In this document: in pieces, positions 1 to 64,000 of the stretch | How the letters are laid out: each line of letters opens with the position of its first letter | How positions within the stretch are numbered: position 1 is the first letter of the stretch | Assembly (NCBI RefSeq): GCF_004331255.1 | Contig: NZ_SJOF01000001.1 | Location: 186,001-250,000 of the forward strand | Reading direction: 5' to 3' | Length of the DNA stretch: 64,000 nt | Source of the DNA: Acinetobacter sp. ANC 4173 | Lineage (GTDB): Bacteria; Pseudomonadota; Gammaproteobacteria; Pseudomonadales; Moraxellaceae | Position numbers and translations under genes: made by a program | The notes under the pieces: model-generated | Database searches by the model: none | Seen by the model: the letters and a program-made list of their open reading frames with translations, nothing else | Told to the model about the DNA's origin: nothing

Positions 1-26
1 ATGGTGGTGATATTGTAAAACACAAG

Positions 27-1868
27 TCAATTTGCTTCATCTCGTGTCACATCTATTCGGGTAGAATCTAAACCACGGTGTAAATTTACGTCAGTTTCGA
101 CCGTTCGAATTTCTGTATCACGTTCAAACAAATGTTCCAACTCAGCAAGGGCGTTGCGGTGCGATTCATATACCTTTTGTTCGTCGGTATAAACGCGTTG
201 TTGCTGTGCCAAGAGTTGTTCATCATAATCGCGAAATAACTCAATACTTTTTTTGGCATCGGTTTCGCTAATGCCTAAGTCACACAAGGCTTTATACGCC
301 ATGCCGAGTGACGATAAATAGGTTTCTCGCCAAATGTGCTGGACACCCAAGTCACGTAATAAGTGTACATGATGTCGATCACGGGCTCTGACTAATAACT
401 GTAACGCTGGGTAATTGAGGCGGATATGCCGTGCCACATTCATCGAGTCTTCAATATCATCAATGGCCAAAATAAATACCTTGGCCTGTTCAATACCTGC
501 GGCTCTTAAAATATCAGGGTGGGTGGCATCGCCATAATATAAGTGTCCACCGTAATTACGGACAAAATCGACTTTTTCTAAATTACTGTCAATGGCGGTA
601 AATTTTTGATGCTGTAAATGCGCGACACGGGCAATAATTTGTCCAAACCGACCGAAGCCCGCAATAATCATGGCGGAGTGTTGTTCAGGAATATCATCAT
701 ATTCAGGGACTGTGACAGGCCTAAGACGCGGTACCACACCTTGGCGAATCACCCAATACAAAATCGGGGTCAACATCATGGAGATAATCACGATCAGGGT
801 GATGGGTGCAATGCTGGCAGCAGAAATGAGTTGTTCATCTTGTGCTACGCTGAATACCACAAAGGCAAACTCTCCACCCTGTGCCAAACAACTGGCAAGC
901 AGCAAGCTGTTGGGCCAAGAGACCTGATAATAGCGGGCAATCGCCGTGAGTGTCGTAAATTTAACCAGCAAGAGGAGTACTGCACCCGCCAGAATAAACA
1001 CAGGTTGTTGCCATAAAATATGAATGGGGGTCAGCATGCCCACAGTCATAAAAAACAGCCCTAGCAATAAGCCTTTAAAGGGTGCAATACTGGCTTCCAG
1101 TTCATGTCGGAACTCAGAATCTGCGAGTAATACGCCAGTCAAGAATGCTCCCAGCGTGGTGCTGATATTGAGCAGATCCATCAACATCACCACGGCTAAA
1201 ACGATAAATAAGCCCACTGCGGTAATCAGTTCATGCGCACCTGTTTTCGCTACAAAGCGGAAAAAAGGACGAATCAGATAGCGACTGAATAAAAACAGCC
1301 CCGTAAATGCTGCGACAATCGCAGCAAAATAGGCGATGCCATAATGTGTTGATTCCACACCTGCAAGCAGCGGAATCACGGCAATCAGAGGAATAGCTGC
1401 GATGTCTTGAAACAGTAAAATTGAAAAAGATTGTTGCCCATAACAGGTATTCAGTTGCTGTTTTTCTGTGAGCAGTTGCAACACAAAGGCGGTTGAAGAC
1501 AGCGCGAGTGCGCTGCCAATCACCAAACTGGCAGCAATGCCTTGCTGTAATACCAAGAAAAGTATACATCCAATGACGAGCGCCGTGATGCCGACTTGGG
1601 CGCTGCCCATGACAAAGATGGATTGACGTAAGTTCCAGAGTCGTTGAGGTCTAAGTTCTAGACCAATTAAAAACATCAAAAGAATGACGCCAAATTCAGC
1701 GAGTTTTTGGATCGCTTCGGGATCATTGGCAATGTTCAGCACATGAGGTCCCAAAAGAATCCCTGTGATTAAATACCCCAAGACTGTAGCAATGCCAAAT
1801 CGTTTCAGTAGTGGCACCACCATCAGCGCTGCACCTAAAAAAAGCGTGATTTGCAACAATAACGACAT
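27..1868 (-). CDS. KefB/KefC-type cation:proton antiporter (CPA2) with RCK domain
   Basis: This 613-residue inner-membrane protein is a monovalent cation:proton antiporter of the CPA2 family. The first about 375 residues are a run of hydrophobic helices with the family motif FQDIAAIP (153-160), which carries the ion-binding Asp. A cytosolic TrkA-N/RCK nucleotide-binding domain follows, starting with the GFGRFGQ glycine motif (404-410) and including GDATHPDIL near 446. The charged tail after about 560 has coiled-coil character. An AGAGG ribosome site precedes the ATG at 1868. The length matches E. coli KefB/KefC (about 600-620). No KefF/KefG partner is adjacent, so potassium efflux gated by glutathione adducts is inferred from the family only. 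It is separated from priA by 56 bases on the same strand. Confidence 0.88.
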   Translation of the reverse strand: MSLLLQITLFLGAALMVVPLLKRFGIATVLGYLITGILLGPHVLNIANDPEAIQKLAEFGVILLMFLIGLELRPQRLWNLRQSIFVMGSAQVGITALVIGCILFLVLQQGIAASLVIGSALALSSTAFVLQLLTEKQQLNTCYGQQSFSILLFQDIAAIPLIAVIPLLAGVESTHYGIAYFAAIVAAFTGLFLFSRYLIRPFFRFVAKTGAHELITAVGLFIVLAVVMLMDLLNISTTLGAFLTGVLLADSEFRHELEASIAPFKGLLLGLFFMTVGMLTPIHILWQQPVFILAGAVLLLLVKFTTLTAIARYYQVSWPNSLLLASCLAQGGEFAFVVFSVAQDEQLISAASIAPITLIVIISMMLTPILYWVIRQGVVPRLRPVTVPEYDDIPEQHSAMIIAGFGRFGQIIARVAHLQHQKFTAIDSNLEKVDFVRNYGGHLYYGDATHPDILRAAGIEQAKVFILAIDDIEDSMNVARHIRLNYPALQLLVRARDRHHVHLLRDLGVQHIWRETYLSSLGMAYKALCDLGISETDAKKSIELFRDYDEQLLAQQQRVYTDEQKVYESHRNALAELEHLFERDTEIRTVETDVNLHRGLDSTRIDVTRDEAN

Positions 1869-1924
1869 GCCTCTGTCCTGAAATTAAAAAAGTGATAATG
1901 AATGGCTGAAGTGCTGGTTTAGAC

Positions 1925-4147
1925 TCAACTCAATTCCTGCGGGTCTATATCCAAACTGAGTTTCATGTTGGCAGGTTTGTGCTGCAACATGTTTTGCCAC
2001 CATGCTCTCAAATAATAATGTAAACGTGCTCGATCTTGAGACAATAGCACCATATGCGCTTGATAACGACCCGCTTTACGTTCCATCGGGGCAGGAATGG
2101 GTCCCCAAATATCGATGTTGAGTTCGGAAATCTGACGCAGTTGTTGTGCGTGTTCGGTAAGATATTGCTGATTTTGTTCCTGACTTTTCGATTCACAGCG
2201 AATTAGCGCACCATAACGATACGGTGGGAACAACGCTTGTTGTCGCTCTTTCAACGTCTGGCGAGCAAATTGTCGATAATCACCATCCACTAAAGTGTGC
2301 AATAAAGGGTGTTCTGGGCGTAAGGTCTGTAAATAGACATCACCTTTTTTCTCGCCACGTCCTGCACGTCCCGCCACTTGAACAATGAGTTGGGCCGTGC
2401 GTTCTGGTGCACGAAAATCGACACTAAGTAAGCCTGAATCAATATCTAAAATTGCCACCAAAGACACATAGGGGAAATGATGCCCTTTGGCGAGCATTTG
2501 CGTGCCAAGTAAAATAATCGGCTCACTTTTTTGAATGCGATCATAAATTTTTTGCCAGCTACCGACACGGCTGGTGGAATCTCGATCGACCCGAATGACC
2601 TCAAACTCTGGAAAGAGTTCTTTTAAACTTTCTTCAACTTTGGCGGTGCCCATGCCAATCGGTTTGAGTTCAGTATGATGACATTGCGGGCAATGATCTG
2701 GCATGCGATGAATGGTGCCACAATGATGGCAATGCAGGTGCTGATAGGGTTGAGTATGCAAGGTGAAATTGGCATCACAATGCGGACATTTCGCTTGCCA
2801 AGCACAACTTTCACAAATCAGTACAGGGGCATAGCCTCGTCGATTGAGAAAAATCAGCACCTGTTCTTTGCGTGCCAGACGCTTGTGCATTTCATCCAAC
2901 AGAAACTGACTAAAACCATGCTGCTTGCGCCCGACTTTTAAATCCAAGATGTGCAACTTAGGCAACAGTGCCGTGCCTGCACGTTCATTTAATTCTAGTC
3001 GGGTCAGTTTACCTTGATCGGCCAGTGCATAACTTTCCATGCTTGGTGTTGCTGAACCCAAAATAATGGGACAGTTTTCCAAATGCGCGCGATAGAGCGC
3101 TACATCACGGGCATGATAGCGAAAACCTTCTTGCTGTTTAAAAGACAGATCATGCTCTTCATCTAAAATGATCAAGCCTAAATTATGCAAGGGGGTATAA
3201 ATGGCGGAGCGTGTGCCTAAAATAATCGAGGCTTTGCCCATTTGCGCACTTTGCCATGCTTGCAAGCGTTTAGCATCCGTCAGTCCTGAATGAAGCAGGG
3301 CAATATGGCAGTGGAAACGCGATTGAAAGCGACTAATGGTTTGGGGTGTTAAACCAATTTCAGGCACCAACACCAATACTTGTTTGCCTTGTTTCAGTAC
3401 CTCGTACATGATTTGCAAGTACACTTCAGTTTTACCACTACCCGTTAAACCATCCAGTAAATAGGCATGATAAGACGAGAGTGATTTCAATACTTGCTGA
3501 ATGGCATGCTTTTGATCGGGGTTGGCGGTCAGTGGCATTTGCGCCAAACTCAGGGCTTGTGGGCTAAAATCTTTTTGTTCTAAATAAGCCTCACAGATGC
3601 CTTTCTTTTCCAGCGCTTTTAAGGTGGCGGTTTCGATGCCCGCTAAATTCAGAATATTTTCTGCTGTACCTGCGGGGTGGAGTTTTAAAATTTTATAGGC
3701 ATGTTGCTGCTTCTCTGAGCGTTTCACTTTTTCATCTGCATGTGGCTCAAGCAGCCGCCACATGTGCGCCAATAGATCATAGGGTTTGCCTTGACGTAAT
3801 AAGGTGGGCAAGGCGCTTTGCACCACTTCACCAATCGGAAATTGATAATATTGTGCGGCCCATGTCAACAAAGTTAAAACTTTACTGTCTAGAATGGCAT
3901 TGTCATCTAACAAGGCTTGAATGGGCTTTAGCTTAAACTTGGGGTTCTCGGGAGTATCAGGTGTGAGTTTTTGCATAATCACCCCAATTAAATTTCGAGA
4001 TCCAAAGGGCACGGCAACACGCGCTCCAACCTTCGCCTGCGTATAATCATCTGCGGAAATCTGATAGTCGAAGCAGTCATAAACATGGGCTGGAACGGCT
4101 ACGCGAATCCGATAAGGCACGAAAGGGGGCGATACTGTATTTGGCAT
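1925..4147 (-). CDS. priA: Primosomal replication restart helicase PriA
   Basis: PriA is the 3'-5' DNA helicase that recognises stalled forks and reloads the replicative helicase. The 740-residue product has the N-terminal fork-binding domain (about 10-110). Walker A is GLTGSGKT (233-240) and the DEEH box is at 329-332. Eight zinc-ligand cysteines (445, 448, 454, 457, 473, 476, 486, 489) form the two PriA zinc sites inserted in the helicase core. The C-terminal helicase lobe carries the QVAGRAGR motif. Length and motif order are complete for the family. The start at 4147 lies in an intergenic gap upstream of the divergent gspF. Identification is firm. Confidence 0.97.
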   Translation of the reverse strand: MPNTVSPPFVPYRIRVAVPAHVYDCFDYQISADDYTQAKVGARVAVPFGSRNLIGVIMQKLTPDTPENPKFKLKPIQALLDDNAILDSKVLTLLTWAAQYYQFPIGEVVQSALPTLLRQGKPYDLLAHMWRLLEPHADEKVKRSEKQQHAYKILKLHPAGTAENILNLAGIETATLKALEKKGICEAYLEQKDFSPQALSLAQMPLTANPDQKHAIQQVLKSLSSYHAYLLDGLTGSGKTEVYLQIMYEVLKQGKQVLVLVPEIGLTPQTISRFQSRFHCHIALLHSGLTDAKRLQAWQSAQMGKASIILGTRSAIYTPLHNLGLIILDEEHDLSFKQQEGFRYHARDVALYRAHLENCPIILGSATPSMESYALADQGKLTRLELNERAGTALLPKLHILDLKVGRKQHGFSQFLLDEMHKRLARKEQVLIFLNRRGYAPVLICESCAWQAKCPHCDANFTLHTQPYQHLHCHHCGTIHRMPDHCPQCHHTELKPIGMGTAKVEESLKELFPEFEVIRVDRDSTSRVGSWQKIYDRIQKSEPIILLGTQMLAKGHHFPYVSLVAILDIDSGLLSVDFRAPERTAQLIVQVAGRAGRGEKKGDVYLQTLRPEHPLLHTLVDGDYRQFARQTLKERQQALFPPYRYGALIRCESKSQEQNQQYLTEHAQQLRQISELNIDIWGPIPAPMERKAGRYQAHMVLLSQDRARLHYYLRAWWQNMLQHKPANMKLSLDIDPQELS

Positions 4148-4299
4148 AAAAGGGTCAAAGGTTCCAGCTGAATGTTCGTCGTGTGAAGTCTTGAGTTATG
4201 TTAGAGTGTGCAAATAAAATTTATATTGAAGAATATGAATGATTTTAGGGGTCAGACGCAACAGCGCTGAAGGAAATTTCGGAAAATTAGAGCATTACA

Positions 4300-5505
4300 A
4301 TGCCTGCATATCAATTTACCGCCATTGACGCTTTAGGGAAGCAGCAAAAAGGCGTGCTAGAAGGTGATTCGGCACGACAAATCCGCCAGCAATTACGTGA
4401 GAAATCGCTCATCCCGATTAGTGTCGATCCTGTAGAACATAAAGCCAAACAGCAAGGATCACGCTGGTTTCAAAAAAAGATCACTGCCTATGATTTAGCT
4501 CTTTTTACCCGCCAATTGGCGGTGTTGGTTGCTGCGGCGATTCCGCTAGAAGAAGCTTTACGAGCGGTTGCTAAACAAAGTGAAAAAGCCCATGTGCAAC
4601 AATTAATTCTGTCCGTTCGTTCCAAAGTTTTGGAAGGACACTCTTTAGCCAATGCCTTGCAGCAATCTGGGCGTTTTCCTGAACTGTACCGTGCGACGAT
4701 TGCGGCAGGCGAGCGTTCAGGTCATCTGGATTTGATTTTGGAGCAATTGGCAGATTACACCGAGAATCGCTTTGCTATGCAAAAGAAAATTCAAGGCGCC
4801 ATGATCTACCCAATTATTTTAATGCTGATGTCTTTTGCGATTGTGATGGGCTTGATGACCTACGTGGTTCCCGATATTGTCAAAACTTTCGATCAAAATA
4901 AAGATGCTTTACCTTGGATTACCGTTACACTGATGAAAGCCAGTGCTTTTATTCGCGTGGCTTGGCCATTTTTAATTATTGCAACGGTGTTGGCGATCGT
5001 GTTCCTTTTACGGTTCTTAAAGAGTACCGCAGGGCATTATGCTTTTGATCGTTTAACGCTCAAATTGCCATTATTTGGTAAATTATCACGTGGTATTAAT
5101 GCAGCACGGTTTGCCAGTACCTTGTCTATTCTAACCAAGTCGGGTGTGCCGCTGGTGGATGCATTACGCATTGGCGCTGCGGTCAGCAATAACTGGGTGA
5201 TTCGGGATTCGGTCGATTTGGCGGCTGAAAAAGTCACAGAAGGGGGCAACTTGGCCACTCAACTGGAGCGCAGTGGTTATTTCCCCCCGATGATGGTACA
5301 AATGATCAAAAGTGGCGAAGCCTCAGGTGAATTAGATCGCATGTTAGAGCGTGCTGCTACCATGCAAGATCGAGAGGTCACGACCCTGATTTCGACTTTA
5401 TTGGCATTACTTGAACCACTAATGTTGGTGCTCATGGCCAGTATTGTATTGGTGATTGTGATTGCAGTGATGCTGCCAATCGTTAATATGAACAATATGA
5501 TTTAA
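4300..5505 (+). CDS. gspF: Type II secretion inner-membrane platform protein GspF
   Basis: GspF is the polytopic platform protein of the type II secretion system, linking the GspE ATPase to pseudopilus assembly. The 401 residues contain two repeated T2SSF cytoplasmic domains (about 68-190 and 270-393). Each ends in a hydrophobic segment, with a further membrane stretch around 215-240. The N-terminal start (MPAYQFTAIDALGKQQKGVLE) is the usual GspF opening. It is followed after 31 bases by gspG, so the two are probably co-transcribed. No other gsp genes are in the window, which fits the scattered T2SS loci known in Acinetobacter. A type IV pilus PilC is unlikely because of the gspG neighbour. 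Confidence 0.95.
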   Translation: MPAYQFTAIDALGKQQKGVLEGDSARQIRQQLREKSLIPISVDPVEHKAKQQGSRWFQKKITAYDLALFTRQLAVLVAAAIPLEEALRAVAKQSEKAHVQQLILSVRSKVLEGHSLANALQQSGRFPELYRATIAAGERSGHLDLILEQLADYTENRFAMQKKIQGAMIYPIILMLMSFAIVMGLMTYVVPDIVKTFDQNKDALPWITVTLMKASAFIRVAWPFLIIATVLAIVFLLRFLKSTAGHYAFDRLTLKLPLFGKLSRGINAARFASTLSILTKSGVPLVDALRIGAAVSNNWVIRDSVDLAAEKVTEGGNLATQLERSGYFPPMMVQMIKSGEASGELDRMLERAATMQDREVTTLISTLLALLEPLMLVLMASIVLVIVIAVMLPIVNMNNMI

Positions 5506-5536
5506 AGAATATAAAGATGGAAGAGAGAGTGGTTGA

Positions 5537-5974
5537 ATGCAAGTGAGTAAATATCAAACCAAACAATCAGGTTTTACTTTAATTGAAGTGATGGTGGTGA
5601 TTGTTATTTTAGGCGTGTTGGCTGCGCTGATAGTACCGAATGTCATGGGGCGTGGTGAAAAAGCCAAAGTGGATACCACAGTGATTACCTTAAAGGGTGT
5701 CGCAGGTGCGCTGGATCAATATAAGTTAGATAATGGCAAATACCCGTCTATGCAAGATGGTGGTCTGGATGCCTTAGTGAATCAACCGGCGTCGGCAAAA
5801 AACTGGATGCAAGGGGGCTATGTCAAAGGTGGCTATCCAAAAGACAGTTGGGAAAATGATATTCAGTACATTAGCCCTGGTGCTGAAGGTCGTGCTTTCG
5901 ATTTATATTCGTTTGGTGCCGATGGAAAAGAAGGTGGTGAAGGGACTGATGCCGATATTTATTATCAGCCTTAA
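5537..5974 (+). CDS. gspG: Type II secretion major pseudopilin GspG
   Basis: This is the major pseudopilin of the type II secretion pseudopilus. The 145-residue precursor has a class III prepilin leader cut by PilD after Gly12 (QSG|FTLIE). The conserved mature Glu5 corresponds to Glu17, and a hydrophobic helix follows to about residue 36. The C-terminal half shows the GspG globular pattern: YKLDNGKYPS, the SWENDIQYISPG segment, and the acidic calcium-binding FGADGKEGGEGTDADI tail. Length and motifs are typical. It is the second gene of the gspF-gspG pair and is followed by a strong hairpin. Confidence 0.96.
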   Translation: MQVSKYQTKQSGFTLIEVMVVIVILGVLAALIVPNVMGRGEKAKVDTTVITLKGVAGALDQYKLDNGKYPSMQDGGLDALVNQPASAKNWMQGGYVKGGYPKDSWENDIQYISPGAEGRAFDLYSFGADGKEGGEGTDADIYYQP

Positions 5975-6002
5975 GCAATATCGCCTAAGTTAATCGATGA
6001 AA

Positions 6003-6058
6003 ATTATCACTTTATTTTATTGAATGACTCAATTATAAATAAAGTGATAATCTTTCTT
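6003..6058 (+). terminator. Rho-independent terminator after gspG
   Basis: A perfect 15-bp inverted repeat (6003-6017 with 6037-6051) begins 28 bases after the gspG stop. Its loop is 19 bases and a T-rich tail follows. It probably ends the gspFG transcript. Confidence 0.7.
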
Positions 6059-6060
6059 GT

Positions 6061-6100
6061 TTATATATTTAAATTCAAGTATTTGAATTTAAATATATAA
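6061..6100. repeat. Perfect 40-bp AT-only-cored palindrome
   Basis: The 18-base arm TTATATATTTAAATTCAA (6061-6078) is followed by the loop GTAT and by its exact reverse complement (6083-6100). Each arm holds only two G or C bases. It lies just beyond the gspG terminator and upstream of the small membrane protein gene. It could be a cruciform, a second hairpin, a regulator site or a remnant of a small mobile repeat. Confidence 0.85.
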
Positions 6101-6249
6101 ATATAATAAATGGTTTTTGAGAGTTATAATAAGAATTATTCTTAACCGTAATGTTTACAAAATTTGTCAAGTATGTAGATAAATAAACTTTTTATTTAAA
6201 AAAAACCTAGCATAATGATTTTAAGAACAAAAATGTGATGGGGAATAGA

Positions 6250-6594
6250 ATGAAAGCATTCGTTTTATCAGATGAAATCACCCAATTTCATTGGGCGATG
6301 CTGAAATCTGTTCTATTGATTTTAACAGTATTGCCGATGATGAATGGGGCAGTGACTTTATGGCAAGGTACCGAAGGCAGTAGCCAGATTATGATTGGCT
6401 TTTTTGCCTTGAGTGTCATGAGTGCGTGGTTAGTGGTATGTTTTATGAGTGCGCTCAAAGCAACCGTGTGGCAGTCGCAAAGTTTGAATTCTGCCATTGA
6501 GCAAAAAATCTTTTCTGCCTATCGTTATGTACCAATGCTGTTTTTATCTAGCTTGGTCGCTTATTTCGCGAGTCAGTTTGCTTCAATGTTTTAA
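6250..6594 (+). CDS. Small hydrophobic membrane protein, unknown function
   Basis: No family is recognised. The 114-residue product has three probable membrane helices (about 16-37, 45-67 and 92-111), separated by short polar loops. I chose the ATG at 6250 because GGGGAATAGA lies directly upstream. A GTG (6235) and an ATG (6238) are in frame upstream but have poorer ribosome sites. The gene stands alone between the gspG-side hairpins and a bidirectional terminator shared with lnt, so it is probably monocistronic. It could be a hypothetical protein restricted to the genus. Confidence 0.65.
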   Translation: MKAFVLSDEITQFHWAMLKSVLLILTVLPMMNGAVTLWQGTEGSSQIMIGFFALSVMSAWLVVCFMSALKATVWQSQSLNSAIEQKIFSAYRYVPMLFLSSLVAYFASQFASMF

Positions 6595-6634
6595 TTGATT
6601 TTAGATTTCTGAAGTTTGATTCAATATCAGAATC

Positions 6635-6664
6635 AAAAAGGGAGATTTCAAAATCTCCCTTTTT
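6635..6664. terminator. Bidirectional terminator between the small membrane protein and lnt
   Basis: The arm AAAAAGGGAGATTT (6635-6648) pairs with AAATCTCCCTTTTT (6651-6664). It has A and T tracts on both sides and lies between convergent genes, so it can terminate both strands. Confidence 0.85.
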
Positions 6665-6666
6665 TA

Positions 6667-8226
6667 TTAGCGTCTGCTTTTAAAGGAAACATCAACTTTT
6701 CGTGGGCGGAAGAACCAACCCATAATCAACAGTAGTGCTGAAAATCCGAGGATTGGCCAGTCACTTAGACGAGTGTAGAGTGTCTGACCTTGCATTGCAG
6801 GTAAGTCCCCACGCAGTACCACGCGTTGATCAATTGGTGCTTGGCGCACAATATGCCCTTGATGATCAATGAAAGCCGTGATGCCTGTATTGGTGGCACG
6901 AATAAACCAACGCCCATTCTCTTTGGCACGCATTTGCACCATTTGTAAATGTTGCCAAGGGCCTGCCGTACCTGTAAACCACGCATCATTGGAAACGGTC
7001 ACAAGGAAGTCGCTGTTGCTGGCATTCCGTCGCGTCAGATTTGGATAAGCCACTTCATAGCAAATTGCTGCGGCTAAATTATGCTGTTTGATATGTAAGG
7101 GTTGCTGATCGGATGCACCACGTGAGAAACCACTCATAGCAGGGTCATTTTGTAAGGCGGGCAATACCCAACTGAGCATACCGGATAAGGGAATATATTC
7201 ACCAAACGGCACCAAACGTTGTTTTTTATACAGTCCTTCGGATTGACTGCCCAAAGCCATGATGCTGTTATAGAACATCGGGCTACCTTGTTGCTGAGAT
7301 GCTTTTAAATCCCAATAAGGAATTCCTGTGACCCATCCCGTCCCCGTTTTTTGAGCTTGGACTTTCATGGCATCTAAAAATGGCTGAATGTCGGTTTGGA
7401 ACATTGGAATGGAAGATTCTGGCCAAACGATTAAATCACGTCCCCATTCACTACGACTGAGTCCTGCATAGATCATTAAGGTTTGGGTTTGGTATTCGGT
7501 CAGCCATTTCAGGTCTTGTGGAATATTGCCCTGAATCAGAGAAACCGAAAGTGGTTTTTCCTTTTTGGGTTGAACGAACTGAAGTTGTGCAGCCCCCCAA
7601 GCCCCGAGCAGTAAAATCAGAGAAGGAACCAACCAGAATAGACGTTTGTTGAGGATTTCCACAATCGCGCAGGCCAAGAGGATGACGACGAAAGACACCC
7701 CGAATACCCCAAACAGTGGAGCATAGCCGTCGAGGAAGCGTTCGGTAAACGCATAGCCGACAAACAACCAAGGGAAACCAGTAAATACCCAGGTTTTCGC
7801 CCATTCAAAGAATACCCAAAGCGGAGCAAAGGTAAGTGGTGTTTCTGGAAAAAATCTGCGATATATCCACGTTTGTAGTGCGGTGAAGAGTCCCATTGCC
7901 AGTGCCATAATGGCAATCATGAGTACACTGAGCACAGCACTGGTATCGCCGTAGACATGAATGGAGGTGTAGAGCCAAAAAGCACCAACAAACCATAGCC
8001 CAAAGCCATAACTCCAACCAATGAAAAAGGCATGTTTGGCTGAACGTTGGCGCAAACAGGCATAGAGTAAGGCAGGGGAAAGTAGGGCAATCCACCAATA
8101 ATAGTAAGGTGCCAATGCAAAACTTAACATGGCACCCGAACAAAGGGAAATAATCAAAGGGAAAATCATGGGGAGCTGTTTTTGTTGTTGTGAAGACGTT
8201 AACAGCGCATGAAAGTATGTTCTCAT
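6667..8226 (-). CDS. lnt: Apolipoprotein N-acyltransferase
   Basis: Lnt adds the third acyl chain to the N-terminal cysteine of outer-membrane lipoproteins, from the periplasmic face of the inner membrane. The 519 residues have about seven N-terminal hydrophobic helices (to about 215), then a nitrilase-fold domain. The catalytic triad residues are visible as Glu270 (VWPESS), Lys335 (before RLVPFGEY) and Cys389 (CYEVAYP). A last membrane helix precedes a basic tail. The start overlaps the corC stop by four bases (ATGA), showing translational coupling; corC-lnt is a widespread gene pair. Length is normal. Confidence 0.96.
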   Translation of the reverse strand: MRTYFHALLTSSQQQKQLPMIFPLIISLCSGAMLSFALAPYYYWWIALLSPALLYACLRQRSAKHAFFIGWSYGFGLWFVGAFWLYTSIHVYGDTSAVLSVLMIAIMALAMGLFTALQTWIYRRFFPETPLTFAPLWVFFEWAKTWVFTGFPWLFVGYAFTERFLDGYAPLFGVFGVSFVVILLACAIVEILNKRLFWLVPSLILLLGAWGAAQLQFVQPKKEKPLSVSLIQGNIPQDLKWLTEYQTQTLMIYAGLSRSEWGRDLIVWPESSIPMFQTDIQPFLDAMKVQAQKTGTGWVTGIPYWDLKASQQQGSPMFYNSIMALGSQSEGLYKKQRLVPFGEYIPLSGMLSWVLPALQNDPAMSGFSRGASDQQPLHIKQHNLAAAICYEVAYPNLTRRNASNSDFLVTVSNDAWFTGTAGPWQHLQMVQMRAKENGRWFIRATNTGITAFIDHQGHIVRQAPIDQRVVLRGDLPAMQGQTLYTRLSDWPILGFSALLLIMGWFFRPRKVDVSFKSRR

Positions 8227-9062
8227 TTAAGGACAGCTCGAATCAGATGAATAGTACGTGCATCTGCTTCTACAATGGTAAATTCCCAATCGCCAATTTC
8301 AATCACTTGACCTTGTAAATCGCTCACTAAACCAATTTCTTGAAGCAACAAACCGCCCATAGTTTCTACTTCATCATCAGGAAAATCAGCATCTAAAAGA
8401 TTGTTAAAGTGTTCGATTGGTGTAAGTGCCTGCACCAACCAAGTATTGGCAGTTTTCGGATCATCATCAGGCACAATATAGGACGCTTCTTCATCGACCA
8501 TGTCGTGTTCATCTTCAATTTCACCGACAATCTCTTCCAGAATATCTTCCAGCGTGACCAAACCTGATGTGGTGCCATATTCATCAATCACCACAGCAAT
8601 ATGTGTCTGAGTGTTTTTTAGCATACGTAACACCTGGTCAGAGCGCGCACTTTCAGGGACAAATAGTGGCTGACGCATGAGTACGCGAATATCGACTTTG
8701 CTGGCTTTTTCGGTCAAGAAAGGCAGTAAATCTTTCGCCAACAAAATGCCGACCACATTATCGGGTTGATCGGATGAAAACACGGGAAAGCGTGAGTGCG
8801 CTGATTCAATCAAGACATGCAAAATATCGAGTAATTCATCATCTTCTTGCAGGCTGATCATGGCTGTGCGCGGCGTCATGACTTCGCGGATTTTAGTCGC
8901 AGGAAGATCGAATACACCTTCAAGCATCGCAACCGTATCAGGCTCTAAAAAACGACGTGAATCTTGTACGAGTTTGAGCAATTCGTCGCGAGTTTCTGGT
9001 GCAGTTCCTAACCACTTTCTTAAGCCACGCATGCCCCACGACGGGCTGGATTCATCGTGCAT
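8223..9062 (-). CDS. corC: CorC/HlyC-type CBS-domain protein
   Basis: This 279-residue cytosolic protein has two CBS repeats (roughly 65-120 and 130-190, with MTPRTAMI and the VIDEYGTTSGLVTLEDILEE signature). A C-terminal CorC_HlyC domain (about 200-278) follows. The family is linked to magnesium/cobalt efflux or membrane-associated metal sensing; the biochemical role here is inferred. It lacks the N-terminal DUF21 membrane domain, so it is the short form normally encoded with lnt. AGGAAAG precedes the ATG at 9062. Confidence 0.9.
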   Translation of the reverse strand: MHDESSPSWGMRGLRKWLGTAPETRDELLKLVQDSRRFLEPDTVAMLEGVFDLPATKIREVMTPRTAMISLQEDDELLDILHVLIESAHSRFPVFSSDQPDNVVGILLAKDLLPFLTEKASKVDIRVLMRQPLFVPESARSDQVLRMLKNTQTHIAVVIDEYGTTSGLVTLEDILEEIVGEIEDEHDMVDEEASYIVPDDDPKTANTWLVQALTPIEHFNNLLDADFPDDEVETMGGLLLQEIGLVSDLQGQVIEIGDWEFTIVEADARTIHLIRAVLK

Positions 9063-9299
9063 GATCTTTCCTAAAGACTCTAGATATGAAAAAAATTATT
9101 TTCATCATACCTTAGAAAATGCAGATGTCTATGCAAAAAGTACTGCAAAATATGAATGTTATCGTCATCTTTTACTGAACTAAATGGGTTTAAACTTCGA
9201 GTTTATGGTTTGCTTGCTAAACAGATAAGCGGGGAGGTGTTGCTGTGTCATTTCGAGTTTATGTTAGAATAGCGCTGAAAATTTATGAAGCGTGTCTAG

Positions 9300-9557
9300 A
9301 TGTCTGAATCCTCTGTTACCCCGACCCTGCAATTAAATACCCGTGGATTACGTTGCCCTGAACCTGTGATGATGTTGCATCAAGCCATTCGTAAATCTAA
9401 ATCTGGGGATGTGGTAGAGGTCTTTGCAACAGACAATTCGACCTCGTGGGATATTCCTAAATTTTGTATGCATTTGGGGCATGAGCTGTTGTTGCAAGAA
9501 GAACGCTTAGACGAAAATGGCAATAAAGAGTTTCATTATTTGGTGAAAAAAGGCTAA
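9300..9557 (+). CDS. tusA: Sulfur carrier protein TusA
   Basis: TusA accepts persulfide sulfur from IscS and passes it on for tRNA 2-thiouridine synthesis and other sulfur trafficking. The 85-residue protein carries the defining RGLRCPEP motif with the persulfide Cys19, and the SirA-like fold of about 75 residues. The length is standard. The gene is monocistronic. It converges on the AAA ATPase gene at 9608, with one hairpin between them. Confidence 0.93.
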   Translation: MSESSVTPTLQLNTRGLRCPEPVMMLHQAIRKSKSGDVVEVFATDNSTSWDIPKFCMHLGHELLLQEERLDENGNKEFHYLVKKG

Positions 9558-9575
9558 GGCTTTTTGATCAGATAT

Positions 9576-9601
9576 AAAAAATCCCTGCACTTGGCAGGGA
9601 T
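9576..9601 (-). terminator. Terminator between tusA and the AAA/TOPRIM-like gene
   Basis: ATCCCTGC (9581-9588) pairs with GCAGGGAT (9594-9601). The run of six A just before it becomes a T tract on the minus strand, so it best serves the leftward ATPase gene. It may also slow tusA transcripts. Confidence 0.75.
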
Positions 9602-9607
9602 GCATAT

Positions 9608-11452
9608 TTATGAATTTTGAATTCTCTGGAATGTGGTTTTTATACTTAACGGAATTAATTCAGGTAAATCCTCAAATACTTTATGTATGATTTCTAGCTT
9701 TAAAGCTTCTTCCTTTCTACGTTTTAAAGCATTTAATTCAGGGATTTTCTTTAAAATTTTTTCTTCTAATTCATGTCCTTGATGATTTGTGAACCATTGA
9801 GGGGTATTAATGACTAATCCATTGTTAAGAGTTATAGCGGTAGTATTTGTATTAGAAGTATCAAATTGTGAGTGAATTTTCTCTAAGATCCAATTATGAA
9901 TATTGTTCAGTGTATTTTGATTAAATTGATCTAAATTACGAAAACTATGATCAATTTCACTATGAGAACCTGTTTTTGTACTTAGAATCAATAATCCAAG
10001 GTATAAAGGGTTAAGCAAACAATTTTCTATACTATATTGTTCGTTTAGAGCATGAACAAATAATCCATCTTCATCGGAATTTGTCATGTCCCAATCTATA
10101 ATTCCAAAACAGCTTTTATTGCCGAACTTACGCATTGTATTTGTGATATGAATTACCTGTGAGCAATTTGCAACTGGATCACCATTTTTATCTGTTCTGG
10201 AGTCTCCTGAAGATATAAAGTTAAGAGATATCTCCTTTTTTAGATCATTGTTAGTATTTAAAATGTCATAGATTCTTTCGTAATACATTACATCATAATG
10301 ACTTTCTAAAAAAACTTGTTTTCGATTTTCATAATTGACACTAAAAGATGGAACCCCAGCAGTTAAAACAGATAATGCTTCGTCTTTGCTACATTTTCTA
10401 ATTCGCTGTTCCGAATTTTCAACTACGAAAATATCTTGTTCATCTGCTAAGGCAACAGTGCTTGGTGAATGTGTTGTAATAATGACTTTAATGCCTAAAT
10501 CTTTTACGAAAACATTTTTTAGAATATGTAGATATTGTTTAGACATTGATGGATGTAGTGAAGCATCGGTTTCATCTAACAGTAATATTTTAGGTAATTG
10601 AGTTACATGGTCATTGTTATACAGTGCAAATGCTAATGCGATAAGAATTTTTTCTCCTGAAGATAGCTCAGAAATTTTGACTTCAGTTTTAGTATCTTTT
10701 TTTAAAAATTTAGATTCATAGGTAATATTGGGATCATAGTCTTCAGGAACTTTGAATTCGTAGTCCATTGAGGCTGATTTGAGAATATCGTTTATGATTT
10801 GCCAAGGTGAATAACCATAAGCTTGGGTGAATTCATCTGTTGTTAAATATGAAACATCTTTACCTTTACATTTTTTTAAGAATTCACTCCATAAATTTTG
10901 GAATTCTAGTTTTTGATAATTATCAAATATAGTAGAAAAATTTTGAGCGAAAATATCATGTGTAGTTGGGTGATAACCATGAGGGATACTTTCTTTGAGT
11001 AATTTAGGATCAGTTATTCTCTCTGGGGAATTTTCAATAAAGGATTTAAGCTTTTGGAATTGTTTAGTACTTAAATTTGGATTTCCATATGTCGAGTTCG
11101 TAAATTTTTCCAATTCTTCAAGATTTTCAGGAAGCTTTTGATGTTGGTCTTGAAACTCAAAGATACGAAAATAACCAATAAACAAAGGGTCTTCTTCATG
11201 ATGATGTCGATAATTATCATAATTTCTGTGAATTGGGTTGAGGTCACTTACAGGCATTAATTTTTCAATGTATTTAATTTTATTAGGAGGAGTTGATACT
11301 CCATCAATGACAATATTGGAATGTCCATTCTCAAGAGATTGAAGTATTTGTGTTTTACCTACACCGTTAATCCCTGTCAAAATTACAAAATTAGGCAATT
11401 CAATTTCAAATGGATCTAATGATTTATATTCTGCTTCTAATTTGTATTTCAT
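9608..11452 (-). CDS. ABC-type AAA ATPase fused to a DUF4435/TOPRIM-like domain (putative phage defence)
   Basis: The 614-residue protein has an SMC/ABC-like ATPase in its first about 345 residues: Walker A GINGVGKT (27-34), ABC signature LSSGEK (263-268), Walker B LLLDETD with Glu294, and switch His328 (TTHSP). Residues about 378-500 resemble a DUF4435 TOPRIM domain: FLESHYD (Glu383, Asp387), IIDWDM (Asp453, Asp455) and SIENCLLNP (Glu476). This layout matches OLD nucleases and single-chain versions of the PARIS pair AriA/AriB, which act against phage. That role is inferred from domain order. The gene is visibly more AT-rich and Lys/Asn-rich than tusA or the ETF-QO gene beside it. No second component is present. 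Confidence 0.8.
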   Translation of the reverse strand: MKYKLEAEYKSLDPFEIELPNFVILTGINGVGKTQILQSLENGHSNIVIDGVSTPPNKIKYIEKLMPVSDLNPIHRNYDNYRHHHEEDPLFIGYFRIFEFQDQHQKLPENLEELEKFTNSTYGNPNLSTKQFQKLKSFIENSPERITDPKLLKESIPHGYHPTTHDIFAQNFSTIFDNYQKLEFQNLWSEFLKKCKGKDVSYLTTDEFTQAYGYSPWQIINDILKSASMDYEFKVPEDYDPNITYESKFLKKDTKTEVKISELSSGEKILIALAFALYNNDHVTQLPKILLLDETDASLHPSMSKQYLHILKNVFVKDLGIKVIITTHSPSTVALADEQDIFVVENSEQRIRKCSKDEALSVLTAGVPSFSVNYENRKQVFLESHYDVMYYERIYDILNTNNDLKKEISLNFISSGDSRTDKNGDPVANCSQVIHITNTMRKFGNKSCFGIIDWDMTNSDEDGLFVHALNEQYSIENCLLNPLYLGLLILSTKTGSHSEIDHSFRNLDQFNQNTLNNIHNWILEKIHSQFDTSNTNTTAITLNNGLVINTPQWFTNHQGHELEEKILKKIPELNALKRRKEEALKLEIIHKVFEDLPELIPLSIKTTFQRIQNS

Positions 11453-11470
11453 AATCTAATAAATATAAAA

Positions 11471-11504
11471 AAGCCTCTAAAATAATCAATTATTTTAGAG
11501 GCTT
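11471..11504 (-). terminator. Terminator of the ETF-QO gene
   Basis: Arms AAGCCTCTAAAATAA (11471-11485) and its exact complement (11490-11504) enclose a TCAA loop. An A run on the left side gives a T tract on the minus strand. It also separates ETF-QO transcription from the ATPase gene start at 11452. Confidence 0.85.
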
Positions 11505-11522
11505 ATGCAAGCTAATTAAGCA

Positions 11523-13235
11523 TTACATATTTGGGTAGTTTGGACCACCGCCACCCTCAGGAGTTACCCATGTAATGTTCTGTGATGGATCTTTAATGTC
11601 ACAAGTCTTACAGTGAACACAGTTCGCTGCATTAATCTGGAAACGCTTCGAACCATCATCATTTTCCATAATCTCGTAAACACCAGCTGGGCAGTAGCGC
11701 TGTGCAGGCTCGTCCCATTTTGGTAAGTTCACGTTCACTGGAATTGATGCATCAGTCAGTTTCAAATGTGCAGGTTGGTTTTCTTCATGCACGGTGTTCG
11801 AAACAAAAACTGAAGACAAACGGTCAAAAGTTAACTTGCCATCTGGTTTTGGATAGTTTGGCTTAAAGGTTGCCGCATCTACTGTTTTTAGCGCGCTAAA
11901 GTCAGGGGCTAAGTCATGTAGTGTAAATGGCACTTTAAACACGTTTTGGTCGATGAAGTTGAATGCACCCCCTATCCATTGACCAAACTTGTGCATCGCA
12001 GGGCCAAAGTTACGTGCGTTGTATAACTCTTCTTTTAACCAGCTGTTGTTGAATTTGTCAGTATAGGCTGTGAGTTCTTTCGCGAAGAAGTCTTCACCTT
12101 CAGTGACACGGGCAATCGCCAGATCACCACCTTTTTCCACACCAGCCTGAATCGCTTCAAATACCGCTTCGCCACACAACATGCCAGATTTCATGGCGGT
12201 GTGAGAGCCTTTGATTTTCGCGAAGTTTAAAAAACCTGCATCATCCCCAATTAAAGAACCACCTGGGAAAGTGAATTTAGGCAGTGAGTTGAAACCACCT
12301 TTTACTACGGCACGTGCGCCATAAGAAATACGCTTGCCACCTTCCAAATACTGTTTCACCAGTGGATGGGTTTTCCAGCGTTGCATTTCTGCGAATGGAT
12401 ACATGTGTGGATTTTCGTACGACAAGTCCACGATCATCCCCAAAGTGACTTGGTTGTTTTCAGCGTGATATAACCACCAACCGCCAGAAGAGCCTGTTTC
12501 ACTTAAAGGCCAACCCGCACCGTGCATCACCAAACCGGGTTTGTGTTTTGCTGGATCAATTTCCCAAAGCTCTTTAATCCCGATCCCATAGTGTTGTGGA
12601 TCAGCATCTTTATCCAAATCGAACTTGGCAATCAGACGCTTACCTAAATGACCACGACAGCCTTCAGCAAAAATGGTGTATTTGGCATGCAGTTCATAAC
12701 CCGGTGTAAAGTTGTGCGTCGGTTCGCCATCTTTACCAATCCCCATGTCACCGGTTTGAATACCTTTTACCGTACCATCGGCATGGTAAAGCACTTCAGC
12801 TGCAGCAAAGCCTGGGAAGATTGAAACTTCAAGCTCTTCGGCTTTTTGACCTAACCAACGTACCACGTTACCTAACGAAATCACGTAGTTGCCATCATTG
12901 TGCATGGTTTTAGGCACCATCCAATGTGGCGCTTCCTGTGCTTTTTCAGGCGACATCAAGAAATAGGTTTTATCTTCCGTGACAGGAACATTTAAAGGCG
13001 CACCTTCTTCTTTCCAGTTCGGGAAGAGTTCATTGATGGCACGTGGTTCGAGTACAGCACCCGAAAGAATATGTGCACCGACTTCGGAGCCCTTTTCTAC
13101 CACACAAACGGATAAATCAGATAAATTGTTTTCAATCGCAAGTTGACGAATTTTGATCGCAGCAGAAAGACCTGCGGGGCCTGCGCCTACGATAACGACG
13201 TCAAACTCCATCGATTCACGTTCGATGTGTTCCAT
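11523..13235 (-). CDS. Electron transfer flavoprotein:ubiquinone oxidoreductase (ETF-QO)
   Basis: ETF-QO passes electrons from reduced ETF to the ubiquinone pool at the inner membrane during fatty-acid and amino-acid oxidation. The 570 residues begin with an FAD-binding VGAGPAGLSAA motif near residue 15. They end with the 4Fe-4S ligands Cys515, Cys539, Cys542 and Cys545 (CPAGVYE and CVHCKTCDIKDP), followed by the usual glycine-rich tail. GAGGAG lies just upstream of the chosen ATG. Its partners etfB and etfA are in the same window but about 29 kb away, pointing the opposite way. Family assignment is firm. Confidence 0.95.
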   Translation of the reverse strand: MEHIERESMEFDVVIVGAGPAGLSAAIKIRQLAIENNLSDLSVCVVEKGSEVGAHILSGAVLEPRAINELFPNWKEEGAPLNVPVTEDKTYFLMSPEKAQEAPHWMVPKTMHNDGNYVISLGNVVRWLGQKAEELEVSIFPGFAAAEVLYHADGTVKGIQTGDMGIGKDGEPTHNFTPGYELHAKYTIFAEGCRGHLGKRLIAKFDLDKDADPQHYGIGIKELWEIDPAKHKPGLVMHGAGWPLSETGSSGGWWLYHAENNQVTLGMIVDLSYENPHMYPFAEMQRWKTHPLVKQYLEGGKRISYGARAVVKGGFNSLPKFTFPGGSLIGDDAGFLNFAKIKGSHTAMKSGMLCGEAVFEAIQAGVEKGGDLAIARVTEGEDFFAKELTAYTDKFNNSWLKEELYNARNFGPAMHKFGQWIGGAFNFIDQNVFKVPFTLHDLAPDFSALKTVDAATFKPNYPKPDGKLTFDRLSSVFVSNTVHEENQPAHLKLTDASIPVNVNLPKWDEPAQRYCPAGVYEIMENDDGSKRFQINAANCVHCKTCDIKDPSQNITWVTPEGGGGPNYPNM

Positions 13236-13492
13236 GTAGGACTCCTCATATTACTTAAAGGTGGCAACTGTATGACTCTTTACAGTGCTGCCTAATTAAA
13301 AGATCAACTAGATCAATTAATCATTTAAATTTCAATATATTGCTGAGCATATCAATATTTTTAATGAAGCAATAGATATTGCTCCAGCAGAAATGATTAA
13401 AACATCCTGAGTTTTTTGCATAACAAGTCAACTTTTTGGAATATATTAAGCCTTTTCAAGAAAGCGTAACTTGCTCGAATAGAGTCAATTTA

Positions 13493-14818
13493 TCAGTGCA
13501 TTTTTAATTGAGGTCGAGAAGACTTAGCTAAAACATCTTTTAACATCAAAATTCCTGTTTTAAATAATCCATGCAAGGCAACTTGATGAAACCGATAGAG
13601 TGACATATACATCATGCGCGCGATAAAGCCTTCAATATTAATATTGCCCATGACATGCCCCACACTATTTCGATCACTTAACGACACCAAGGATCCTTTG
13701 TCTTTAAATACGAACTGTGGCAGAGGTTGCCCCATGACATAAGCTGATAACGCTTTTTCTAAAAATATGGCCTGTTGATTCGCCACTTGCGCACGTGGTG
13801 CCAAAGGACGGTCCTTACCCTCTGGGGTATAACTCGCACAATCCCCCATCGCAAAAATGCAAGCATCACGAGTTGTTTGCAACGTCGATTGAACCATCAA
13901 CTGATTGATTCGATTGGTTTCCAAGTCAGCAATATTCTTTAAAAAATCAGGTGCTTTAATGCCTGCTGACCAGACCTTTAAGTCCGCGGGTAATTGTGTG
14001 CCATCCTCAAAATAAATATGCATTTCATCAATTTTCTTCACTCGGCTCTGGGTTCGTACATGAATACCCATATTGAGCAACTCTTCCTCAGCCAAACTAG
14101 AAATTTTGCTGTTCAATGCAGGCAAGACACGATCAGCCGCCTCAATTAAAGTAATCTGCACATTGTCTGGTTTGATACTATCCAACCCATACTTACAGAA
14201 TTGATGCGCGGCAAAATCCAACTCGGCGGCTAACTCGCCCCCCGTAGCACCCGCCCCAATAATGGCGATATTCAGTAAACTCGGCTTTTCATTTTCGATT
14301 AAGGTATTGGCTTGTGCTTGCAGATATAAATTTAAAAATTCTTTTTGCAAATAGTCAGCTTGTGCACGTGAATCTAAACACACGCAATGCTCTTTCGCCC
14401 CTTCAGTATTAAAATCATTGGAGGTTGAACCGACGGAAACCACCAAAACGTCATAGGCAAGCGCACGACTGGGTGCGATTGTCTCCCCCTGATGCGAACT
14501 TAATTCCTCCAGTTGAATGGTTTTATGGATCCGATCAATATTGATCATTTTTCCCAAATAAAACTCAAAATTATTCTTCTTGGCATGTGCAAAGTAGTTC
14601 AGTTGATCGTCATGTGAATTTAGGGTCCCTGAAGCCACTTCATGTAAAAGTGGTTTCCAAATATGCGTGAGCGCAGCATCTACCAAGATAATCTCGGCTT
14701 TATTTTTTTTGCCCAAACGATTCCCTAGGCGTGTTGCAAGTTCTAGTCCACCTGCTCCTCCACCTACAATCACAATACGCTTTTTACGATTATATTTCTC
14801 AGTATTTTTATTCAACAT
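13493..14818 (-). CDS. ndh: Type II NADH:quinone dehydrogenase (NDH-2)
   Basis: This is a single-subunit FAD enzyme that oxidises NADH and reduces quinone without pumping protons. Two dinucleotide-binding motifs are visible: VGGGAGGLELA near the N-terminus for FAD, and IGAGATGGELAAEL in the middle for NADH. The FAMGDCASY segment binding FAD follows, then a C-terminal amphipathic stretch (RFHQVALHGLFKTG) that anchors NDH-2 in the membrane. I start at the ATG at 14818 (441 residues) because GGAG lies eight bases upstream. A longer in-frame start at 14872 lacks a ribosome site. A related FAD oxidoreductase cannot be excluded. Confidence 0.85.
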   Translation of the reverse strand: MLNKNTEKYNRKKRIVIVGGGAGGLELATRLGNRLGKKNKAEIILVDAALTHIWKPLLHEVASGTLNSHDDQLNYFAHAKKNNFEFYLGKMINIDRIHKTIQLEELSSHQGETIAPSRALAYDVLVVSVGSTSNDFNTEGAKEHCVCLDSRAQADYLQKEFLNLYLQAQANTLIENEKPSLLNIAIIGAGATGGELAAELDFAAHQFCKYGLDSIKPDNVQITLIEAADRVLPALNSKISSLAEEELLNMGIHVRTQSRVKKIDEMHIYFEDGTQLPADLKVWSAGIKAPDFLKNIADLETNRINQLMVQSTLQTTRDACIFAMGDCASYTPEGKDRPLAPRAQVANQQAIFLEKALSAYVMGQPLPQFVFKDKGSLVSLSDRNSVGHVMGNINIEGFIARMMYMSLYRFHQVALHGLFKTGILMLKDVLAKSSRPQLKMH

Positions 14819-14983
14819 AGTCAATACTCCAATTGTTTGATGGTTATAAAACCTACGATTTATATTCATCAAATAATTGTATGAGGAATAATTACCCCTG
14901 ATTTTTTCAAAAGTGATCTCGCCACAATCAAATAAAAATTATTAATAGCCAACATTTTATTTTTGAATATATAAATTTTAGGT

Positions 14984-15023
14984 AAAAAAAACCGCAGCTT
15001 AAACTTTGATTGTTTAGCTACGG
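14984..15023 (-). terminator. Terminator ending the seven-gene catabolic operon
   Basis: An imperfect stem pairs CCGCAGCTTAAAC (14992-15004) with GTTTAGCTACGG (15012-15023). Eight A bases (14984-14991) give a T tract on the minus strand, directly after the aldehyde dehydrogenase gene. Confidence 0.75.
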
Positions 15024-15029
15024 ATAAAT

Positions 15030-16478
15030 TTAGAGACCTAAACACATATATTTGATTTCTATATAATCTTCAATACCATATTTAGAACCTTCTCGTCCCA
15101 GACCAGAAGATTTGACTCCACCAAAAGGAGCAACCTCAGTTGCCAGAACGCCTACATTAACGCCGACCATGCCATATTCTAGAGCTTCGTATACATTCCA
15201 AATTCGACCAACATCGCGCGAATAGATATAGCATGCTAAGCCAAACTCAGTATCATTGGCTGCTTCAATCACATCCTGTTCTGATGTAAATTTGAAGACT
15301 GGCGCCACAGGTCCAAAAATCTCTTCTCGGGCAACTCGCATATCTACATTCACATTTGTAAGTAATGTTGGCTCAAAGAAAGAACCACCTAATGAATGTC
15401 GTTTGCCGCCAACTAAAACTTCAGCCCCTTGATTGACAGCCTCATCCACTAAAATTTGCGTGTTTTTTGCTGCCTTTTCATCAATCATTGGACCAATAAT
15501 GGTTTCAGTTTCAATCCCATTTCCAACAGATAACTGAGCAATACGGTGAGCAAATTTTGTGACAAATTGCTCGTAGACACCTTCTTGTACATAGAAGCGG
15601 TTGGCACAAACACATGTTTGTCCTGCATTACGATACTTTGCAATTAAAGCACCTTCGACCGCAGCATCAATATCGGCATCATTAAATACAATAAATGGTG
15701 CATTACCACCTAATTCCATGGTGACTTTTTTCATAGTTTCAGCACATTGTCGCATGAGCTGAATACCAATCGGTGTCGACCCTGTAAACGATAATTTACG
15801 AACAACAGGATTCGATGTCAGTTCACCGCCTATTTCACTGGACTTACCAGTGACAACGTTGATTACACCAGCAGGGATACCTGCTTGTTCTGCCAATGCG
15901 ACTAATGCTAATGCAGAATATGGGGTTTGGCTGGCAGGTTTTAATACCATTGTACATCCAGCCGCTAAAGCAGGTGCAGCCTTCCGTGTAATCATTGCAG
16001 ATGGAAAATTCCACGGTGTAATCGCAGCACAAACACCAATAGGCTCTTTTGTGACAATCAGGCGACGACCTTTTTGATTAGTTGGAATTACATCTCCATA
16101 AATCCGCTTGCCTTCTTCTGCAAACCATTCTAAGTAAGATGCAGCAAAATTAATCTCACCCCGTGACTCGAATAGAGGCTTGCCCTGTTCTGCAGTCATG
16201 ATTTGCGCGAGATCTTCTTGATTCTCAAGAATTAATTTATGCCAAGCTAAAAGTTTTCGCGCTCTGTCTTGAGCTGTTAGATTTCTCCATTCAGGCAAGG
16301 CACGTTCAGCAGCTTCAATCGCTAGCTTAGTTTCCTCAGTTCCCATATTTGGAATCGTGCCAATTTTTTCCTGTGTTGCAGGATTGAGAACATCAACATT
16401 CAGACCAGAAATTGCATCACGCCACTGACCATCGATAAAACATTGTGTTTTAAATAAAGAAGTATTAGAAACTTTCAT
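15030..16478 (-). CDS. Succinate-semialdehyde dehydrogenase-like aldehyde dehydrogenase
   Basis: This 482-residue NAD(P)-dependent aldehyde dehydrogenase is of the GabD type. It has ITPWNFP (153-159), catalytic Glu255 (MELGGNAPF) and catalytic Cys289 (GQTCVCANR). The neighbouring Cys291 is typical of GabD enzymes. It is the last gene of the leftward operon, 69 bases behind the ThDP enzyme gene. It would oxidise a semialdehyde released by that enzyme to a dicarboxylate or other acid. Succinate or glutarate semialdehyde are the likeliest substrates from family resemblance, but specificity cannot be read from sequence. Confidence 0.88.
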   Translation of the reverse strand: MKVSNTSLFKTQCFIDGQWRDAISGLNVDVLNPATQEKIGTIPNMGTEETKLAIEAAERALPEWRNLTAQDRARKLLAWHKLILENQEDLAQIMTAEQGKPLFESRGEINFAASYLEWFAEEGKRIYGDVIPTNQKGRRLIVTKEPIGVCAAITPWNFPSAMITRKAAPALAAGCTMVLKPASQTPYSALALVALAEQAGIPAGVINVVTGKSSEIGGELTSNPVVRKLSFTGSTPIGIQLMRQCAETMKKVTMELGGNAPFIVFNDADIDAAVEGALIAKYRNAGQTCVCANRFYVQEGVYEQFVTKFAHRIAQLSVGNGIETETIIGPMIDEKAAKNTQILVDEAVNQGAEVLVGGKRHSLGGSFFEPTLLTNVNVDMRVAREEIFGPVAPVFKFTSEQDVIEAANDTEFGLACYIYSRDVGRIWNVYEALEYGMVGVNVGVLATEVAPFGGVKSSGLGREGSKYGIEDYIEIKYMCLGL

Positions 16479-16547
16479 TATTGCAAGTCACTCATCAAAG
16501 TTCGTTATGGATAGCACAGTGATCTGTATCACTGTGCTCTGCTCTGT

Positions 16548-18233
16548 TTAACGTGATGCGAGTGCATTTTCACGAATTTGCGTTAAACTCATTTTCGGTG
16601 TCAATGCTTCAGGATCAATCTGAATTTCAATTAGAGAAGGTCGGCCTGAATTTTGGCAGCGTTCAAATGCTGGGACAAACTGTTCAGTTTCATTCACAGT
16701 CTCTGAATGGAAACCAAATGCAGCAGCAAATGCGGCAAAGTCAGGATTAAACAATTCTGTACCTGAGACACGTCCAGGATATGAACGCTCTTGATGCATA
16801 CGAATCGTTCCGTACATTCCATTATTTACAACAATAACCACTAGATTCGCACCATAATGCGCTGCTGTAGCTAATTCTTGACCATTCATCAAGAAGCATC
16901 CGTCACCAGCAAATGCTATTACTGTCCGTTTTGGGTAAGTCAGTTTTGCCGCAACTGCTGCTGGCACACCATATCCCATAGAACCATTGGTTGGGCCGAG
17001 CAGTGTTCTGAATTTACGGTGTTGATAACCACGATGTACCCATCCGGTATAATTACCAGCACCGCAAGTTAAGATGCTGTCATGTGGTAATTGTTCATTG
17101 AGCCATTCAATGATTTTACCCATTTGTACTGGACCAGGGGCCGTTGGGAATGTACAACCTTCCAAATATTCTTCATTCAATGACTGTACTAGAGTATTGA
17201 AAGATGATGGTTTAATTGCTGGCAATGCTGCTAACTGAGCACTGATTTTCTGCATCCCCGCATTAATACCCAAAGTTGGTTGATAAACTCGACCTAACTC
17301 CTCAATACCTAAATGTACGTGCACCAATTTTTGCTTTGGTGTTGGAATATCTACTAGCGCATAACCACCAGTGGTCATTTCACCCAATCGAGCACCAAGT
17401 ACGATTAAAAGATCTGAATTTTTAACCGCGTTTTGTAGTGCTGGTCCTGCAGCCAATCCCAAATTACCAATGTATTGTGGCAATTTATTATCCACCAAAT
17501 CCTGACAACGGAATGACGCTGCGACAGGCAAATTCTGGGTTTGAATAAATTGGCGAACATTTTCTACTGCTGCTTCATTCCAACCGCCACCACCTAACAC
17601 CACTAATGGTTTTTCTGCCTCTTGAATTAATTGTTGTAATTCAAGTAATTCTTCATTAGATGCTGATGGTTCGATATGTTTTGCAGGCAAAGCATCTGCA
17701 ACATCGACAATATCTGTCAACATATCTTCTGGTAATGCAATGACTACTGGACCAGGTCGACCATTCATAGCACGATAGAATGCTTGATTAATCAATTCAG
17801 GTAAACGCTTTGCATCATCGACTTGAACAATCCATTTAGCCATTTCACCAAACATTCGGCGGTAATCAATTTCTTGGAAAGCTTCACGATCCATTTGATC
17901 ACGAGCAACTTGTCCAATGAACAAAATCATTGGCGTTGAATCTTGAAATCCAGTATGGATACCCACAGATGCATTTGTAGCGCCAGGACCACGTGTAACA
18001 AAACAAATACCGGGTTTACCCGTAAGCTTGCCGTAGGCTTCTGCCATATAAGCAGCACCACCTTCTTGGCGACATACAATTAAATCAATCTCTTCTTTTA
18101 CATCATGTAAGGCATCTAATACCGCTAAATAACTTTCACCAGGCACACAGAAAGCTCTTTCAACACCGTTCACCAATAAGGCATCAACCAATACCTGACC
18201 GCCTGTACGACCGGCTTTATTTTCAATAGTCAT
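16548..18233 (-). CDS. Thiamine diphosphate-dependent decarboxylase/carboligase (acetolactate synthase-like)
   Basis: The 561 residues show the three-domain ThDP fold. The N-terminal Pyr domain has the activating Glu57 (CRQEGGAAYMAEAYG) and TRGPGATNA, the central domain has LGGGGWN, and the C-terminal PP domain has AFAGDGCFLMNG, which opens the GDG-N cofactor motif, and VVNNGMYGTIR. No regulatory subunit is encoded nearby, so biosynthetic acetolactate synthase is unlikely. Its place between oxidoreductase, aminotransferase and semialdehyde dehydrogenase genes suggests decarboxylation of a 2-oxo acid to an aldehyde, as in the AruH/AruI arginine route of Pseudomonas. It starts 23 bases after the preceding gene in the operon. 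Confidence 0.82.
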   Translation of the reverse strand: MTIENKAGRTGGQVLVDALLVNGVERAFCVPGESYLAVLDALHDVKEEIDLIVCRQEGGAAYMAEAYGKLTGKPGICFVTRGPGATNASVGIHTGFQDSTPMILFIGQVARDQMDREAFQEIDYRRMFGEMAKWIVQVDDAKRLPELINQAFYRAMNGRPGPVVIALPEDMLTDIVDVADALPAKHIEPSASNEELLELQQLIQEAEKPLVVLGGGGWNEAAVENVRQFIQTQNLPVAASFRCQDLVDNKLPQYIGNLGLAAGPALQNAVKNSDLLIVLGARLGEMTTGGYALVDIPTPKQKLVHVHLGIEELGRVYQPTLGINAGMQKISAQLAALPAIKPSSFNTLVQSLNEEYLEGCTFPTAPGPVQMGKIIEWLNEQLPHDSILTCGAGNYTGWVHRGYQHRKFRTLLGPTNGSMGYGVPAAVAAKLTYPKRTVIAFAGDGCFLMNGQELATAAHYGANLVVIVVNNGMYGTIRMHQERSYPGRVSGTELFNPDFAAFAAAFGFHSETVNETEQFVPAFERCQNSGRPSLIEIQIDPEALTPKMSLTQIRENALASR

Positions 18234-18256
18234 TAGTAATATCTCTCAGTCAGGTT

Positions 18257-19453
18257 TTAAATTACAGAATCTTCAAGGAATGGACGATTTTCAATCACAC
18301 GTTGGAAAGAAAGCGGGCTTAAATCTAAAGCACGGTAATTACCATAGGTAATGAGTTCGCTTAATCCACGTCCGATTGCTGGAGCTTGTTGCAACCCATG
18401 ACCACTGAAGCCATTACAGAACAAGAAGTTATCTACTTCATTGTGAGGTCCAACAATTGCGTTATGATCTAGTACACAATAGTCATAATGGCCGGCCCAC
18501 GAGTTTACGACCTTAATCGCTTCAAACGCTGGTACTCGTTCAGCTAAGATTGGCCACACTTCTTCATCAAATTCTTCATGCAATACATCAAAGTCTTCTG
18601 GATCTACTTCTGGGTCAACCTTAGGATAAGTACCACCTAAATAGAACTGGCCTTCTGGGCGGAAAAAGACGCCTGTTGGATCAATTGTTAAAGGTACATT
18701 CCCCTCTAAAGGTGTGCGGCATGCAAATACGAAAAGTGAACGACGGCGCGGTTCAACCGGAATTTCGAGTCCTGCCATGCGAGCAACTTTAGCTCCACGT
18801 GTTCCAGCACAATTGACTAAAGTTCCACAACCAATAACATCACCAGTTTTGAGGCGGATACCTGTAATTTTATTGCCCTCTCGAATGATATCTACAACCT
18901 CATTCTCGATGTATTCAACGCCAAGAGAACGTGCTTTGCGACGGAAACCGTTTACCATTCCATAGTTATCAAACCAACCCTCATCAGCACGGCCAAAAGT
19001 TGCACCTTTAAGACTGTCCGTATTAACCCATGGGAATTTTTGTTTCAGTTGTTCAACATCTAATAAATCAATCTGAGCACCATTCTCAATTTGCGTATTA
19101 TGCAAACGCTTAAGTACATCAAATCCTTTATCATCAGCTAAGAATAAATATCCATTCTCATGAAAAGTTAAATCGGGTTTTTCACCATCAACTTGCATGA
19201 TTTCACCAAAATTACGGATAAAATCGGCGCCGTATTGTGAAATTTGAATATTGATTGGATTCGAAAACTGTACACGAATCGAACTACTTGATAATGCAGT
19301 CGCAGATTGTGCATAAGTAGGATCACGCTCAATTACTAATATTGAGCCATTAAAATCAGGGTTATTGGCAAGGAAGTACGCTGTAGAACTACCGTTTACT
19401 GCGCCACCAACAATAATGACATCATAGTTTGTTTTATTTGCTGTAGTAGCCAT
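18257..19453 (-). CDS. FAD-dependent amino-acid oxidoreductase (DAO family)
   Basis: This 398-residue enzyme has an N-terminal FAD motif (VIIVGGAVNGSSTAYFL, about 14-30) and the C-terminal NGFSGHGLQQAPAIGRGL segment of the D-amino-acid oxidase/sarcosine oxidase superfamily. Such enzymes oxidise secondary or D-amino acids to imino acids that hydrolyse to 2-oxo acids or aldehydes. Acceptor (oxygen or quinone/ETF) is unknown. Position in the operon, 29 bases after the dehydrogenase gene, suggests it acts on the amino acid released by HyuAB or on a downstream intermediate. It is not MnmC or GlpD. Confidence 0.82.
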   Translation of the reverse strand: MATTANKTNYDVIIVGGAVNGSSTAYFLANNPDFNGSILVIERDPTYAQSATALSSSSIRVQFSNPINIQISQYGADFIRNFGEIMQVDGEKPDLTFHENGYLFLADDKGFDVLKRLHNTQIENGAQIDLLDVEQLKQKFPWVNTDSLKGATFGRADEGWFDNYGMVNGFRRKARSLGVEYIENEVVDIIREGNKITGIRLKTGDVIGCGTLVNCAGTRGAKVARMAGLEIPVEPRRRSLFVFACRTPLEGNVPLTIDPTGVFFRPEGQFYLGGTYPKVDPEVDPEDFDVLHEEFDEEVWPILAERVPAFEAIKVVNSWAGHYDYCVLDHNAIVGPHNEVDNFLFCNGFSGHGLQQAPAIGRGLSELITYGNYRALDLSPLSFQRVIENRPFLEDSVI

Positions 19454-19482
19454 GGCTATATACCTTAAATCTTGTCTAAACG

Positions 19483-20295
19483 TTATTTCTTATCTTCAAA
19501 ATGACCAGCACCCGCAAATGCGCCACCGTGATAACGTGCAGCCGCATCATTTGGGTCTAAAGGCGGATGATTTGCGAATACTTTCTCACGGTAATCATCT
19601 GCACTATCTTCTGCAGCATAGCCAATCGAGGAAGCAAAGCGGTTATCCCATAACGTTTCACGATTATTAGACATACCGTATACAATCATGTGTGCCACAC
19701 GTGGTGCCTGCATTGATTTCACTACAATTTGAGTAAAATCATTAAATGACAACCACGTTGCTAACATTCTTCGATCAAGCGGCTCTTCAAAAGAGGAACC
19801 GATACGAATATTGACGGATTCAATGCCGAATTTATCCCAGTAATAACGGCCTAAATCTTCTGCAAAGCATTTGCTCAAACCATACAAACTATCAGGGCGA
19901 TGGGCAGCAGTCGCATCAATAGTTTCGGTACGATCATAAAAACCAATTGCATGATTTGAACTGGTATAAATGACGCGTTTAACACCATGTTGGCGTGCTG
20001 CTTCATAGATGTTGTACGTACCACGAATGTTGCCTTGCAGAATTAATTCAAACGTGTTTTCAACAGGTACACCACCTGCATGAATAATCACATCGACGTC
20101 TTTGGCTAAAGGTAAAACACTGTTAAAATCTGCCAAGTCACAACTTACACCCTCTTCATGCGCAGCTAGGTCACCTAAAGGTGCAATATCAGTTAGTCGC
20201 AAAATCTCGGCATAATCTTTCAAAGCCTCACGCAAAACACGTCCTAAACGCCCTGCCGCACCTGTAATTAAAATTCGTTTGAATTGTTTAGCCAT
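19483..20295 (-). CDS. Uronate dehydrogenase-like NAD-dependent SDR
   Basis: The 270-residue extended SDR closely resembles bacterial uronate dehydrogenase (Udh) in remembered sequence. It has TGAAGRLG (11-18), the SSNH segment (112-115), Tyr138 and Lys142 of the catalytic YxxxK, and the C-terminal YHGGAF motif. Udh oxidises galacturonate or glucuronate to aldarolactone. No other uronate-pathway gene is present, so the substrate may differ. GGAG is placed ideally before the ATG at 20295; a TTG at 20307 overlaps that ribosome site and was rejected. The gap from the aminotransferase gene is 19 bases. Confidence 0.8.
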   Translation of the reverse strand: MAKQFKRILITGAAGRLGRVLREALKDYAEILRLTDIAPLGDLAAHEEGVSCDLADFNSVLPLAKDVDVIIHAGGVPVENTFELILQGNIRGTYNIYEAARQHGVKRVIYTSSNHAIGFYDRTETIDATAAHRPDSLYGLSKCFAEDLGRYYWDKFGIESVNIRIGSSFEEPLDRRMLATWLSFNDFTQIVVKSMQAPRVAHMIVYGMSNNRETLWDNRFASSIGYAAEDSADDYREKVFANHPPLDPNDAAARYHGGAFAGAGHFEDKK

Positions 20296-20314
20296 GTTGT
20301 ACTCCAAATCTAAT

Positions 20315-21517
20315 TTATACGAGTGCTGCTAGTGCAGAACGCAATTGGGTCAATGCTTGTTGCAATTCCTTTTGGGATGTTGCAAACGACAATCGAATAT
20401 AAGGCTCTATCCCAAATGCAACACCAGGAATAGTTGCCACTTTTCCTTCTTGTAATAGATAGTTAGCTAAATCGGTGTCATTTTTGATGACGTCACCCTT
20501 AGGTGTTTTTTTACCAATAAATCCTTCACATTTAGGAAAGGCATAAAATGCACCTTCTGGCATCTTTAATTCCAATCCTTCAATTTCAGAAAGAGCCTGA
20601 ATCACCATCTGACCACGTTCGCGGTATTCTTTTGTTGATTCAGCAATGAAATCTTGAGGACCGTTCAAAGCAGCAATTGCAGCCTGTTGAGATACTGAAG
20701 AAGGACAAGTTGTGGTTTGTGACTGCATTTTATTCATTGCAGCAATTAGTTCTTTGGGTCCTGCAGCATACCCAAGACGGAAACCAGTCATTGCATACGC
20801 TTTAGAAACACCATTTACAATTAATGTGCGGTTTTTAAGTGCAGGACAGGCTTCTACAAATGAAACAAATGGCTTATCACTTAACACGATATGTTCATAA
20901 ATTTCATCAGACAAAATTAGAACATTTGGATGACGCTCAAGCACCTCACCTAATGCTGCTAATTCTGCTTTGCTATAAATCACACCCGTCGGATTACTTG
21001 GAGAATTCAACATAACCCAACGTGTTTTAGACGTAATTGCAGCTTCTAACTGATCGGGTTGAACTTTAAAATTCTGTTCAGTACCACACGGCAAAACTTT
21101 GGGTACGCCACCATTCAGTAAAGCCATATCTGTATATGAAACCCAATATGGCGCGGGTGTAATGACTTCATCACCTGGCTCTAAGGTCGCTAAGAAGGCA
21201 TTGAAAAGAATTTGTTTAGCACCATTACCTATACAAATTTCATCCTGAGAATAATCTAAGTTATTATCTCTTTTGAATTTCTTTACAACAGCATCACGAA
21301 GCTCTGGATAACCATTTGGTGCTGTGTATAAGTGATGTCCTTCAAGCATCGCTTTATAAGCAGCATCTATCACATGAGCCGGTGTTGAAAAATCTGGCTC
21401 TCCTAAACTTAAATTAATGACTGGCTCACCCGCTGCAGCCATCTGTTTTGCTAAAACAGAGACTGCCATACTAGGAGAACTCTTTACTTGTTGTACTCGA
21501 GTACTCTGGAATTGCAT
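20315..21517 (-). CDS. Class I PLP-dependent aminotransferase (AspC-like)
   Basis: This 400-residue fold-type I aminotransferase has the expected residues: NSPSNPTG (171-178), Asp204 and Tyr207 in SDEIYEH, the PLP Lys239 in SKAYAMTG, and a C-terminal Arg in IRLSFA that binds the substrate carboxylate. The overall pattern is of the thermophile-type aspartate/prephenate aminotransferases (subgroup I-gamma/AspC). Its ATG overlaps the hyuB stop by one base (TAATG), so it is translationally coupled. In context it would turn the amino acid released by the HyuAB amidohydrolase into a 2-oxo acid, although the neighbouring FAD enzyme could do the same. Confidence 0.87.
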   Translation of the reverse strand: MQFQSTRVQQVKSSPSMAVSVLAKQMAAAGEPVINLSLGEPDFSTPAHVIDAAYKAMLEGHHLYTAPNGYPELRDAVVKKFKRDNNLDYSQDEICIGNGAKQILFNAFLATLEPGDEVITPAPYWVSYTDMALLNGGVPKVLPCGTEQNFKVQPDQLEAAITSKTRWVMLNSPSNPTGVIYSKAELAALGEVLERHPNVLILSDEIYEHIVLSDKPFVSFVEACPALKNRTLIVNGVSKAYAMTGFRLGYAAGPKELIAAMNKMQSQTTTCPSSVSQQAAIAALNGPQDFIAESTKEYRERGQMVIQALSEIEGLELKMPEGAFYAFPKCEGFIGKKTPKGDVIKNDTDLANYLLQEGKVATIPGVAFGIEPYIRLSFATSQKELQQALTQLRSALAALV

Positions 21518-23184
21518 TATTTTGCTCCCCCTACAGGTGTATAGCCATAATCTGCTTCGGCTTGCTCTGGGCTGATATATCCAAAACGTACATCACGCTC
21601 AACAGACTCCCATGGGCGTTTACGAGGATCACCATATCCGCCACCACCTGGTAAACGTAGTACTAGACGACGATTTGCTGGAACTTGTTGTTGACCTTTG
21701 CCACGTAAAACCGTGCCATCATCTAATCCTACAAATCCTTTCGTACCATCCAAACCACCTTCACGTCCGCGTGCTGGGTAATTAATACGGTCAAACATGG
21801 CACTGAAACGGAACTCATAGCCTTCTGAAGCTGAAATCTCAATCTCTTGACCTAAACCACCACGTAAAGCACCAGCGCCGCCAGAACCATCACGGAATTC
21901 TTTACGCCAAACAATCACTGGACCAGCATGCTCTGTTGCTTCAACAGGCATGGTATGAACACCACTTGGGAATGCAGTTGCACTTAAACCATCAAGGTTG
22001 GCACGTGCTCCCATACCACCACTATTGAACATCAACATTTCTGCATTACGACCATTTGGATTCGTTGCCAGTGGTCGCACACTCATATGTAAGTTCCAAA
22101 GCGCACTTGCACCTTCCGCTGGTACAGTTCCATGTAAACACTTGTGTAATGCACCAAGCACAAGGTCAGGTACAAAGTGACCTAAAACATGACGTACTGA
22201 TACGGGTGCTGGATGTTTAGCATTTAAAATACAGCCTTCTGGAGCAACCACCTCAAAAGGTTCAAGCGATGCTGTATTATTTGGAATTTCAGGTGCCAAA
22301 ATACATTTCAAAGCATAGCAAGCATAAGCTTTGGCATAACCTAAAGGTACGTTAATACCGAACTGACTCATGCCTGAAGTGCCTACAAAGTCAGTTAAAA
22401 TACCATCTGGTCCAACTGTTAATGTCACTGAAAGTGTCACTGGCACATCGTAACCGTCAAGGGTCATGCTATTGGTATATTGACCACGAGGTAGAGACTT
22501 AAAACAATCCAATGTTGCTTTACGGCTATGCTCCAAGATAAAACCACCAATCATATCTAGATCGTTCAGATTGAACTCACGTAACATGTCGATTAAACGT
22601 AAATGGCCAGTTTCATTACAAGCAGACAGCGCATAGAAATCGCCAATTACACGGTCATTCTCACGCACGTTATGACGAATAAGATTAACCAGATCTTTAT
22701 TAACCTTGCCACGTTCAAACAACTTCATAACAGGGATAAATAAACCTTCTTCATATACTTCACGAGCATCTGGGCCAAAACCTCGACCACCGATATCCAC
22801 TACGTGTGCAGTACTAGCAAAATAGCCAATCAACTTGCCTTTATAAAATGAAGGAGAAACAATCGTAATATCATGTAAATGGCCTGTACCCTTCCACGGA
22901 TCATTGGTCACATAAACATCACCTTCGTAAATGTTATCCGCACCAATATCATTAATAAAATGGACAACAGCTTCGGCCATCGTATTCACATGACCTGGCG
23001 TACCTGTCACTGCCTGAGCAATCATTCGACCTTCGCGATCAAATACACCTGCTGATAAGTCACCTGCTTCACGCACACTCGTAGAAAATGCAGTTCGAAT
23101 CAGTGTTAAAGCTTGTTCTTCAACCACTGAAACCAAACGGTTCCACATAACCTGCATTTGAATATCAATTAAATTTGTTGTCAT
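21517..23184 (-). CDS. Hydantoinase B/oxoprolinase family subunit (HyuB)
   Basis: The 555-residue protein belongs to the Hydantoinase_B family. Recognisable blocks are FSTSVREAGDLSAGVFD near residue 28, NDPWKGTGHLHDITIVSP around 92-109, and the C-terminal LPGGGGYGDP. It works as a heteromer with HyuA, encoded 23 bases upstream, to hydrolyse a cyclic amide with ATP. Characterised relatives act on hydantoins, N-methylhydantoin, 5-oxoproline or caprolactam. The substrate here is not determinable. Length fits the separate B subunit rather than the fused 5-oxoprolinase. GAGG precedes the ATG. Confidence 0.9.
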   Translation of the reverse strand: MTTNLIDIQMQVMWNRLVSVVEEQALTLIRTAFSTSVREAGDLSAGVFDREGRMIAQAVTGTPGHVNTMAEAVVHFINDIGADNIYEGDVYVTNDPWKGTGHLHDITIVSPSFYKGKLIGYFASTAHVVDIGGRGFGPDAREVYEEGLFIPVMKLFERGKVNKDLVNLIRHNVRENDRVIGDFYALSACNETGHLRLIDMLREFNLNDLDMIGGFILEHSRKATLDCFKSLPRGQYTNSMTLDGYDVPVTLSVTLTVGPDGILTDFVGTSGMSQFGINVPLGYAKAYACYALKCILAPEIPNNTASLEPFEVVAPEGCILNAKHPAPVSVRHVLGHFVPDLVLGALHKCLHGTVPAEGASALWNLHMSVRPLATNPNGRNAEMLMFNSGGMGARANLDGLSATAFPSGVHTMPVEATEHAGPVIVWRKEFRDGSGGAGALRGGLGQEIEISASEGYEFRFSAMFDRINYPARGREGGLDGTKGFVGLDDGTVLRGKGQQQVPANRRLVLRLPGGGGYGDPRKRPWESVERDVRFGYISPEQAEADYGYTPVGGAK

Positions 23185-23207
23185 TGTAATAACCTCTAAT
23201 GCCTGCC

Positions 23208-25283
23208 TTAACGCTTAACAACCAATAAGCAGCCGTCTGGTTGAACAGTTGCAGTGAATGAAGATGTAACAAATGTAGAAGTCTCACGCTCAGCAATGAT
23301 TGCAGGACCATCTATTTGAGCGCCAATATTCAAGTTTTCACGCTGATAGATATTTGCATCAATAAAATCGCCTTTAACGACATCAAAGACTTTACGTTGT
23401 GCGATTGGCTCAGCTTGATGTGTTGCTTCGATCTGTTCTACAGGTACGACTGGAGCAAGAGGTGAGCTTGCTTTAACAGACCAACTCACAATCTCGACAT
23501 CAGGACCTTCAATTGGTCGACCAAAGAATGTGGTATAGGCTTGTTCAAATGCACTTTTAAATACTGCTGCATCATCTTGACTAAATGTTTTAAAGCCTAA
23601 TTGAACAGGAATTTCCCAACCTTGTCCGACATAACGCATAAATGCCGTACATTCCTTCTCGATATCCCCTTCAGGCATACCTTGACGTAAGAAACCGATG
23701 GCTTCTTGTGTCATATCATCAATCAAACTATTGATTTGTTTAGCATCAAATGTTGAAAGACGTGCAAATGAACTACGCACTGCTTCATAGCCAAAAGGTG
23801 CACGTAAGAAACCAATCGCAGAACCGACACCCGCACCAGCAGGAACAATAAAGCGTGATACACCCATTTTTTCACAAAGACGTGCTGCATGTAGCGGACC
23901 ACCACCACCAAAAGTAATCATGGTGAAATCCGAAATATCTTTACCACTTTCTACAGCATGAACACGACCAGCATTTGCCATGTTTTCATCTACAACTTCA
24001 CACACACCATAGGCAGCGGTTTTTGCAGCAAGCTGTAAAGGATTACCAATCACTTTCGCCATTGCTTCGTCAGCATTGTCTTCTGAAAGTAGGATTGCTC
24101 CACCGGCAAAATTCTTAGCATCTAAGCGACCTAATAAAAGGTTTGCATCTGTAATTGTTGGCTCAGTACCACCACGGTTATAACAAGCTGGACCAGGTTC
24201 AGACGCTGCACTATGTGGCCCTACACGAATTTGGCGCATACTATCGATACTGGCAATCGAGCCACCACCCGCTCCAATTTCAACCATCTCTACAACAGGA
24301 ATTGAAATTGGCATTCCGCTTCCTTTTTTGAAGCGATATGTTCTAGCAACTTCGAATGTTTTTGCAGTTTTCGGTACTTGCTGTTCAATTAAACAGATTT
24401 TTGCTGTTGTTCCACCCATATCAAATGAAACAACTGAATCAAGTGAATATTTACGGGCAATATCTGCTGCGAAAATAGCACCACCAGCAGGACCAGATTC
24501 TACGAGACGAACTGGAAATTCAGCAGCACTCTCTACAGAAATAATTCCACCCCCAGAGTGAATCATGAACACTGGGCACTGAGCGCCTTCTTGTTTCAAT
24601 GTCACCACTAAGCGATCTAAATAAGACTTAATAATTGGTTTTACATAAGCATTTGCACACACAGTGTTGAAACGCTCAAATTCACGCATTTGTGGTGAAA
24701 CTTCACTCGAAATCGAAATTGATACTTGCGGTAAACGAGCAGCTAGAGCTTCACGTAACTTACGTTCATGCTCTCCATTCATATAACTATGGATAAAGCC
24801 AATAGCCACACTTTCATAATTACCTTGAGCAATTTGCTCAACAACATCATCTATGTCTTGTTGTTGTGGTTCGATTAACACATTGCCATCAACACCAATA
24901 CGTTCTTTTAATGTATAACGGTGTTCACGTTCGATTAATGGCGGTGGTAATGAAATATTAATATCATACTGCTCAAAACGATTCTCTGTTCTCATTTCAA
25001 GAGTGTCGCGAAAACCTTCAGTAGTGATAAATGCAGTCTTTGCACCTCTACGTTCAATCAATGCATTGGTTGCTAAAGTTGTACCATGAATTAATTGATC
25101 AATATCTGCTAAGGTTACACCTGCTGTCTTAGCGACCTGAGACACACCTTTTAGAATTGCACGTTCAGGGAGTTCGTAGTCAGTAAGGACTTTTGTCGAA
25201 TGGATGACTCCATTTAAATCCAAAGCGATATCGGTGAATGTTCCGCCAATATCAACACCAACACGACAGATTGAAGTCGTCAT
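23208..25283 (-). CDS. Hydantoinase A/oxoprolinase family ATP-dependent subunit (HyuA)
   Basis: HyuA is the ATP-binding subunit of an ATP-dependent cyclic amidohydrolase. The N-terminal VGVDIGGTFTDIAL phosphate loop belongs to the Hydant_A_N domain (about 6-180). A Hydantoinase_A core (about 200-490) follows, with HSGGGI, SFDMGGTTAK and FGGGGPLHA. A C-terminal domain runs to residue 691. I start at the ATG at 25283, preceded by AAGGT. An in-frame extension to 25373 adds a hydrophobic, unrelated leader and was rejected. It is the first gene of the seven-gene operon, divergent from the LysR gene across a 615-base AT-rich gap. Confidence 0.9.
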   Translation of the reverse strand: MTTSICRVGVDIGGTFTDIALDLNGVIHSTKVLTDYELPERAILKGVSQVAKTAGVTLADIDQLIHGTTLATNALIERRGAKTAFITTEGFRDTLEMRTENRFEQYDINISLPPPLIEREHRYTLKERIGVDGNVLIEPQQQDIDDVVEQIAQGNYESVAIGFIHSYMNGEHERKLREALAARLPQVSISISSEVSPQMREFERFNTVCANAYVKPIIKSYLDRLVVTLKQEGAQCPVFMIHSGGGIISVESAAEFPVRLVESGPAGGAIFAADIARKYSLDSVVSFDMGGTTAKICLIEQQVPKTAKTFEVARTYRFKKGSGMPISIPVVEMVEIGAGGGSIASIDSMRQIRVGPHSAASEPGPACYNRGGTEPTITDANLLLGRLDAKNFAGGAILLSEDNADEAMAKVIGNPLQLAAKTAAYGVCEVVDENMANAGRVHAVESGKDISDFTMITFGGGGPLHAARLCEKMGVSRFIVPAGAGVGSAIGFLRAPFGYEAVRSSFARLSTFDAKQINSLIDDMTQEAIGFLRQGMPEGDIEKECTAFMRYVGQGWEIPVQLGFKTFSQDDAAVFKSAFEQAYTTFFGRPIEGPDVEIVSWSVKASSPLAPVVPVEQIEATHQAEPIAQRKVFDVVKGDFIDANIYQRENLNIGAQIDGPAIIAERETSTFVTSSFTATVQPDGCLLVVKR

Positions 25284-25732
25284 CGTTCTTACCTTTTTAA
25301 AAGTTAATTTCTTATTCGCTAACACTGAATAGCTTAAAATCAAAATAATAGTTGAGTTAAAATACGTCAACACAGCTTAAAATAATAAAAATGCATTTTA
25401 ATCATTCAAATTTTAATAAAATACATTGATTTTATTATTAAATATCAATTACTTATGTTTTTATAAAATTCATTATAATATTAATTATTGGTCAAAATTT
25501 AACTTAAGAAAATAAGTTAATACATCATTCCTAATTTTCTCTTGATATTTTATGAAAAATAATTACGATAAAATAGGGTTTAGTTACATCCACTGATTCA
25601 ATTACTCATATTAAAAAAATACTCTACATGACATTTTATCTAAAGGTATTTTAATTATAAAATTACTTAAAAAAAAACAATAGAATTAAAATCAAGCAAT
25701 TGATTTATATCATATATTTTTTGGCATAAAAT

Positions 25733-25768
25733 ATGCTTTAAAAAGCATTGATATTCTTTATAGAATAT
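25733..25768. promoter_or_regulatory. Two adjacent inverted repeats in the hyuA-LysR intergenic gap
   Basis: ATGCTT-N4-AAGCAT (25733-25748) is followed two bases later by ATATTC-N6-GAATAT (25751-25768). The second resembles the T-N11-A dyads bound by LysR regulators. They lie in the 615-base gap between the hyuA operon and the divergent LysR gene, nearer the LysR side. The rest of that gap (25284-25898) is AT-rich with no credible gene. Confidence 0.4.
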
Positions 25769-25898
25769 TAAGATAATACTTTTCTTTGACACCATTACAC
25801 TGGAATAAATGCATTAAGCCATATATTTTATTAAGAGGAGATGGCAAAGGGTGCTATCAAAGTTTTTTCGATCCGCGAGCATTTTCAGAGGATAGATT

Positions 25899-26798
25899 AT
25901 GCAAAAGATGACTTCAAGAACATATCCTTCCACTATGTCACTTCGATGTTTTGAAGCTTCAGCCAGATATTTAAGTTTTACAAAAGCAGCTCAAGTCCTC
26001 CATATGACGCAGAGTGCAATTAGTAAACAAGTTGCTCATTTAGAAGATAGTCTAAATATTCAACTCTTTGAACGATCATTACAGCGCTTACAACTCACGC
26101 CTACGGGAAAACTCTTTCTAAAAGAAACACAGATTATTCTGAATCAAATCGAAATATCTGTTTTAAATGTACTTGCACATCGTAATGAGGCAGATACCTT
26201 AAATCTTGCTGCTCATCCTACATTATGTTCCCGTTGGCTTATTCCGATTTTAAAGGGTTTTAGTGACACCAACCCTCAGATTCATTTGGAATTTCAAGAG
26301 CAGATCAGCTCCTCAGATATTGATATTAGTCAGATTGACGTTGCTTTTTTATATGGAGATGGCGTTTGGCGAGATATGACCAGTATCAAGTTATTTGAAG
26401 AAAGCTGTATTGCGGTAAGCTCACCCGATTTAATCAGTGCACCATTAAACAAAATTGAAGACTTCCAAAATTATGTGCTCATCCAGTCTCGTGCAAGGCC
26501 CCGAGTTTGGGATGAATTCTTTCAAGCACAAGATTTCAGCCATGAAAAGACGTTTATTGGACCCAGATTTGATACATTTTCAGCATGTGTAAACTCTGCA
26601 ATGATTTGCTCAGGAATTGCATTAATACCTAAATTTTTTGTAAAAAAAGAACTGGAAAGTGGTGAGCTCATTCAAGTTTGGCCATATGAAATGCAGACCA
26701 ATAGGTCTTACTATATGATTTATCCAACTTCTATGTCGCAAACACCTAAAATCACCACGATGGTGCAATGGATTAAAAACCGACTCGAATCTGATTAA
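25899..26798 (+). CDS. LysR-type transcriptional regulator (GcvA-like)
   Basis: The 299-residue protein has the LysR winged helix-turn-helix (about 15-70: LRCFEASARYLSFTKAAQVL, then MTQSAISKQVAHLED). A periplasmic-binding-protein-like effector domain (about 95-295) follows. The opening resembles the GcvA/AmpR branch. It is divergent from the seven-gene catabolic operon, the usual position for a LysR activator of that operon, so regulation of hyuA onwards is inferred. AGAGGA precedes the ATG. The 3' end overlaps an inverted repeat (26787-26816) that may act as a terminator. Confidence 0.9.
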   Translation: MQKMTSRTYPSTMSLRCFEASARYLSFTKAAQVLHMTQSAISKQVAHLEDSLNIQLFERSLQRLQLTPTGKLFLKETQIILNQIEISVLNVLAHRNEADTLNLAAHPTLCSRWLIPILKGFSDTNPQIHLEFQEQISSSDIDISQIDVAFLYGDGVWRDMTSIKLFEESCIAVSSPDLISAPLNKIEDFQNYVLIQSRARPRVWDEFFQAQDFSHEKTFIGPRFDTFSACVNSAMICSGIALIPKFFVKKELESGELIQVWPYEMQTNRSYYMIYPTSMSQTPKITTMVQWIKNRLESD

Positions 26799-26816
26799 TT
26801 CTCTTTAATCAGATTC
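26787..26816 (+). terminator. Inverted repeat overlapping the LysR stop codon
   Basis: GAATCTGATTAA (26787-26798) pairs exactly with 26805-26816 across a six-base loop. No T tract follows, so terminator function is uncertain. Confidence 0.4.
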
Positions 26817-26826
26817 TATACCCATA

Positions 26827-26853
26827 GTAAGATCATGAAGTTCATGATCTTAC
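26827..26853. repeat. Perfect 27-bp palindrome between LysR and hisC-like genes
   Basis: GTAAGATCATGAA (26827-26839) and its exact reverse complement (26841-26853) flank a single central G. With a one-base centre it looks more like a protein-binding operator than a terminator. It lies 126 bases before the hisC-like start. Confidence 0.6.
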
Positions 26854-26978
26854 AAATTCATGAAAAAAAGGAATCCACTTCATAGGAAATGGAATCTAAA
26901 TCATCCATCTACACTAATCCTATTCTTCTATAATCATATTCTTTTCAATTGAACTTAGTAGAATCAGGAGTCTTCGTG

Positions 26979-28085
26979 ATGGAAATTGTTGATAATCAAT
27001 ACAACTCAGATCCTATGCGTTTTTTGAGTCCTGATATACGCACATTACAACCTTATGTACCTGGTGAACAGTCAAAGAATGAGTACATCCTAAAACTCAA
27101 TACCAATGAAAACCCATACCCTCCTTCACCTCAAGTTGCCAAAGCTATACAACAGCTAATTTCTAATTCAGCAGATTGCCTAAGATTATATCCAGATCCT
27201 GATGCAAAGCTGCTTAGAGCTAAGATCGCGCAACAACAAAAGGTAGATATTGACCAGATCTTTGTCGGAAATGGTTCAGATGAAGTATTGGCCTTCATTT
27301 ATAAAGCTTTCTTTAACCACCCATCTAAATCTATTCTTTATCCAGATATTAGCTATAGTTTTTACCCTGTTTACAAACAATTTTACGGTTTGAACGCAAT
27401 TGCCATACCTGTAGATGTCAATTTTCAGATCCAACCTCAAGATTATGATCAAGAAAATTGCGGTATTATTATCGCCAACCCAAATGCTCCAACAGGAATT
27501 GCTCTCGAATTAACACAAATTGAAGAAATCCTAAAAGCAAATCCAAATAGCGTGGTGGTAATTGATGAAGCCTATGTAGATTTTGGAGCACAGTCTGCAG
27601 TAAAACTTATTCCTCACTACGATAACTTAGTCGTATGTCAAACAACCTCTAAATCTCGCTCATTAGCAGGATTAAGAGTTGGATTTGCCATTGCCCAAAC
27701 CCATCTTATTAACGCTTTAGATCGAGTTAAAAATTGCTTCAACTCTTTCCCAGTTGATCAAATTGCCATTGCAGCAGCAGCAGCCTCTTTCGAAGATCAA
27801 AGTTATTTTGAAAAATGTTGTCAGCAAGTTATTGAAGATCGAGAGCACTTAATCCATGAGCTAGAACAGTTAGGATTCCAAGTTCTTCCATCTAAAGCTA
27901 ATTTCATTTTTGTTCATCATCCTACGGCTGAAGCAAAACAACTTGCACAACAGTTAAAACACCAAAATATTCTAGTCAGATACTTTGATAAGCCGAGAAT
28001 CAATGGATATTTACGTATTAGTATTGGAACCTTGCATAATAATACTCGATTAGTTAATACACTAAGTACCATCTTGAAAGAATAA
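26979..28085 (+). CDS. Histidinol-phosphate aminotransferase-like enzyme (HisC family)
   Basis: This 368-residue PLP aminotransferase is of the HisC type. It has LNTNENPYPPSP near the N-terminus, NPNAPTGIAL, VIDEAYVDFG and the PLP-lysine region SKSRSLAGLRVGFA. The C-terminal INGYLRISIGT carries the carboxylate-binding Arg. I use the ATG at 26979 because AGGAG precedes it; an upstream in-frame start at 26949 has no ribosome site. No other his genes are near, so it is probably a catabolic or alternative-specificity paralogue rather than the biosynthetic enzyme. Substrate unknown. Confidence 0.82.
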   Translation: MEIVDNQYNSDPMRFLSPDIRTLQPYVPGEQSKNEYILKLNTNENPYPPSPQVAKAIQQLISNSADCLRLYPDPDAKLLRAKIAQQQKVDIDQIFVGNGSDEVLAFIYKAFFNHPSKSILYPDISYSFYPVYKQFYGLNAIAIPVDVNFQIQPQDYDQENCGIIIANPNAPTGIALELTQIEEILKANPNSVVVIDEAYVDFGAQSAVKLIPHYDNLVVCQTTSKSRSLAGLRVGFAIAQTHLINALDRVKNCFNSFPVDQIAIAAAAASFEDQSYFEKCCQQVIEDREHLIHELEQLGFQVLPSKANFIFVHHPTAEAKQLAQQLKHQNILVRYFDKPRINGYLRISIGTLHNNTRLVNTLSTILKE

Positions 28086-28097
28086 TTCAATTGATAA

Positions 28098-28128
28098 ATC
28101 GGCCTTATTTACACAATATAAGGCCGAT
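28098..28128 (+). terminator. Terminator-like hairpin after the hisC-like gene
   Basis: ATCGGCCTTAT (28098-28108) pairs with ATAAGGCCGAT (28118-28128) about a nine-base loop. The downstream tract is T-rich but interrupted. Confidence 0.65.
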
Positions 28129-28134
28129 TGAAAT

Positions 28135-29100
28135 TTATTTTTTGCTTAAATAATGTTCTGAAGAATCATTAAAACTCAATATACTGCAAAGCCCTATAAT
28201 TGAAGCAAGCATTAAATAGAATGCAGGGATATACGGATTACCCGTAACCTCAATTTACCAAGCATTCAGCATTGGTGCAGTTCCCGTAAACAAAGCAACG
28301 CCAATATTATAGCTGATCGCCATTCCTGTATAACGGACATGAACAGGAAACAAAGAAGGTAACATCGCCAGAATACAACTGAATAAACTAGCCCAACAAA
28401 GACCGAGTCATGAGATTCCTAAAATTTTGAAACCAAGTTCTGGCTTATAAATTAGGTAGAACGATGAAATCGCCATAATCAAAACCCCAAAAGCACCGAA
28501 CATCATCATGATTTTCCGTGAAGTCTTTATTGCGATACATGTAAATATTGGAATACAAATAAGAAAAATTAGTAAAAACATAGATATAAAGATTGTAATA
28601 ACTCCTTTTTCAAGGGTTTCAACTAATGAAAAGATTGTTCCTCTTTTTCTTATTTTTTTCAAAATCGTCGCTTTCGTGGAAATGGCGACGAATATATATC
28701 CCGATCAGACTCAAAGATGCCGCTAAAAAAATGGTAATCTCCCCCATTCCATCATTTGCTCAGTCGAAAGCAAGGAAAAATAGGTTGCTGTTATAATAAG
28801 ACCGAAAAGAAATCCTGCAATACACCCCACTTCAATCAAGCTAGTTGCGAAAGTTCAATTATTATCATTACTGTGCTCTACCACAAATATTGCAGCACTA
28901 CATACTTCACCACCAGCAGATAGATCCTGTATTAATCGCAATATAATCAATAAGATTGGAGATAGAAAACCAATGTGTGTATAGGCGGGTAATAGACCAA
29001 TACCCAAAGTAGCACCCACCATTAACCATAACGCCAGACTTAATGCCGCTTTTCAACCAATAGTGTCACCAATCTAACCCAATAATATCCCCCAATATCT
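28135..29100 (-). pseudogene. Decayed MHS-family (ProP/KgtP-like) MFS transporter
   Basis: Reading the minus strand across frames recovers clear metabolite:H+ symporter landmarks. IGDTIG*KAALSL stands near 29050, followed by LLPAYTHIGFLSPILL, RLIQDLSAGGE (family consensus RLLQGLSAGGE) and VEHS. Near the other end are LPSLFPVHVRYTGMAISYN and VTGNPYIPAFYL. At least three in-frame stops (TAG, TGA, TAA) and frameshifts interrupt it. About the first 60-70 residues, including the first membrane helix, are absent. The remains are about 320 codons of a normal 430. It probably once imported the substrate of a nearby catabolic unit, but cannot work now. Confidence 0.85.
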
Positions 29101-29146
29101 TTCGTCTAGTTTTATAAAAAATCTTCTAATGATTTTTATTCAAGAT

Positions 29147-29174
29147 ATGTCTCTATACACTTTGATAGAGACAT
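29147..29174 (-). terminator. Hairpin after the YdiJ-like gene
   Basis: ATGTCTCTAT (29147-29156) pairs with ATAGAGACAT (29165-29174). It lies 31 bases beyond the stop of the leftward dehydrogenase gene, with a weak T tract. Confidence 0.5.
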
Positions 29175-29204
29175 TTATAGGGTACAAAATTTGATACTTC
29201 AGGC

Positions 29205-32150
29205 TTACACTGCCTGAAGTCTATGATTAAGAATCTGAATTGGATGAAGTGCCTGTTCCTGCTGCAATCGTTTAATCTGACTACGACAAGAATAACCTGT
29301 AACTAGAAAGCTCGTCCCATATTCAACTTGCTTCTCCTGCCAAGATTGCTGATAAATTTGCTCAGAAAGATGGCGATGTTCAGCCTCATGACCATAAGTT
29401 CCAGCCATGCCACAACATCCCAGAGCCAATGACTCGAGTTCAATTTCAAAAGCTTTAAAAATAGTTTGCCATTGTGCCGTAGATGCAGGAACCTGAGTCC
29501 GCTCTGTACAATGACCCGCCAAAAAATATTTTTGACTAGAAACGGCTGGTAAAGCTGGTAAGGAGTTTAACTCTAACCACTCCTTCAGCCACTCCTGCAA
29601 CATTAATACGTTAAATGACTCTTCTGGTGGTTCATGATCATATTGAGCCTTATATTCTTGTCGATAAACCAAAGTCATTGCAGGGTCTATCCCAACTAAA
29701 GCAATACCACTTTGGGCAGCTTTGCTTAACAATAACGACGTTTCACTTCTAAGTTCTTCAAACTCTTTGATAAATCCATGCACATGCAACGGTTTACCAT
29801 TGGGGAAATATGGCAAAATATAAGGCTGTAGACCCAATTTACGAATAAACTGAATTGTTTCGATAAATACGGGGGTATCAAAATATCGGGTAAAAGCATC
29901 TTGAACCAAAATTACAGCTTTATTTGAGGACTGAGGCAAGTTAGATAAATCACCATTTAACAAAATAGCACCCAGTTCAGATATATCAGCTTTTGCTTGA
30001 GGGTGAAATAAAGGTATATCAACCACTTTAAATACGTCTCGTTGAACAATTTGAACTAATTTCATTTTTTGAAAAAAGTTATATAAGCCTGAAAAATTAG
30101 ACATTAACGGCATAAAACGCTCGAGATTACTAATTAAATAATCTCGAATTGAATGCTTATATCTCGCATGATATTTCTGTAAAAATCTGGCTTTACTATC
30201 AGGAATATCCACCTTCACTGGACACTGACCAGCACAAGATTTACATGATAAACAACCGTGTAGCGCATCATAAACTTCTACATCAAATGCTTGGCTTTGC
30301 TCTCCTGAGTTTTCTCGACGCAACCATTCTTTGACCAACGTTGCACGCCCTTTTGGAGAATGAATGCGATCACGTGTCACTTTATATGAAGGGCACATGG
30401 GGTCATTTACATCAAAATTAAAACAAGCGCCATTTCCGTTACAGTGCATAGTTGTCGAAAATTTTTGCCAGTCTTTTCTCGAAATTTGCTTGTCGAAGTC
30501 TCCTCTTAATGGAGCCTCCAATAATTTAATCAACTTTGCCTTTGGCTGAGTATCCGGTGTTGCGATTTTACCGGGATTAAGCTTATTCAATGGATCAAAA
30601 ATGGCCTTAACTCTTTGAATTAATGGATAAGCTTCACCAAAAAAAATGGGTGCATATTCTGAACGCAACCCTTTTCCATGTTCTCCCCAAATTACGCCAC
30701 CATATTTATGCGTTAGCTCAACGATTTTATCGCTAATCAATTGAACTAATTTTGCGGAATGGGCATCCTTCATATCCAATAAAGGTCGCACATGTAAAAC
30801 TCCTGCATCCACATGCCCAAACATTCCATAGTCTAGGCCATTGCTATCAAGTAATGCTCTAAACTCTGTAATATAGTCTGCCAAATACTCTGGAGGAACG
30901 GCCGTATCTTCCACGAAAGGTTGCGGGCGTTTTTCACCAACAACATTTCCAAGTAGTCCTACAGAACGTTTACGCATTGTGTAAACGTCCTTAATTTCAT
31001 CATCACCATTCGCCAAAGTCATACTTAGCCGCTTAACACTTTGGTCATTCTGTAAATGCTGTATGAAATTAGTCTTTAAAACATCAAGTTCGTCCTGTGT
31101 TTCCGCATCAATCTCAACTAGATTGATTCCTTGTATTTGCAACGGTGAGGCAGGTTCAGGGAAATATTGCCCAACTTTTTGCCACACAATATCATTCTTC
31201 GCTAAGTTTAGAACTTTCGAATCTACAGTTTCGATAGATAATGGATTAAGCGCCATCAATGCTTTCGCATCTTTTAAAGCATTTTGGAAATTATCATAAC
31301 CAATATTAATTAAGGCACGACACTTCGGTATCGGTAAAACATTTAATTTTGCTTCAACAATGAATCCTAAAGTCCCTTCACTTCCACACAGAATATTATT
31401 GATGTTCAGTTCTTGCTTATCATAAAGTGCAGGTAAATCATAACCAGTTAAAGAACGATTCAGCTTAGGAAAACTTTTTTCAATCAATTCTTGATTATTC
31501 TCTGTAATATCAAGTAATTGCTTATATAAATTTTGCTGAAATGCAGATTTGTGTGACAGAACAGAAGCAAGTTCAGTAATCTTGATCGTCTCTGACTCAA
31601 GTAATTCACCATTAATTAATACTGTTTTTAAGCCAAGTACATGATGGTGTGTCTTTCCATAACGACAACTCCCCTGACCACTCGCATCAGTATTAATCAT
31701 GCCACCTATAGTGGCACGATTTGATGTTGATAACTCTGGCGCAAAAAACAAACCATGTTTTTTTAACTCCAAATTCAATTGGTCTTTCACCACGCCTGCT
31801 TCTACAATTGCCGTACGTTGTATTGGATCTATATGAATGATTTTATTCATATATCGAGATAAATCGACCACTAAACCATTAGTTAGTGATTGCCCATTCG
31901 TCCCAGTACCTCCTCCACGTGGCGTGATGACTAAATTAGTATATTGCTCCAAATTAACCAACTGCATCATCGACTGAATATCGTCAATGTTTTTTGGATA
32001 TATAACAACTTGTGGAATAACCTGATAAATCGAGTTATCTGTTGAATTTACAAATTTGGCTGCCTCTGACTCATCAATATCACCATAAAATAATGGTTTT
32101 AGCTGATTAATAAAGTCTTTGATTACAATATTCTGGGCTGGATCTGTCAT
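29205..32150 (-). CDS. YdiJ-like FAD/Fe-S D-2-hydroxy-acid dehydrogenase
   Basis: This 981-residue modular oxidoreductase has an FAD-binding PCMH domain (about 45-190, TPRGGGTGTNGQS) and an FAD-oxidase C domain (about 225-500). A ferredoxin-like region has CLSCKSCAGQCPVKVDIP. The C-terminal cysteine-rich part has GHCTERTQ and LGCCGMAGTYG. The architecture is that of YdiJ, members of which have been reported as D-2-hydroxyglutarate dehydrogenases, rather than short GlcD. It follows a DUF1338 gene by 44 bases on the same strand. Because DUF1338 enzymes make D-2-hydroxyglutarate from 2-oxoadipate, the pair suggests a 2-oxoadipate to 2-oxoglutarate branch. Substrate is inferred. Confidence 0.85.
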   Translation of the reverse strand: MTDPAQNIVIKDFINQLKPLFYGDIDESEAAKFVNSTDNSIYQVIPQVVIYPKNIDDIQSMMQLVNLEQYTNLVITPRGGGTGTNGQSLTNGLVVDLSRYMNKIIHIDPIQRTAIVEAGVVKDQLNLELKKHGLFFAPELSTSNRATIGGMINTDASGQGSCRYGKTHHHVLGLKTVLINGELLESETIKITELASVLSHKSAFQQNLYKQLLDITENNQELIEKSFPKLNRSLTGYDLPALYDKQELNINNILCGSEGTLGFIVEAKLNVLPIPKCRALINIGYDNFQNALKDAKALMALNPLSIETVDSKVLNLAKNDIVWQKVGQYFPEPASPLQIQGINLVEIDAETQDELDVLKTNFIQHLQNDQSVKRLSMTLANGDDEIKDVYTMRKRSVGLLGNVVGEKRPQPFVEDTAVPPEYLADYITEFRALLDSNGLDYGMFGHVDAGVLHVRPLLDMKDAHSAKLVQLISDKIVELTHKYGGVIWGEHGKGLRSEYAPIFFGEAYPLIQRVKAIFDPLNKLNPGKIATPDTQPKAKLIKLLEAPLRGDFDKQISRKDWQKFSTTMHCNGNGACFNFDVNDPMCPSYKVTRDRIHSPKGRATLVKEWLRRENSGEQSQAFDVEVYDALHGCLSCKSCAGQCPVKVDIPDSKARFLQKYHARYKHSIRDYLISNLERFMPLMSNFSGLYNFFQKMKLVQIVQRDVFKVVDIPLFHPQAKADISELGAILLNGDLSNLPQSSNKAVILVQDAFTRYFDTPVFIETIQFIRKLGLQPYILPYFPNGKPLHVHGFIKEFEELRSETSLLLSKAAQSGIALVGIDPAMTLVYRQEYKAQYDHEPPEESFNVLMLQEWLKEWLELNSLPALPAVSSQKYFLAGHCTERTQVPASTAQWQTIFKAFEIELESLALGCCGMAGTYGHEAEHRHLSEQIYQQSWQEKQVEYGTSFLVTGYSCRSQIKRLQQEQALHPIQILNHRLQAV

Positions 32151-32194
32151 GATTCGCTACTAAATCTAAATGATTAATGAAAACTCGATTAAAA

Positions 32195-33535
32195 TTAAAT
32201 CTTTACGGTTGTGGGATACACATTCTGACGAACAGAAGAGACTTGATTTAAAGCAGCTAAACATTGCTGCATGGACTGATGTTGAAGCATCAAGTAATAC
32301 TCATGCTCATCTTGGATTGCACATTCCAGTTTTTCTTCGAATGCACACTTATGAGCCTTTACTAACTCATCTAATTGATTAATTTTTAATGCTTGAGTAT
32401 CCATCAAACCATCAAACATAATTGGCATTACATCTACATGATTTGAATAGATTAAATCTGTCAGATCCTCTTTATTCCAATTCTTATCATTTGATAAATC
32501 GATATTAGGTTTCAATTTAAAACTAAAATAGGCTAAACCTTCTTGATACAACTGAGAGGTTGAATCTGGAAATTTTCTAAAATTTCGATTTATCGAACAC
32601 TGTGAATTATCATTTTTTTTATTACATTGATTTTGCTCTAAAAAAAATTCTGCCAGTATTTTTCTATATTGGCTCTTACCTTTTGGGGTGAGTGCTATAC
32701 CGCGTTGAACCAATTGAATCTGAGATAAAGCATCATTCTGAACATTTGTTTGGTCTGGACAAATGTTTGGTGATTTAAGGAAAATCTTAGCAAGATTATA
32801 TAAAAGAGGATATTTTCTCGCTTCTGGCAAATTCACTGTACAATCAATATCGAACTTATACTTTCCAATCATCGACAGGGTACGCGTTAGACTTAGCGTT
32901 GGAAATCTGATTTCACAGATACTATTGCTATCTCTTAAAAATCTATTGTGTGTTTCTTGAGCAACCTTAGATGTATTAAATTCAGGATGTAAATAATCAA
33001 TTACCTCTTCTAGAAACATCTCTATATCTGAATCAATGAAATAAGAATTTTTTTCAAATTTATCAATATATTGTTTTAGATTTTGGTAAGTTTTAGATGT
33101 ATCCACTTTATCATTTTGCGTCTTATTGTATGATTTTGAATCATATGCATAAGATAACTTGATTCTAATATAGTGTTTTTTAGCGTTTGAGTTATTAATA
33201 GGACGGAATAAAGTACACGGTACAGGATTCTGTAAACTCCCTTGCAGAATAAATCCGACAGGAAATAATCCTAGTACAGCAAATATACGACATACAATAC
33301 TCAAATCAATTTGATTAATAATTTTGTAATGTAGCTCTAACTCTTGGATATAAAAGTCTCTTTCCCCTTGTTTTTTCAGTTTTTCCAAAAGAATTGGACT
33401 CTTAATCATTTCAATATTATTAATATCTTTAATTACATCTGAGATGATAGCGTACTCATGATTTTTAATATAAAAGTGATCATTGACCCTTTTTATATAT
33501 CTAGATCTCAATTCATCTGAATTAACCAATCTCAT
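32195..33535 (-). CDS. Divergent DUF1338 (HglS/YdcJ-like) protein lacking metal ligands
   Basis: Blocks shared with E. coli YdcJ identify this 446-residue protein: CRIFAVLGLFPVG (82-94), PVPCTLFRPIN (104-114), QRGIALTPKGK (277-287) and FRKFPD with EGLAYF (319-337). DUF1338 enzymes such as HglS are Fe(II) 2-oxoadipate dioxygenase/decarboxylases using His-His-Glu. Here His69 (ELH) may match the first ligand. The segment 211-231, aligned to the second His, holds no histidine, and the Glu before QRG is Val276. The VSAAG active-site stretch is also replaced. The frame is intact, so it looks like a pseudoenzyme or a changed activity. ATG 33535 is preceded by GAGG; a TTG at 33550 overlaps that site. 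Confidence 0.75.
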   Translation of the reverse strand: MRLVNSDELRSRYIKRVNDHFYIKNHEYAIISDVIKDINNIEMIKSPILLEKLKKQGERDFYIQELELHYKIINQIDLSIVCRIFAVLGLFPVGFILQGSLQNPVPCTLFRPINNSNAKKHYIRIKLSYAYDSKSYNKTQNDKVDTSKTYQNLKQYIDKFEKNSYFIDSDIEMFLEEVIDYLHPEFNTSKVAQETHNRFLRDSNSICEIRFPTLSLTRTLSMIGKYKFDIDCTVNLPEARKYPLLYNLAKIFLKSPNICPDQTNVQNDALSQIQLVQRGIALTPKGKSQYRKILAEFFLEQNQCNKKNDNSQCSINRNFRKFPDSTSQLYQEGLAYFSFKLKPNIDLSNDKNWNKEDLTDLIYSNHVDVMPIMFDGLMDTQALKINQLDELVKAHKCAFEEKLECAIQDEHEYYLMLQHQSMQQCLAALNQVSSVRQNVYPTTVKI

Positions 33536-33742
33536 TATGATGAACCTCAAATATTTACTTTAGAATTAAATTAAAAAAATGATCTATTTTGACGTTAAGC
33601 AACCATGTAATGATAAATTTCATTACGATGATTTCATCAAATAAAAATATTCAATTTAATTTAAATTTAGAATGAGATTTTATTTAATCTTTGTGCAATC
33701 AGCTTCTCAAGCGAATATATTTAATAAGATCATTCCTTTTTT

Positions 33743-34651
33743 TCATGCTGTACTTTCTATTTTTTCCTTTGGGGAAAAACTTAAATAAATGACTCCAAAA
33801 ACAACAAAAAAACCACCTATCATAAAACTGATAGTCAGTTTTTCACCTAATAAAAGCACAGAAAAAATCACCCCAAAAATAGGTGTTAGAAAGCCAATAT
33901 TCCCAACTTGGGATACATAATAGGTTCTAATTAAATGAAACCACATTAAAAAACTGGCAAAAGAGACAATAAGCCCTTGAAATAAAAGATTAGATATAGA
34001 GAAAAGCGTAACCTTAAAATTTAATTGATTAGTTATAACTGCATATATTCCCAAAAGTAGTGTGGCACCCAAAACTTGGAAAAAGAGTAGATGTGTTGCT
34101 GGTGCATATCCTAATTTAGTACAGCGAATGACTACGGTCGTAGCACCAAGACTTAAGCCTGCAAGCAAACCCAATACATCTCCCTTAAGCGAAATCTGGT
34201 CTCCTGTACTTTGATGCCCCCAAAATAAAGCAATTAAGATCCCAATAAAACAAAGGAACACCCCTCCCCATTGCTTGGAGGTTAAACGCTCTTCTGGCAA
34301 AAATAGCCCCATACCCAACACAGCGAAAATTGGTGAGGTATAAATAAATACTGAGATGTGTGCCGCTGAAGTATATTTCAGCCCCTCATTCACAAATAGA
34401 AACTCTAAACCAAAAAGTAGGCCTGCTAGTGCACCATATTTATATACAGAAGCAGATAATGATAATGGTATTTTTTGATACCGTATAAGAATATAGACCG
34501 CTAGAGTTGCGATCAGAGAACGAATGGCTCCTTGTAGCACAGGCGAAATATCAAAAATTATCGACTTAATACTGACCTGCTGTAATCCCCAGATTGCACA
34601 TAGAATTATCATGCTGACTACTGCAAATAAATCAATTTGTTTCCGTTTCAT
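33743..34651 (-). CDS. EamA-family (DMT) metabolite exporter
   Basis: This 302-residue drug/metabolite transporter has ten hydrophobic helices in two EamA repeats of about 140 residues each. The first repeat opens near residue 10 (AVVSMIILCAIWGLQQVSIK) and ends with FIYTSPIFAVLGMGLFLPEER. The second repeat ends with GFLTPIFGVIFSVLLLGEK. Export of amino acids or related metabolites is known for the family; the substrate is unknown. It is divergent from the glutamate dehydrogenase-family gene. The ribosome site is weak. Confidence 0.87.
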   Translation of the reverse strand: MKRKQIDLFAVVSMIILCAIWGLQQVSIKSIIFDISPVLQGAIRSLIATLAVYILIRYQKIPLSLSASVYKYGALAGLLFGLEFLFVNEGLKYTSAAHISVFIYTSPIFAVLGMGLFLPEERLTSKQWGGVFLCFIGILIALFWGHQSTGDQISLKGDVLGLLAGLSLGATTVVIRCTKLGYAPATHLLFFQVLGATLLLGIYAVITNQLNFKVTLFSISNLLFQGLIVSFASFLMWFHLIRTYYVSQVGNIGFLTPIFGVIFSVLLLGEKLTISFMIGGFFVVFGVIYLSFSPKEKIESTA

Positions 34652-34934
34652 CTAGAAATTTATCCCATTATCCCTCATACAAAATAAAAATTTTCTCATT
34701 TGAAATAAAACGAAAAAAGGGAATATCCCTAAGATTTATTTTCCTAAACAAATCAACTTTGCACTCGTGCATTTTTCACTCGCTTATATAACTATGAATA
34801 CGTGCTTAGGGTCTGCTTTGTTAAATAAGCACTAACAGCGATCAATTTTAAATGAAATGAACAAAATAGGTTTAGCTCTCCAAATCTGAGCTAACCAACC
34901 TATTTTTACTGTCATTTCTGTTATAGGTATTAAA

Positions 34935-36209
34935 ATGGCAAGTCTTTCATATGTATGCCAAAGTAATTCGGCATGGGACAATTATTTACAGCAACTAAAA
35001 CGGGTAGAACCTTTTCTGGATGACCCATTAAGGCAGCGATTGGATTTTTTACGTCATCCCAAACGTGCATTAATCGTAGATATTCCTGTCGAAATGGATG
35101 ATGGTACCATCGAACATTTTGAAGGTTACCGCGTTCAACATAGTTTAGCTAGAGGCCCAGGTAAAGGCGGCATTCGTTTTCATCCTGACGTAGATTTAAA
35201 TGAAGTCATGGCCTTATCTGCCTGGATGACAATTAAATGTGCTGCATTAAACCTACCCTTTGGTGGTGCAAAAGGTGGCGTACGAGTAGATCCTGGCTCT
35301 TTATCTAAACGTGAACTTGAACGCCTGACACGTCGCTATGCTGCAGAAATTAATTTAATCATCGGTCCTCAAAAAGATATTCCTGCGCCAGATGTAGGTA
35401 CAACACCTCAAATTATGGCTTGGATGATGGATACCTTTTCCATGAATGCTGGACATACGGTTACTGGAGTCGTAACGGGGAAACCCGTACATTTAGGTGG
35501 ATCTTTAGGCCGCGTTCATGCAACCGGACGAGGTGTGTTCATCACTGGTCTTGAAGTTGCAAAAAAAATAAATTTAGAGATTTCCAATGCGCGTATTTGT
35601 GTTCAGGGATTCGGCAACGTTGGCAGCGAGGCTGCTTTATTGTTCCAAAAAAATGGAGCAAAAGTTATTTGTATTCAGGATCATAGTGCTACGTTATATC
35701 AGCCCAATGGTATCGACATTGAAAAATTAATGTCTTATCAAAAAATCAATGGGGGCATTAAAAATTATGCTGCTGATGATGAAATAGATAAGTCAAAATT
35801 TTGGAAACTAGAAGCTGAAATTTTTATTCCCGCTGCCCTTGAAGGCGTCATTGATGCTGAAATTGCTCAAACAATTCAAACCAAATTAATTTTAGAGGGG
35901 GCTAATGGTCCTACATTAGCAGCTGCTGATGACATTCTCGCCAGACGTAATATTACGGTAGTACCCGATGTAATTTGTAATGCTGGTGGTGTCACGGTTA
36001 GTTATTTTGAATGGGTTCAAGATTTATCAAGCTTTTTCTGGACTGAAGATGAAATTAATCTTCGCATGGATAAAATCATGCGTGATGCGATTAATGATAT
36101 TTGGAATAAATCAATTCAATCTCAGTGCTCATTAAGAACCGCAGCATATATCGTCGCATGTGAACGCATCCTGATTGCACGTATCGAACGTGGTATTTAT
36201 CCAGGTTAA
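34935..36209 (+). CDS. Glu/Leu/Phe/Val dehydrogenase family enzyme (glutamate dehydrogenase-like)
   Basis: The 424-residue enzyme catalyses reversible oxidative deamination of an amino acid. It has the substrate segment RGPGKGGIRFHP, the catalytic region TIKCAALNLPFGGAKGGV, and PAPDVGT. The Rossmann motif VQGFGNVGSEAA sits in the NAD-binding half, and VCNAGG/VSYFEW-type residues (here ICNAGGVTVSYFEWVQ) follow. Length favours a glutamate dehydrogenase of the NAD-linked hexameric type. It could collect amino groups produced by the nearby aminotransferases, an inference. A terminator hairpin follows before the porin gene. Confidence 0.88.
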   Translation: MASLSYVCQSNSAWDNYLQQLKRVEPFLDDPLRQRLDFLRHPKRALIVDIPVEMDDGTIEHFEGYRVQHSLARGPGKGGIRFHPDVDLNEVMALSAWMTIKCAALNLPFGGAKGGVRVDPGSLSKRELERLTRRYAAEINLIIGPQKDIPAPDVGTTPQIMAWMMDTFSMNAGHTVTGVVTGKPVHLGGSLGRVHATGRGVFITGLEVAKKINLEISNARICVQGFGNVGSEAALLFQKNGAKVICIQDHSATLYQPNGIDIEKLMSYQKINGGIKNYAADDEIDKSKFWKLEAEIFIPAALEGVIDAEIAQTIQTKLILEGANGPTLAAADDILARRNITVVPDVICNAGGVTVSYFEWVQDLSSFFWTEDEINLRMDKIMRDAINDIWNKSIQSQCSLRTAAYIVACERILIARIERGIYPG

Positions 36210-36266
36210 TGCCAGCAAACACATAATTACCAAATAATTTTTATATTTATTCACAAGTCTAAAAAG

Positions 36267-36305
36267 AATGCCTGAATTTCTTTAATTACTTATTGGGCAT
36301 TTTTT
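36267..36305 (+). terminator. Terminator after the glutamate dehydrogenase-like gene
   Basis: AATGCC (36267-36272) can pair with GGCATT (36296-36301), followed by a T run. The loop is long, so strength is uncertain. Confidence 0.45.
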
Positions 36306-36328
36306 GATACATAACTAGGATTTTAAAA

Positions 36329-37504
36329 ATGGTGTTCACTAAATCTAATGCTCTATTCACTGGGGTATCCATTGCTTTATTCTCCACGACCTCATCTTTC
36401 GCATCCGATCTTTCATTAGGCGATGCCAATACTGATTTAGGTAAAGTGACGGTATCAGGTTGGCTAAGAGCCAATATTCAGGATAAAGACTATTCTGATA
36501 ACGATCATAAATTGCAATTTAACGCTGCCAAAATTAATGTTAATTATGATGCAAAAAAGTTATTTGGAAACTTTGAATATCGATGCTATCAATTCGATAC
36601 TTTATGTGATTTTTCATCTTTGGTTAATGCCAATTTAGGTTATAAATTTAATGACGATAATCGTATAACTGCCGGTGTGCAAGATGTACCTTTTGGACCT
36701 GGCCGTGGATGGTCGACAAGCTGGTATGGAGGGATTGTTGTAAATGCTGGCTTAGAAGATATACATTACCTCGGACTAGATTTTCAATCCAATATTACCA
36801 ATAGTACAAAAGTAGATTTAGCGTATTTTGCAGGGGATGCCGGCAACTACGTAGGCAAAGGCTATGATTCATCTCGTTACACTGTGAACTATGTAAAAAC
36901 AAATGTTCCTGGAGATAGTTCTTACAATGAAAAAAACATGTTTGTAGGTCGAATTGATCAGCAACTCCCTAATTTTAATATCCCTGACCTTAATTTAAGT
37001 GTAGGTGGCTCATATTGGCATTCAGATATCGAAAACTTAACCAGTGGTGACACAGGTAATCGGAATGCTTGGGCAGCATTTGCACGCACCAACTATAAAG
37101 GACTAAATATAACCCTAACAGGTGGTAAGAATAAAATTTCCAATAAAGATCCAATCTCCCCAGACTATTCAGTTATGGGATCGTTTGACAGCACTTACTA
37201 TGTCGCTAATGATGCCGACTTTTATACTGCAGATTTAAACTATGTTTATAAAGATCCAAATCAGCGCTTTACCCTGACGCCATATTTGACCTATTCCAGC
37301 TATGTTAAGAATAAGTCAAACTATAAAGATTCCACACGAAATATCATTGGTGCTCAATTAGATATCAAACAATTTTCGATGGCTGCCGAATATATTATAG
37401 GTAAAAATGATGTCTTTATTAATGGTTCAGCCGACTCCCTTGCTGTGGGAGATGACAATAGTACAAATCGCATGTTGAACTTATTGTTCTTCTATAATTT
37501 CTAA
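36329..37504 (+). CDS. Outer-membrane porin
   Basis: The 391-residue protein has a Sec signal peptide (hydrophobic core about 9-22, likely cut after SSFA near residue 25). Alternating aromatic/hydrophobic strands typical of an outer-membrane beta-barrel follow, and the last residue is Phe (LLFFYNF), the BAM recognition signature. A short periplasmic N-terminal region precedes the strands. There is no long coiled coil as in DcaP. The solute is unknown, but its place in the catabolic region suggests uptake of a small organic acid or amino compound. AGGA precedes the ATG, and a hairpin follows. Confidence 0.8.
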   Translation: MVFTKSNALFTGVSIALFSTTSSFASDLSLGDANTDLGKVTVSGWLRANIQDKDYSDNDHKLQFNAAKINVNYDAKKLFGNFEYRCYQFDTLCDFSSLVNANLGYKFNDDNRITAGVQDVPFGPGRGWSTSWYGGIVVNAGLEDIHYLGLDFQSNITNSTKVDLAYFAGDAGNYVGKGYDSSRYTVNYVKTNVPGDSSYNEKNMFVGRIDQQLPNFNIPDLNLSVGGSYWHSDIENLTSGDTGNRNAWAAFARTNYKGLNITLTGGKNKISNKDPISPDYSVMGSFDSTYYVANDADFYTADLNYVYKDPNQRFTLTPYLTYSSYVKNKSNYKDSTRNIIGAQLDIKQFSMAAEYIIGKNDVFINGSADSLAVGDDNSTNRMLNLLFFYNF

Positions 37505-37513
37505 ATAAAAAGA

Positions 37514-37540
37514 AGAAGATCATCCTTTAGATGATCTTCT
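37514..37540. terminator. Terminator between the porin and EamA genes
   Basis: AGAAGATCATC (37514-37524) pairs with GATGATCTTCT (37530-37540) around CTTTA, between convergent genes. Confidence 0.75.
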
Positions 37541-37556
37541 ATAAAAATAGTTTAAT

Positions 37557-38417
37557 TTAGTCAACACTCTCTTTACGCAATGTCACACCAATGGATGCAA
37601 CCATAATAAAAAATAATGCAATCCATTGTAGTAAGCTCAAATACTCATGTAAAAAAATCAATCCTGCTAATGCCGCTAAAACTGGCGATAAACTCGACAA
37701 TGTTCCATAACTCAGTTTAGTCAAATTCTTTAATGCCAATATATCTAATGTATAGGGAAAAGCGGCTGCGAATATCGCAATCAATAACCCTTGAAGCCAA
37801 TAACTTGGCGTCAACAATGGTTCAGGGTGCCAGATAAATCCGATAGGTAACAAAATCGCTGAAGAAAAACACAATGCTAGGCTTAGCGCATGAATACCTA
37901 AATTTGCAGTAGCTACACGTTGTCCGTAATAAATATATAGTGCCCAGCAGAACCCTGCACCTAAAGCACAAATTGCACCTAGAAATGAGAAATTTAGTTG
38001 TAACGCCTCTGACCAAGGCACCATAAGTAAAATTCCCACGATGGCGAATCCAACCCATAAGTAATCAATTCTTTGTTTAATTGATAGCAATGCTAATAAT
38101 AAAGGTCCTGTAAATTCCAATCCAACAGCAATCCCCATGGGTAGTTTGCCTAGCGAAAAATAAAATAGAGTGTTCATGACACAGAGTGCCACTGTATATA
38201 AAATGAGATCGGACTTATCAATTAGCTTAAGCTTTGGAATGATTCGCCATGATTTAAATAATATAAAGGAAATAATCGCGGCAAAAAAAATACGGAAAAT
38301 CGTCACAGTAAGGGCATCTAATTGCATAATCATTTGTTTAGCAATCGAAGCGCTGAACTGCGTTGAAATCATTGATAGAAGCATATACAAAATAGAAAGC
38401 ACTTTAATATTATTCAT
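37557..38417 (-). CDS. EamA-family transporter (RhtA-like)
   Basis: The 286-residue membrane protein has ten predicted helices and two EamA halves. It resembles RhtA-type threonine/homoserine exporters (GIAVGLEFTGPLLLALL in the first half, LSYGTLSSLSPVLAALAGLIFLHE in the second). Export of an amino acid is inferred from the family. AGGATCGAA precedes the ATG. It is the second DMT exporter in the accessory region and is separated from the SDR genes by a terminator. Confidence 0.85.
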   Translation of the reverse strand: MNNIKVLSILYMLLSMISTQFSASIAKQMIMQLDALTVTIFRIFFAAIISFILFKSWRIIPKLKLIDKSDLILYTVALCVMNTLFYFSLGKLPMGIAVGLEFTGPLLLALLSIKQRIDYLWVGFAIVGILLMVPWSEALQLNFSFLGAICALGAGFCWALYIYYGQRVATANLGIHALSLALCFSSAILLPIGFIWHPEPLLTPSYWLQGLLIAIFAAAFPYTLDILALKNLTKLSYGTLSSLSPVLAALAGLIFLHEYLSLLQWIALFFIMVASIGVTLRKESVD

Positions 38418-38440
38418 TTCGATCCTATTTTAATTGCATA

Positions 38441-38478
38441 AAAAAACTTACCTTGCACAAAGCAAAGTAAGTTTTTTT
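38441..38478 (-). terminator. Terminator after the SDR pair
   Basis: AAAAAACTTAC (38441-38451) pairs with GTAAGTTTTTTT (38467-38478). The inner stem extends with one mismatch, and T tracts are present on both strands. Confidence 0.75.
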
Positions 38479-38493
38479 AGAGGTTTCGAGGGT

Positions 38494-39237
38494 TTAAGAC
38501 TGTTTTTTTACAATTTTAGAACCACCGACTACTTGTGAGGTTGGGAATACCTCGAAACGCGATACATCTACTGCTTGTGGTAGTTTCAATGCAGTTACAA
38601 TCAGCTCAGCAATATCTTCTGGCATTATCGACTCATATTCATCATACAATTCTGATTGCACTTTATTTTGCTCAATTGCCGTACGATATAAGTTAGTTTG
38701 TACTCGTCCTGGTACGATTTCAGTCACACGAATACCTTTACCAATCAGATCACAACGCAATGCATCACAGAACAAACTAATACCCGCTTTAGAAGCGCCA
38801 TATACTGTTGAGTTTGGATGCGGAGTTAAACCAGCACTTGAGCCAATAAAGAACACGTGACCTTTGCCACGTTCAATCATGGCTGGCAGCGCTTCGCGGG
38901 TTAAATGCAATGGCGCTTTGAGGTTAATATCCAACATTGCATCAATATCACTATGTTCAATATTTTGGAATTCTGAACGCGTGGTTAAAACGCCTGCATT
39001 GTTCACAACAACATCTACTTCATAACTGAGAAAGAGTTCTTTTAACTGATTGTAGTCACGAACATCTGCCTGAATTGCTTTGACATTTTCGATGCCATCA
39101 AACTCCTGCAACAAATCCAAATTACGACCTAATGCTAATACTTGAATACCCTGCCCTGCTAATGCCAATACAATTGCTTTACCAATACCACTGGTTGCAC
39201 CTGTCACTAAAGCAGTGTTATAGATATGATTAAGCAT
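38494..39237 (-). CDS. Short-chain dehydrogenase/reductase (downstream of pair)
   Basis: This classical SDR of 247 residues has TGATSGIG near residue 13, the NNAG motif, catalytic Ser in GSSAG, and Tyr-x3-Lys in VYGASKAG. YdfG-like serine/3-hydroxy-acid dehydrogenases look similar. I start at the ATG at 39237, which overlaps the upstream SDR stop by eight bases. A GTG at 39252 is possible. Overlap indicates coupled translation with the other SDR, so the two may act in sequence or as a complex. Substrate unknown. Confidence 0.82.
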
Positions 39238-39979
39238 AGATATATCCACCACTTACGATCACGTTTTCACCAGTTGCATAGCTATTACGTGAACTACCCA
39301 TCATAACAATCCATTCTGCAATTTCTTTTGGCTCAGCAGCACGTTGTAATGGATTTGCTGCCGCAAGTTCACCCAAAAAGCCCAGTTGTTTAGCACGTTC
39401 AGTTGCAAAACCTGCAGGTGCAACTGAGTTCACTAAGATTTGATCTGGTGCGCACGCTTGTGCAAAAGATTTTGTTAAGCTGACCACCGCAGCTTTAGTT
39501 GCTGCATAGTGGGCATTTTGCGGATGAGCTTTAAATGCGTCGACCGAAGTAACATTCACAATACGGCCAGTAACCATATCTTGCCCTACAAATTGCTGCA
39601 TATGGCGTACTGCAGCGACCATCATGTGGTAAGTACCTTTAATATTTACAGCATTTTCTAAGTCCCATTGCTCGTCTGTAATACTAAAAATATCTTCACG
39701 TGGATAGATTGCTGCACTATTCACTAAACAATGAATACGCCCAAGCTCATCTGCAATTTGATTAAATGCGCCATGAGCCGATTCTAATCGAGAAATATCG
39801 CCTGCTGCCGTGGCAACCTGAACACCTAATGCACGTAGTTCAGCTGCAGCTTTATCCATCAGTTCCACATTACGATCAATGATTCCGATTTTAGACGCGC
39901 CATGCTCACACATTAGCTTTGCTGTTTCAAACCCTAAGCCTGAAGCACCACCTACAATTACAACAGATTGATTTTTCAT
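39230..39979 (-). CDS. Short-chain dehydrogenase/reductase (upstream of pair)
   Basis: The 249-residue classical SDR has [11 protein letters not shown] near residue 10, the NSAA motif (variant of NNAG), VTSVDAF in place of the usual Ser-containing strand, and YAATKAA with catalytic Tyr and Lys. It lies between the APC permease gene and a second SDR, all leftward. The gap from the permease gene is 73 bases, so a permease-SDR-SDR transcript is likely. This suggests an imported amino or hydroxy acid is oxidised by the two reductases, an inference. Confidence 0.82.
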
Positions 39980-40052
39980 ACACTAACCTACACTTTTTAA
40001 CACTTGCTTGTTTTCAAGCTACAATCAATTTTTTATCGAATTTGTATCTGAT

Positions 40053-41456
40053 TTAATTCTGACTCTGTTCGCTTTTAATGACATATTGCTGATTTCGCTT
40101 TTTACGATTCACAATAAAACTTGCAACTAAAATTATTACTGTCAACGAACCTGTCATTAATGACTCATACTGATATTTTTCAGCAAAGAACATGTAACCT
40201 AAAGTCATGACAATTAAAAGAATGACCGCCAAAGTAATCCATGGGAACAACCACATTTTGAATGAAAGTTCGATGCCTTGTTTATCTAACTTACGACGTA
40301 ACCGGTATTGTGAGCAAGCTACAACTAAATAGACAATTAACCCAATTGAACCAATCGTTGAAAGTAAGAAAGAGAATAGACCTTCAGAGAAAAAGTAGTT
40401 TGCCACTACTGCAATTAGGGCTGTAGCCGTTGATAACAATACTGCAGATTTTGGTACGCCACCTGAACTTACTTTTCCTAAGAATTTTGGAGCATCACCA
40501 CGGTCAGCTAAAGAGAACAACATACGAGAAGAAACATAAATACCAGAGTTCAATACACTACAAACTGCAATGAAAACCACAATATCCATTACCAATTTTG
40601 TACCAGGAACATTCAATACAGATAAAACATATTGGAATGTACCCATTTTTTGTAAGCCAGGATCATTCCAAGGCACGATACAAAGAACAAGGAAAATAGA
40701 TAAAATATAGAAAAGCGCAATACGGTAAATTACTAGATTGATAGAGCGGCGAATTTGCTTCTCAGGATGTTTTGCCTCCGCAGCCGCGATAGACAACATT
40801 TCAATACCAAAAAATGAAAAGATAGTAATCAAAACACCTTGCAAAATAGAACCATAGCCTTCTGGTAAGAAGCCACCATGACTATATAAATTCGCAATTC
40901 CACTGACGTTTTTAGCCAATGGCCAATACCCAAAAATTGCTAATCCACAAATTGCAATAAATATAATAATTGCAATCACTTTGATTAAGGCAAACCAGAA
41001 CTCAAATTCACCGAAATTTCGTACATCAAATAAATTTGTTAACGCTAATAAAATTACGATACTGATTGCAAGTCCACTCGCTGGAATATCAGGAAAATAG
41101 GCATTCAAAATACCCGCGCCTAACACTGCTTCGAATGCAACCACCAATGCCCAGTACCACCAATACAACCAACCAACTGTAAATCCTGCCCAGTGTCCTA
41201 AAGCTTTCGATGCATATGTTGAGAATGAGCCTGAGTCTGGATTTAAAATTGCCATCTCACCTAACATTCGCATGACAAAAAAGCACAGTAATCCCGTCAA
41301 CATGTATGAAATTAATACTGCTGGACCAATAGTATTAATTGCCGATGCAGATACAATAAATAGCCCTGCACCAATAATTCCTCCAATGGTAATCATTGAC
41401 ACCTGACGGTCTGATAAAGCGTGCTTTAATTTCGAATCATTTATATTGCTAGCCAT
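40053..41456 (-). CDS. APC-family amino-acid permease (GabP/AroP-like)
   Basis: This 467-residue inner-membrane transporter belongs to the amino acid-polyamine-organocation superfamily, AAT branch. It has 12 hydrophobic helices, the N-terminal ISMITIGGIIGAGLFI-type signature (here VSMITIGGIIGAGLFIVSAS), FSFFGIEMLSIAAAEAKHPEKQI and the charged RRKLDKQGIELSFK loop. It is similar to GABA, aromatic or proline permeases. AAGGAAAG precedes the ATG. It is the first gene of the leftward unit with two SDRs and is preceded by an unusual repeat-bearing gap. Confidence 0.87.
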   Translation of the reverse strand: MASNINDSKLKHALSDRQVSMITIGGIIGAGLFIVSASAINTIGPAVLISYMLTGLLCFFVMRMLGEMAILNPDSGSFSTYASKALGHWAGFTVGWLYWWYWALVVAFEAVLGAGILNAYFPDIPASGLAISIVILLALTNLFDVRNFGEFEFWFALIKVIAIIIFIAICGLAIFGYWPLAKNVSGIANLYSHGGFLPEGYGSILQGVLITIFSFFGIEMLSIAAAEAKHPEKQIRRSINLVIYRIALFYILSIFLVLCIVPWNDPGLQKMGTFQYVLSVLNVPGTKLVMDIVVFIAVCSVLNSGIYVSSRMLFSLADRGDAPKFLGKVSSGGVPKSAVLLSTATALIAVVANYFFSEGLFSFLLSTIGSIGLIVYLVVACSQYRLRRKLDKQGIELSFKMWLFPWITLAVILLIVMTLGYMFFAEKYQYESLMTGSLTVIILVASFIVNRKKRNQQYVIKSEQSQN

Positions 41457-41780
41457 AATCTTTCCTTGCGAAAAAAGAATTTTTTGCTGTTTGCATATTT
41501 TAAACAGCTTTAAACCTTTTTAATCCTTTTTAAATATTTTGGTCAATAAATCTATAAAATGAAAAAAATGCATTAATAATGTTCACTTTTCTCATTATTA
41601 AAACCTGATTAATTAAAAATTAAACTCTAAATATTTTTGTATATTTCATAAAAACAATTAATTAACCAAGTTTACTCAATCAAATACTTATTTCACTCTA
41701 AAATGCACCACTTAAGAACATAGCTTAATTATTGCTCTTTTCAAGTGCAATATCCGCTTTTTCATATAATTATAGCTGAA

Positions 41781-41871
41781 AAAATGGAATAGTATTAAGA
41801 GAAAATGGAATAGACCATTAACAATCAATAACTTAAAGAGAAAATGGAATAGGTAATAGAAAAATTGGAAT
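41781..41871. repeat. Four phased AAAATGGAAT-type direct repeats
   Basis: Copies begin at 41781, 41802, 41841 and 41862 (the last is AAATTGGAAT), with spacings of 21, 39 and 21 bases. Copies two and three share the longer AGAGAAAATGGAATAG. They lie in the 674-base gap between the APC permease gene and etfB. The spacing approximates whole helical turns, as in iterated regulator sites. No gene is seen in the gap. Confidence 0.7.
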
Positions 41872-42130
41872 GCGTTATAGCATCTTTAGATATAAAATCT
41901 CATTTAATTTGGTTAAATTTAAACCTTATTTGTTTTTAAATATCTATTTTTAATAAAGAAGTGAATTTCAATAATTATTTAAAAATTTATATATAAACAT
42001 CTTCAACTCCAAAATTTCATTAATTGACTATTTTAAATTTAATAAGGCAATATTATCTCATCGATAGTAAATTTTATTAATGCACTATCTGCATTTAATA
42101 TTCCCTAAAATATATACATTAGAGGATTAC

Positions 42131-42883
42131 ATGAAGGCTCTTGTTGCTGTAAAACGTGTGGTTGATGCCAACGTTAAAGTTCGCGTTAAACCGGACAATA
42201 GTGGGGTAGACCTTACTAACGTTAAGATGTCAATTAACCCATTCTGTGAAATCGCAGTGGAAGAAGCGGTTCGCTTAAAAGAAAAAGGAGCTGTTTCAGA
42301 AATCATCGTTGTTTCTATTGGTCCTAAAGAAGCGCAAGAACAAATTCGTTCTGCAATGGCACTTGGCGCTGACCGCGGTATCTTGGTTGAAGCTGATGAC
42401 AGCCAACTCGGTGCTTTGGAAGTTGCTAAAATCCTGAAAGGTGTTGTTGCTGCTGAACAACCACAATTAATTCTTCTTGGTAAACAAGCCATTGATGACG
42501 ACTCTAACCAAGTTGGTCAAATGCTTGGTGCACTATTGGGTGCAGGTCAAGGTACGTTCGCATCTGAAGTGAAAGTAGATGGCGACAAAGTACAAGTGAC
42601 GCGTGAAGTTGACGGTGGTTTACAAACTGTTGAATTATCACTTCCAGCAATTATCACGACTGACTTACGTTTGAACGAGCCACGCTATGCGGCGCTGCCA
42701 AACATCATGAAAGCACGTAAAAAACCGCTTGATATGAAGTCACCAGCTGATTTTGGTGTTTCTACAGCAACGAAGCTGAAAACAGTGAAAGTTGAACCAC
42801 CTGCTGACCGTAAAGCGGGCGTACAAGTGAAATCTGTTGATGAACTTGTTGAAAAATTGAAAAACGAAGCGAAAGTGATCTAA
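42131..42883 (+). CDS. etfB: Electron transfer flavoprotein beta subunit
   Basis: EtfB is the small ETF subunit, which binds AMP and docks acyl-CoA and other dehydrogenases. The 250-residue product opens with [20 protein letters not shown] and holds the ETF_beta signature around [16 protein letters not shown] and [13 protein letters not shown] use the ATG at 42131, preceded by AGAGGA; an upstream in-frame start at 42080 adds an unrelated leader. etfA starts 17 bases downstream. Electrons go on to ETF-QO, encoded at 11523-13235. Confidence 0.95.
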
Positions 42884-42900
42884 TACAGAAGGATAAAATC

Positions 42901-43833
42901 ATGAGTATTTTAGTAATCGCTGAGCACGACAACAAGACACTTAACAGTGCAACTTTAAACGTTGTTGCTGCGGCACAAAAAATCGGTGGTGATATCACTG
43001 TATTGGTAGCTGGTTCTGGCGCTCAGGCAGTTGCTGATCAAGCGGCTCAAGTTGCGGGTGTAAGCAAAGTATTACTTGCGGACAACGCTGCATATGCCAA
43101 CCAATTGGCTGAAAACGTGGCTGCTTTAGTTGCACAAGTTGGTAAAGGTTATTCACATATCCTTGCGACATCTACAACGACTGGTAAAAACGTTCTTCCA
43201 CGTGCGGCTGCACTGTTAGACGTGAGCATGATTTCTGACATCATTGCGGTTGAATCTGCAAACACGTTCAAGCGTCCTATCTATGCAGGTAATGCAATTG
43301 CGACAGTTCAATCTGATGAAGCCATCATTGCGGGTACAGTGCGTGGTACAGCGTTTGATCCTGTAGCTGCTGAAGGCGGTGCTGCTGCAGTTGAAGCTGT
43401 AAGTGAAGCAAAAGATGCAGGGATCTCTAAGTTTGTATCTGAAGAGATCGTAAAATCTGAACGTCCTGAACTCACAGCTGCGCGCATCGTGGTTTCGGGT
43501 GGTCGTGGAGTCGGTTCTGGTGAGAACTACCATAAAGTACTTGACCCATTAGCAGATAAGCTGGGCGCTGCACAAGGTGCTTCACGTGCTGCGGTTGATG
43601 CTGGCTTCGTTCCAAACGACATGCAAGTCGGTCAAACAGGTAAAATCGTTGCACCTGACCTTTACATCGCTGTAGGTATTTCTGGTGCGATTCAGCACTT
43701 GGCGGGTATGAAAGACTCTAAAGTGATCGTTGCGATCAACAAAGACGAAGAAGCGCCAATTAATGCAGTTGCTGACTACTGGTTGGTGGGTGACTTGAAT
43801 ACTGTTGTTCCTGAATTAACTACAAAAATCTAA
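42901..43833 (+). CDS. etfA: Electron transfer flavoprotein alpha subunit
   Basis: EtfA carries the FAD of the electron transfer flavoprotein. The 310 residues have an N-terminal ETF alpha/beta domain (1-about 185), the VVSGGRGVGSGENY motif and the C-terminal FAD-binding signature (QVGQTGKIVAPDLYIAVGISGAIQHLAGM). Length is standard. The stretch after the stop holds an inverted repeat (43841-43847 with 43864-43870), so the transcript may partly end before the antitoxin gene. Confidence 0.96.
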   Translation: MSILVIAEHDNKTLNSATLNVVAAAQKIGGDITVLVAGSGAQAVADQAAQVAGVSKVLLADNAAYANQLAENVAALVAQVGKGYSHILATSTTTGKNVLPRAAALLDVSMISDIIAVESANTFKRPIYAGNAIATVQSDEAIIAGTVRGTAFDPVAAEGGAAAVEAVSEAKDAGISKFVSEEIVKSERPELTAARIVVSGGRGVGSGENYHKVLDPLADKLGAAQGASRAAVDAGFVPNDMQVGQTGKIVAPDLYIAVGISGAIQHLAGMKDSKVIVAINKDEEAPINAVADYWLVGDLNTVVPELTTKI

Positions 43834-43894
43834 ATGCCAAGGTATGCTGTTCTATGAGCAATGGCATACCTACAGCAAACTGAGGAAAAAATGT

Positions 43895-44077
43895 ATGGAT
43901 AGCGTGAATTATACGATTGCACGTGCCCGATTATCTCTCATTATGGATAAGGCCAGCGCTGACTACCCTGTCGAAATTAATCGAAGAGGCAAAGAGTCTG
44001 CGGTAGTAATTAGCAAAACTACGTATGAAAAGCTTAAAAAGCTTGAATATGACTTAAAATTCAATTTTGCTAAATAG
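43895..44077 (+). CDS. Orphan Phd/YefM-type antitoxin
   Basis: The 60-residue protein resembles the N-terminal DNA-binding half of Phd/YefM antitoxins: a Y(T/S)xARxxLSxxMDKA opening, VEINRRGKESAVVIS, and YEKLKKLEYDL. YefM-like repressors bind their own promoter and neutralise RelE/Txe or Doc toxins. At 60 residues it lacks most of the C-terminal toxin-binding arm (usual length about 80-90). No toxin frame follows; a hairpin stands seven bases after the stop. I chose the ATG at 43895, with GAGG upstream. It is probably a solitary remnant or a stand-alone regulator. Confidence 0.7.
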   Translation: MDSVNYTIARARLSLIMDKASADYPVEINRRGKESAVVISKTTYEKLKKLEYDLKFNFAK

Positions 44078-44083
44078 CAAAAA

Positions 44084-44104
44084 GTACGCCGAACCTAGGC
44101 GTAC
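44084..44104 (+). terminator. Hairpin after the orphan antitoxin gene
   Basis: GTACGCC (44084-44090) pairs with GGCGTAC (44098-44104). The tail is AT-rich, not a pure T tract. Confidence 0.5.
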
Positions 44105-44494
44105 GATTTAAATCTTTATGAGTCATGGGATACAAATTAGATTGCAATTAATTTAAAAATTTTACCTTCAGGGCGAAATAACCCAGTCTTACTACTATCC
44201 CTATATTTTCAACATCTATAAATGTCATAGAAGAAATTCAATCTCAACACCAAATAAATTTAGATAATCAGTTATCAACTCTAAATTTTTTCAAATTTTA
44301 TACCAAAACAATTTTCAAAATTTAATTATTGATATGTTGACAGCATCATTTCGAAAAGCTCATCAGCTTGATGATGAAAATTTCATATATACATCTAATA
44401 AATAGGAAAATTCATTTTATGCATCGTGTAACAAAGATTGACCGTATGACGATTAAAGATAAAGAAAGTGCCATTCACAAATTTTGTGATATTA

Positions 44495-44774
44495 CCTGAA
44501 GATGCAATCCTTCTACCTGAAAATGAATTGATTCAATCGATATAAATGGTGCTTATGATACAAAGCAATCTCATCAAGTGAGTGTAGATCGACAAGCTCA
44601 AGCTGTAATTTCACCAAGGGAAATGCGAAACCTCGGAAAGATACCAGAATTTACTCACTAGAACGAAACGAGCTGCTTCTAACAGCAAAGCGATTAGCTA
44701 GGACACACGTACATGTGGCAGTCCTGAATACATTTACAAACTTAGGAAGACCACATACCAGAGCTGTAACTTAA
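44495..44774 (+). pseudogene. IS5-family transposase relic
   Basis: Three frames together give conserved pieces of an IS5-type DDE transposase. They are PEDAILLPENELIQSI, then INGAYDTKQSHQVSVDRQAQAVIS, then NAKPRKDTRIYSLERNELLLTAKRLAR. The last runs straight into HVHVAVLNTFTNLGRPHTRAVT and a stop. The join shows an internal deletion of the segment with the catalytic Glu, and at least two frameshifts are present. The 5' part is missing. Downstream at 44811-44826 stands TTTGTGCAACAAAGCC, which looks like an IS terminal repeat. Bases 44105-44494 hold nothing I can interpret. Confidence 0.8.
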
Positions 44775-44810
44775 ATTTGAGTAGATGGAGGTAAATTTAT
44801 CTTTTGAATC

Positions 44811-44826
44811 TTTGTGCAACAAAGCC
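44811..44826. repeat. Putative IS terminal repeat, copy 1
   Basis: TTTGTGCAACAAAGCC is 15/16 identical, in the same orientation, to 47580-47595. It reads as the complement of GGCTTTGTTGCACAAA, resembling ends of several Acinetobacter insertion sequences from memory. Confidence 0.45.
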
Positions 44827-44985
44827 ATATGCCAAGTGTAATTAGAAAGAAAACCATCCATTCGTACACTTTGCAGTTATACATGCGATGGACTGAAATA
44901 ATGCAGGATATACATGCAATCATAGGCAAAGAAAAATTTATTATAAAATTAGCCTGAATATAGAATATTAAAATTGAACAATGGA

Positions 44986-45648
44986 TTATCTGATCAATTT
45001 ACACACCAATTCTTGTCGGCTATTTACATTTAATTTCTGATAAATATGCTGCACATGTGTTTTTATGGTCGATAAACTACAATTGAGTTTTTGGGAAATT
45101 TGAACGGCTTCCAAATTTGTAAATAATTCCTCTAAAACCACAATTTCTTTTTTGGTTAATTGATATTGATCCATGATTTTATCTTTATTAATCATGTCGA
45201 CATGATGAAGAAAGTGATCGATAGATAAGCGATGAAAGGCTTCAAATATCTTTTTTTCTTGCTGATTAAATTTGGCTTTGCCCTGCTCTCTAAAAATACT
45301 CAAACCAAAAATCGGTTGTCCATCGCGCTTTCTGAAGAAAAATTCAGCAGTATCTTCAACTTGCCAACGCTGCATAAAGTTTAAAAATATTTCATTGGGT
45401 TGATATTGCCCCAAAAGTGCAATGTTCTGATCACCATGATAAAAATGCCGAAAGCTTACTGGATCATATTCAATTTTTCCATTTAGATATTCATCAATTG
45501 CACTTTTTGATATTCCACCTTGTTCAAAATCATAAGCATGTTGAATGTTATCAATTTTATACGTCAGAAAACTATCAATATGTATAACATACCGAATTTG
45601 AGAAATAAAATTCTGGCTAAATTGCTGAATAAAATTATGATTAAACAT
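44986..45648 (-). CDS. LuxR-type helix-turn-helix regulator
   Basis: The 220-residue protein ends in a GerE/LuxR DNA-binding domain (about 155-218: LTKKEIVVLEELFTNLEAVQ, then ISQKLNCSLSTIKTHVQHIYQKLNV). The N-terminal about 150 residues show no recognised receiver or autoinducer domain, only an alpha/beta sensor-like region with several aromatic residues. It lies 187 bases downstream of an aldehyde dehydrogenase gene on the same strand. It may regulate that gene in response to an unknown ligand. Confidence 0.82.
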   Translation of the reverse strand: MFNHNFIQQFSQNFISQIRYVIHIDSFLTYKIDNIQHAYDFEQGGISKSAIDEYLNGKIEYDPVSFRHFYHGDQNIALLGQYQPNEIFLNFMQRWQVEDTAEFFFRKRDGQPIFGLSIFREQGKAKFNQQEKKIFEAFHRLSIDHFLHHVDMINKDKIMDQYQLTKKEIVVLEELFTNLEAVQISQKLNCSLSTIKTHVQHIYQKLNVNSRQELVCKLIR

Positions 45649-45835
45649 AAATTTCCATCATCCTTTTGAAAATTTAATCTAATAAATAGAACAAGATTAT
45701 TAGCTTCCTGCCAATAAATAAGGTGGCCGATGTATATTCAAAAATATTTTCTATGGTTTTAATATAATCAATATATAACTATATTAAAACCTAGAATCTC
45801 TTTCATCAGTCACACATGTTGATCTATTTTTCTCA

Positions 45836-47257
45836 TTATTGAGAAATATGGATGGCTTGTTTATGTGTGAACAATAACAAACCATTTAAACCAAATGAAT
45901 ATCCGAGACCAGACATTTTCCAACCACCAAACTCGGCTGCGGGTGAAACATCCGAATGACTGTTAATCCAAACCGTACCCGTCTCAAGTTTGCTGGCTAT
46001 TTCTTGCGCACGATCTAAATCTTTACTCCAAACTGAACCGCCTAAACCAAATTCACTGTTATTGGCGCGTTCAATTACATTGTCTACATCACTAAACTTA
46101 ATGATTGGTAAGACAGGACCAAACTGTTCTTCATCCACCAAAGGCATGCCTTCTTTGACATTGGTTATAAGTGTAGGTGGAATAAAATAACCATACTCAC
46201 TTACTTTTTTCGCTTCAGTAAGAATCTGACCACCTTGTGCCACAGCATCCTCAATCATGCCTTTGACTTTATTATATTGCACATGGTTTTGAATTGGACC
46301 AAATGTCGTCGTTGAATCTAATCCATTGCCGACCACTTGCGCATTGGCAATTTGAGTGAGTTTCTGTGTTAGCGCATCATAAACATTTTCATGTACATAT
46401 AAACGCTTTAATGCTGCACAGGTTTGTCCCATATTCAAGAATGCAGAACCAAAGATTTTTTCGGCTGCAACATCGACATCGACATCATCTAATACAATCC
46501 CGACATCATTACCGCCCAACTCAAGCACCACACTCTTTAAACTATTTACTGAATGTTTCAGAATGCTCTGACCAGTACGGGTAGAACCTGTGAACGTCAC
46601 TTTATCCACATCTGTATGTTCACTCAGTGCCTGACCCACATCGCCTTTACCTAGGACAATATTACATACACCTTTAGGCAAATGACGGTTAATAATTTCA
46701 ACCAGTTTAATCGTGCTGAGTGGGGTAAATTCAGATGGTTTGTTCACTACGGTATTTTTGGTTTTCAGCGCAGGAAAGAAATGCCAGATTGCAATCATAA
46801 ATGGCCAATTCCAAGGGGTAATTGAAGCCACAACCCCCAACGGACGGTTATAAACCTTTATTGTCTTACCATTCGGATCAGCAATGGTTTCGACTGGCAC
46901 TTCCAAACTGGTAATGTATTCAATCCAATTTGCACCAGCTTCAACTTCAAATTGTGCCAAAGCCAATGGTTTACCCTGTTCAGTCGTAATCAACTGAGCA
47001 ATTTCATTACTTTCTGCGCGAATATCTTGTGCAATTTTCAGAAAACTTTCATTAATCCTCTGATCAGTCACATGCTGCCATGTTTTAAATGCAGCACGCG
47101 CAGCCTGTACAGCTTGATCAACTTGTTCAGCGGTTGCACTGTTAATCTCGACAATAGTTTGCTCTGTTGCAGGATTTAACACTGCAAAAGCTTCACCCTG
47201 ACCTACAACCGTTTCACCATTTAACAACATGTTGCTATTCATCTGACTCATATCCAT
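45836..47257 (-). CDS. NAD-dependent aldehyde dehydrogenase
   Basis: This 473-residue aldehyde dehydrogenase has ITPWNWPFMIAIW, the Glu motif LELGGNDVGIV near 250, and the catalytic Cys in NMGQTCAALKRLYV near 285. The C-terminal EFGGWKMSGLGYSFG is also standard. It is closer to broad-substrate, betaine/aminobutyraldehyde or phenylacetaldehyde-type enzymes than to the GabD copy at 15030. Substrate unknown. It is paired with a LuxR-type gene and lies in a region scarred by relics. Confidence 0.87.
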   Translation of the reverse strand: MDMSQMNSNMLLNGETVVGQGEAFAVLNPATEQTIVEINSATAEQVDQAVQAARAAFKTWQHVTDQRINESFLKIAQDIRAESNEIAQLITTEQGKPLALAQFEVEAGANWIEYITSLEVPVETIADPNGKTIKVYNRPLGVVASITPWNWPFMIAIWHFFPALKTKNTVVNKPSEFTPLSTIKLVEIINRHLPKGVCNIVLGKGDVGQALSEHTDVDKVTFTGSTRTGQSILKHSVNSLKSVVLELGGNDVGIVLDDVDVDVAAEKIFGSAFLNMGQTCAALKRLYVHENVYDALTQKLTQIANAQVVGNGLDSTTTFGPIQNHVQYNKVKGMIEDAVAQGGQILTEAKKVSEYGYFIPPTLITNVKEGMPLVDEEQFGPVLPIIKFSDVDNVIERANNSEFGLGGSVWSKDLDRAQEIASKLETGTVWINSHSDVSPAAEFGGWKMSGLGYSFGLNGLLLFTHKQAIHISQ

Positions 47258-47467
47258 ATTGATGTTCTTTTACATGAAGTTTATCGCTGATTATTATTCA
47301 TAAACTCATCCTTTAGGATGATTTTAGCGCAACTCAGTTTAAAAACAATACACCTTAATTATTATTTTTACAAATTTGGTATCAGTATTTATAAATGTAA
47401 TTTTACATGTATTTTATAGAACAAGGAATAACCGTATTCATTTTTCCAACTCAATCGAAAGATTTCT

Positions 47468-47701
47468 ATGATTCATCATAATTTAATTGAAAGAAGACAT
47501 ATTGCTGATGCGATAGATTGTTGGGACAAGCTGATTCAGCTAGGAATTAGATGACCCAATAAGTCCTCATACGAACAGCTTTATGCAACAAAGCCCGATA
47601 GACAAAGTCTCATTCAAAAGTCATGGTTCCAACTGATTGAACGAGCACATGAGTCCCTTCGTTTTTATCGCGATACAGGCAAGGCTATTACTGATTTGTA
47701 G
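47468..47701 (+). pseudogene. Unrecognised relic reading frame with one internal TGA
   Basis: From the ATG at 47468 a 77-codon frame reads to TAG at 47701 with a single TGA at codon 32. The second part (LYATKPDRQSLIQKSWFQ, then LIERAHESLRFYRDTGKAIT) looks like real protein with a balanced composition. I do not recognise the family. It may be a decayed phage or mobile-element gene. The sequence TTTATGCAACAAAGCC (47580-47595) lies inside it. The remaining parts of 47258-47962 hold no other gene that I can support. Confidence 0.45.
47580..47595. repeat. Putative IS terminal repeat, copy 2
   Basis: TTTATGCAACAAAGCC differs from 44811-44826 at one base. It matches from memory the right end of IS6-family elements of Acinetobacter (inward GGCTTTGTTGCATAAA), but no transposase adjoins it. 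Confidence 0.4.
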
Positions 47702-47920
47702 AAAGAATGCATCGGAAATGTTTAACCTATAATCGTTTTATTTTCATCTGAAGGTTCATTCGTAAGCCTCTTTTTTATGTATTTAAAAGCTCTTTGCCCA
47801 GCCATAAATGAGTTTAGAATTATTAACATTTTTATGCTTATTTCCTATCCTAAATCATCTTGTTTTTACTCTTAGCATCCGAAACTTGATGTGGGGACTA
47901 TTCAGTAAAAACTATAGACA

Positions 47921-47954
47921 AAAAAATAAGCCCTTGCAAAAACAAGGGCTTATT
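47921..47954 (-). terminator. Terminator of tRNA-Ser
   Basis: AATAAGCCCTTG (47925-47936) pairs with CAAGGGCTTATT (47943-47954). The A run on the left is a T tract on the minus strand, nine bases beyond the tRNA 3' end. Confidence 0.85.
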
Positions 47955-47962
47955 TAGATATT

Positions 47963-48052
47963 TGGCGGAAGCGGTGAGATTCGAACTCACGGAGGACTCA
48001 CACCCTCGTCGGTTTTCAAGACCGGTGCATTAAACCGCTCTGCCACGCTTCC
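47963..48052 (-). tRNA. tRNA-Ser (anticodon UGA)
   Basis: The minus strand reads as a 90-base class II tRNA. It has a GGAAGCG acceptor 5' strand, the D-arm AGCGGTTTAATGCA, an anticodon loop CTTGAAA giving UGA, a long variable arm (ACGAGGGTGTGAGTCCTCCG), TTCGAAT in the T arm, and an encoded CCA end. It decodes UCA and UCG-type serine codons. A promoter and terminator fit both sides. Confidence 0.95.
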
Positions 48053-48062
48053 AATGGCGGCT

Positions 48063-48091
48063 ATCATATAAATATTTTTCTAAGTTGGCAA
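48063..48091 (-). promoter_or_regulatory. Sigma-70-like promoter of tRNA-Ser
   Basis: On the minus strand TTGCCA (48091-48086) and TATGAT (48068-48063) are 17 bases apart. The expected start lies a few bases before the tRNA. Confidence 0.7.
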
Positions 48092-48144
48092 ATACTTTTG
48101 CATATTTTTCTATTCAATTGCACAAAATAAAATCAAAAACCAAA

Positions 48145-48636
48145 TTAAAGGGTTATTTCTGGCTTTTCATAGCGGATTGTATTGATATACCAAGTCTTTT
48201 TCCCTGATGGTGTGATTACTTCAATTTCATCATCCACTTGTTTCGACAGTAATGCGCGTGCCATCGGTGAATCTATAGAAATATGTTGTGGATGATGATC
48301 ATAAATTTCATCTACACCAACAATGCGCAGTTGTTTTTGCTCCCCTTGTTCGTTCTCAATTTCGACCCATGCTCCAAAAAAAACTTTGCCCTCTTGCTCT
48401 GGAGCAAAATCAACAATTCTTAACTCTTCTAAACGTTTTCCAAGGTAACGTACCCGACGGTCAATCTTTCTTAAAATTTGTTTATTGTACTGGTAATCCG
48501 CATTTTCACTTCGATCACCAAGGCTAGCAGCCCAGTTCACTTTTTTAGTAATTTCTGGGCGTTCTTCACGCCATAAATGCTGTAGTTCGGCCACCAATTT
48601 GTCGTGTCCAGAACGCGTAATTAAGTTAGATTTCAT
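48145..48636 (-). CDS. greB: Transcription elongation factor GreB
   Basis: GreB enters the RNA polymerase secondary channel and stimulates cleavage of backtracked RNA. The 163 residues have the N-terminal coiled coil (1-about 75) with the acidic tip in SLGDRSENADYQYNK, which carries the metal-coordinating Asp/Glu pair. The C-terminal FKBP-like domain (about 85-160) contains VGVDEIYDHHPQHISIDSPMARALL, which favours GreB over GreA. The ribosome site is weak. Length is standard. Confidence 0.93.
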   Translation of the reverse strand: MKSNLITRSGHDKLVAELQHLWREERPEITKKVNWAASLGDRSENADYQYNKQILRKIDRRVRYLGKRLEELRIVDFAPEQEGKVFFGAWVEIENEQGEQKQLRIVGVDEIYDHHPQHISIDSPMARALLSKQVDDEIEVITPSGKKTWYINTIRYEKPEITL

Positions 48637-49003
48637 ATTGCAAATTGTCTTTTCAAAGTACGAAACAGATACATTTTTAAGCTATTTTATGCCCAATTTC
48701 ACTACAACAAAAGGGTTTAAAAATAATTTATTAATTAAATTATATAGTTACATTACATTTTTTCACTATTTTTTATACTAAATTTGACAATCCAAATTTC
48801 CGACTTTATTATGCCTTTATCTTCTGTTTAGTGTACTTTTTAACCTATGTGGTTTTTTACTGCATAATTTCCTTTTTTCCCATGTCATTTTGAATGACGT
48901 CCATGACTGCCCACCCCTTATTGAATTTATCAAACTTTAAAGAAGTTTAAGGCCTCGTTTGCTTTGGCTTTTTAGGGCATAAATTACTTGTAGCGGAGAC
49001 AAC
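48637..49003. other. Intergenic region between greB and the MltF-like gene
   Basis: This 367-base AT-rich gap separates divergent genes. It holds one good promoter (48785-48813) and a small GTCATT/AATGAC hairpin near 48884-48898 in the leader. I see no gene or mobile sequence. Confidence 0.7.
48785..48813 (+). promoter_or_regulatory. Consensus sigma-70 promoter with long leader before the MltF-like gene
   Basis: A perfect TTGACA (48785-48790) is followed after 17 bases by TATTAT (48808-48813). The predicted start near 48820 leaves a leader of about 180 bases before the ATG at 49004. Confidence 0.65.
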
Positions 49004-50116
49004 ATGCACAGTAGTTCACCTTCTGGGTCGAGGCTTAGCCTTAACTCATTAACTTTCTCTCTCCCTTTAAAAGCCTTAGCACTCACCGCAGCCTTAATTC
49101 CGTTTCATACAATTAATGCCAGCAAGGCTTACCAATATGACGCTGTTGTTAATAACAACAAACTCACAGTGGTTGGTGTAGAAAATCCATCGACTGTTTT
49201 TAAAGATGGACAGTATTTACATGGCTTTGGTTATGACCTTGCGCGTAATTATGCTGACAGTATGAATGTTGAACTGGTGTTTACCACCGTTCCTGATGAT
49301 GCCACGGCATTAAAATTGGTTGATCAAGGTAAAGTAAACTTTGCCATTACCACCTCAAACATTCAAAACATTGAAAGTAAAAAACTGACCTCGTTTTCAG
49401 CCACCTGTGGTGACTTATATAGCCTACAGAAAAATGGCTTAAATACTCAATTGAATTGGGTATTTAAACATGCTGATGACCCCTTGACTCAAACTGCCAG
49501 TGGCTTTGTTTGTCAAGGTAAGCAAACGGGTTCAATTAGCCAATTGGCTTCTTTTTATAATCGCAATGTTGTACAGGCCGAGTCATGGGATTCTATTGAA
49601 CGTGATCTCACCAAACGTATGCCGATTTATAAAGCCAGTTTCCAGCGTACAGCCGAGAAATATGATCTCGATTGGCATTTCTTGGCAGCCATTGGATATC
49701 AGGAATCGTATTTAAAACCCGATTCAATTTCGCCCACAGGCGTACGCGGTATCATGATGCTGACCAACAGCACAGCCAAAGCGATGGGTGTAAGTAACCG
49801 TACCGATCCCGCTCAAAGTATTCAGGGTGGTGCGAAGTATTACGACCTGATGCTAAGCAAGTTCGAAGAAGTACCATATCCAGATCGTAACTGGTATGCC
49901 TTGGTTGCCTATAATATGGGGCCAGGTGCCGTGGATCAGATTCAAAAGCGTATCAGTGCTCAAGGCAAAGATCCGAATAACTGGGTAAATCTATATAGTT
50001 ATTTAGATGGTCATAAAGCACAAAATGGTCGCTATCGCCAAGCAGTACAATATGTCACGCGTATTCGTTCTTACTTGGAATACATCAAAAATACGCCTCA
50101 ATTGGTGAATATATAA
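49004..50116 (+). CDS. MltF-like lytic murein transglycosylase with shortened SBP domain
   Basis: This is an envelope enzyme that cleaves peptidoglycan glycan strands, releasing anhydromuropeptides. The 370 residues have a signal sequence (core about 22-35, LPLKALALTAALIPF). A shortened SBP_bac_3-like domain follows (about 50-195, LTVVGVENPSTVF and VNFAITTSN). Then comes an SLT domain (about 210-345) with the catalytic Glu in AIGYQESYL, GVRGIMMLT, GGAKYYD and AYNMGPGA. E. coli MltF is about 500 residues, so the regulatory SBP part is clearly reduced. GGAG precedes the ATG. Confidence 0.88.
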   Translation: MHSSSPSGSRLSLNSLTFSLPLKALALTAALIPFHTINASKAYQYDAVVNNNKLTVVGVENPSTVFKDGQYLHGFGYDLARNYADSMNVELVFTTVPDDATALKLVDQGKVNFAITTSNIQNIESKKLTSFSATCGDLYSLQKNGLNTQLNWVFKHADDPLTQTASGFVCQGKQTGSISQLASFYNRNVVQAESWDSIERDLTKRMPIYKASFQRTAEKYDLDWHFLAAIGYQESYLKPDSISPTGVRGIMMLTNSTAKAMGVSNRTDPAQSIQGGAKYYDLMLSKFEEVPYPDRNWYALVAYNMGPGAVDQIQKRISAQGKDPNNWVNLYSYLDGHKAQNGRYRQAVQYVTRIRSYLEYIKNTPQLVNI

Positions 50117-50137
50117 ATAGTCATGAATTGAGGACAG

Positions 50138-50171
50138 AAAAAAAAGCTTACCAACGGGTAAGCTTTTTTTT
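50138..50171. terminator. Bidirectional terminator
   Basis: An A-tract arm ending GCTTACC (50138-50152) pairs with GGTAAGC plus a T tract (50157-50171) around AACG, between convergent genes. Confidence 0.9.
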
Positions 50172-50180
50172 GCGAAAAAC

Positions 50181-50564
50181 TTAAGCCGTAAGCTCAAGTA
50201 CTTTCTTAAATAAATCCTTTTGTTCTTGGCTTGGTTTTGCGGTTTGCAATGCCATCAATTGTGACATATCACCTTGAACTTTGATTTTACCTGTCATGAA
50301 TGCTTGCATCGCAGCAGCCATATCAAACTCTAAGAATACTTTACGCAGTGTATCAGCATCCATATTGAGCGTTGTTTTGGCATTTGAAGACAAACCTTTT
50401 AAGATTTTGCCGCCATCTAATGCCAATTCGGTATTACCACTCGCATCTGTCACAACCAAGTTAATGGCTAAATTTGCCAAAGCGGGTGGTAAATTCAAGT
50501 CCCCTGCTTGCGCAGTCAAAGTTTCTACAGTTGAAAACCAATCATCAGTTAAAAAGGTAGGCAT
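50181..50564 (-). CDS. SCP2 sterol-binding domain protein
   Basis: The 127-residue protein is a single SCP2 domain: a short N-terminal helix, FSTVETLTAQAGD, then NLVVTDASGNTELALDGGK and a long helix-rich end with DMAAAMQAFMTGKIKVQGDMSQLMAL, the family signature. Such small bacterial proteins bind hydrophobic ligands such as lipids or fatty acids; UbiJ also has this fold but is longer and lies in the ubiE-ubiB operon. GAGGAAACATC precedes the ATG. The physiological ligand is unknown. Confidence 0.87.
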   Translation of the reverse strand: MPTFLTDDWFSTVETLTAQAGDLNLPPALANLAINLVVTDASGNTELALDGGKILKGLSSNAKTTLNMDADTLRKVFLEFDMAAAMQAFMTGKIKVQGDMSQLMALQTAKPSQEQKDLFKKVLELTA

Positions 50565-50741
50565 GATGTTTCCTCAAATTTATTTGTTCATTTTGTGTCG
50601 CCTATCCAGTCGACATCATTGTGAAGCTAAATACACGTCGAGATTGTTATAGCATGTATATCTTACACGCGCCTAAAGTTTTTTGTACGTACCGTTCATA
50701 TTTTATATTTCTTATACAAAGATGATCAAAATCATCTACAT

Positions 50742-50774
50742 AAAAAAACACCAATCATGGATTGGTGTTTTTTT
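50742..50774 (-). terminator. Terminator of ttcA
   Basis: CACCAATC (50749-50756) pairs with GATTGGTG (50760-50767), flanked by A7 and T7, directly after the ttcA stop. Confidence 0.88.
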
Positions 50775-50793
50775 ATTGGCTTAAATGACAAAA

Positions 50794-51717
50794 TTATTCA
50801 ACAGCAAAGCCAAGATTAACCATATTAATGCGTTTGTTCTCAGGTTCAGCTTCAGTCGAACAACTTTCGCCTTTAAAGTCGAATTCACGTTGTGAATCGA
50901 GCACCTCAAAATCAAACAGTTCACGATCGGCCAACTGGGATGGCGAAACGTTCTGCAATGCACCAAAAATGCTGTGTAAACGCTTTGGATGCTCTTTGTC
51001 CCATGTACGCAACATGTCATTTAACATAGCACGTTGCAGGTTTTCCTGCGAACCACATAAGTTACATGGAATAATTGGGAACTGACGCATTTCTGCATAT
51101 TTAATAATGTCTTTCTCTTCCACATAAGCCAGTGGACGAATCAAAATGTTCTTTTTATCTGTAGACAACAATTTTGGTGGCATGGCTTTTAAGCTACCGC
51201 CATGGAACAAGTTCAGGAAGAAGGTCGCTAAAATATCATCACGGTGATGTCCGAGCGCCACTTTGGTAGCCCCAATCTCTTGCGCAAAACCATATAAAGA
51301 GCCGCGACGTAAACGCGAACACACCGCACAGTAAGTTTTGCCTTCTGGAGTTAACTTCTTAGTGATGCTGTAAGTGTCTTTTTCCAAAATATAGTACGGA
51401 ATGTTATTTTCTTCTAAATAACGTGGGAGTACATCTTCAGGGAAACCCGGTTGTTTCTGGTCAAGGTTAACCGCAACCACGTCAAAGTTAATCGGTGCAA
51501 TACGTTTAAACTGCAATAAGATATCCAGCAAGGTATAACTGTCTTTACCGCCAGAAATACAGACCATGACCTTATCGCCTTCTTCGATCATTTTAAAATC
51601 ACGAATAGCATGCCCCACTTGGCGGCGAAGCTTTTTTAACAAACGATAGTAGGCAGAGCTGGTTGGGAGTTCTGGCTTGAAATTAAACCCTTGTTCGGAC
51701 TCAACTGGCGAGTACAT
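50794..51717 (-). CDS. ttcA: tRNA 2-thiocytidine(32) synthetase TtcA
   Basis: TtcA thiolates C32 of several tRNAs, using ATP and a 4Fe-4S cluster. The 307-residue protein has the PP-loop motif [10 protein letters not shown], two conserved CxxC pairs ([10 protein letters not shown] and [12 protein letters not shown]), and the ALGHHRDD segment. I start at the ATG at 51717, giving the family length. A TTG 18 codons upstream (51771) is open but gives an atypical hydrophobic leader. Sulfur may arrive through IscS; TusA (9300) is not known to be needed for this modification. Confidence 0.94.
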
Positions 51718-51894
51718 AGACACGATTAACCCATAAATAAAAATACCGCGCAATTTTATATGATTCGCCAAGCAATCGCATCTAAAGAATGTAAATTCTC
51801 ATGACCGAATCTACTTGTCATTTTTTCGTATTACTTAAAGGGTAAATTTGAACGTTGCAGTTCATTTTTTCACCCAAATGCTTATCTTTTGGAC

Positions 51895-51939
51895 TTTTCC
51901 ACAGTTGTCCACAAAAGCTGTGGATAACTTTGTGGATTT
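51895..51939. promoter_or_regulatory. Cluster of four DnaA boxes
   Basis: TTTTCCACA (51895-51903), TTGTCCACA (51905-51913), TGTGGATAA (51919-51927, the exact complement of TTATCCACA) and TGTGGATTT (51931-51939) lie within 45 bases. Two point right, then two point left. The flank on the right is strongly AT-rich and includes an inverted repeat at 51987-52011. Confidence 0.65.
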
Positions 51940-51986
51940 CAAAACACTTGACAGGTGATGCTTCCCATAATCTAAGGCTTCTATTT

Positions 51987-52011
51987 AAATTGATCATTTT
52001 TTGATCAATTT
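51987..52011. repeat. Inverted repeat beside the DnaA-box cluster
   Basis: AAATTGATCA (51987-51996) and its exact complement (52002-52011) flank five T bases. Each arm contains a GATC. The surrounding stretch to about 52140 is nearly all A and T. Confidence 0.7.
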
Positions 52012-52211
52012 TATTTTAATTAATTATCAATGGCTTACCATAGTCAAGCAATCCTGATTAAAAATAAATTAAATTTTTTTTTGATTATTAACTCCGCAAT
52101 TACGCTTGATTTTTACGAAGTCATCAAAAATAAAATCCTGTAGCGCTTTTTATCTAAGTATTTTTTGCTAAACTTAACTTGACTGTTTGGGGACAGAAAA
52201 ATTGATAAAAA

Positions 52212-53084
52212 ATGAAAAATAAATGGCATAACGTTCAAGCTTACCTTCTTGGCTGTGCATCAGTCTTACTCATAAGTCCTGCCTGTATGGCCGGTGAAAC
52301 TATTTATCAACTGACCGATTCGAATGGTACGACCCTGCTCACCAATAAAAAAAGTAAATATAGCCATTTAAAAGTCGAAAAAAAAACCTATTATCCCGAC
52401 AGTAACATGCACAGTTACAGCAACTGGGGAAACTCAGAAGCTTCCGTATTACCCAGCTACAGCCGCAATCGAAATGCGTTTGACAGCATGATTCGTCAAG
52501 CTGCCCAAACCCATGGGATTTCTGAAGGTTTAATTAAAGCAGTGATGCATACTGAATCGGGCTTTAATGTGAATGCTCGCTCGCCTGTGGGTGCTTTAGG
52601 CTTAATGCAACTGATGCCTGCAACAGCACGTCGCTTCAATGTTTCAAATGCCTATGACCCTCAGCAAAACATTATGGGCGGTGCTAAATATTTAAGTTGG
52701 TTACTCAAACGTTTCAATGGTAATACCTCTTTAGCACTGGCTGCATACAATGCGGGTGAAGGTAATGTCGATAAATACGGCGGGATTCCTCCCTTTAGAG
52801 AAACCCAAGATTATGTGCGCCGTGTGAGCAGTCGTTATAGCAATCTGTATTCAGGTGGTCTGATCAGCAGTAGTAGCAATTCAGAGAAAATCGTTGCCCA
52901 ATCTGTAAATTACAGTGCGAAGCAAATCAATGCTCAATCTACACAGGCAGAGTCTATTCCAAATCCATCGTCCAGAAGTGGGCAGCGTGAGATCATCATC
53001 GCAGCGGATGGCAGTTATACTGATGCACCAAGAGCAGGCTCATATTCGACTGAACATGCGTCTGCATCTGCACGAATCTATTAA
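52212..53084 (+). CDS. Secreted SLT-family lytic transglycosylase
   Basis: This 290-residue soluble or envelope transglycosylase has a signal peptide (core about 10-24, LLGCASVLLISPACMA). A short DUF4124-like segment (IYQLTDSNGTTLLTNKKS) follows. The SLT domain (about 95-205) carries catalytic Glu in MHTESGFN, SPVGALGLMQLMPATA, GGAKYLSWLL and AAYNAGEGNV. A low-complexity Ser/Ala-rich tail follows. It is the second peptidoglycan lyase within 3 kb, but of a different subfamily from the MltF-like one. The Cys in the leader (SPACMAG) is not a convincing lipobox. Confidence 0.88.
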   Translation: MKNKWHNVQAYLLGCASVLLISPACMAGETIYQLTDSNGTTLLTNKKSKYSHLKVEKKTYYPDSNMHSYSNWGNSEASVLPSYSRNRNAFDSMIRQAAQTHGISEGLIKAVMHTESGFNVNARSPVGALGLMQLMPATARRFNVSNAYDPQQNIMGGAKYLSWLLKRFNGNTSLALAAYNAGEGNVDKYGGIPPFRETQDYVRRVSSRYSNLYSGGLISSSSNSEKIVAQSVNYSAKQINAQSTQAESIPNPSSRSGQREIIIAADGSYTDAPRAGSYSTEHASASARIY

Positions 53085-53123
53085 TAGAAAAATGTTATTT
53101 TTCGCGACGAATCACGATTTTTT

Positions 53124-53152
53124 CTTGAATTTTTGCAATATTCACCGCATAT
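53124..53152 (+). promoter_or_regulatory. Sigma-32-like promoter of htpX
   Basis: CTTGAAT (53124-53130) and CCGCATAT (53145-53152) are 14 bases apart. They match the heat-shock consensus CTTGAA and CCCCATnT with one change in the -10. The ATG of htpX follows 63 bases later. Confidence 0.55.
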
Positions 53153-53214
53153 TGATCCTTATGATTTATCAGTTATAAATCAGATTATATTTCTATATTA
53201 AGAGGATTTTCTCA

Positions 53215-54120
53215 ATGATGCGGATTGGTTTGTTCTTGCTAACCAACCTCGCGGTACTGGTTGTAGCTGGCATTATTTTGTCACTCTTCGGTGTCGGTAG
53301 TTATCATGGCGCAGGTGGCTTGAATCTAGGCAACCTTTTAGTCGTCTGTTTCGTGTTTGGTATGGTTGGCTCTGTAGTGTCTCTGTTCATGTCGAAATGG
53401 ATGGCGAAAAAAACAACTGGCACTGAACTTATTGACCCTAATGCTCCACGTAGCCAAGCAGAGGTTTGGTTGCTACAAACAGTTGCGGAATTGTCTCAAC
53501 GTGCTGGTATTAACATGCCAGAAGTGGGTATTTTCCCATCTTACCAATCAAATGCCTTTGCAACAGGTTGGAATAAAAATGATGCGCTCGTAGCTGTTTC
53601 TACAGGCTTACTTGAGCGTATGAATAAAGATGAATTGCGTGCGGTACTGGCTCACGAGATTGGTCACGTTGCCAATGGTGATATGGTCACACTCGCTTTG
53701 ATTCAAGGTGTCGTTAACGCCTTTGTCATGTTCTTTGCACGTGTTGTAGGTGATTTCATTGACCGTAATGTCTTTGGTCGTGAAGATGGTGAAGCGCCTG
53801 GCTTAGCTTACTTCGGTATTACAATTGTTCTCGACATCGTCTTTGGTATTTTAGCTTCTGCCATCGTGATGTGGTTCTCACGCTACCGTGAATATCGTGC
53901 CGATGAAGCGGGTGCACGTTTAGCAGGTAAACAAGCCATGATTTCTGCCCTATTACGTCTTCAAGCAGAATCAGAGCTTCCAGATCAAATGCCAAAAGAA
54001 ATGAAAGCGTTCTCTATTGCGGAAGGTAAAGAACAAGGTTTTAGCTTAGCAGCCTTATTCCAAACTCACCCATCGATTGAACAACGTGTAGCAGCCTTAC
54101 AACAATTAGACTGCGCATAA
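53215..54120 (+). CDS. htpX: Heat-shock membrane metalloprotease HtpX
   Basis: HtpX degrades misfolded inner-membrane proteins at the cytosolic face. The 301 residues have two N-terminal membrane helices (about 5-25 and 38-58), the zinc motif [12 protein letters not shown] near 143, and a further hydrophobic pair around 160-215. The third zinc ligand Glu lies in [12 protein letters not shown]. Length and order match E. coli HtpX. AGAGGA precedes ATGATG. The sigma-32-like promoter upstream fits the heat-shock control known for this gene. Confidence 0.96.
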
Positions 54121-54132
54121 GTTTAAAGATTC

Positions 54133-54161
54133 AAAAAAGCCTCCAATATGGAGGCTTTTTT
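54133..54161. terminator. Bidirectional terminator between htpX and the DUF4112 gene
   Basis: AAAAAAGCCTCC (54133-54144) pairs with GGAGGCTTTTTT (54150-54161), loop AATAT. Confidence 0.9.
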
Positions 54162-54167
54162 ATTAGA

Positions 54168-54770
54168 TCAATAGGTTGAAGACCAGTTTTGATACCAAGA
54201 CCATACCGCAGTAAAGCCATACCAAGAGGCAACAAGCAGCAAAACAATCACCACCAAACCAATCAAATCTGGAATATGTAGCCATAACCACGCAATCACT
54301 GGCTGGCGCCAAAAGGCTGAATGCTGCTGCTTCTGTTCTAACTTTTCATGTAAATATGGATGTTCGACATGCGCCATATCGCGGATCTGATATTCTTCCC
54401 GAATATGCTCATGTACGACATCGAGTGCTTTACGGCTTGGACGAATAAATATATCAAATAGGGTCCCTGCTATTGGAATAAATCCCACCACCAAATCCAT
54501 TAGTGCCAGTTTATACACTACATTTAATTTATGTTGTGGTACGCCAATTTGCTTGGCTTTATACACCGCATAACAGGTTAAGGCAAAACCTGCGACATCC
54601 CCTGCCACAGGAATGGTCCCCAATGCGGCATCTGCACCTACGCCTTGTTTGGTAAATGGAATTCGAATCAGTGAATCCATCAAATTGGCATATTTCGCTA
54701 AATCACGCTCTAAACGAATCACTTCTTGTGGTGTTTTTTTTGTAGCTGATGGCTGTGAAGGCATAGGCAT
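54168..54770 (-). CDS. DUF4112 domain membrane protein
   Basis: The 200-residue protein contains the DUF4112 pattern in residues about 25-130: LMDSLIRIPFTKQGVGADAA, LGTIPVAGDVAGFALTCYAV and FIPIAGTLFDIFIRPSRKAL. The short hydrophobic stretches suggest membrane-associated hairpins. A C-terminal membrane helix (about 165-190) follows a His/Gln-rich linker. No function is known for the family. It stands alone, convergent with htpX, and upstream bases 54771-55028 hold nothing notable. Confidence 0.8.
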   Translation of the reverse strand: MPMPSQPSATKKTPQEVIRLERDLAKYANLMDSLIRIPFTKQGVGADAALGTIPVAGDVAGFALTCYAVYKAKQIGVPQHKLNVVYKLALMDLVVGFIPIAGTLFDIFIRPSRKALDVVHEHIREEYQIRDMAHVEHPYLHEKLEQKQQHSAFWRQPVIAWLWLHIPDLIGLVVIVLLLVASWYGFTAVWSWYQNWSSTY

Positions 54771-55028
54771 GTCGATAGGATGTTGATTTCACTACAGCTT
54801 AAATCATTTTGATCCTCAAAAAAGTAACAAAGGGTTATTCAAAATTCTAGAAAATTGAATAACCTCCGTTGATTGATCTCAATGCTTTTCAGTATAAATT
54901 TAGTCGTTTGAAAACATTCACTCTACTGTAAAATGTCATAGCTGACTTATTGTCTAAATAGAGTTGAGGAAGGATATTCATCCCGCGCATGAATTGCCTA
55001 TACAGAAAACGATCAGCAGCTGACAGCA

Positions 55029-58000
55029 CTATGACTGCGGTTGTTTCTTCCCAAACATGGAGCGAATCAACACGTACATAAAGGGAATAAAAATCAGTAC
55101 CAAGACTGTTCCGAAAATTACACCGCCTAAGACGCTAATGCCTATTTCCTGTCGACTTGCCGCCCCTGCACCTAAGGCAAACACCAATGGAATAACCCCA
55201 GCACCAAAAGCCAAAGAAGTCATCAAAATTGGACGTAAACGTAAACTCGCCCCCTCCATAGCTGCTTGTATGACCGTCAGACCACGTGTTTGCGCTATAG
55301 AAGCAAATTCCACAATCAAAATGGCATTTTTACAGGACAGACCAATCGTAGTGAGTAAGGCAATCTGGAAATAAATATCATTCGGGAAGCCAACCCAATA
55401 ACTGAATAGGATATTGCCCCCTATCCCTAAAGGAATGGCACTCATCACAGCTGTTGGAATCGTCCAGCTCTCATACAACGCAGCCAAACATAAAAAGATA
55501 AAACCAATCGAAATCAAATATAACCATAATGCCTGATGACTGGATTTCTGCTCCTCAAAAGACAATCCACTCCATGCCAAGTCAATATCAGGCTGCTGCT
55601 CCACCAGTTTCTGAATATCCCCCATAGCGACGCCCGAACTCACATTCTTGGCTGTATCGGCTTCCATCTCTAAAGCGGTATAGCCCATAAAGCGTTTTAC
55701 GACTTCAGGTCCACCACCCCAATTCACGTTGGCAAAACTGGCAAATGACACCATCTGATTGGTATCATTACGGACATACCATTGCTGTAAATCTTCAGGT
55801 GTCGAGCGATATTCGGCATCTCCCTGCATCATCACACGTTTAACCCGCCCACGATCAATAAAATCATTCACATAAGAACCGCCCCACGCTGCCGATAAGG
55901 TGCTATTAATGGCAGACTGAGATAAACCTAGAGCCAATGCTTGTTTTTGATCAATCTTGACTTGTAATTCAGCTTTATCAGGGTTTGCCTTGTTATCCAG
56001 ATTTTCAAAGCTCTTATAGTGTTCCGCGGCAGTTTGTAACCTTTTAAACTCTGAATCTAAGAATTGACGTCCATTGCCGTTAATGTCTCGAATCCAGAAC
56101 TCCAAACCATCCGTCTGGCCCAGCCCACTCACGGATGAAGGCATATTCACCATAATTTTGGCATTACGATTCTGACGGAAATGCTGCATCGCCCGTTCAC
56201 GTATGGCTTGGGCTGAGTTGTGTTGACCACTCCGCTCATCCCAATGTTTCAAGGCAACAAATCCTTGTCCCAAATTCTGACCCGTCCCAGAGTAATTACG
56301 CCCATAACGCACCATCACTAAGTTGACATTGTCTTTTTCTTGACTCAGAAAATACTGGCGAATTTCCTCACCCACTTCGCGACTTTTAGACAACGGTGCG
56401 CCATTGATCAGCTCAAATTGCACACTTAATATGCCCTGATCTTCACTCGGAATAAAACTGGTGGGCAAAGCACGATAAAACAAGGCAAATACGGCGATTA
56501 ACGCAGTAAATATCACCAAACTGATGCGTTTATGATTTATGGTCAATTGCGCGAGTTTAAGATAGTGTATTTTTAACTGGTCTAACTTTTGATTGAACCA
56601 CGCTGCCCATTTTTTCTGCTTATTGCTGGGCTGCAAAATTAAAGCACACAGGGCTGGTGTTAACACCAAAGCCACTATTAAGGAAAGCCCCATGGCAGCC
56701 ACTAACGTAATGGAAAACTGACGGTAAATCACACCCGTTGAGCCGCCAAAAAATGCCATCGGAATAAAGACTGCCGTCAGTACCAAAGTAATCCCAATTA
56801 AGGCTCCACTAATTTCCTGCATGGATTCAATGGCAGCATCTTTGGCAGACAAATGCTGTTCGTGCATCAAACGTTCAACATTTTCGACCACCACGATGGC
56901 ATCATCCACCAATAAGCCAATCGCTAAAACCAAAGCAAATAGGGTTAAGGTATTAATGCTCATACCTAAAACATAGAGTATTGCCATCGTTCCCAAAATC
57001 ACTACAGGCACAGTAATAGTTGGAATCAAAGTTGCACGCCAATTCTGCAAAAACAGAAACATGACAATGACCACCAGAATGACCGCTTCAAACAGGGTTT
57101 TGACGACTTCCTTAATCGACTCTTGCACAAACGGCGTATTATCCCGCGGATAAACAATTTTATATCCCGCAGGCAATTTACCGGATAAATGCTCAACTTC
57201 GGCTTTAATCAGTGCAGATGTCGCAAGGGCATTCGCTCCAGAAGATAAAGAAATCCCCATCCCTGCCGAGGCAAAACCATTGATGGTATTAAAGGATTGA
57301 TAGTTTTCTGCACCAAGCTCAATGCGTGCCACATCTTTTAAATAAACAAAACTACCATCACGGTTTGATTTCACAATAATCTGTTCAAATTCAGGTACAG
57401 TTTTAAGCCGAGATCCCGAAGTCACTTTTGCATTCAGATATTGATTTTCGACTGTGGGTAAATCGCCAATGCCGCCCGCTGCAACTTGTGTATTCTGTGC
57501 TTCAATTGCGCTACGAACATCGGATGGCATTAAACTATATTGCTTAAGTTGGCTCGGATTCAGCCAGATGCGCATGGCGTATTGTGAGCCAAATACATCA
57601 ACTTCACCGACACCTTCAATACGGGCAATATCCTGTTCCAAATGGGTCATCATATAATCAGACAATTCTATATTGTCGCTACGACCAGAGGCATCATATA
57701 GGCCAATCACCATATGGGTATCCCCCAGTGATTTATAGACATTTATGCCTTGGCGCTGCACATCTTCGGGTAAACGACTGACGACTCCGTTAATTGCATT
57801 TTGTACTTGTACCTGCGCAGTATCGGGGTCAGTGCCATTTTCAAAACTGATGCTAATTCGACTACGTCCAGAAGAATCACTGCTGGAACTAAAATATAAA
57901 AGATGATCAATACCTTTGATTTGCTGTTCTAAAATTTGCGTAACACTTTCCTCTACGGTTTCCGCAGATGCACCTGTATAAGTTGCACTCACAGTAATTC

Positions 58001-58127
58001 GTGGTGGCGCAATATCGGGATAACGTTCTACTGGCAAATTCAGAACGGCAAAAAGCCCCAAAGCCATCACAATAATTGCAAGTACGCCAGCAAAAATGGG
58101 ACGTTGTATAAAAAACTTAGACAACAT
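55029..58127 (-). CDS. RND multidrug efflux permease (HAE-1 family), no adjacent partners
   Basis: This 1032-residue inner-membrane pump belongs to the AcrB/MexB/AdeB group. It opens with MLSKFFIQRPIFAGVLAIIV and has two large periplasmic loops. The proton-relay residues are visible: the Asp-Asp pair in GLLVDDAIVVVEN (TM4) and Lys in LSCKNAILIVEFA (TM10). The C-terminus has LALGAGAASRQEIG-type and VLIFIPFMYV segments. No membrane-fusion protein or outer-membrane channel gene adjoins, so it must recruit partners encoded elsewhere. Substrate range is unknown. Length and motifs are intact. Confidence 0.92.
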   Translation of the reverse strand: MLSKFFIQRPIFAGVLAIIVMALGLFAVLNLPVERYPDIAPPRITVSATYTGASAETVEESVTQILEQQIKGIDHLLYFSSSSDSSGRSRISISFENGTDPDTAQVQVQNAINGVVSRLPEDVQRQGINVYKSLGDTHMVIGLYDASGRSDNIELSDYMMTHLEQDIARIEGVGEVDVFGSQYAMRIWLNPSQLKQYSLMPSDVRSAIEAQNTQVAAGGIGDLPTVENQYLNAKVTSGSRLKTVPEFEQIIVKSNRDGSFVYLKDVARIELGAENYQSFNTINGFASAGMGISLSSGANALATSALIKAEVEHLSGKLPAGYKIVYPRDNTPFVQESIKEVVKTLFEAVILVVIVMFLFLQNWRATLIPTITVPVVILGTMAILYVLGMSINTLTLFALVLAIGLLVDDAIVVVENVERLMHEQHLSAKDAAIESMQEISGALIGITLVLTAVFIPMAFFGGSTGVIYRQFSITLVAAMGLSLIVALVLTPALCALILQPSNKQKKWAAWFNQKLDQLKIHYLKLAQLTINHKRISLVIFTALIAVFALFYRALPTSFIPSEDQGILSVQFELINGAPLSKSREVGEEIRQYFLSQEKDNVNLVMVRYGRNYSGTGQNLGQGFVALKHWDERSGQHNSAQAIRERAMQHFRQNRNAKIMVNMPSSVSGLGQTDGLEFWIRDINGNGRQFLDSEFKRLQTAAEHYKSFENLDNKANPDKAELQVKIDQKQALALGLSQSAINSTLSAAWGGSYVNDFIDRGRVKRVMMQGDAEYRSTPEDLQQWYVRNDTNQMVSFASFANVNWGGGPEVVKRFMGYTALEMEADTAKNVSSGVAMGDIQKLVEQQPDIDLAWSGLSFEEQKSSHQALWLYLISIGFIFLCLAALYESWTIPTAVMSAIPLGIGGNILFSYWVGFPNDIYFQIALLTTIGLSCKNAILIVEFASIAQTRGLTVIQAAMEGASLRLRPILMTSLAFGAGVIPLVFALGAGAASRQEIGISVLGGVIFGTVLVLIFIPFMYVLIRSMFGKKQPQS

Positions 58128-58549
58128 AGGTTTGCGCCACTTAAAAATTAGAATTCAAAGGAGAAAGAAAAACTAGCAAATTTATGTTGATATTCAATGA
58201 CCCAAGCATAAAACACAATCATTATTAACATAGTTACGGATTTATTATTCAATTATGTAGAAATGATGAAGATCCATTCCTTCCACCCGATAATTTCAAT
58301 CAATCACGCAAATCCAGCGTCAATCCAATGTCGGCTTTATATTCTTCAATACATAAAATCAATGCCAACTTGAATATCAGGCTGAACTTAAAGGATGAAG
58401 ATCTCTTTATTCCAAGCCAAGTTACAACTTTTTGCTCATTTGATTGAGCGTAATTCATGCTAAACTGAACATACATATTTTGTATGTTTTAAGCCCACTT
58501 TAATCTATCAGGGCTATTCTCTTCTCTATCTTAAACGATCCAATCCATC
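58128..58549. other. Intergenic region between the RND pump and dgkA
   Basis: This 422-base gap separates divergent genes. It contains an AACATACA/TGTATGTT inverted repeat (58468-58475 with 58481-58488) about 60 bases before dgkA. A weak TTGATT-N15-TAAACT promoter lies at 58440-58466. No gene is seen. Confidence 0.55.
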
Positions 58550-58924
58550 ATGAGCGAATATTCTCCCCTTAAAGGTAAAACTGGTTTTAAACGAATTTTT
58601 AACGCAGCCCACTATTCTATCGCTGGATTTAAAGCCGCTTTTCAACATGAAGCTGCTTTTCGACAAATTATTTATATCAATCTTATTTTGATTCCAATCA
58701 CGTTTTTTCTTAACGTGAGTCGTAGCGAGCAAGCCCTTCTCATTGCAGTCTGTCTATTGGCAATTATCGTTGAACTCTTCAACTCTGCCTTAGAAGCCAT
58801 TGTCGATCGCGTTTCTTTAGAACGTCATCCCTTGTCTAAAAATGCCAAAGATATGGGCAGTGCTGCGCAATTTGTTGCTTTAAGCATCATTGCCGTGACT
58901 TGGACACTGATTTTATGGGGTTAA
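58550..58924 (+). CDS. dgkA: Diacylglycerol kinase
   Basis: DgkA is the small trimeric integral-membrane kinase that phosphorylates diacylglycerol to phosphatidic acid, recycling lipid from osmoregulated glucan and LPS-related reactions. The 124 residues have three membrane helices and the signature VELFNSALEAIVDRVS with catalytic Glu. The N-terminal AHYSIAGFKAAFQHEAAFRQ is typical. Length matches E. coli (122). Not related to the soluble lipid kinase at 62300. Confidence 0.95.
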   Translation: MSEYSPLKGKTGFKRIFNAAHYSIAGFKAAFQHEAAFRQIIYINLILIPITFFLNVSRSEQALLIAVCLLAIIVELFNSALEAIVDRVSLERHPLSKNAKDMGSAAQFVALSIIAVTWTLILWG

Positions 58925-59324
58925 AGTACGCTTAAGGAATATGTTCAAAATCTAGCGGAAGCTTGCCAATAAAAGGAATAGCTCAATTTGAGTTGAACAA
59001 ACGTTTTTGGCAAAATTTTGATATATCTCTATACTGAACTGTAAGTATCAGTGCACATGCTATGGCAATTACCTCTCGGTTGTATACATTCACAAACAGC
59101 TCAGAAATTTTGATTTCATGTTATAAAAGCTGATTGGACTGCTTTAAAAAACACTCACAAGTTGATGTTACTGATTTGACTTAGTTCAAAATACCGCGAC
59201 TTTTTGTTCTTTCAGTTATGGATGCGGCATATTCTGCCAATCACTGAAAAATTAAACGACCTTTATACTCTTTTAATAGTTTGTTTTTAAAATCTTTTTC
59301 TAAATCAATTACACCGATAAAAAT
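58925..59324. other. Gene-free region between dgkA and groEL
   Basis: The 456-base convergent gap ends in the groEL terminator. The first about 400 bases hold only short, composition-poor frames and no structure that I can name. Confidence 0.6.
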
Positions 59325-59355
59325 AAAAAATCCCCACATTAAGTGGGGATTTTTT
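59325..59355 (-). terminator. Terminator of groESL
   Basis: TCCCCAC (59331-59337) pairs with GTGGGGA (59343-59349) with A6 and T6 flanks. It lies 26 bases after the groEL stop. Confidence 0.9.
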
Positions 59356-59380
59356 AGATCTGTGAATCTGGGGGTAATGA

Positions 59381-61015
<1,635 letters not shown>

Positions 61016-61075
61016 TTATAGACTCCGAAATTTTTTAATCTTTACTAATCTGAGATTGAACGAGTAAGAACAGAA

Positions 61076-61366
61076 TTAGCCTTCTAATACAGCTAAAATG
61101 TCAGACTCTTTCATGATAAGAAGTTCTTCACCTTGTACTTTTACGGTTGTACCTGCGTAAGTACCGAACAATACTTTGTCGCCAACTTTTACATCTAAAG
61201 CACGAATACCGTTGTCCGTGATTTGACCATTACCTACAGCAATAATTTCACCTTGTGCTGGCTTTTCTGCTGCAGAACCTGGCAATAAGATACCGCCAGC
61301 GGTTTTCGTTTCTTCTTCAACACGACGAATAACTACACGGTCATGTAATGGACGAATGTTGCTCAT
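61076..61366 (-). CDS. groES: Co-chaperonin GroES
   Basis: GroES forms the seven-subunit lid of GroEL. The 96-residue product starts [15 protein letters not shown] and has the mobile loop [14 protein letters not shown] (about 17-30) that contacts Gro[19 protein letters not shown] and the final [10 protein letters not shown]-type end are also present. I chose the ATG at 61366, preceded by GGAG; an in-frame start at 61378 overlaps that site. A sigma-32 promoter lies about 90 bases upstream. Confidence 0.98.
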
Positions 61367-61457
61367 AAATAACTCCATCAGACTAAGTCTATTAAGATGA
61401 CTGATGACGACTTATTTATTCCTTTGGTCATCATCAAAATGAATTTAGATGACACTT

Positions 61458-61485
61458 TTGTGGGGATGGAAAATAGGGCTTCAAG
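61458..61485 (-). promoter_or_regulatory. Sigma-32 promoter of groESL
   Basis: On the minus strand CTTGAAG (61485-61479) and CCCCACAA (61465-61458) are 13 bases apart, close to the heat-shock consensus. The leader to the groES ATG is about 85 bases. No CIRCE element is visible. Confidence 0.8.
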
Positions 61486-61560
61486 GGCAGACTTTAAAAA
61501 AAACATCTTTTTTGTATGTTTTTTATGCAATACAACTGATTCGTTGCTGAATTCAGCAAT

Positions 61561-62319
61561 TTATACCAATTCAAAGTCTAAATGTTGAAGGCTAAATTGA
61601 TAATGGCGCACATCGGCCTGCGCATCAATCACATTAAAACTATTGCTTAAAGCATGGTGTAAACGATAAGACGTTGCCGTTCCTGCATGAATATCCAACA
61701 CAGGATGCCCAACATTTAAATGATATAAATAATTTAAATCGAACACTGCTGACTGATGCAAATGACCATGCAGCAGTGCCTTTAAACCACTTTTACTCCA
61801 AACTTCTAATGCCATACGTCCAAGTACAGGACAGTCTTTAATGCCATGCGGATCTTCTGGTGATGCATAAAAAGGTTGATGTGCCGCAATAATTTTAATT
61901 TTGTGCTCTGGTGCGCGCTGTAAGATTTGATCAATCTGCTGAATTTGCTCTAAAGAAATATGCCCGCGCGTATGGTAACGACGGCGGATACTGTTGACCC
62001 CAATCACATAAAAGTGCTCAGTTTCCAAGGTCATTTCCATATTGCCAAAAAACAATTGGTAACGGGTAAAGGGATTAAAAATACGATCCCAAACATGGTA
62101 CAACGGAATATCATGGTTACCTGGCACCACCAAGTAAGGACAATTCAAGCTGTCGAGGAACTGTTTACAGTGAAAAAATTCTCTATAGCGCGCACGTTGG
62201 GTTAAATCTCCGCTCACTACCACCAATTCGGGCTGTTGTTCACAACAAAACCGCTGAATCGCAGTTAGACATTCAGGTCGCTCAGTACCAAAATGCAGAT
62301 CAGACAGATGCAGCAGCAT
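61561..62319 (-). CDS. Calcineurin-like metallophosphoesterase
   Basis: The 252-residue phosphoesterase has the five metal blocks of the superfamily in order: SDLHFG near residue 6, VVSGDLTQ, VPGNHDIP, the AAHQPFY segment and LHGHLHQ. The order and length resemble class III cyclic-nucleotide phosphodiesterases (CpdA/Icc), but Icc-type specificity cannot be assumed. Its start overlaps the lipid-kinase gene by 20 bases, so the two are co-translated. The pairing suggests a role in envelope lipid phosphate metabolism or signalling, an inference. Confidence 0.85.
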   Translation of the reverse strand: MLLHLSDLHFGTERPECLTAIQRFCCEQQPELVVVSGDLTQRARYREFFHCKQFLDSLNCPYLVVPGNHDIPLYHVWDRIFNPFTRYQLFFGNMEMTLETEHFYVIGVNSIRRRYHTRGHISLEQIQQIDQILQRAPEHKIKIIAAHQPFYASPEDPHGIKDCPVLGRMALEVWSKSGLKALLHGHLHQSAVFDLNYLYHLNVGHPVLDIHAGTATSYRLHHALSNSFNVIDAQADVRHYQFSLQHLDFELV

Positions 62320-63232
62320 ACGGCACCATTATGTTAACTGCATTTTTTTGTACGGTGATATGCAGTGGAGGGCACATTTCTACAATTTCACCATCCAGTG
62401 CAACCGTTAATTTTTCACGTTGCGAAAAAACTTTGACATCATCTGCGGCAAAACTATACACATCTGGTGCTTTTTCTAGCTCACCACGAATTAACTGCAA
62501 TAACATTCGAAATAAAGTTAATTTATCGCTTTTTGCAACCACTACGCCTGCAACCTGCCCCTGCTCTGCACATTTGGCAATACGTAATTTCATTTCTGCT
62601 AACTGTAATTGATTATTACCAAAAAAGATTAATGGGGTTTTTACAGGATAAGTTTTACCATCCACTTCCACCTCTAGCTTCAACTCTTTACGATCTCGAA
62701 TCAACACATCCAAACCCGAAGTGTAGGCATGTAAAGGAAAACGTCCAAACTTGGCATTATAGAGTTCACGACGTTGAATAAATAAAGGATATAAACCCAA
62801 ACTGGCATTATTTAAGTAAATTTGATCATTAATTTTAGCCACATGAATAGAGCGTATCTGCCCTGTAGCAACCACTTCAGCCGCTTGCATAATTTCAAGT
62901 GGAATATTCAAAACACGGGCAACATAATTAAATGTGCCTAAAGGTAAAATACCGACAGGGATATGGGTCCCGAGTAAGGCTTTGGCAACCGCATTTAACG
63001 TTCCATCACCGCCTGCTGAAACAATCACACCCATTTCGCTGGAACAATGATGGCGCTGTATAATAGATTGCATCAAAATAGGAAAATCGTTTTTTTCGCC
63101 CAGCTCAAAAACCTGAATCTCAAAGCCGTGCTCTGTAAAATATGTCAGCAATTGCTCATAGATTTCTTCTTTATTGCTGGCATGAAAACCAGAGCGTGCA
63201 TTGTAAATAATCGAAAGGGGTTTTAAATTCAT
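62300..63232 (-). CDS. Diacylglycerol/sphingosine-type lipid kinase (DAGK_cat family)
   Basis: The 310-residue soluble lipid kinase has the catalytic domain signature VSAGGDGTLNAVAKALLGT near residues 77-95. The LPLGTFNYVARVLNIP motif near 105 belongs to the YegS/BmrU/DagK-like family. A beta-rich C-terminal domain has SFAADDVKVFSQREKLTVALDGE. It would phosphorylate a lipid hydroxyl using ATP; the lipid is not known. It overlaps the phosphoesterase gene downstream. Confidence 0.87.
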   Translation of the reverse strand: MNLKPLSIIYNARSGFHASNKEEIYEQLLTYFTEHGFEIQVFELGEKNDFPILMQSIIQRHHCSSEMGVIVSAGGDGTLNAVAKALLGTHIPVGILPLGTFNYVARVLNIPLEIMQAAEVVATGQIRSIHVAKINDQIYLNNASLGLYPLFIQRRELYNAKFGRFPLHAYTSGLDVLIRDRKELKLEVEVDGKTYPVKTPLIFFGNNQLQLAEMKLRIAKCAEQGQVAGVVVAKSDKLTLFRMLLQLIRGELEKAPDVYSFAADDVKVFSQREKLTVALDGEIVEMCPPLHITVQKNAVNIMVPYAAASV

Positions 63233-63501
63233 CCCGCAAATTCACTTCTATGAAGTATTTGCTCTAATTTTGTCCAATTTATCACCAATTAACAATGCCC
63301 TTATGCAAAATTCAAATTACCACCATTCATTTAATCAATAATAGTTCTCATAAAAAAAATATACATAAGCTATTGTATATAAAGCATATAATTTAAATAA
63401 ATAATTTCCATAAATAAAATAAATATAAATAAAGTCAAAAAATACAAATCACAACACAATGATTTATAATGGAAAATTAAAAATACAATACAAATTATCA
63501 A

Positions 63502-63517
63502 TATCTACAAGTAGATA
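63502..63517. promoter_or_regulatory. Inverted repeat upstream of pckG
   Basis: TATCTAC (63502-63508) and GTAGATA (63511-63517) flank two bases. This lies in the 413-base AT-rich gap (63233-63645) between the lipid kinase gene and pckG, which holds no other gene. Confidence 0.45.
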
Positions 63518-63609
63518 CGGGTGTCTTATTTTTTTCATCGTTTTGTGCTTTAATACTGCCACTTTTTTTTACTTTCATCTAGGTAACCTGATTACTTAGA
63601 TTGGACTTT

Positions 63610-63624
63610 GTACAAAATTTGTAC
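63610..63624. promoter_or_regulatory. Palindrome at the pckG promoter region
   Basis: GTACAAA-A-TTTGTAC (63610-63624) ends 21 bases before the pckG ATG. A possible TTGTAC-N16-TAAGAT promoter (63608-63635) overlaps it, so it is a candidate operator. Confidence 0.45.
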
Positions 63625-63645
63625 ACTTTTAAGATAGGCCTCACC

Positions 63646-64000
63646 ATGACCCAAGTGAACGCACCAGAATTCGTTCGTCACCCTAAGCTTATTGCATGGG
63701 TTGAAGAAATTGCGAAATTAACCAAACCAGCAAAGATTGAATGGTGTGACGGCAGCGAAGAAGAATATCAACGTCTTATCGACTTGATGATCGCTAACGG
63801 CACTATGCAAGCTTTAAATCAAGAAAAACACCCTGGTTCTTATCTTGCAAATTCTGACCCTTCTGACGTTGCGCGTGTTGAAGGTCGTACATATATCTGT
63901 TCTGAAAAAGAAGAAGATGCTGGTGCGACAAACAACTGGGAAGCTCCTGCAGAAATGCGCACTCGTTTAAATGGTTTATTTGACGGTGCAATGGAAGGTC
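63646..64000 (+). CDS. pckG: Phosphoenolpyruvate carboxykinase (GTP), N-terminal part
   Basis: The first about 118 residues are present and the gene runs off the window. They match the GTP-dependent PEPCK family: [43 protein letters not shown], the [21 protein letters not shown] segment and [16 protein letters not shown]. The enzyme converts oxaloacetate to phosphoenolpyruvate with GTP, a gluconeogenic step needed when growing on organic acids. The full protein is about 600 residues. The ribosome site is weak. Confidence 0.95.

Follow-up and report, generated by a model that had tools for sequence, protein, structure and literature searches.

The window, a stretch of 64,000 nucleotides from Acinetobacter sp. 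ANC 4173, carries seven ORFs on the minus strand between 15030 and 25283 that encode, in order of transcription, HyuA, HyuB, an AspC-like aminotransferase (AAT), a uronate dehydrogenase (Udh)-like SDR, a DAO-family FAD enzyme, a ThDP enzyme and a GabD-like dehydrogenase (Table 1). Both the co-directional arrangement and the family calls of the original prediction agree with our Pfam and NCBIfam results. With the longer start of the SDR gene, the gaps along the direction of transcription are 23, -1, 7, 29, 23 and 69 bases; the AAT-SDR gap becomes 19, giving the series 23, -1, 19, 29, 23, 69 predicted originally, if this gene begins at an in-frame ATG 12 bases further in. The single terminator expected at the operon end lies just beyond gabD; its hairpin was equalled in 0/200 shuffles, and a simple terminator scan missed it, probably on account of the bulged stem. 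The divergent LysR gene is likewise in place, 615 bases from the operon, with a 95% identical counterpart in the same position in A. sichuanensis, and it probably regulates the operon.

Table 1. Features of the operon and of associated genes (positions in the window)
Feature	Position	Strand	Basis
Intrinsic terminator after gabD	14984..15023	-	hairpin -14.5 kcal/mol, z = -4.6, then U8
GabD-like semialdehyde dehydrogenase	15030..16478	-	TIGR01780, 706.2 bits (cut-off 646.35)
ThDP enzyme, PRK08199 subfamily; proposed 2-oxo acid decarboxylase	16548..18233	-	NF006052, 868 bits (cut-off 539)
DAO-family FAD enzyme; proposed cyclic secondary amine dehydrogenase	18257..19453	-	Pfam DAO
Udh-like SDR; proposed hemiaminal-to-lactam dehydrogenase	19483..20307	-	PDB 3rft/3ay3, E about 1e-80
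Class I aminotransferase (AAT), AatA/AatB-like	20315..21517	-	PDB 6f35, E 3e-133
HyuB-like metal-binding, lactam-opening subunit (555 aa)	21517..23184	-	Pfam Hydantoinase_B
HyuA-like ATP-binding subunit, ATP-dependent lactamase (691 aa)	23208..25283	-	Pfam Hydantoinase_A, Hydant_A_N, Hydant_A_C
LysR-type regulator, divergent	25899..26798	+	Pfam LysR_substrate, HTH_1
YdiJ-type D-2-hydroxyglutarate dehydrogenase, possible last step	29205..32150	-	NF049975
SDR_a, short-chain dehydrogenase	38494..39252	-	60-65% identical to second hyuA-adjoining SDR in the same 11 Pseudomonas-type loci as SDR_b
SDR_b, short-chain dehydrogenase	39230..39979	-	82-85% identical to hyuA-adjoining SDR in 11 Pseudomonas-type loci
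Amino acid permease, GABA permease-like, upstream of SDR_b	40053..41456	-	position only

With their Hydantoinase A and B domains, the first two proteins belong to the HyuAB/CapAB family of ATP-dependent lactamases. The ATP motif of HyuA (Asp11 in 88/90 rows with 2 gaps, Asp288 in 90/90) and the metal site of HyuB (Asp42, His102, Asp105 and His127 in 91/91 rows) are conserved, and we retain the reading of HyuAB as the likely amide-opening step. The metal site was aligned to chain 6yra_B, which we take to be CapB. Counted in this chain, the second metal-site Asp is residue 102, given as D101 in PMC8453981.

The model of the Udh-like SDR aligns with Udh at Z 35 and an rmsd of 1.5 with 46-49% identity, while the next fold follows at Z 27.8. 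Tyr136, Lys140, His113, Ser165 and Arg174 are kept in this protein and in all 48 HyuAB-linked rows, so that the catalytic Tyr136/Lys140 and the carboxylate-binding Arg174 expected of a uronate dehydrogenase are present. Some of these residue roles are general background on Udh. Others come from PMC4476818, according to which Ser75 meets the C2 hydroxyl and uronate oxidation persists, if poorly, in a characterised Udh that has Ile in place of the Asn. The window's SDR has Pro at position 75, and Ser is replaced in 46/48 HyuAB-linked rows (P 37, G 6, A 3, S 2); control rows have Ser in 5/8 and another residue in 3/8. The two rows that retain Ser75 (2/48), the control rows that lack it, the Ile-bearing Udh and the presence of Asn112 in 17/48 rows, the window's SDR included, count against the scheme proposed below.

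The model of the DAO-family enzyme (mean pLDDT 78.9) lies closest to sarcosine oxidase beta, at Z 40.7, followed by L-proline dehydrogenase at Z 39.7, and we propose from this model that it may act as a cyclic imino acid (proline/pipecolate) dehydrogenase oxidising a ring C-N bond; its weak match to the pipecolate oxidase model NF050086 (20.8 of 600 bits) argues against this proposal. Lys101 and Arg375 of the AAT are present in 58/58 rows and Glu57 of the ThDP enzyme in 29/29. The GabD-like protein passes the succinate-semialdehyde dehydrogenase model TIGR01780 and stays below the narrower NF008415 (801.8 of 828 bits). The predicted succession of transamination, ThDP decarboxylation and aldehyde oxidation is plausible after HyuAB, but the AruH/AruI route offered as its precedent is a loose analogue, the ThDP enzyme reaching 243.6 of 500 bits with the AruI 5-guanidino-2-oxopentanoate decarboxylase model NF005712.

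We examined conservation at 80 loci, the best among at least 591 from genome contigs; in this sample close relatives are over-represented and some loci (e.g. L053) stop at contig ends. The gene-content counts below refer to these 80. Gene content was determined by tblastn with named queries, ORF clustering being unreliable in high-GC genomes with their long antisense ORFs, at self-chosen identity thresholds of 45% (Udh, DAO, AAT, ThDP, SDR_a), 55% (SDR_b, KdgD) and 65% (GabD). A synteny search with all seven genes recovered the identical order at 13 of the best 80 loci, mostly in Pseudomonas, and the claim of one operon is thus right: the seven genes form a real unit. Shorter versions of the cluster occur in Rhizobiaceae and Burkholderiaceae. 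Within the genus, orthologues are found in only 3/175 Acinetobacter genomes, and the operon was therefore probably gained by acquisition in this Acinetobacter.

DAO is present in 39 of the best 80 loci, and all of these (39/39) carry a co-directional Udh-like SDR gene. KdgD occurs in 0/39 DAO-bearing loci and in 1/40 Udh-bearing loci, namely L104, where the Udh-like SDR stands alongside KduI and KdgD; 18 of the best 80 loci combine KdgD and AAT without DAO or ThDP. Counting against our scheme, HyuAB, Udh and DAO appear without AAT or ThDP at 13 of the best 80 loci, and neither DAO nor KdgD is present at 23. A variant locus, L128, has the order DAO, Udh, HyuA, HyuB, D-serine-dehydratase-type PLP enzyme, RidA and amino acid ABC transporter. 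In a HyuB tree (quick method, 94 rows), which has several long branches and was used solely for this point, KdgD loci fall among DAO-bearing lineages and DAO loci lie at several places, so the two locus classes do not look like separate families. KdgD also scores above its cut-off elsewhere in this genome (417 of 374 bits); its chemistry is thus not confined to such clusters. Amino-acid-type transporters are neighbours of the cluster in records from Rhizobium, Paracoccus, Agrobacterium, Pseudochrobactrum and Paraburkholderia, in line with our scheme; a Shinella plasmid cluster with taurine- and dipeptide-type transporters nearby instead is at odds with it.

The originally predicted span holds the correct seven genes but leaves out two SDR genes (38494-39979) whose relatives adjoin hyuA in Pseudomonas. 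SDR_b was found in 33 of the best 80 loci, with DAO and Udh in 33/33, and SDR_a in 27, with DAO in 27/27; both occur only together with DAO in this sample. Together with the permease (568 bits with TIGR01773, below the cut-off of 678), which we include by position only, these genes some 13 kb away probably belong to the system. Counting against our scheme, SDR_b is absent at E 1e-50 from one operon carrier (G281). The putative D-2-hydroxyglutarate dehydrogenase scores 1335.8 bits against the 1350 of NF049975 and is therefore called YdiJ-type. At E 1e-150 YdiJ is found in 3/3 operon carriers as opposed to 8/172 other Acinetobacter genomes, and it sits between fadR and SDR_b in 7/9 Rhizobiales ThDP loci among the best 80. 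Evidence on the other side comes from an Acinetobacter genome that has YdiJ without the operon (G234) and from 13 Pseudomonas-type loci (L040-L052), in whose examined flanks YdiJ was not seen (0/13). According to PMC9504171, YdiJ is strict for D-2-hydroxyglutarate. HglS beside YdiJ was considered as support for a 2-oxoadipate drain and dropped, since it is divergent (118.8 of 550 bits) and at E 1e-50 present in 2/175 genus genomes, one of which lacks the operon. The glutarate hydroxylase CsiD has no match in this genome, which speaks against plain glutarate draining via CsiD.

Taken together, we propose that the operon serves the catabolism of a pipecolate-type cyclic secondary amino acid, the likeliest single candidate being 5-hydroxypipecolate, and assign this reading a probability of roughly 0.38. 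All reactions and the substrate are proposed from gene content, gene order and catalytic residues. DAO would oxidise the ring at its C6-N bond, giving a cyclic imine whose hydration would yield a 6-hydroxy hemiaminal, and the Udh-like SDR would use NAD to turn this into a delta-lactam of the 6-oxopipecolate type. The latter step would be the uronate dehydrogenase reaction with ring N in place of ring O and the carboxylate at the same relative place. ATP-dependent opening of this lactam by HyuAB would then give 2-amino-5-hydroxyadipate, an acid of the 2-aminoadipate type, which the AAT would convert into the 2-oxo diacid, the ThDP enzyme into a five-carbon semialdehyde acid and GabD into 2-hydroxyglutarate, leaving 2-oxoglutarate as the product of the YdiJ-type enzyme. 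SDR_a and SDR_b may epimerise the ring hydroxyl, and the permease may import the substrate. The inference of the substrate rests on the convergence of neighbouring genes: YdiJ linkage in Rhizobiales and Acinetobacter, together with the KdgD sister clusters, points to hydroxypipecolates as substrates and 2-oxoglutarate as the end product. The substrate of KdgD is a 2-oxo diacid with six carbons, for which the matching amino acid would be 2-amino-4,5-dihydroxyadipate. Hydroxypipecolates are described as widespread in legumes in PMC12299671.

The original prediction had a cyclic amide as the starting substrate, followed by an amino acid, a 2-oxo acid, an aldehyde and an acid. On this order, HyuAB would open an imported lactam or hydantoin before transamination, decarboxylation and oxidation of the resulting amino acid, and DAO and Udh would form a side branch. 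hyuAB do open the gene order, and an imported amide is plausible at the KdgD-class loci, where HyuAB and AAT accompany an amino acid transporter and DAO is missing. This order is nevertheless unlikely here, as it has no step for DAO and Udh, found jointly at 39 of the best 80 loci, and the gene order of L128 differs; the amide is probably an intermediate. If the pair is placed upstream of HyuAB, where it fits best, the Udh-like step that had seemed hard to place gains a role, in making the amide.

A route in which the Udh-like SDR oxidises the hemiacetal of a true amino sugar acid and HyuAB opens an aminoaldarate lactam would suit the close Udh homology with its carboxylate Arg and certain genes at some loci, namely those for tartronate semialdehyde reductase and for KdgD and KduI, the latter two both present at L104. 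We consider it quite improbable given the replacement of Ser75, the lack of KdgD at DAO loci and a DAO left without explanation. Very doubtful is a five-membered version, in which a (hydroxy)proline-type substrate would yield a 5-oxoproline-type lactam, (hydroxy)glutamate and a C4 semialdehyde as substrate of GabD: the rings on which Udh acts are six-membered pyranoses, KdgD of the sister clusters implies C6 and the link to D-2-hydroxyglutarate dehydrogenase would go unexplained, whereas the TIGR01780 match, the resemblance of the DAO model to L-proline dehydrogenase and the inclusion of 5-oxoprolinases in the HyuAB family (PMC8453981) favour it. An N-methylpyrrolidone-like N-alkyl lactam, opened by HyuAB, stripped of its N-alkyl group by DAO and oxidised as a semialdehyde by GabD, would account for the co-occurrence of HyuAB, DAO and SSADH-type genes but is highly improbable, with AAT, ThDP and Udh lacking a role and amino acid transporters adjoining related clusters.

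Extending the hydroxypipecolate scheme beyond this operon is possible, if rather doubtful: Proteobacteria may share a modular pathway in which Udh-family enzymes convert the hemiaminal into a lactam, HyuAB opens it with ATP, and mono-hydroxy compounds are drained by a ThDP enzyme, a semialdehyde dehydrogenase and a D-2-hydroxyglutarate dehydrogenase, dihydroxy compounds by way of KdgD and 2-oxoglutarate semialdehyde, both to 2-oxoglutarate, with the paired SDRs setting ring-hydroxyl stereochemistry. The gene set is widely shared among bacteria and apparently unstudied; in agreement with the original prediction, we found no characterised pathway with this set among the listed matches from the open-licence literature searched (lactam, hydroxypipecolate, N-methylpyrrolidone and pipecolate topics), and no bacterial catabolic pathway for 6-oxopiperidine-2-carboxylic acid in its titles and the beginnings of its abstracts. 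If correct, the scheme would represent an unrecognised route for cyclic amino acid catabolism and a new Udh-family chemistry from hemiaminal to lactam. It would also explain why many HyuAB "hydantoinases" stand beside amino acid transporters and sugar-acid-type enzymes in rhizobia, pseudomonads and burkholderias, connect the hydroxypipecolates of plants with gene sets carried by large plasmids, symbiotic ones included, and call for new names for HyuAB genes now termed hydantoinase or oxoprolinase.

Among known systems, caprolactam degradation by CapAB in Pseudomonas jessenii likewise relies on an A/B pair that opens a lactam with ATP and has corresponding ATP and metal motifs, but HyuA (477.3 bits) and HyuB (183.3 bits) stay below the cut-off of 1000 of the CapAB equivalogs NF050156/NF050157, and that route, as described, is not known to include a DAO, a Udh-like or a ThDP gene. 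The N-methylpyrrolidone nmp cluster shares HyuAB, DAO and SSADH-type genes and is not known to have an AAT, ThDP or Udh-like gene. Udh of the oxidative uronate route with KdgD resembles the operon's SDR in fold, catalytic Tyr and Lys and carboxylate Arg, while the latter differs in position 75 and in its linkage to HyuAB and DAO. In the AmaA-AmaB pipecolate/lysine route, a piperidine acid is oxidised by a flavin enzyme and an aldehyde dehydrogenase then oxidises the open semialdehyde; the best AmaB score in this genome, 279.5 bits, stays below the cut-off of 730. This route shares with our scheme the flavin oxidation and the course from a piperidine acid towards the 2-aminoadipate skeleton, whereas the operon would make a lactam and then open it with ATP.

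The seven ORFs of the operon occur in the order and on the strand that the original prediction had assigned to them, and domain searches concur with the families proposed: HyuA, HyuB, an AspC-like aminotransferase (AAT), a uronate dehydrogenase (Udh)-like short-chain dehydrogenase (SDR), a DAO-type FAD enzyme, a ThDP enzyme and GabD. The proposed intergenic gaps match the recomputed ones, with the gap before the SDR depending on its start codon, either TTG (gap 7) or an in-frame ATG 12 bases inward (gap 19, as chosen earlier). A hairpin with a U tract was found 3' of gabD where a terminator had been claimed, the LysR gene is indeed divergent, and the G+C content of the operon (41.6%) differs little from that of the window (39.2%).

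Synteny of all seven genes proved to be conserved. Among the best 80 of at least 591 HyuB loci in genome contigs, to which all counts in this paragraph refer, genes were called at set identity thresholds (45% for Udh, DAO, AAT, ThDP and SDR_a, 55% for SDR_b and KdgD, 65% for GabD; SDR_a and SDR_b are two further short-chain dehydrogenases, KdgD a uronate-route enzyme). HyuA was present in 79 loci, AAT in 51, the Udh-like SDR in 40, DAO in 39, SDR_b in 33, SDR_a in 27, ThDP in 24, KdgD in 18 and GabD in 13. The complete set was encoded by 13 loci, including two from one Pseudomonas putida 700447 contig, with identical order in all 13 and with SDR_b-SDR_a immediately ahead of hyuA in nine. GabD alone was missing in 11 loci, two carried HyuAB-AAT-Udh-DAO without ThDP, and 13 carried HyuAB-Udh-DAO without AAT, the last group counting against the scheme proposed below. 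All 39 DAO loci contained the Udh-like SDR, a single locus (L104) had Udh without DAO, SDR_a and SDR_b were confined to DAO-bearing loci, KdgD was in no case found together with DAO or ThDP, and 23 loci had neither DAO nor KdgD. By these co-occurrence counts, DAO and Udh are a fixed module and SDR_a and SDR_b an add-on to it, while ThDP (with or without GabD) and KdgD look like alternative drains.

We infer every reaction of a scheme in which a pipecolate-type substrate would pass from DAO via the Udh-like SDR, HyuAB, AAT, ThDP and GabD to a YdiJ-type (D-2-hydroxyglutarate dehydrogenase-like) enzyme. The SDR would act on 6-hydroxypipecolate, the hemiaminal of aminoadipate semialdehyde. This amino-acid-like ring bears a carboxylate and an oxidisable C-OH on opposite sides of its hetero atom; oxidation would yield 6-oxopipecolate, a lactam suited to HyuAB. 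Solved uronate dehydrogenases share 46-49% identity with the SDR, whose predicted model (mean pLDDT 86.4) matched them with Z 35 (rmsd 1.5, 254 aligned), the next fold listed being far below (Z 27.8). According to PMC4476818, uronate dehydrogenase recognises its substrate mainly by the carboxylate, and the residue at position 74, a Ser (75 by the PDB numbering adopted here), contacts the C2 hydroxyl. The catalytic Tyr and Lys as well as His113, Ser165 and Arg174 were kept in all 48 HyuAB-linked rows. Position 75 in these rows was P (37), G (6), A (3) or S (2) and position 112 V (30), N (17) or I (1), compared to S (5), A (2) or T (1) and N (7) or H (1) in eight control rows outside HyuAB loci, a small set in which three rows likewise lack Ser at position 75. 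Since Arg174 and its companions are kept and positions 75 and 112 are mostly changed, the SDR seems to still bind the ring carboxylate with an altered site near C2. As a caveat, PMC4476818 also describes an Oceanicola enzyme that has Ile instead of the Asn and still oxidises uronates, though poorly.

For the DAO model (mean pLDDT 78.9), the best structural matches were the beta subunit of sarcosine oxidase (Z 40.7, rmsd 2.8, 377 aligned) and Pyrococcus L-proline dehydrogenase (Z 39.7, rmsd 2.8, 367 aligned), with NikD further down (Z 33.5). Because six Burkholderiaceae loci among the best 80 of at least 591 contain ETF genes, DAO may feed ETF there. HyuB residues aligned to the CapB metal site were kept in 91/91 rows, the ATP motifs of HyuA were kept in the alignment, and Lys101 and Arg375 of the AAT were present in 58/58 rows. 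In Thermus aspartate aminotransferase, the Lys at the position of Lys101 binds the distal carboxylate. Together with a GabD score above the SSADH model cut-off, these motifs and residues agree with a dicarboxylic skeleton in the steps that begin with HyuAB.

Features elsewhere in the window
Feature	Position	Strand	Remark
Decayed MFS transporter-like gene	28120-29110	-	several frames; between HisC-like and YdiJ-type genes; family by eye
YdiJ-type enzyme	29205-32150		
Divergent HglS-like protein	32195-33550		118.8 bits vs cut-off 550; adjoins YdiJ-type gene
EamA gene	37557-38417		SDR_b/SDR_a lie before it
SDR_b and SDR_a orthologues	38494-39979		flanked by permease and EamA gene
Amino acid permease	40053-41456		SDR_b/SDR_a lie behind it

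SDR_b was detected (E 1e-50) in two of 175 genus genomes, both operon carriers, and at this threshold not in G281, the third carrier; the missing SDR pair there speaks against the scheme. The YdiJ-type enzyme (E 1e-150) was present in 11 of 175, namely 3/3 operon carriers and 8/172 others, with the match in G281 being partial, located at a contig end and interrupted by one stop, and the gene in the carrier G312 residing on a different contig from the operon. Hypergeometric values for the link to the operon were about 2e-4 each for SDR_b and YdiJ, with kinship between genomes ignored. YdiJ sits between fadR and SDR_b in 7/9 Rhizobiales ThDP-bearing loci (of the best 80 of at least 591); it was seen in 0/13 Pseudomonas-type loci with flanks covering about 5 kb beyond the ThDP gene, a further point against the scheme. 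The ThDP gene of Paracoccus yeei is adjoined by a gene for a GlcD-like FAD enzyme (215 of 568 bits). PMC9504171 reports that the YdiJ enzymes from E. coli and Pantoea are strict for D-2-hydroxyglutarate. The HglS-like protein occurred in only 2/175 genus genomes (E 1e-50), and its gene is near EamA and glutamate dehydrogenase-like genes.

Plasmid sets of Agrobacterium and Ensifer (L126, L131) comprise RidA, a polar amino acid ABC transporter, HyuA, HyuB, AAT and KdgD, with the Ensifer set additionally carrying an aldehyde dehydrogenase 78-83% identical to one near the Rhizobiaceae ThDP loci L033, L054 and L061. KdgD from L096, a locus of the KdgD class, scored 403 bits, above the equivalog cut-off of 374; the amino acid corresponding to its substrate is 2-amino-4,5-dihydroxyadipate, the lactam of which is 4,5-dihydroxy-6-oxopipecolate. 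According to PMC12299671, 4- or 5-hydroxypipecolic acid is common in legumes, from which 4,5-dihydroxypipecolic acids are also known. KdgD loci were interleaved with DAO loci in the HyuB tree. The order on a Klebsiella pneumoniae plasmid (L128), DAO, Udh-like, HyuA, HyuB, D-serine-dehydratase-type PLP enzyme, RidA and amino acid transporter, reads like the proposed reaction order. This plasmid was typed conjugative, and IS elements (IS3 family, IS903B) flank the variant cluster on both sides. Taurine- and dipeptide-type transporters instead neighbor a Shinella plasmid cluster. In Falsochrobactrum L104, HyuAB, AAT and the Udh-like SDR are mixed with KduI, KdgD and mannitol dehydrogenase-type genes, and these uronate genes count against the scheme. 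The Pseudosulfitobacter plasmid locus L127 carries HyuAB together with genes for a LysR regulator and a TRAP transporter; a named-query homology search gave no match for AAT, DAO or Udh at this locus, and an annotated aminotransferase gene lies further along.

We regard the host as a member of Acinetobacter, its nearest named relatives by HyuB being A. sichuanensis (98% identical) and Acinetobacter sp. MB5 (95%). Any HyuB match (E 0.001) was obtained in 5/175 genus genomes, three of which (the window's own, G281 and G312) have an orthologue 95-100% identical, the remaining two matches being remote (24-28%). Since the orthologue is rare in the genus, yet HyuB is 85-88% identical in Pseudomonas-type loci L040-L052 (one recorded as Pantoea) and 74-77% in DAO-class Rhizobiaceae loci, the operon was probably acquired. 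Relatives were frequent on plasmids, with 171 plasmid records matching at E 1e-150, R. leguminosarum plasmids and Paraburkholderia plasmid pSYMBR3459 among them. The two operon copies of P. putida 700447 (L040, L049) lie near each other.

Genes, order, residues and associations were observed directly. Within the scheme, the module order DAO-Udh-HyuAB-PLP enzyme is firmest and a six-membered ring substrate second, while the weakest part, rather unlikely on its own, is 5-hydroxypipecolate as the substrate, suggested by the link to D-2-hydroxyglutarate dehydrogenase. Each enzyme family is already known; the open-licence literature searched yielded no description of the gene combination or of the proposed conversion of a hemiaminal to a lactam by a Udh-family enzyme.
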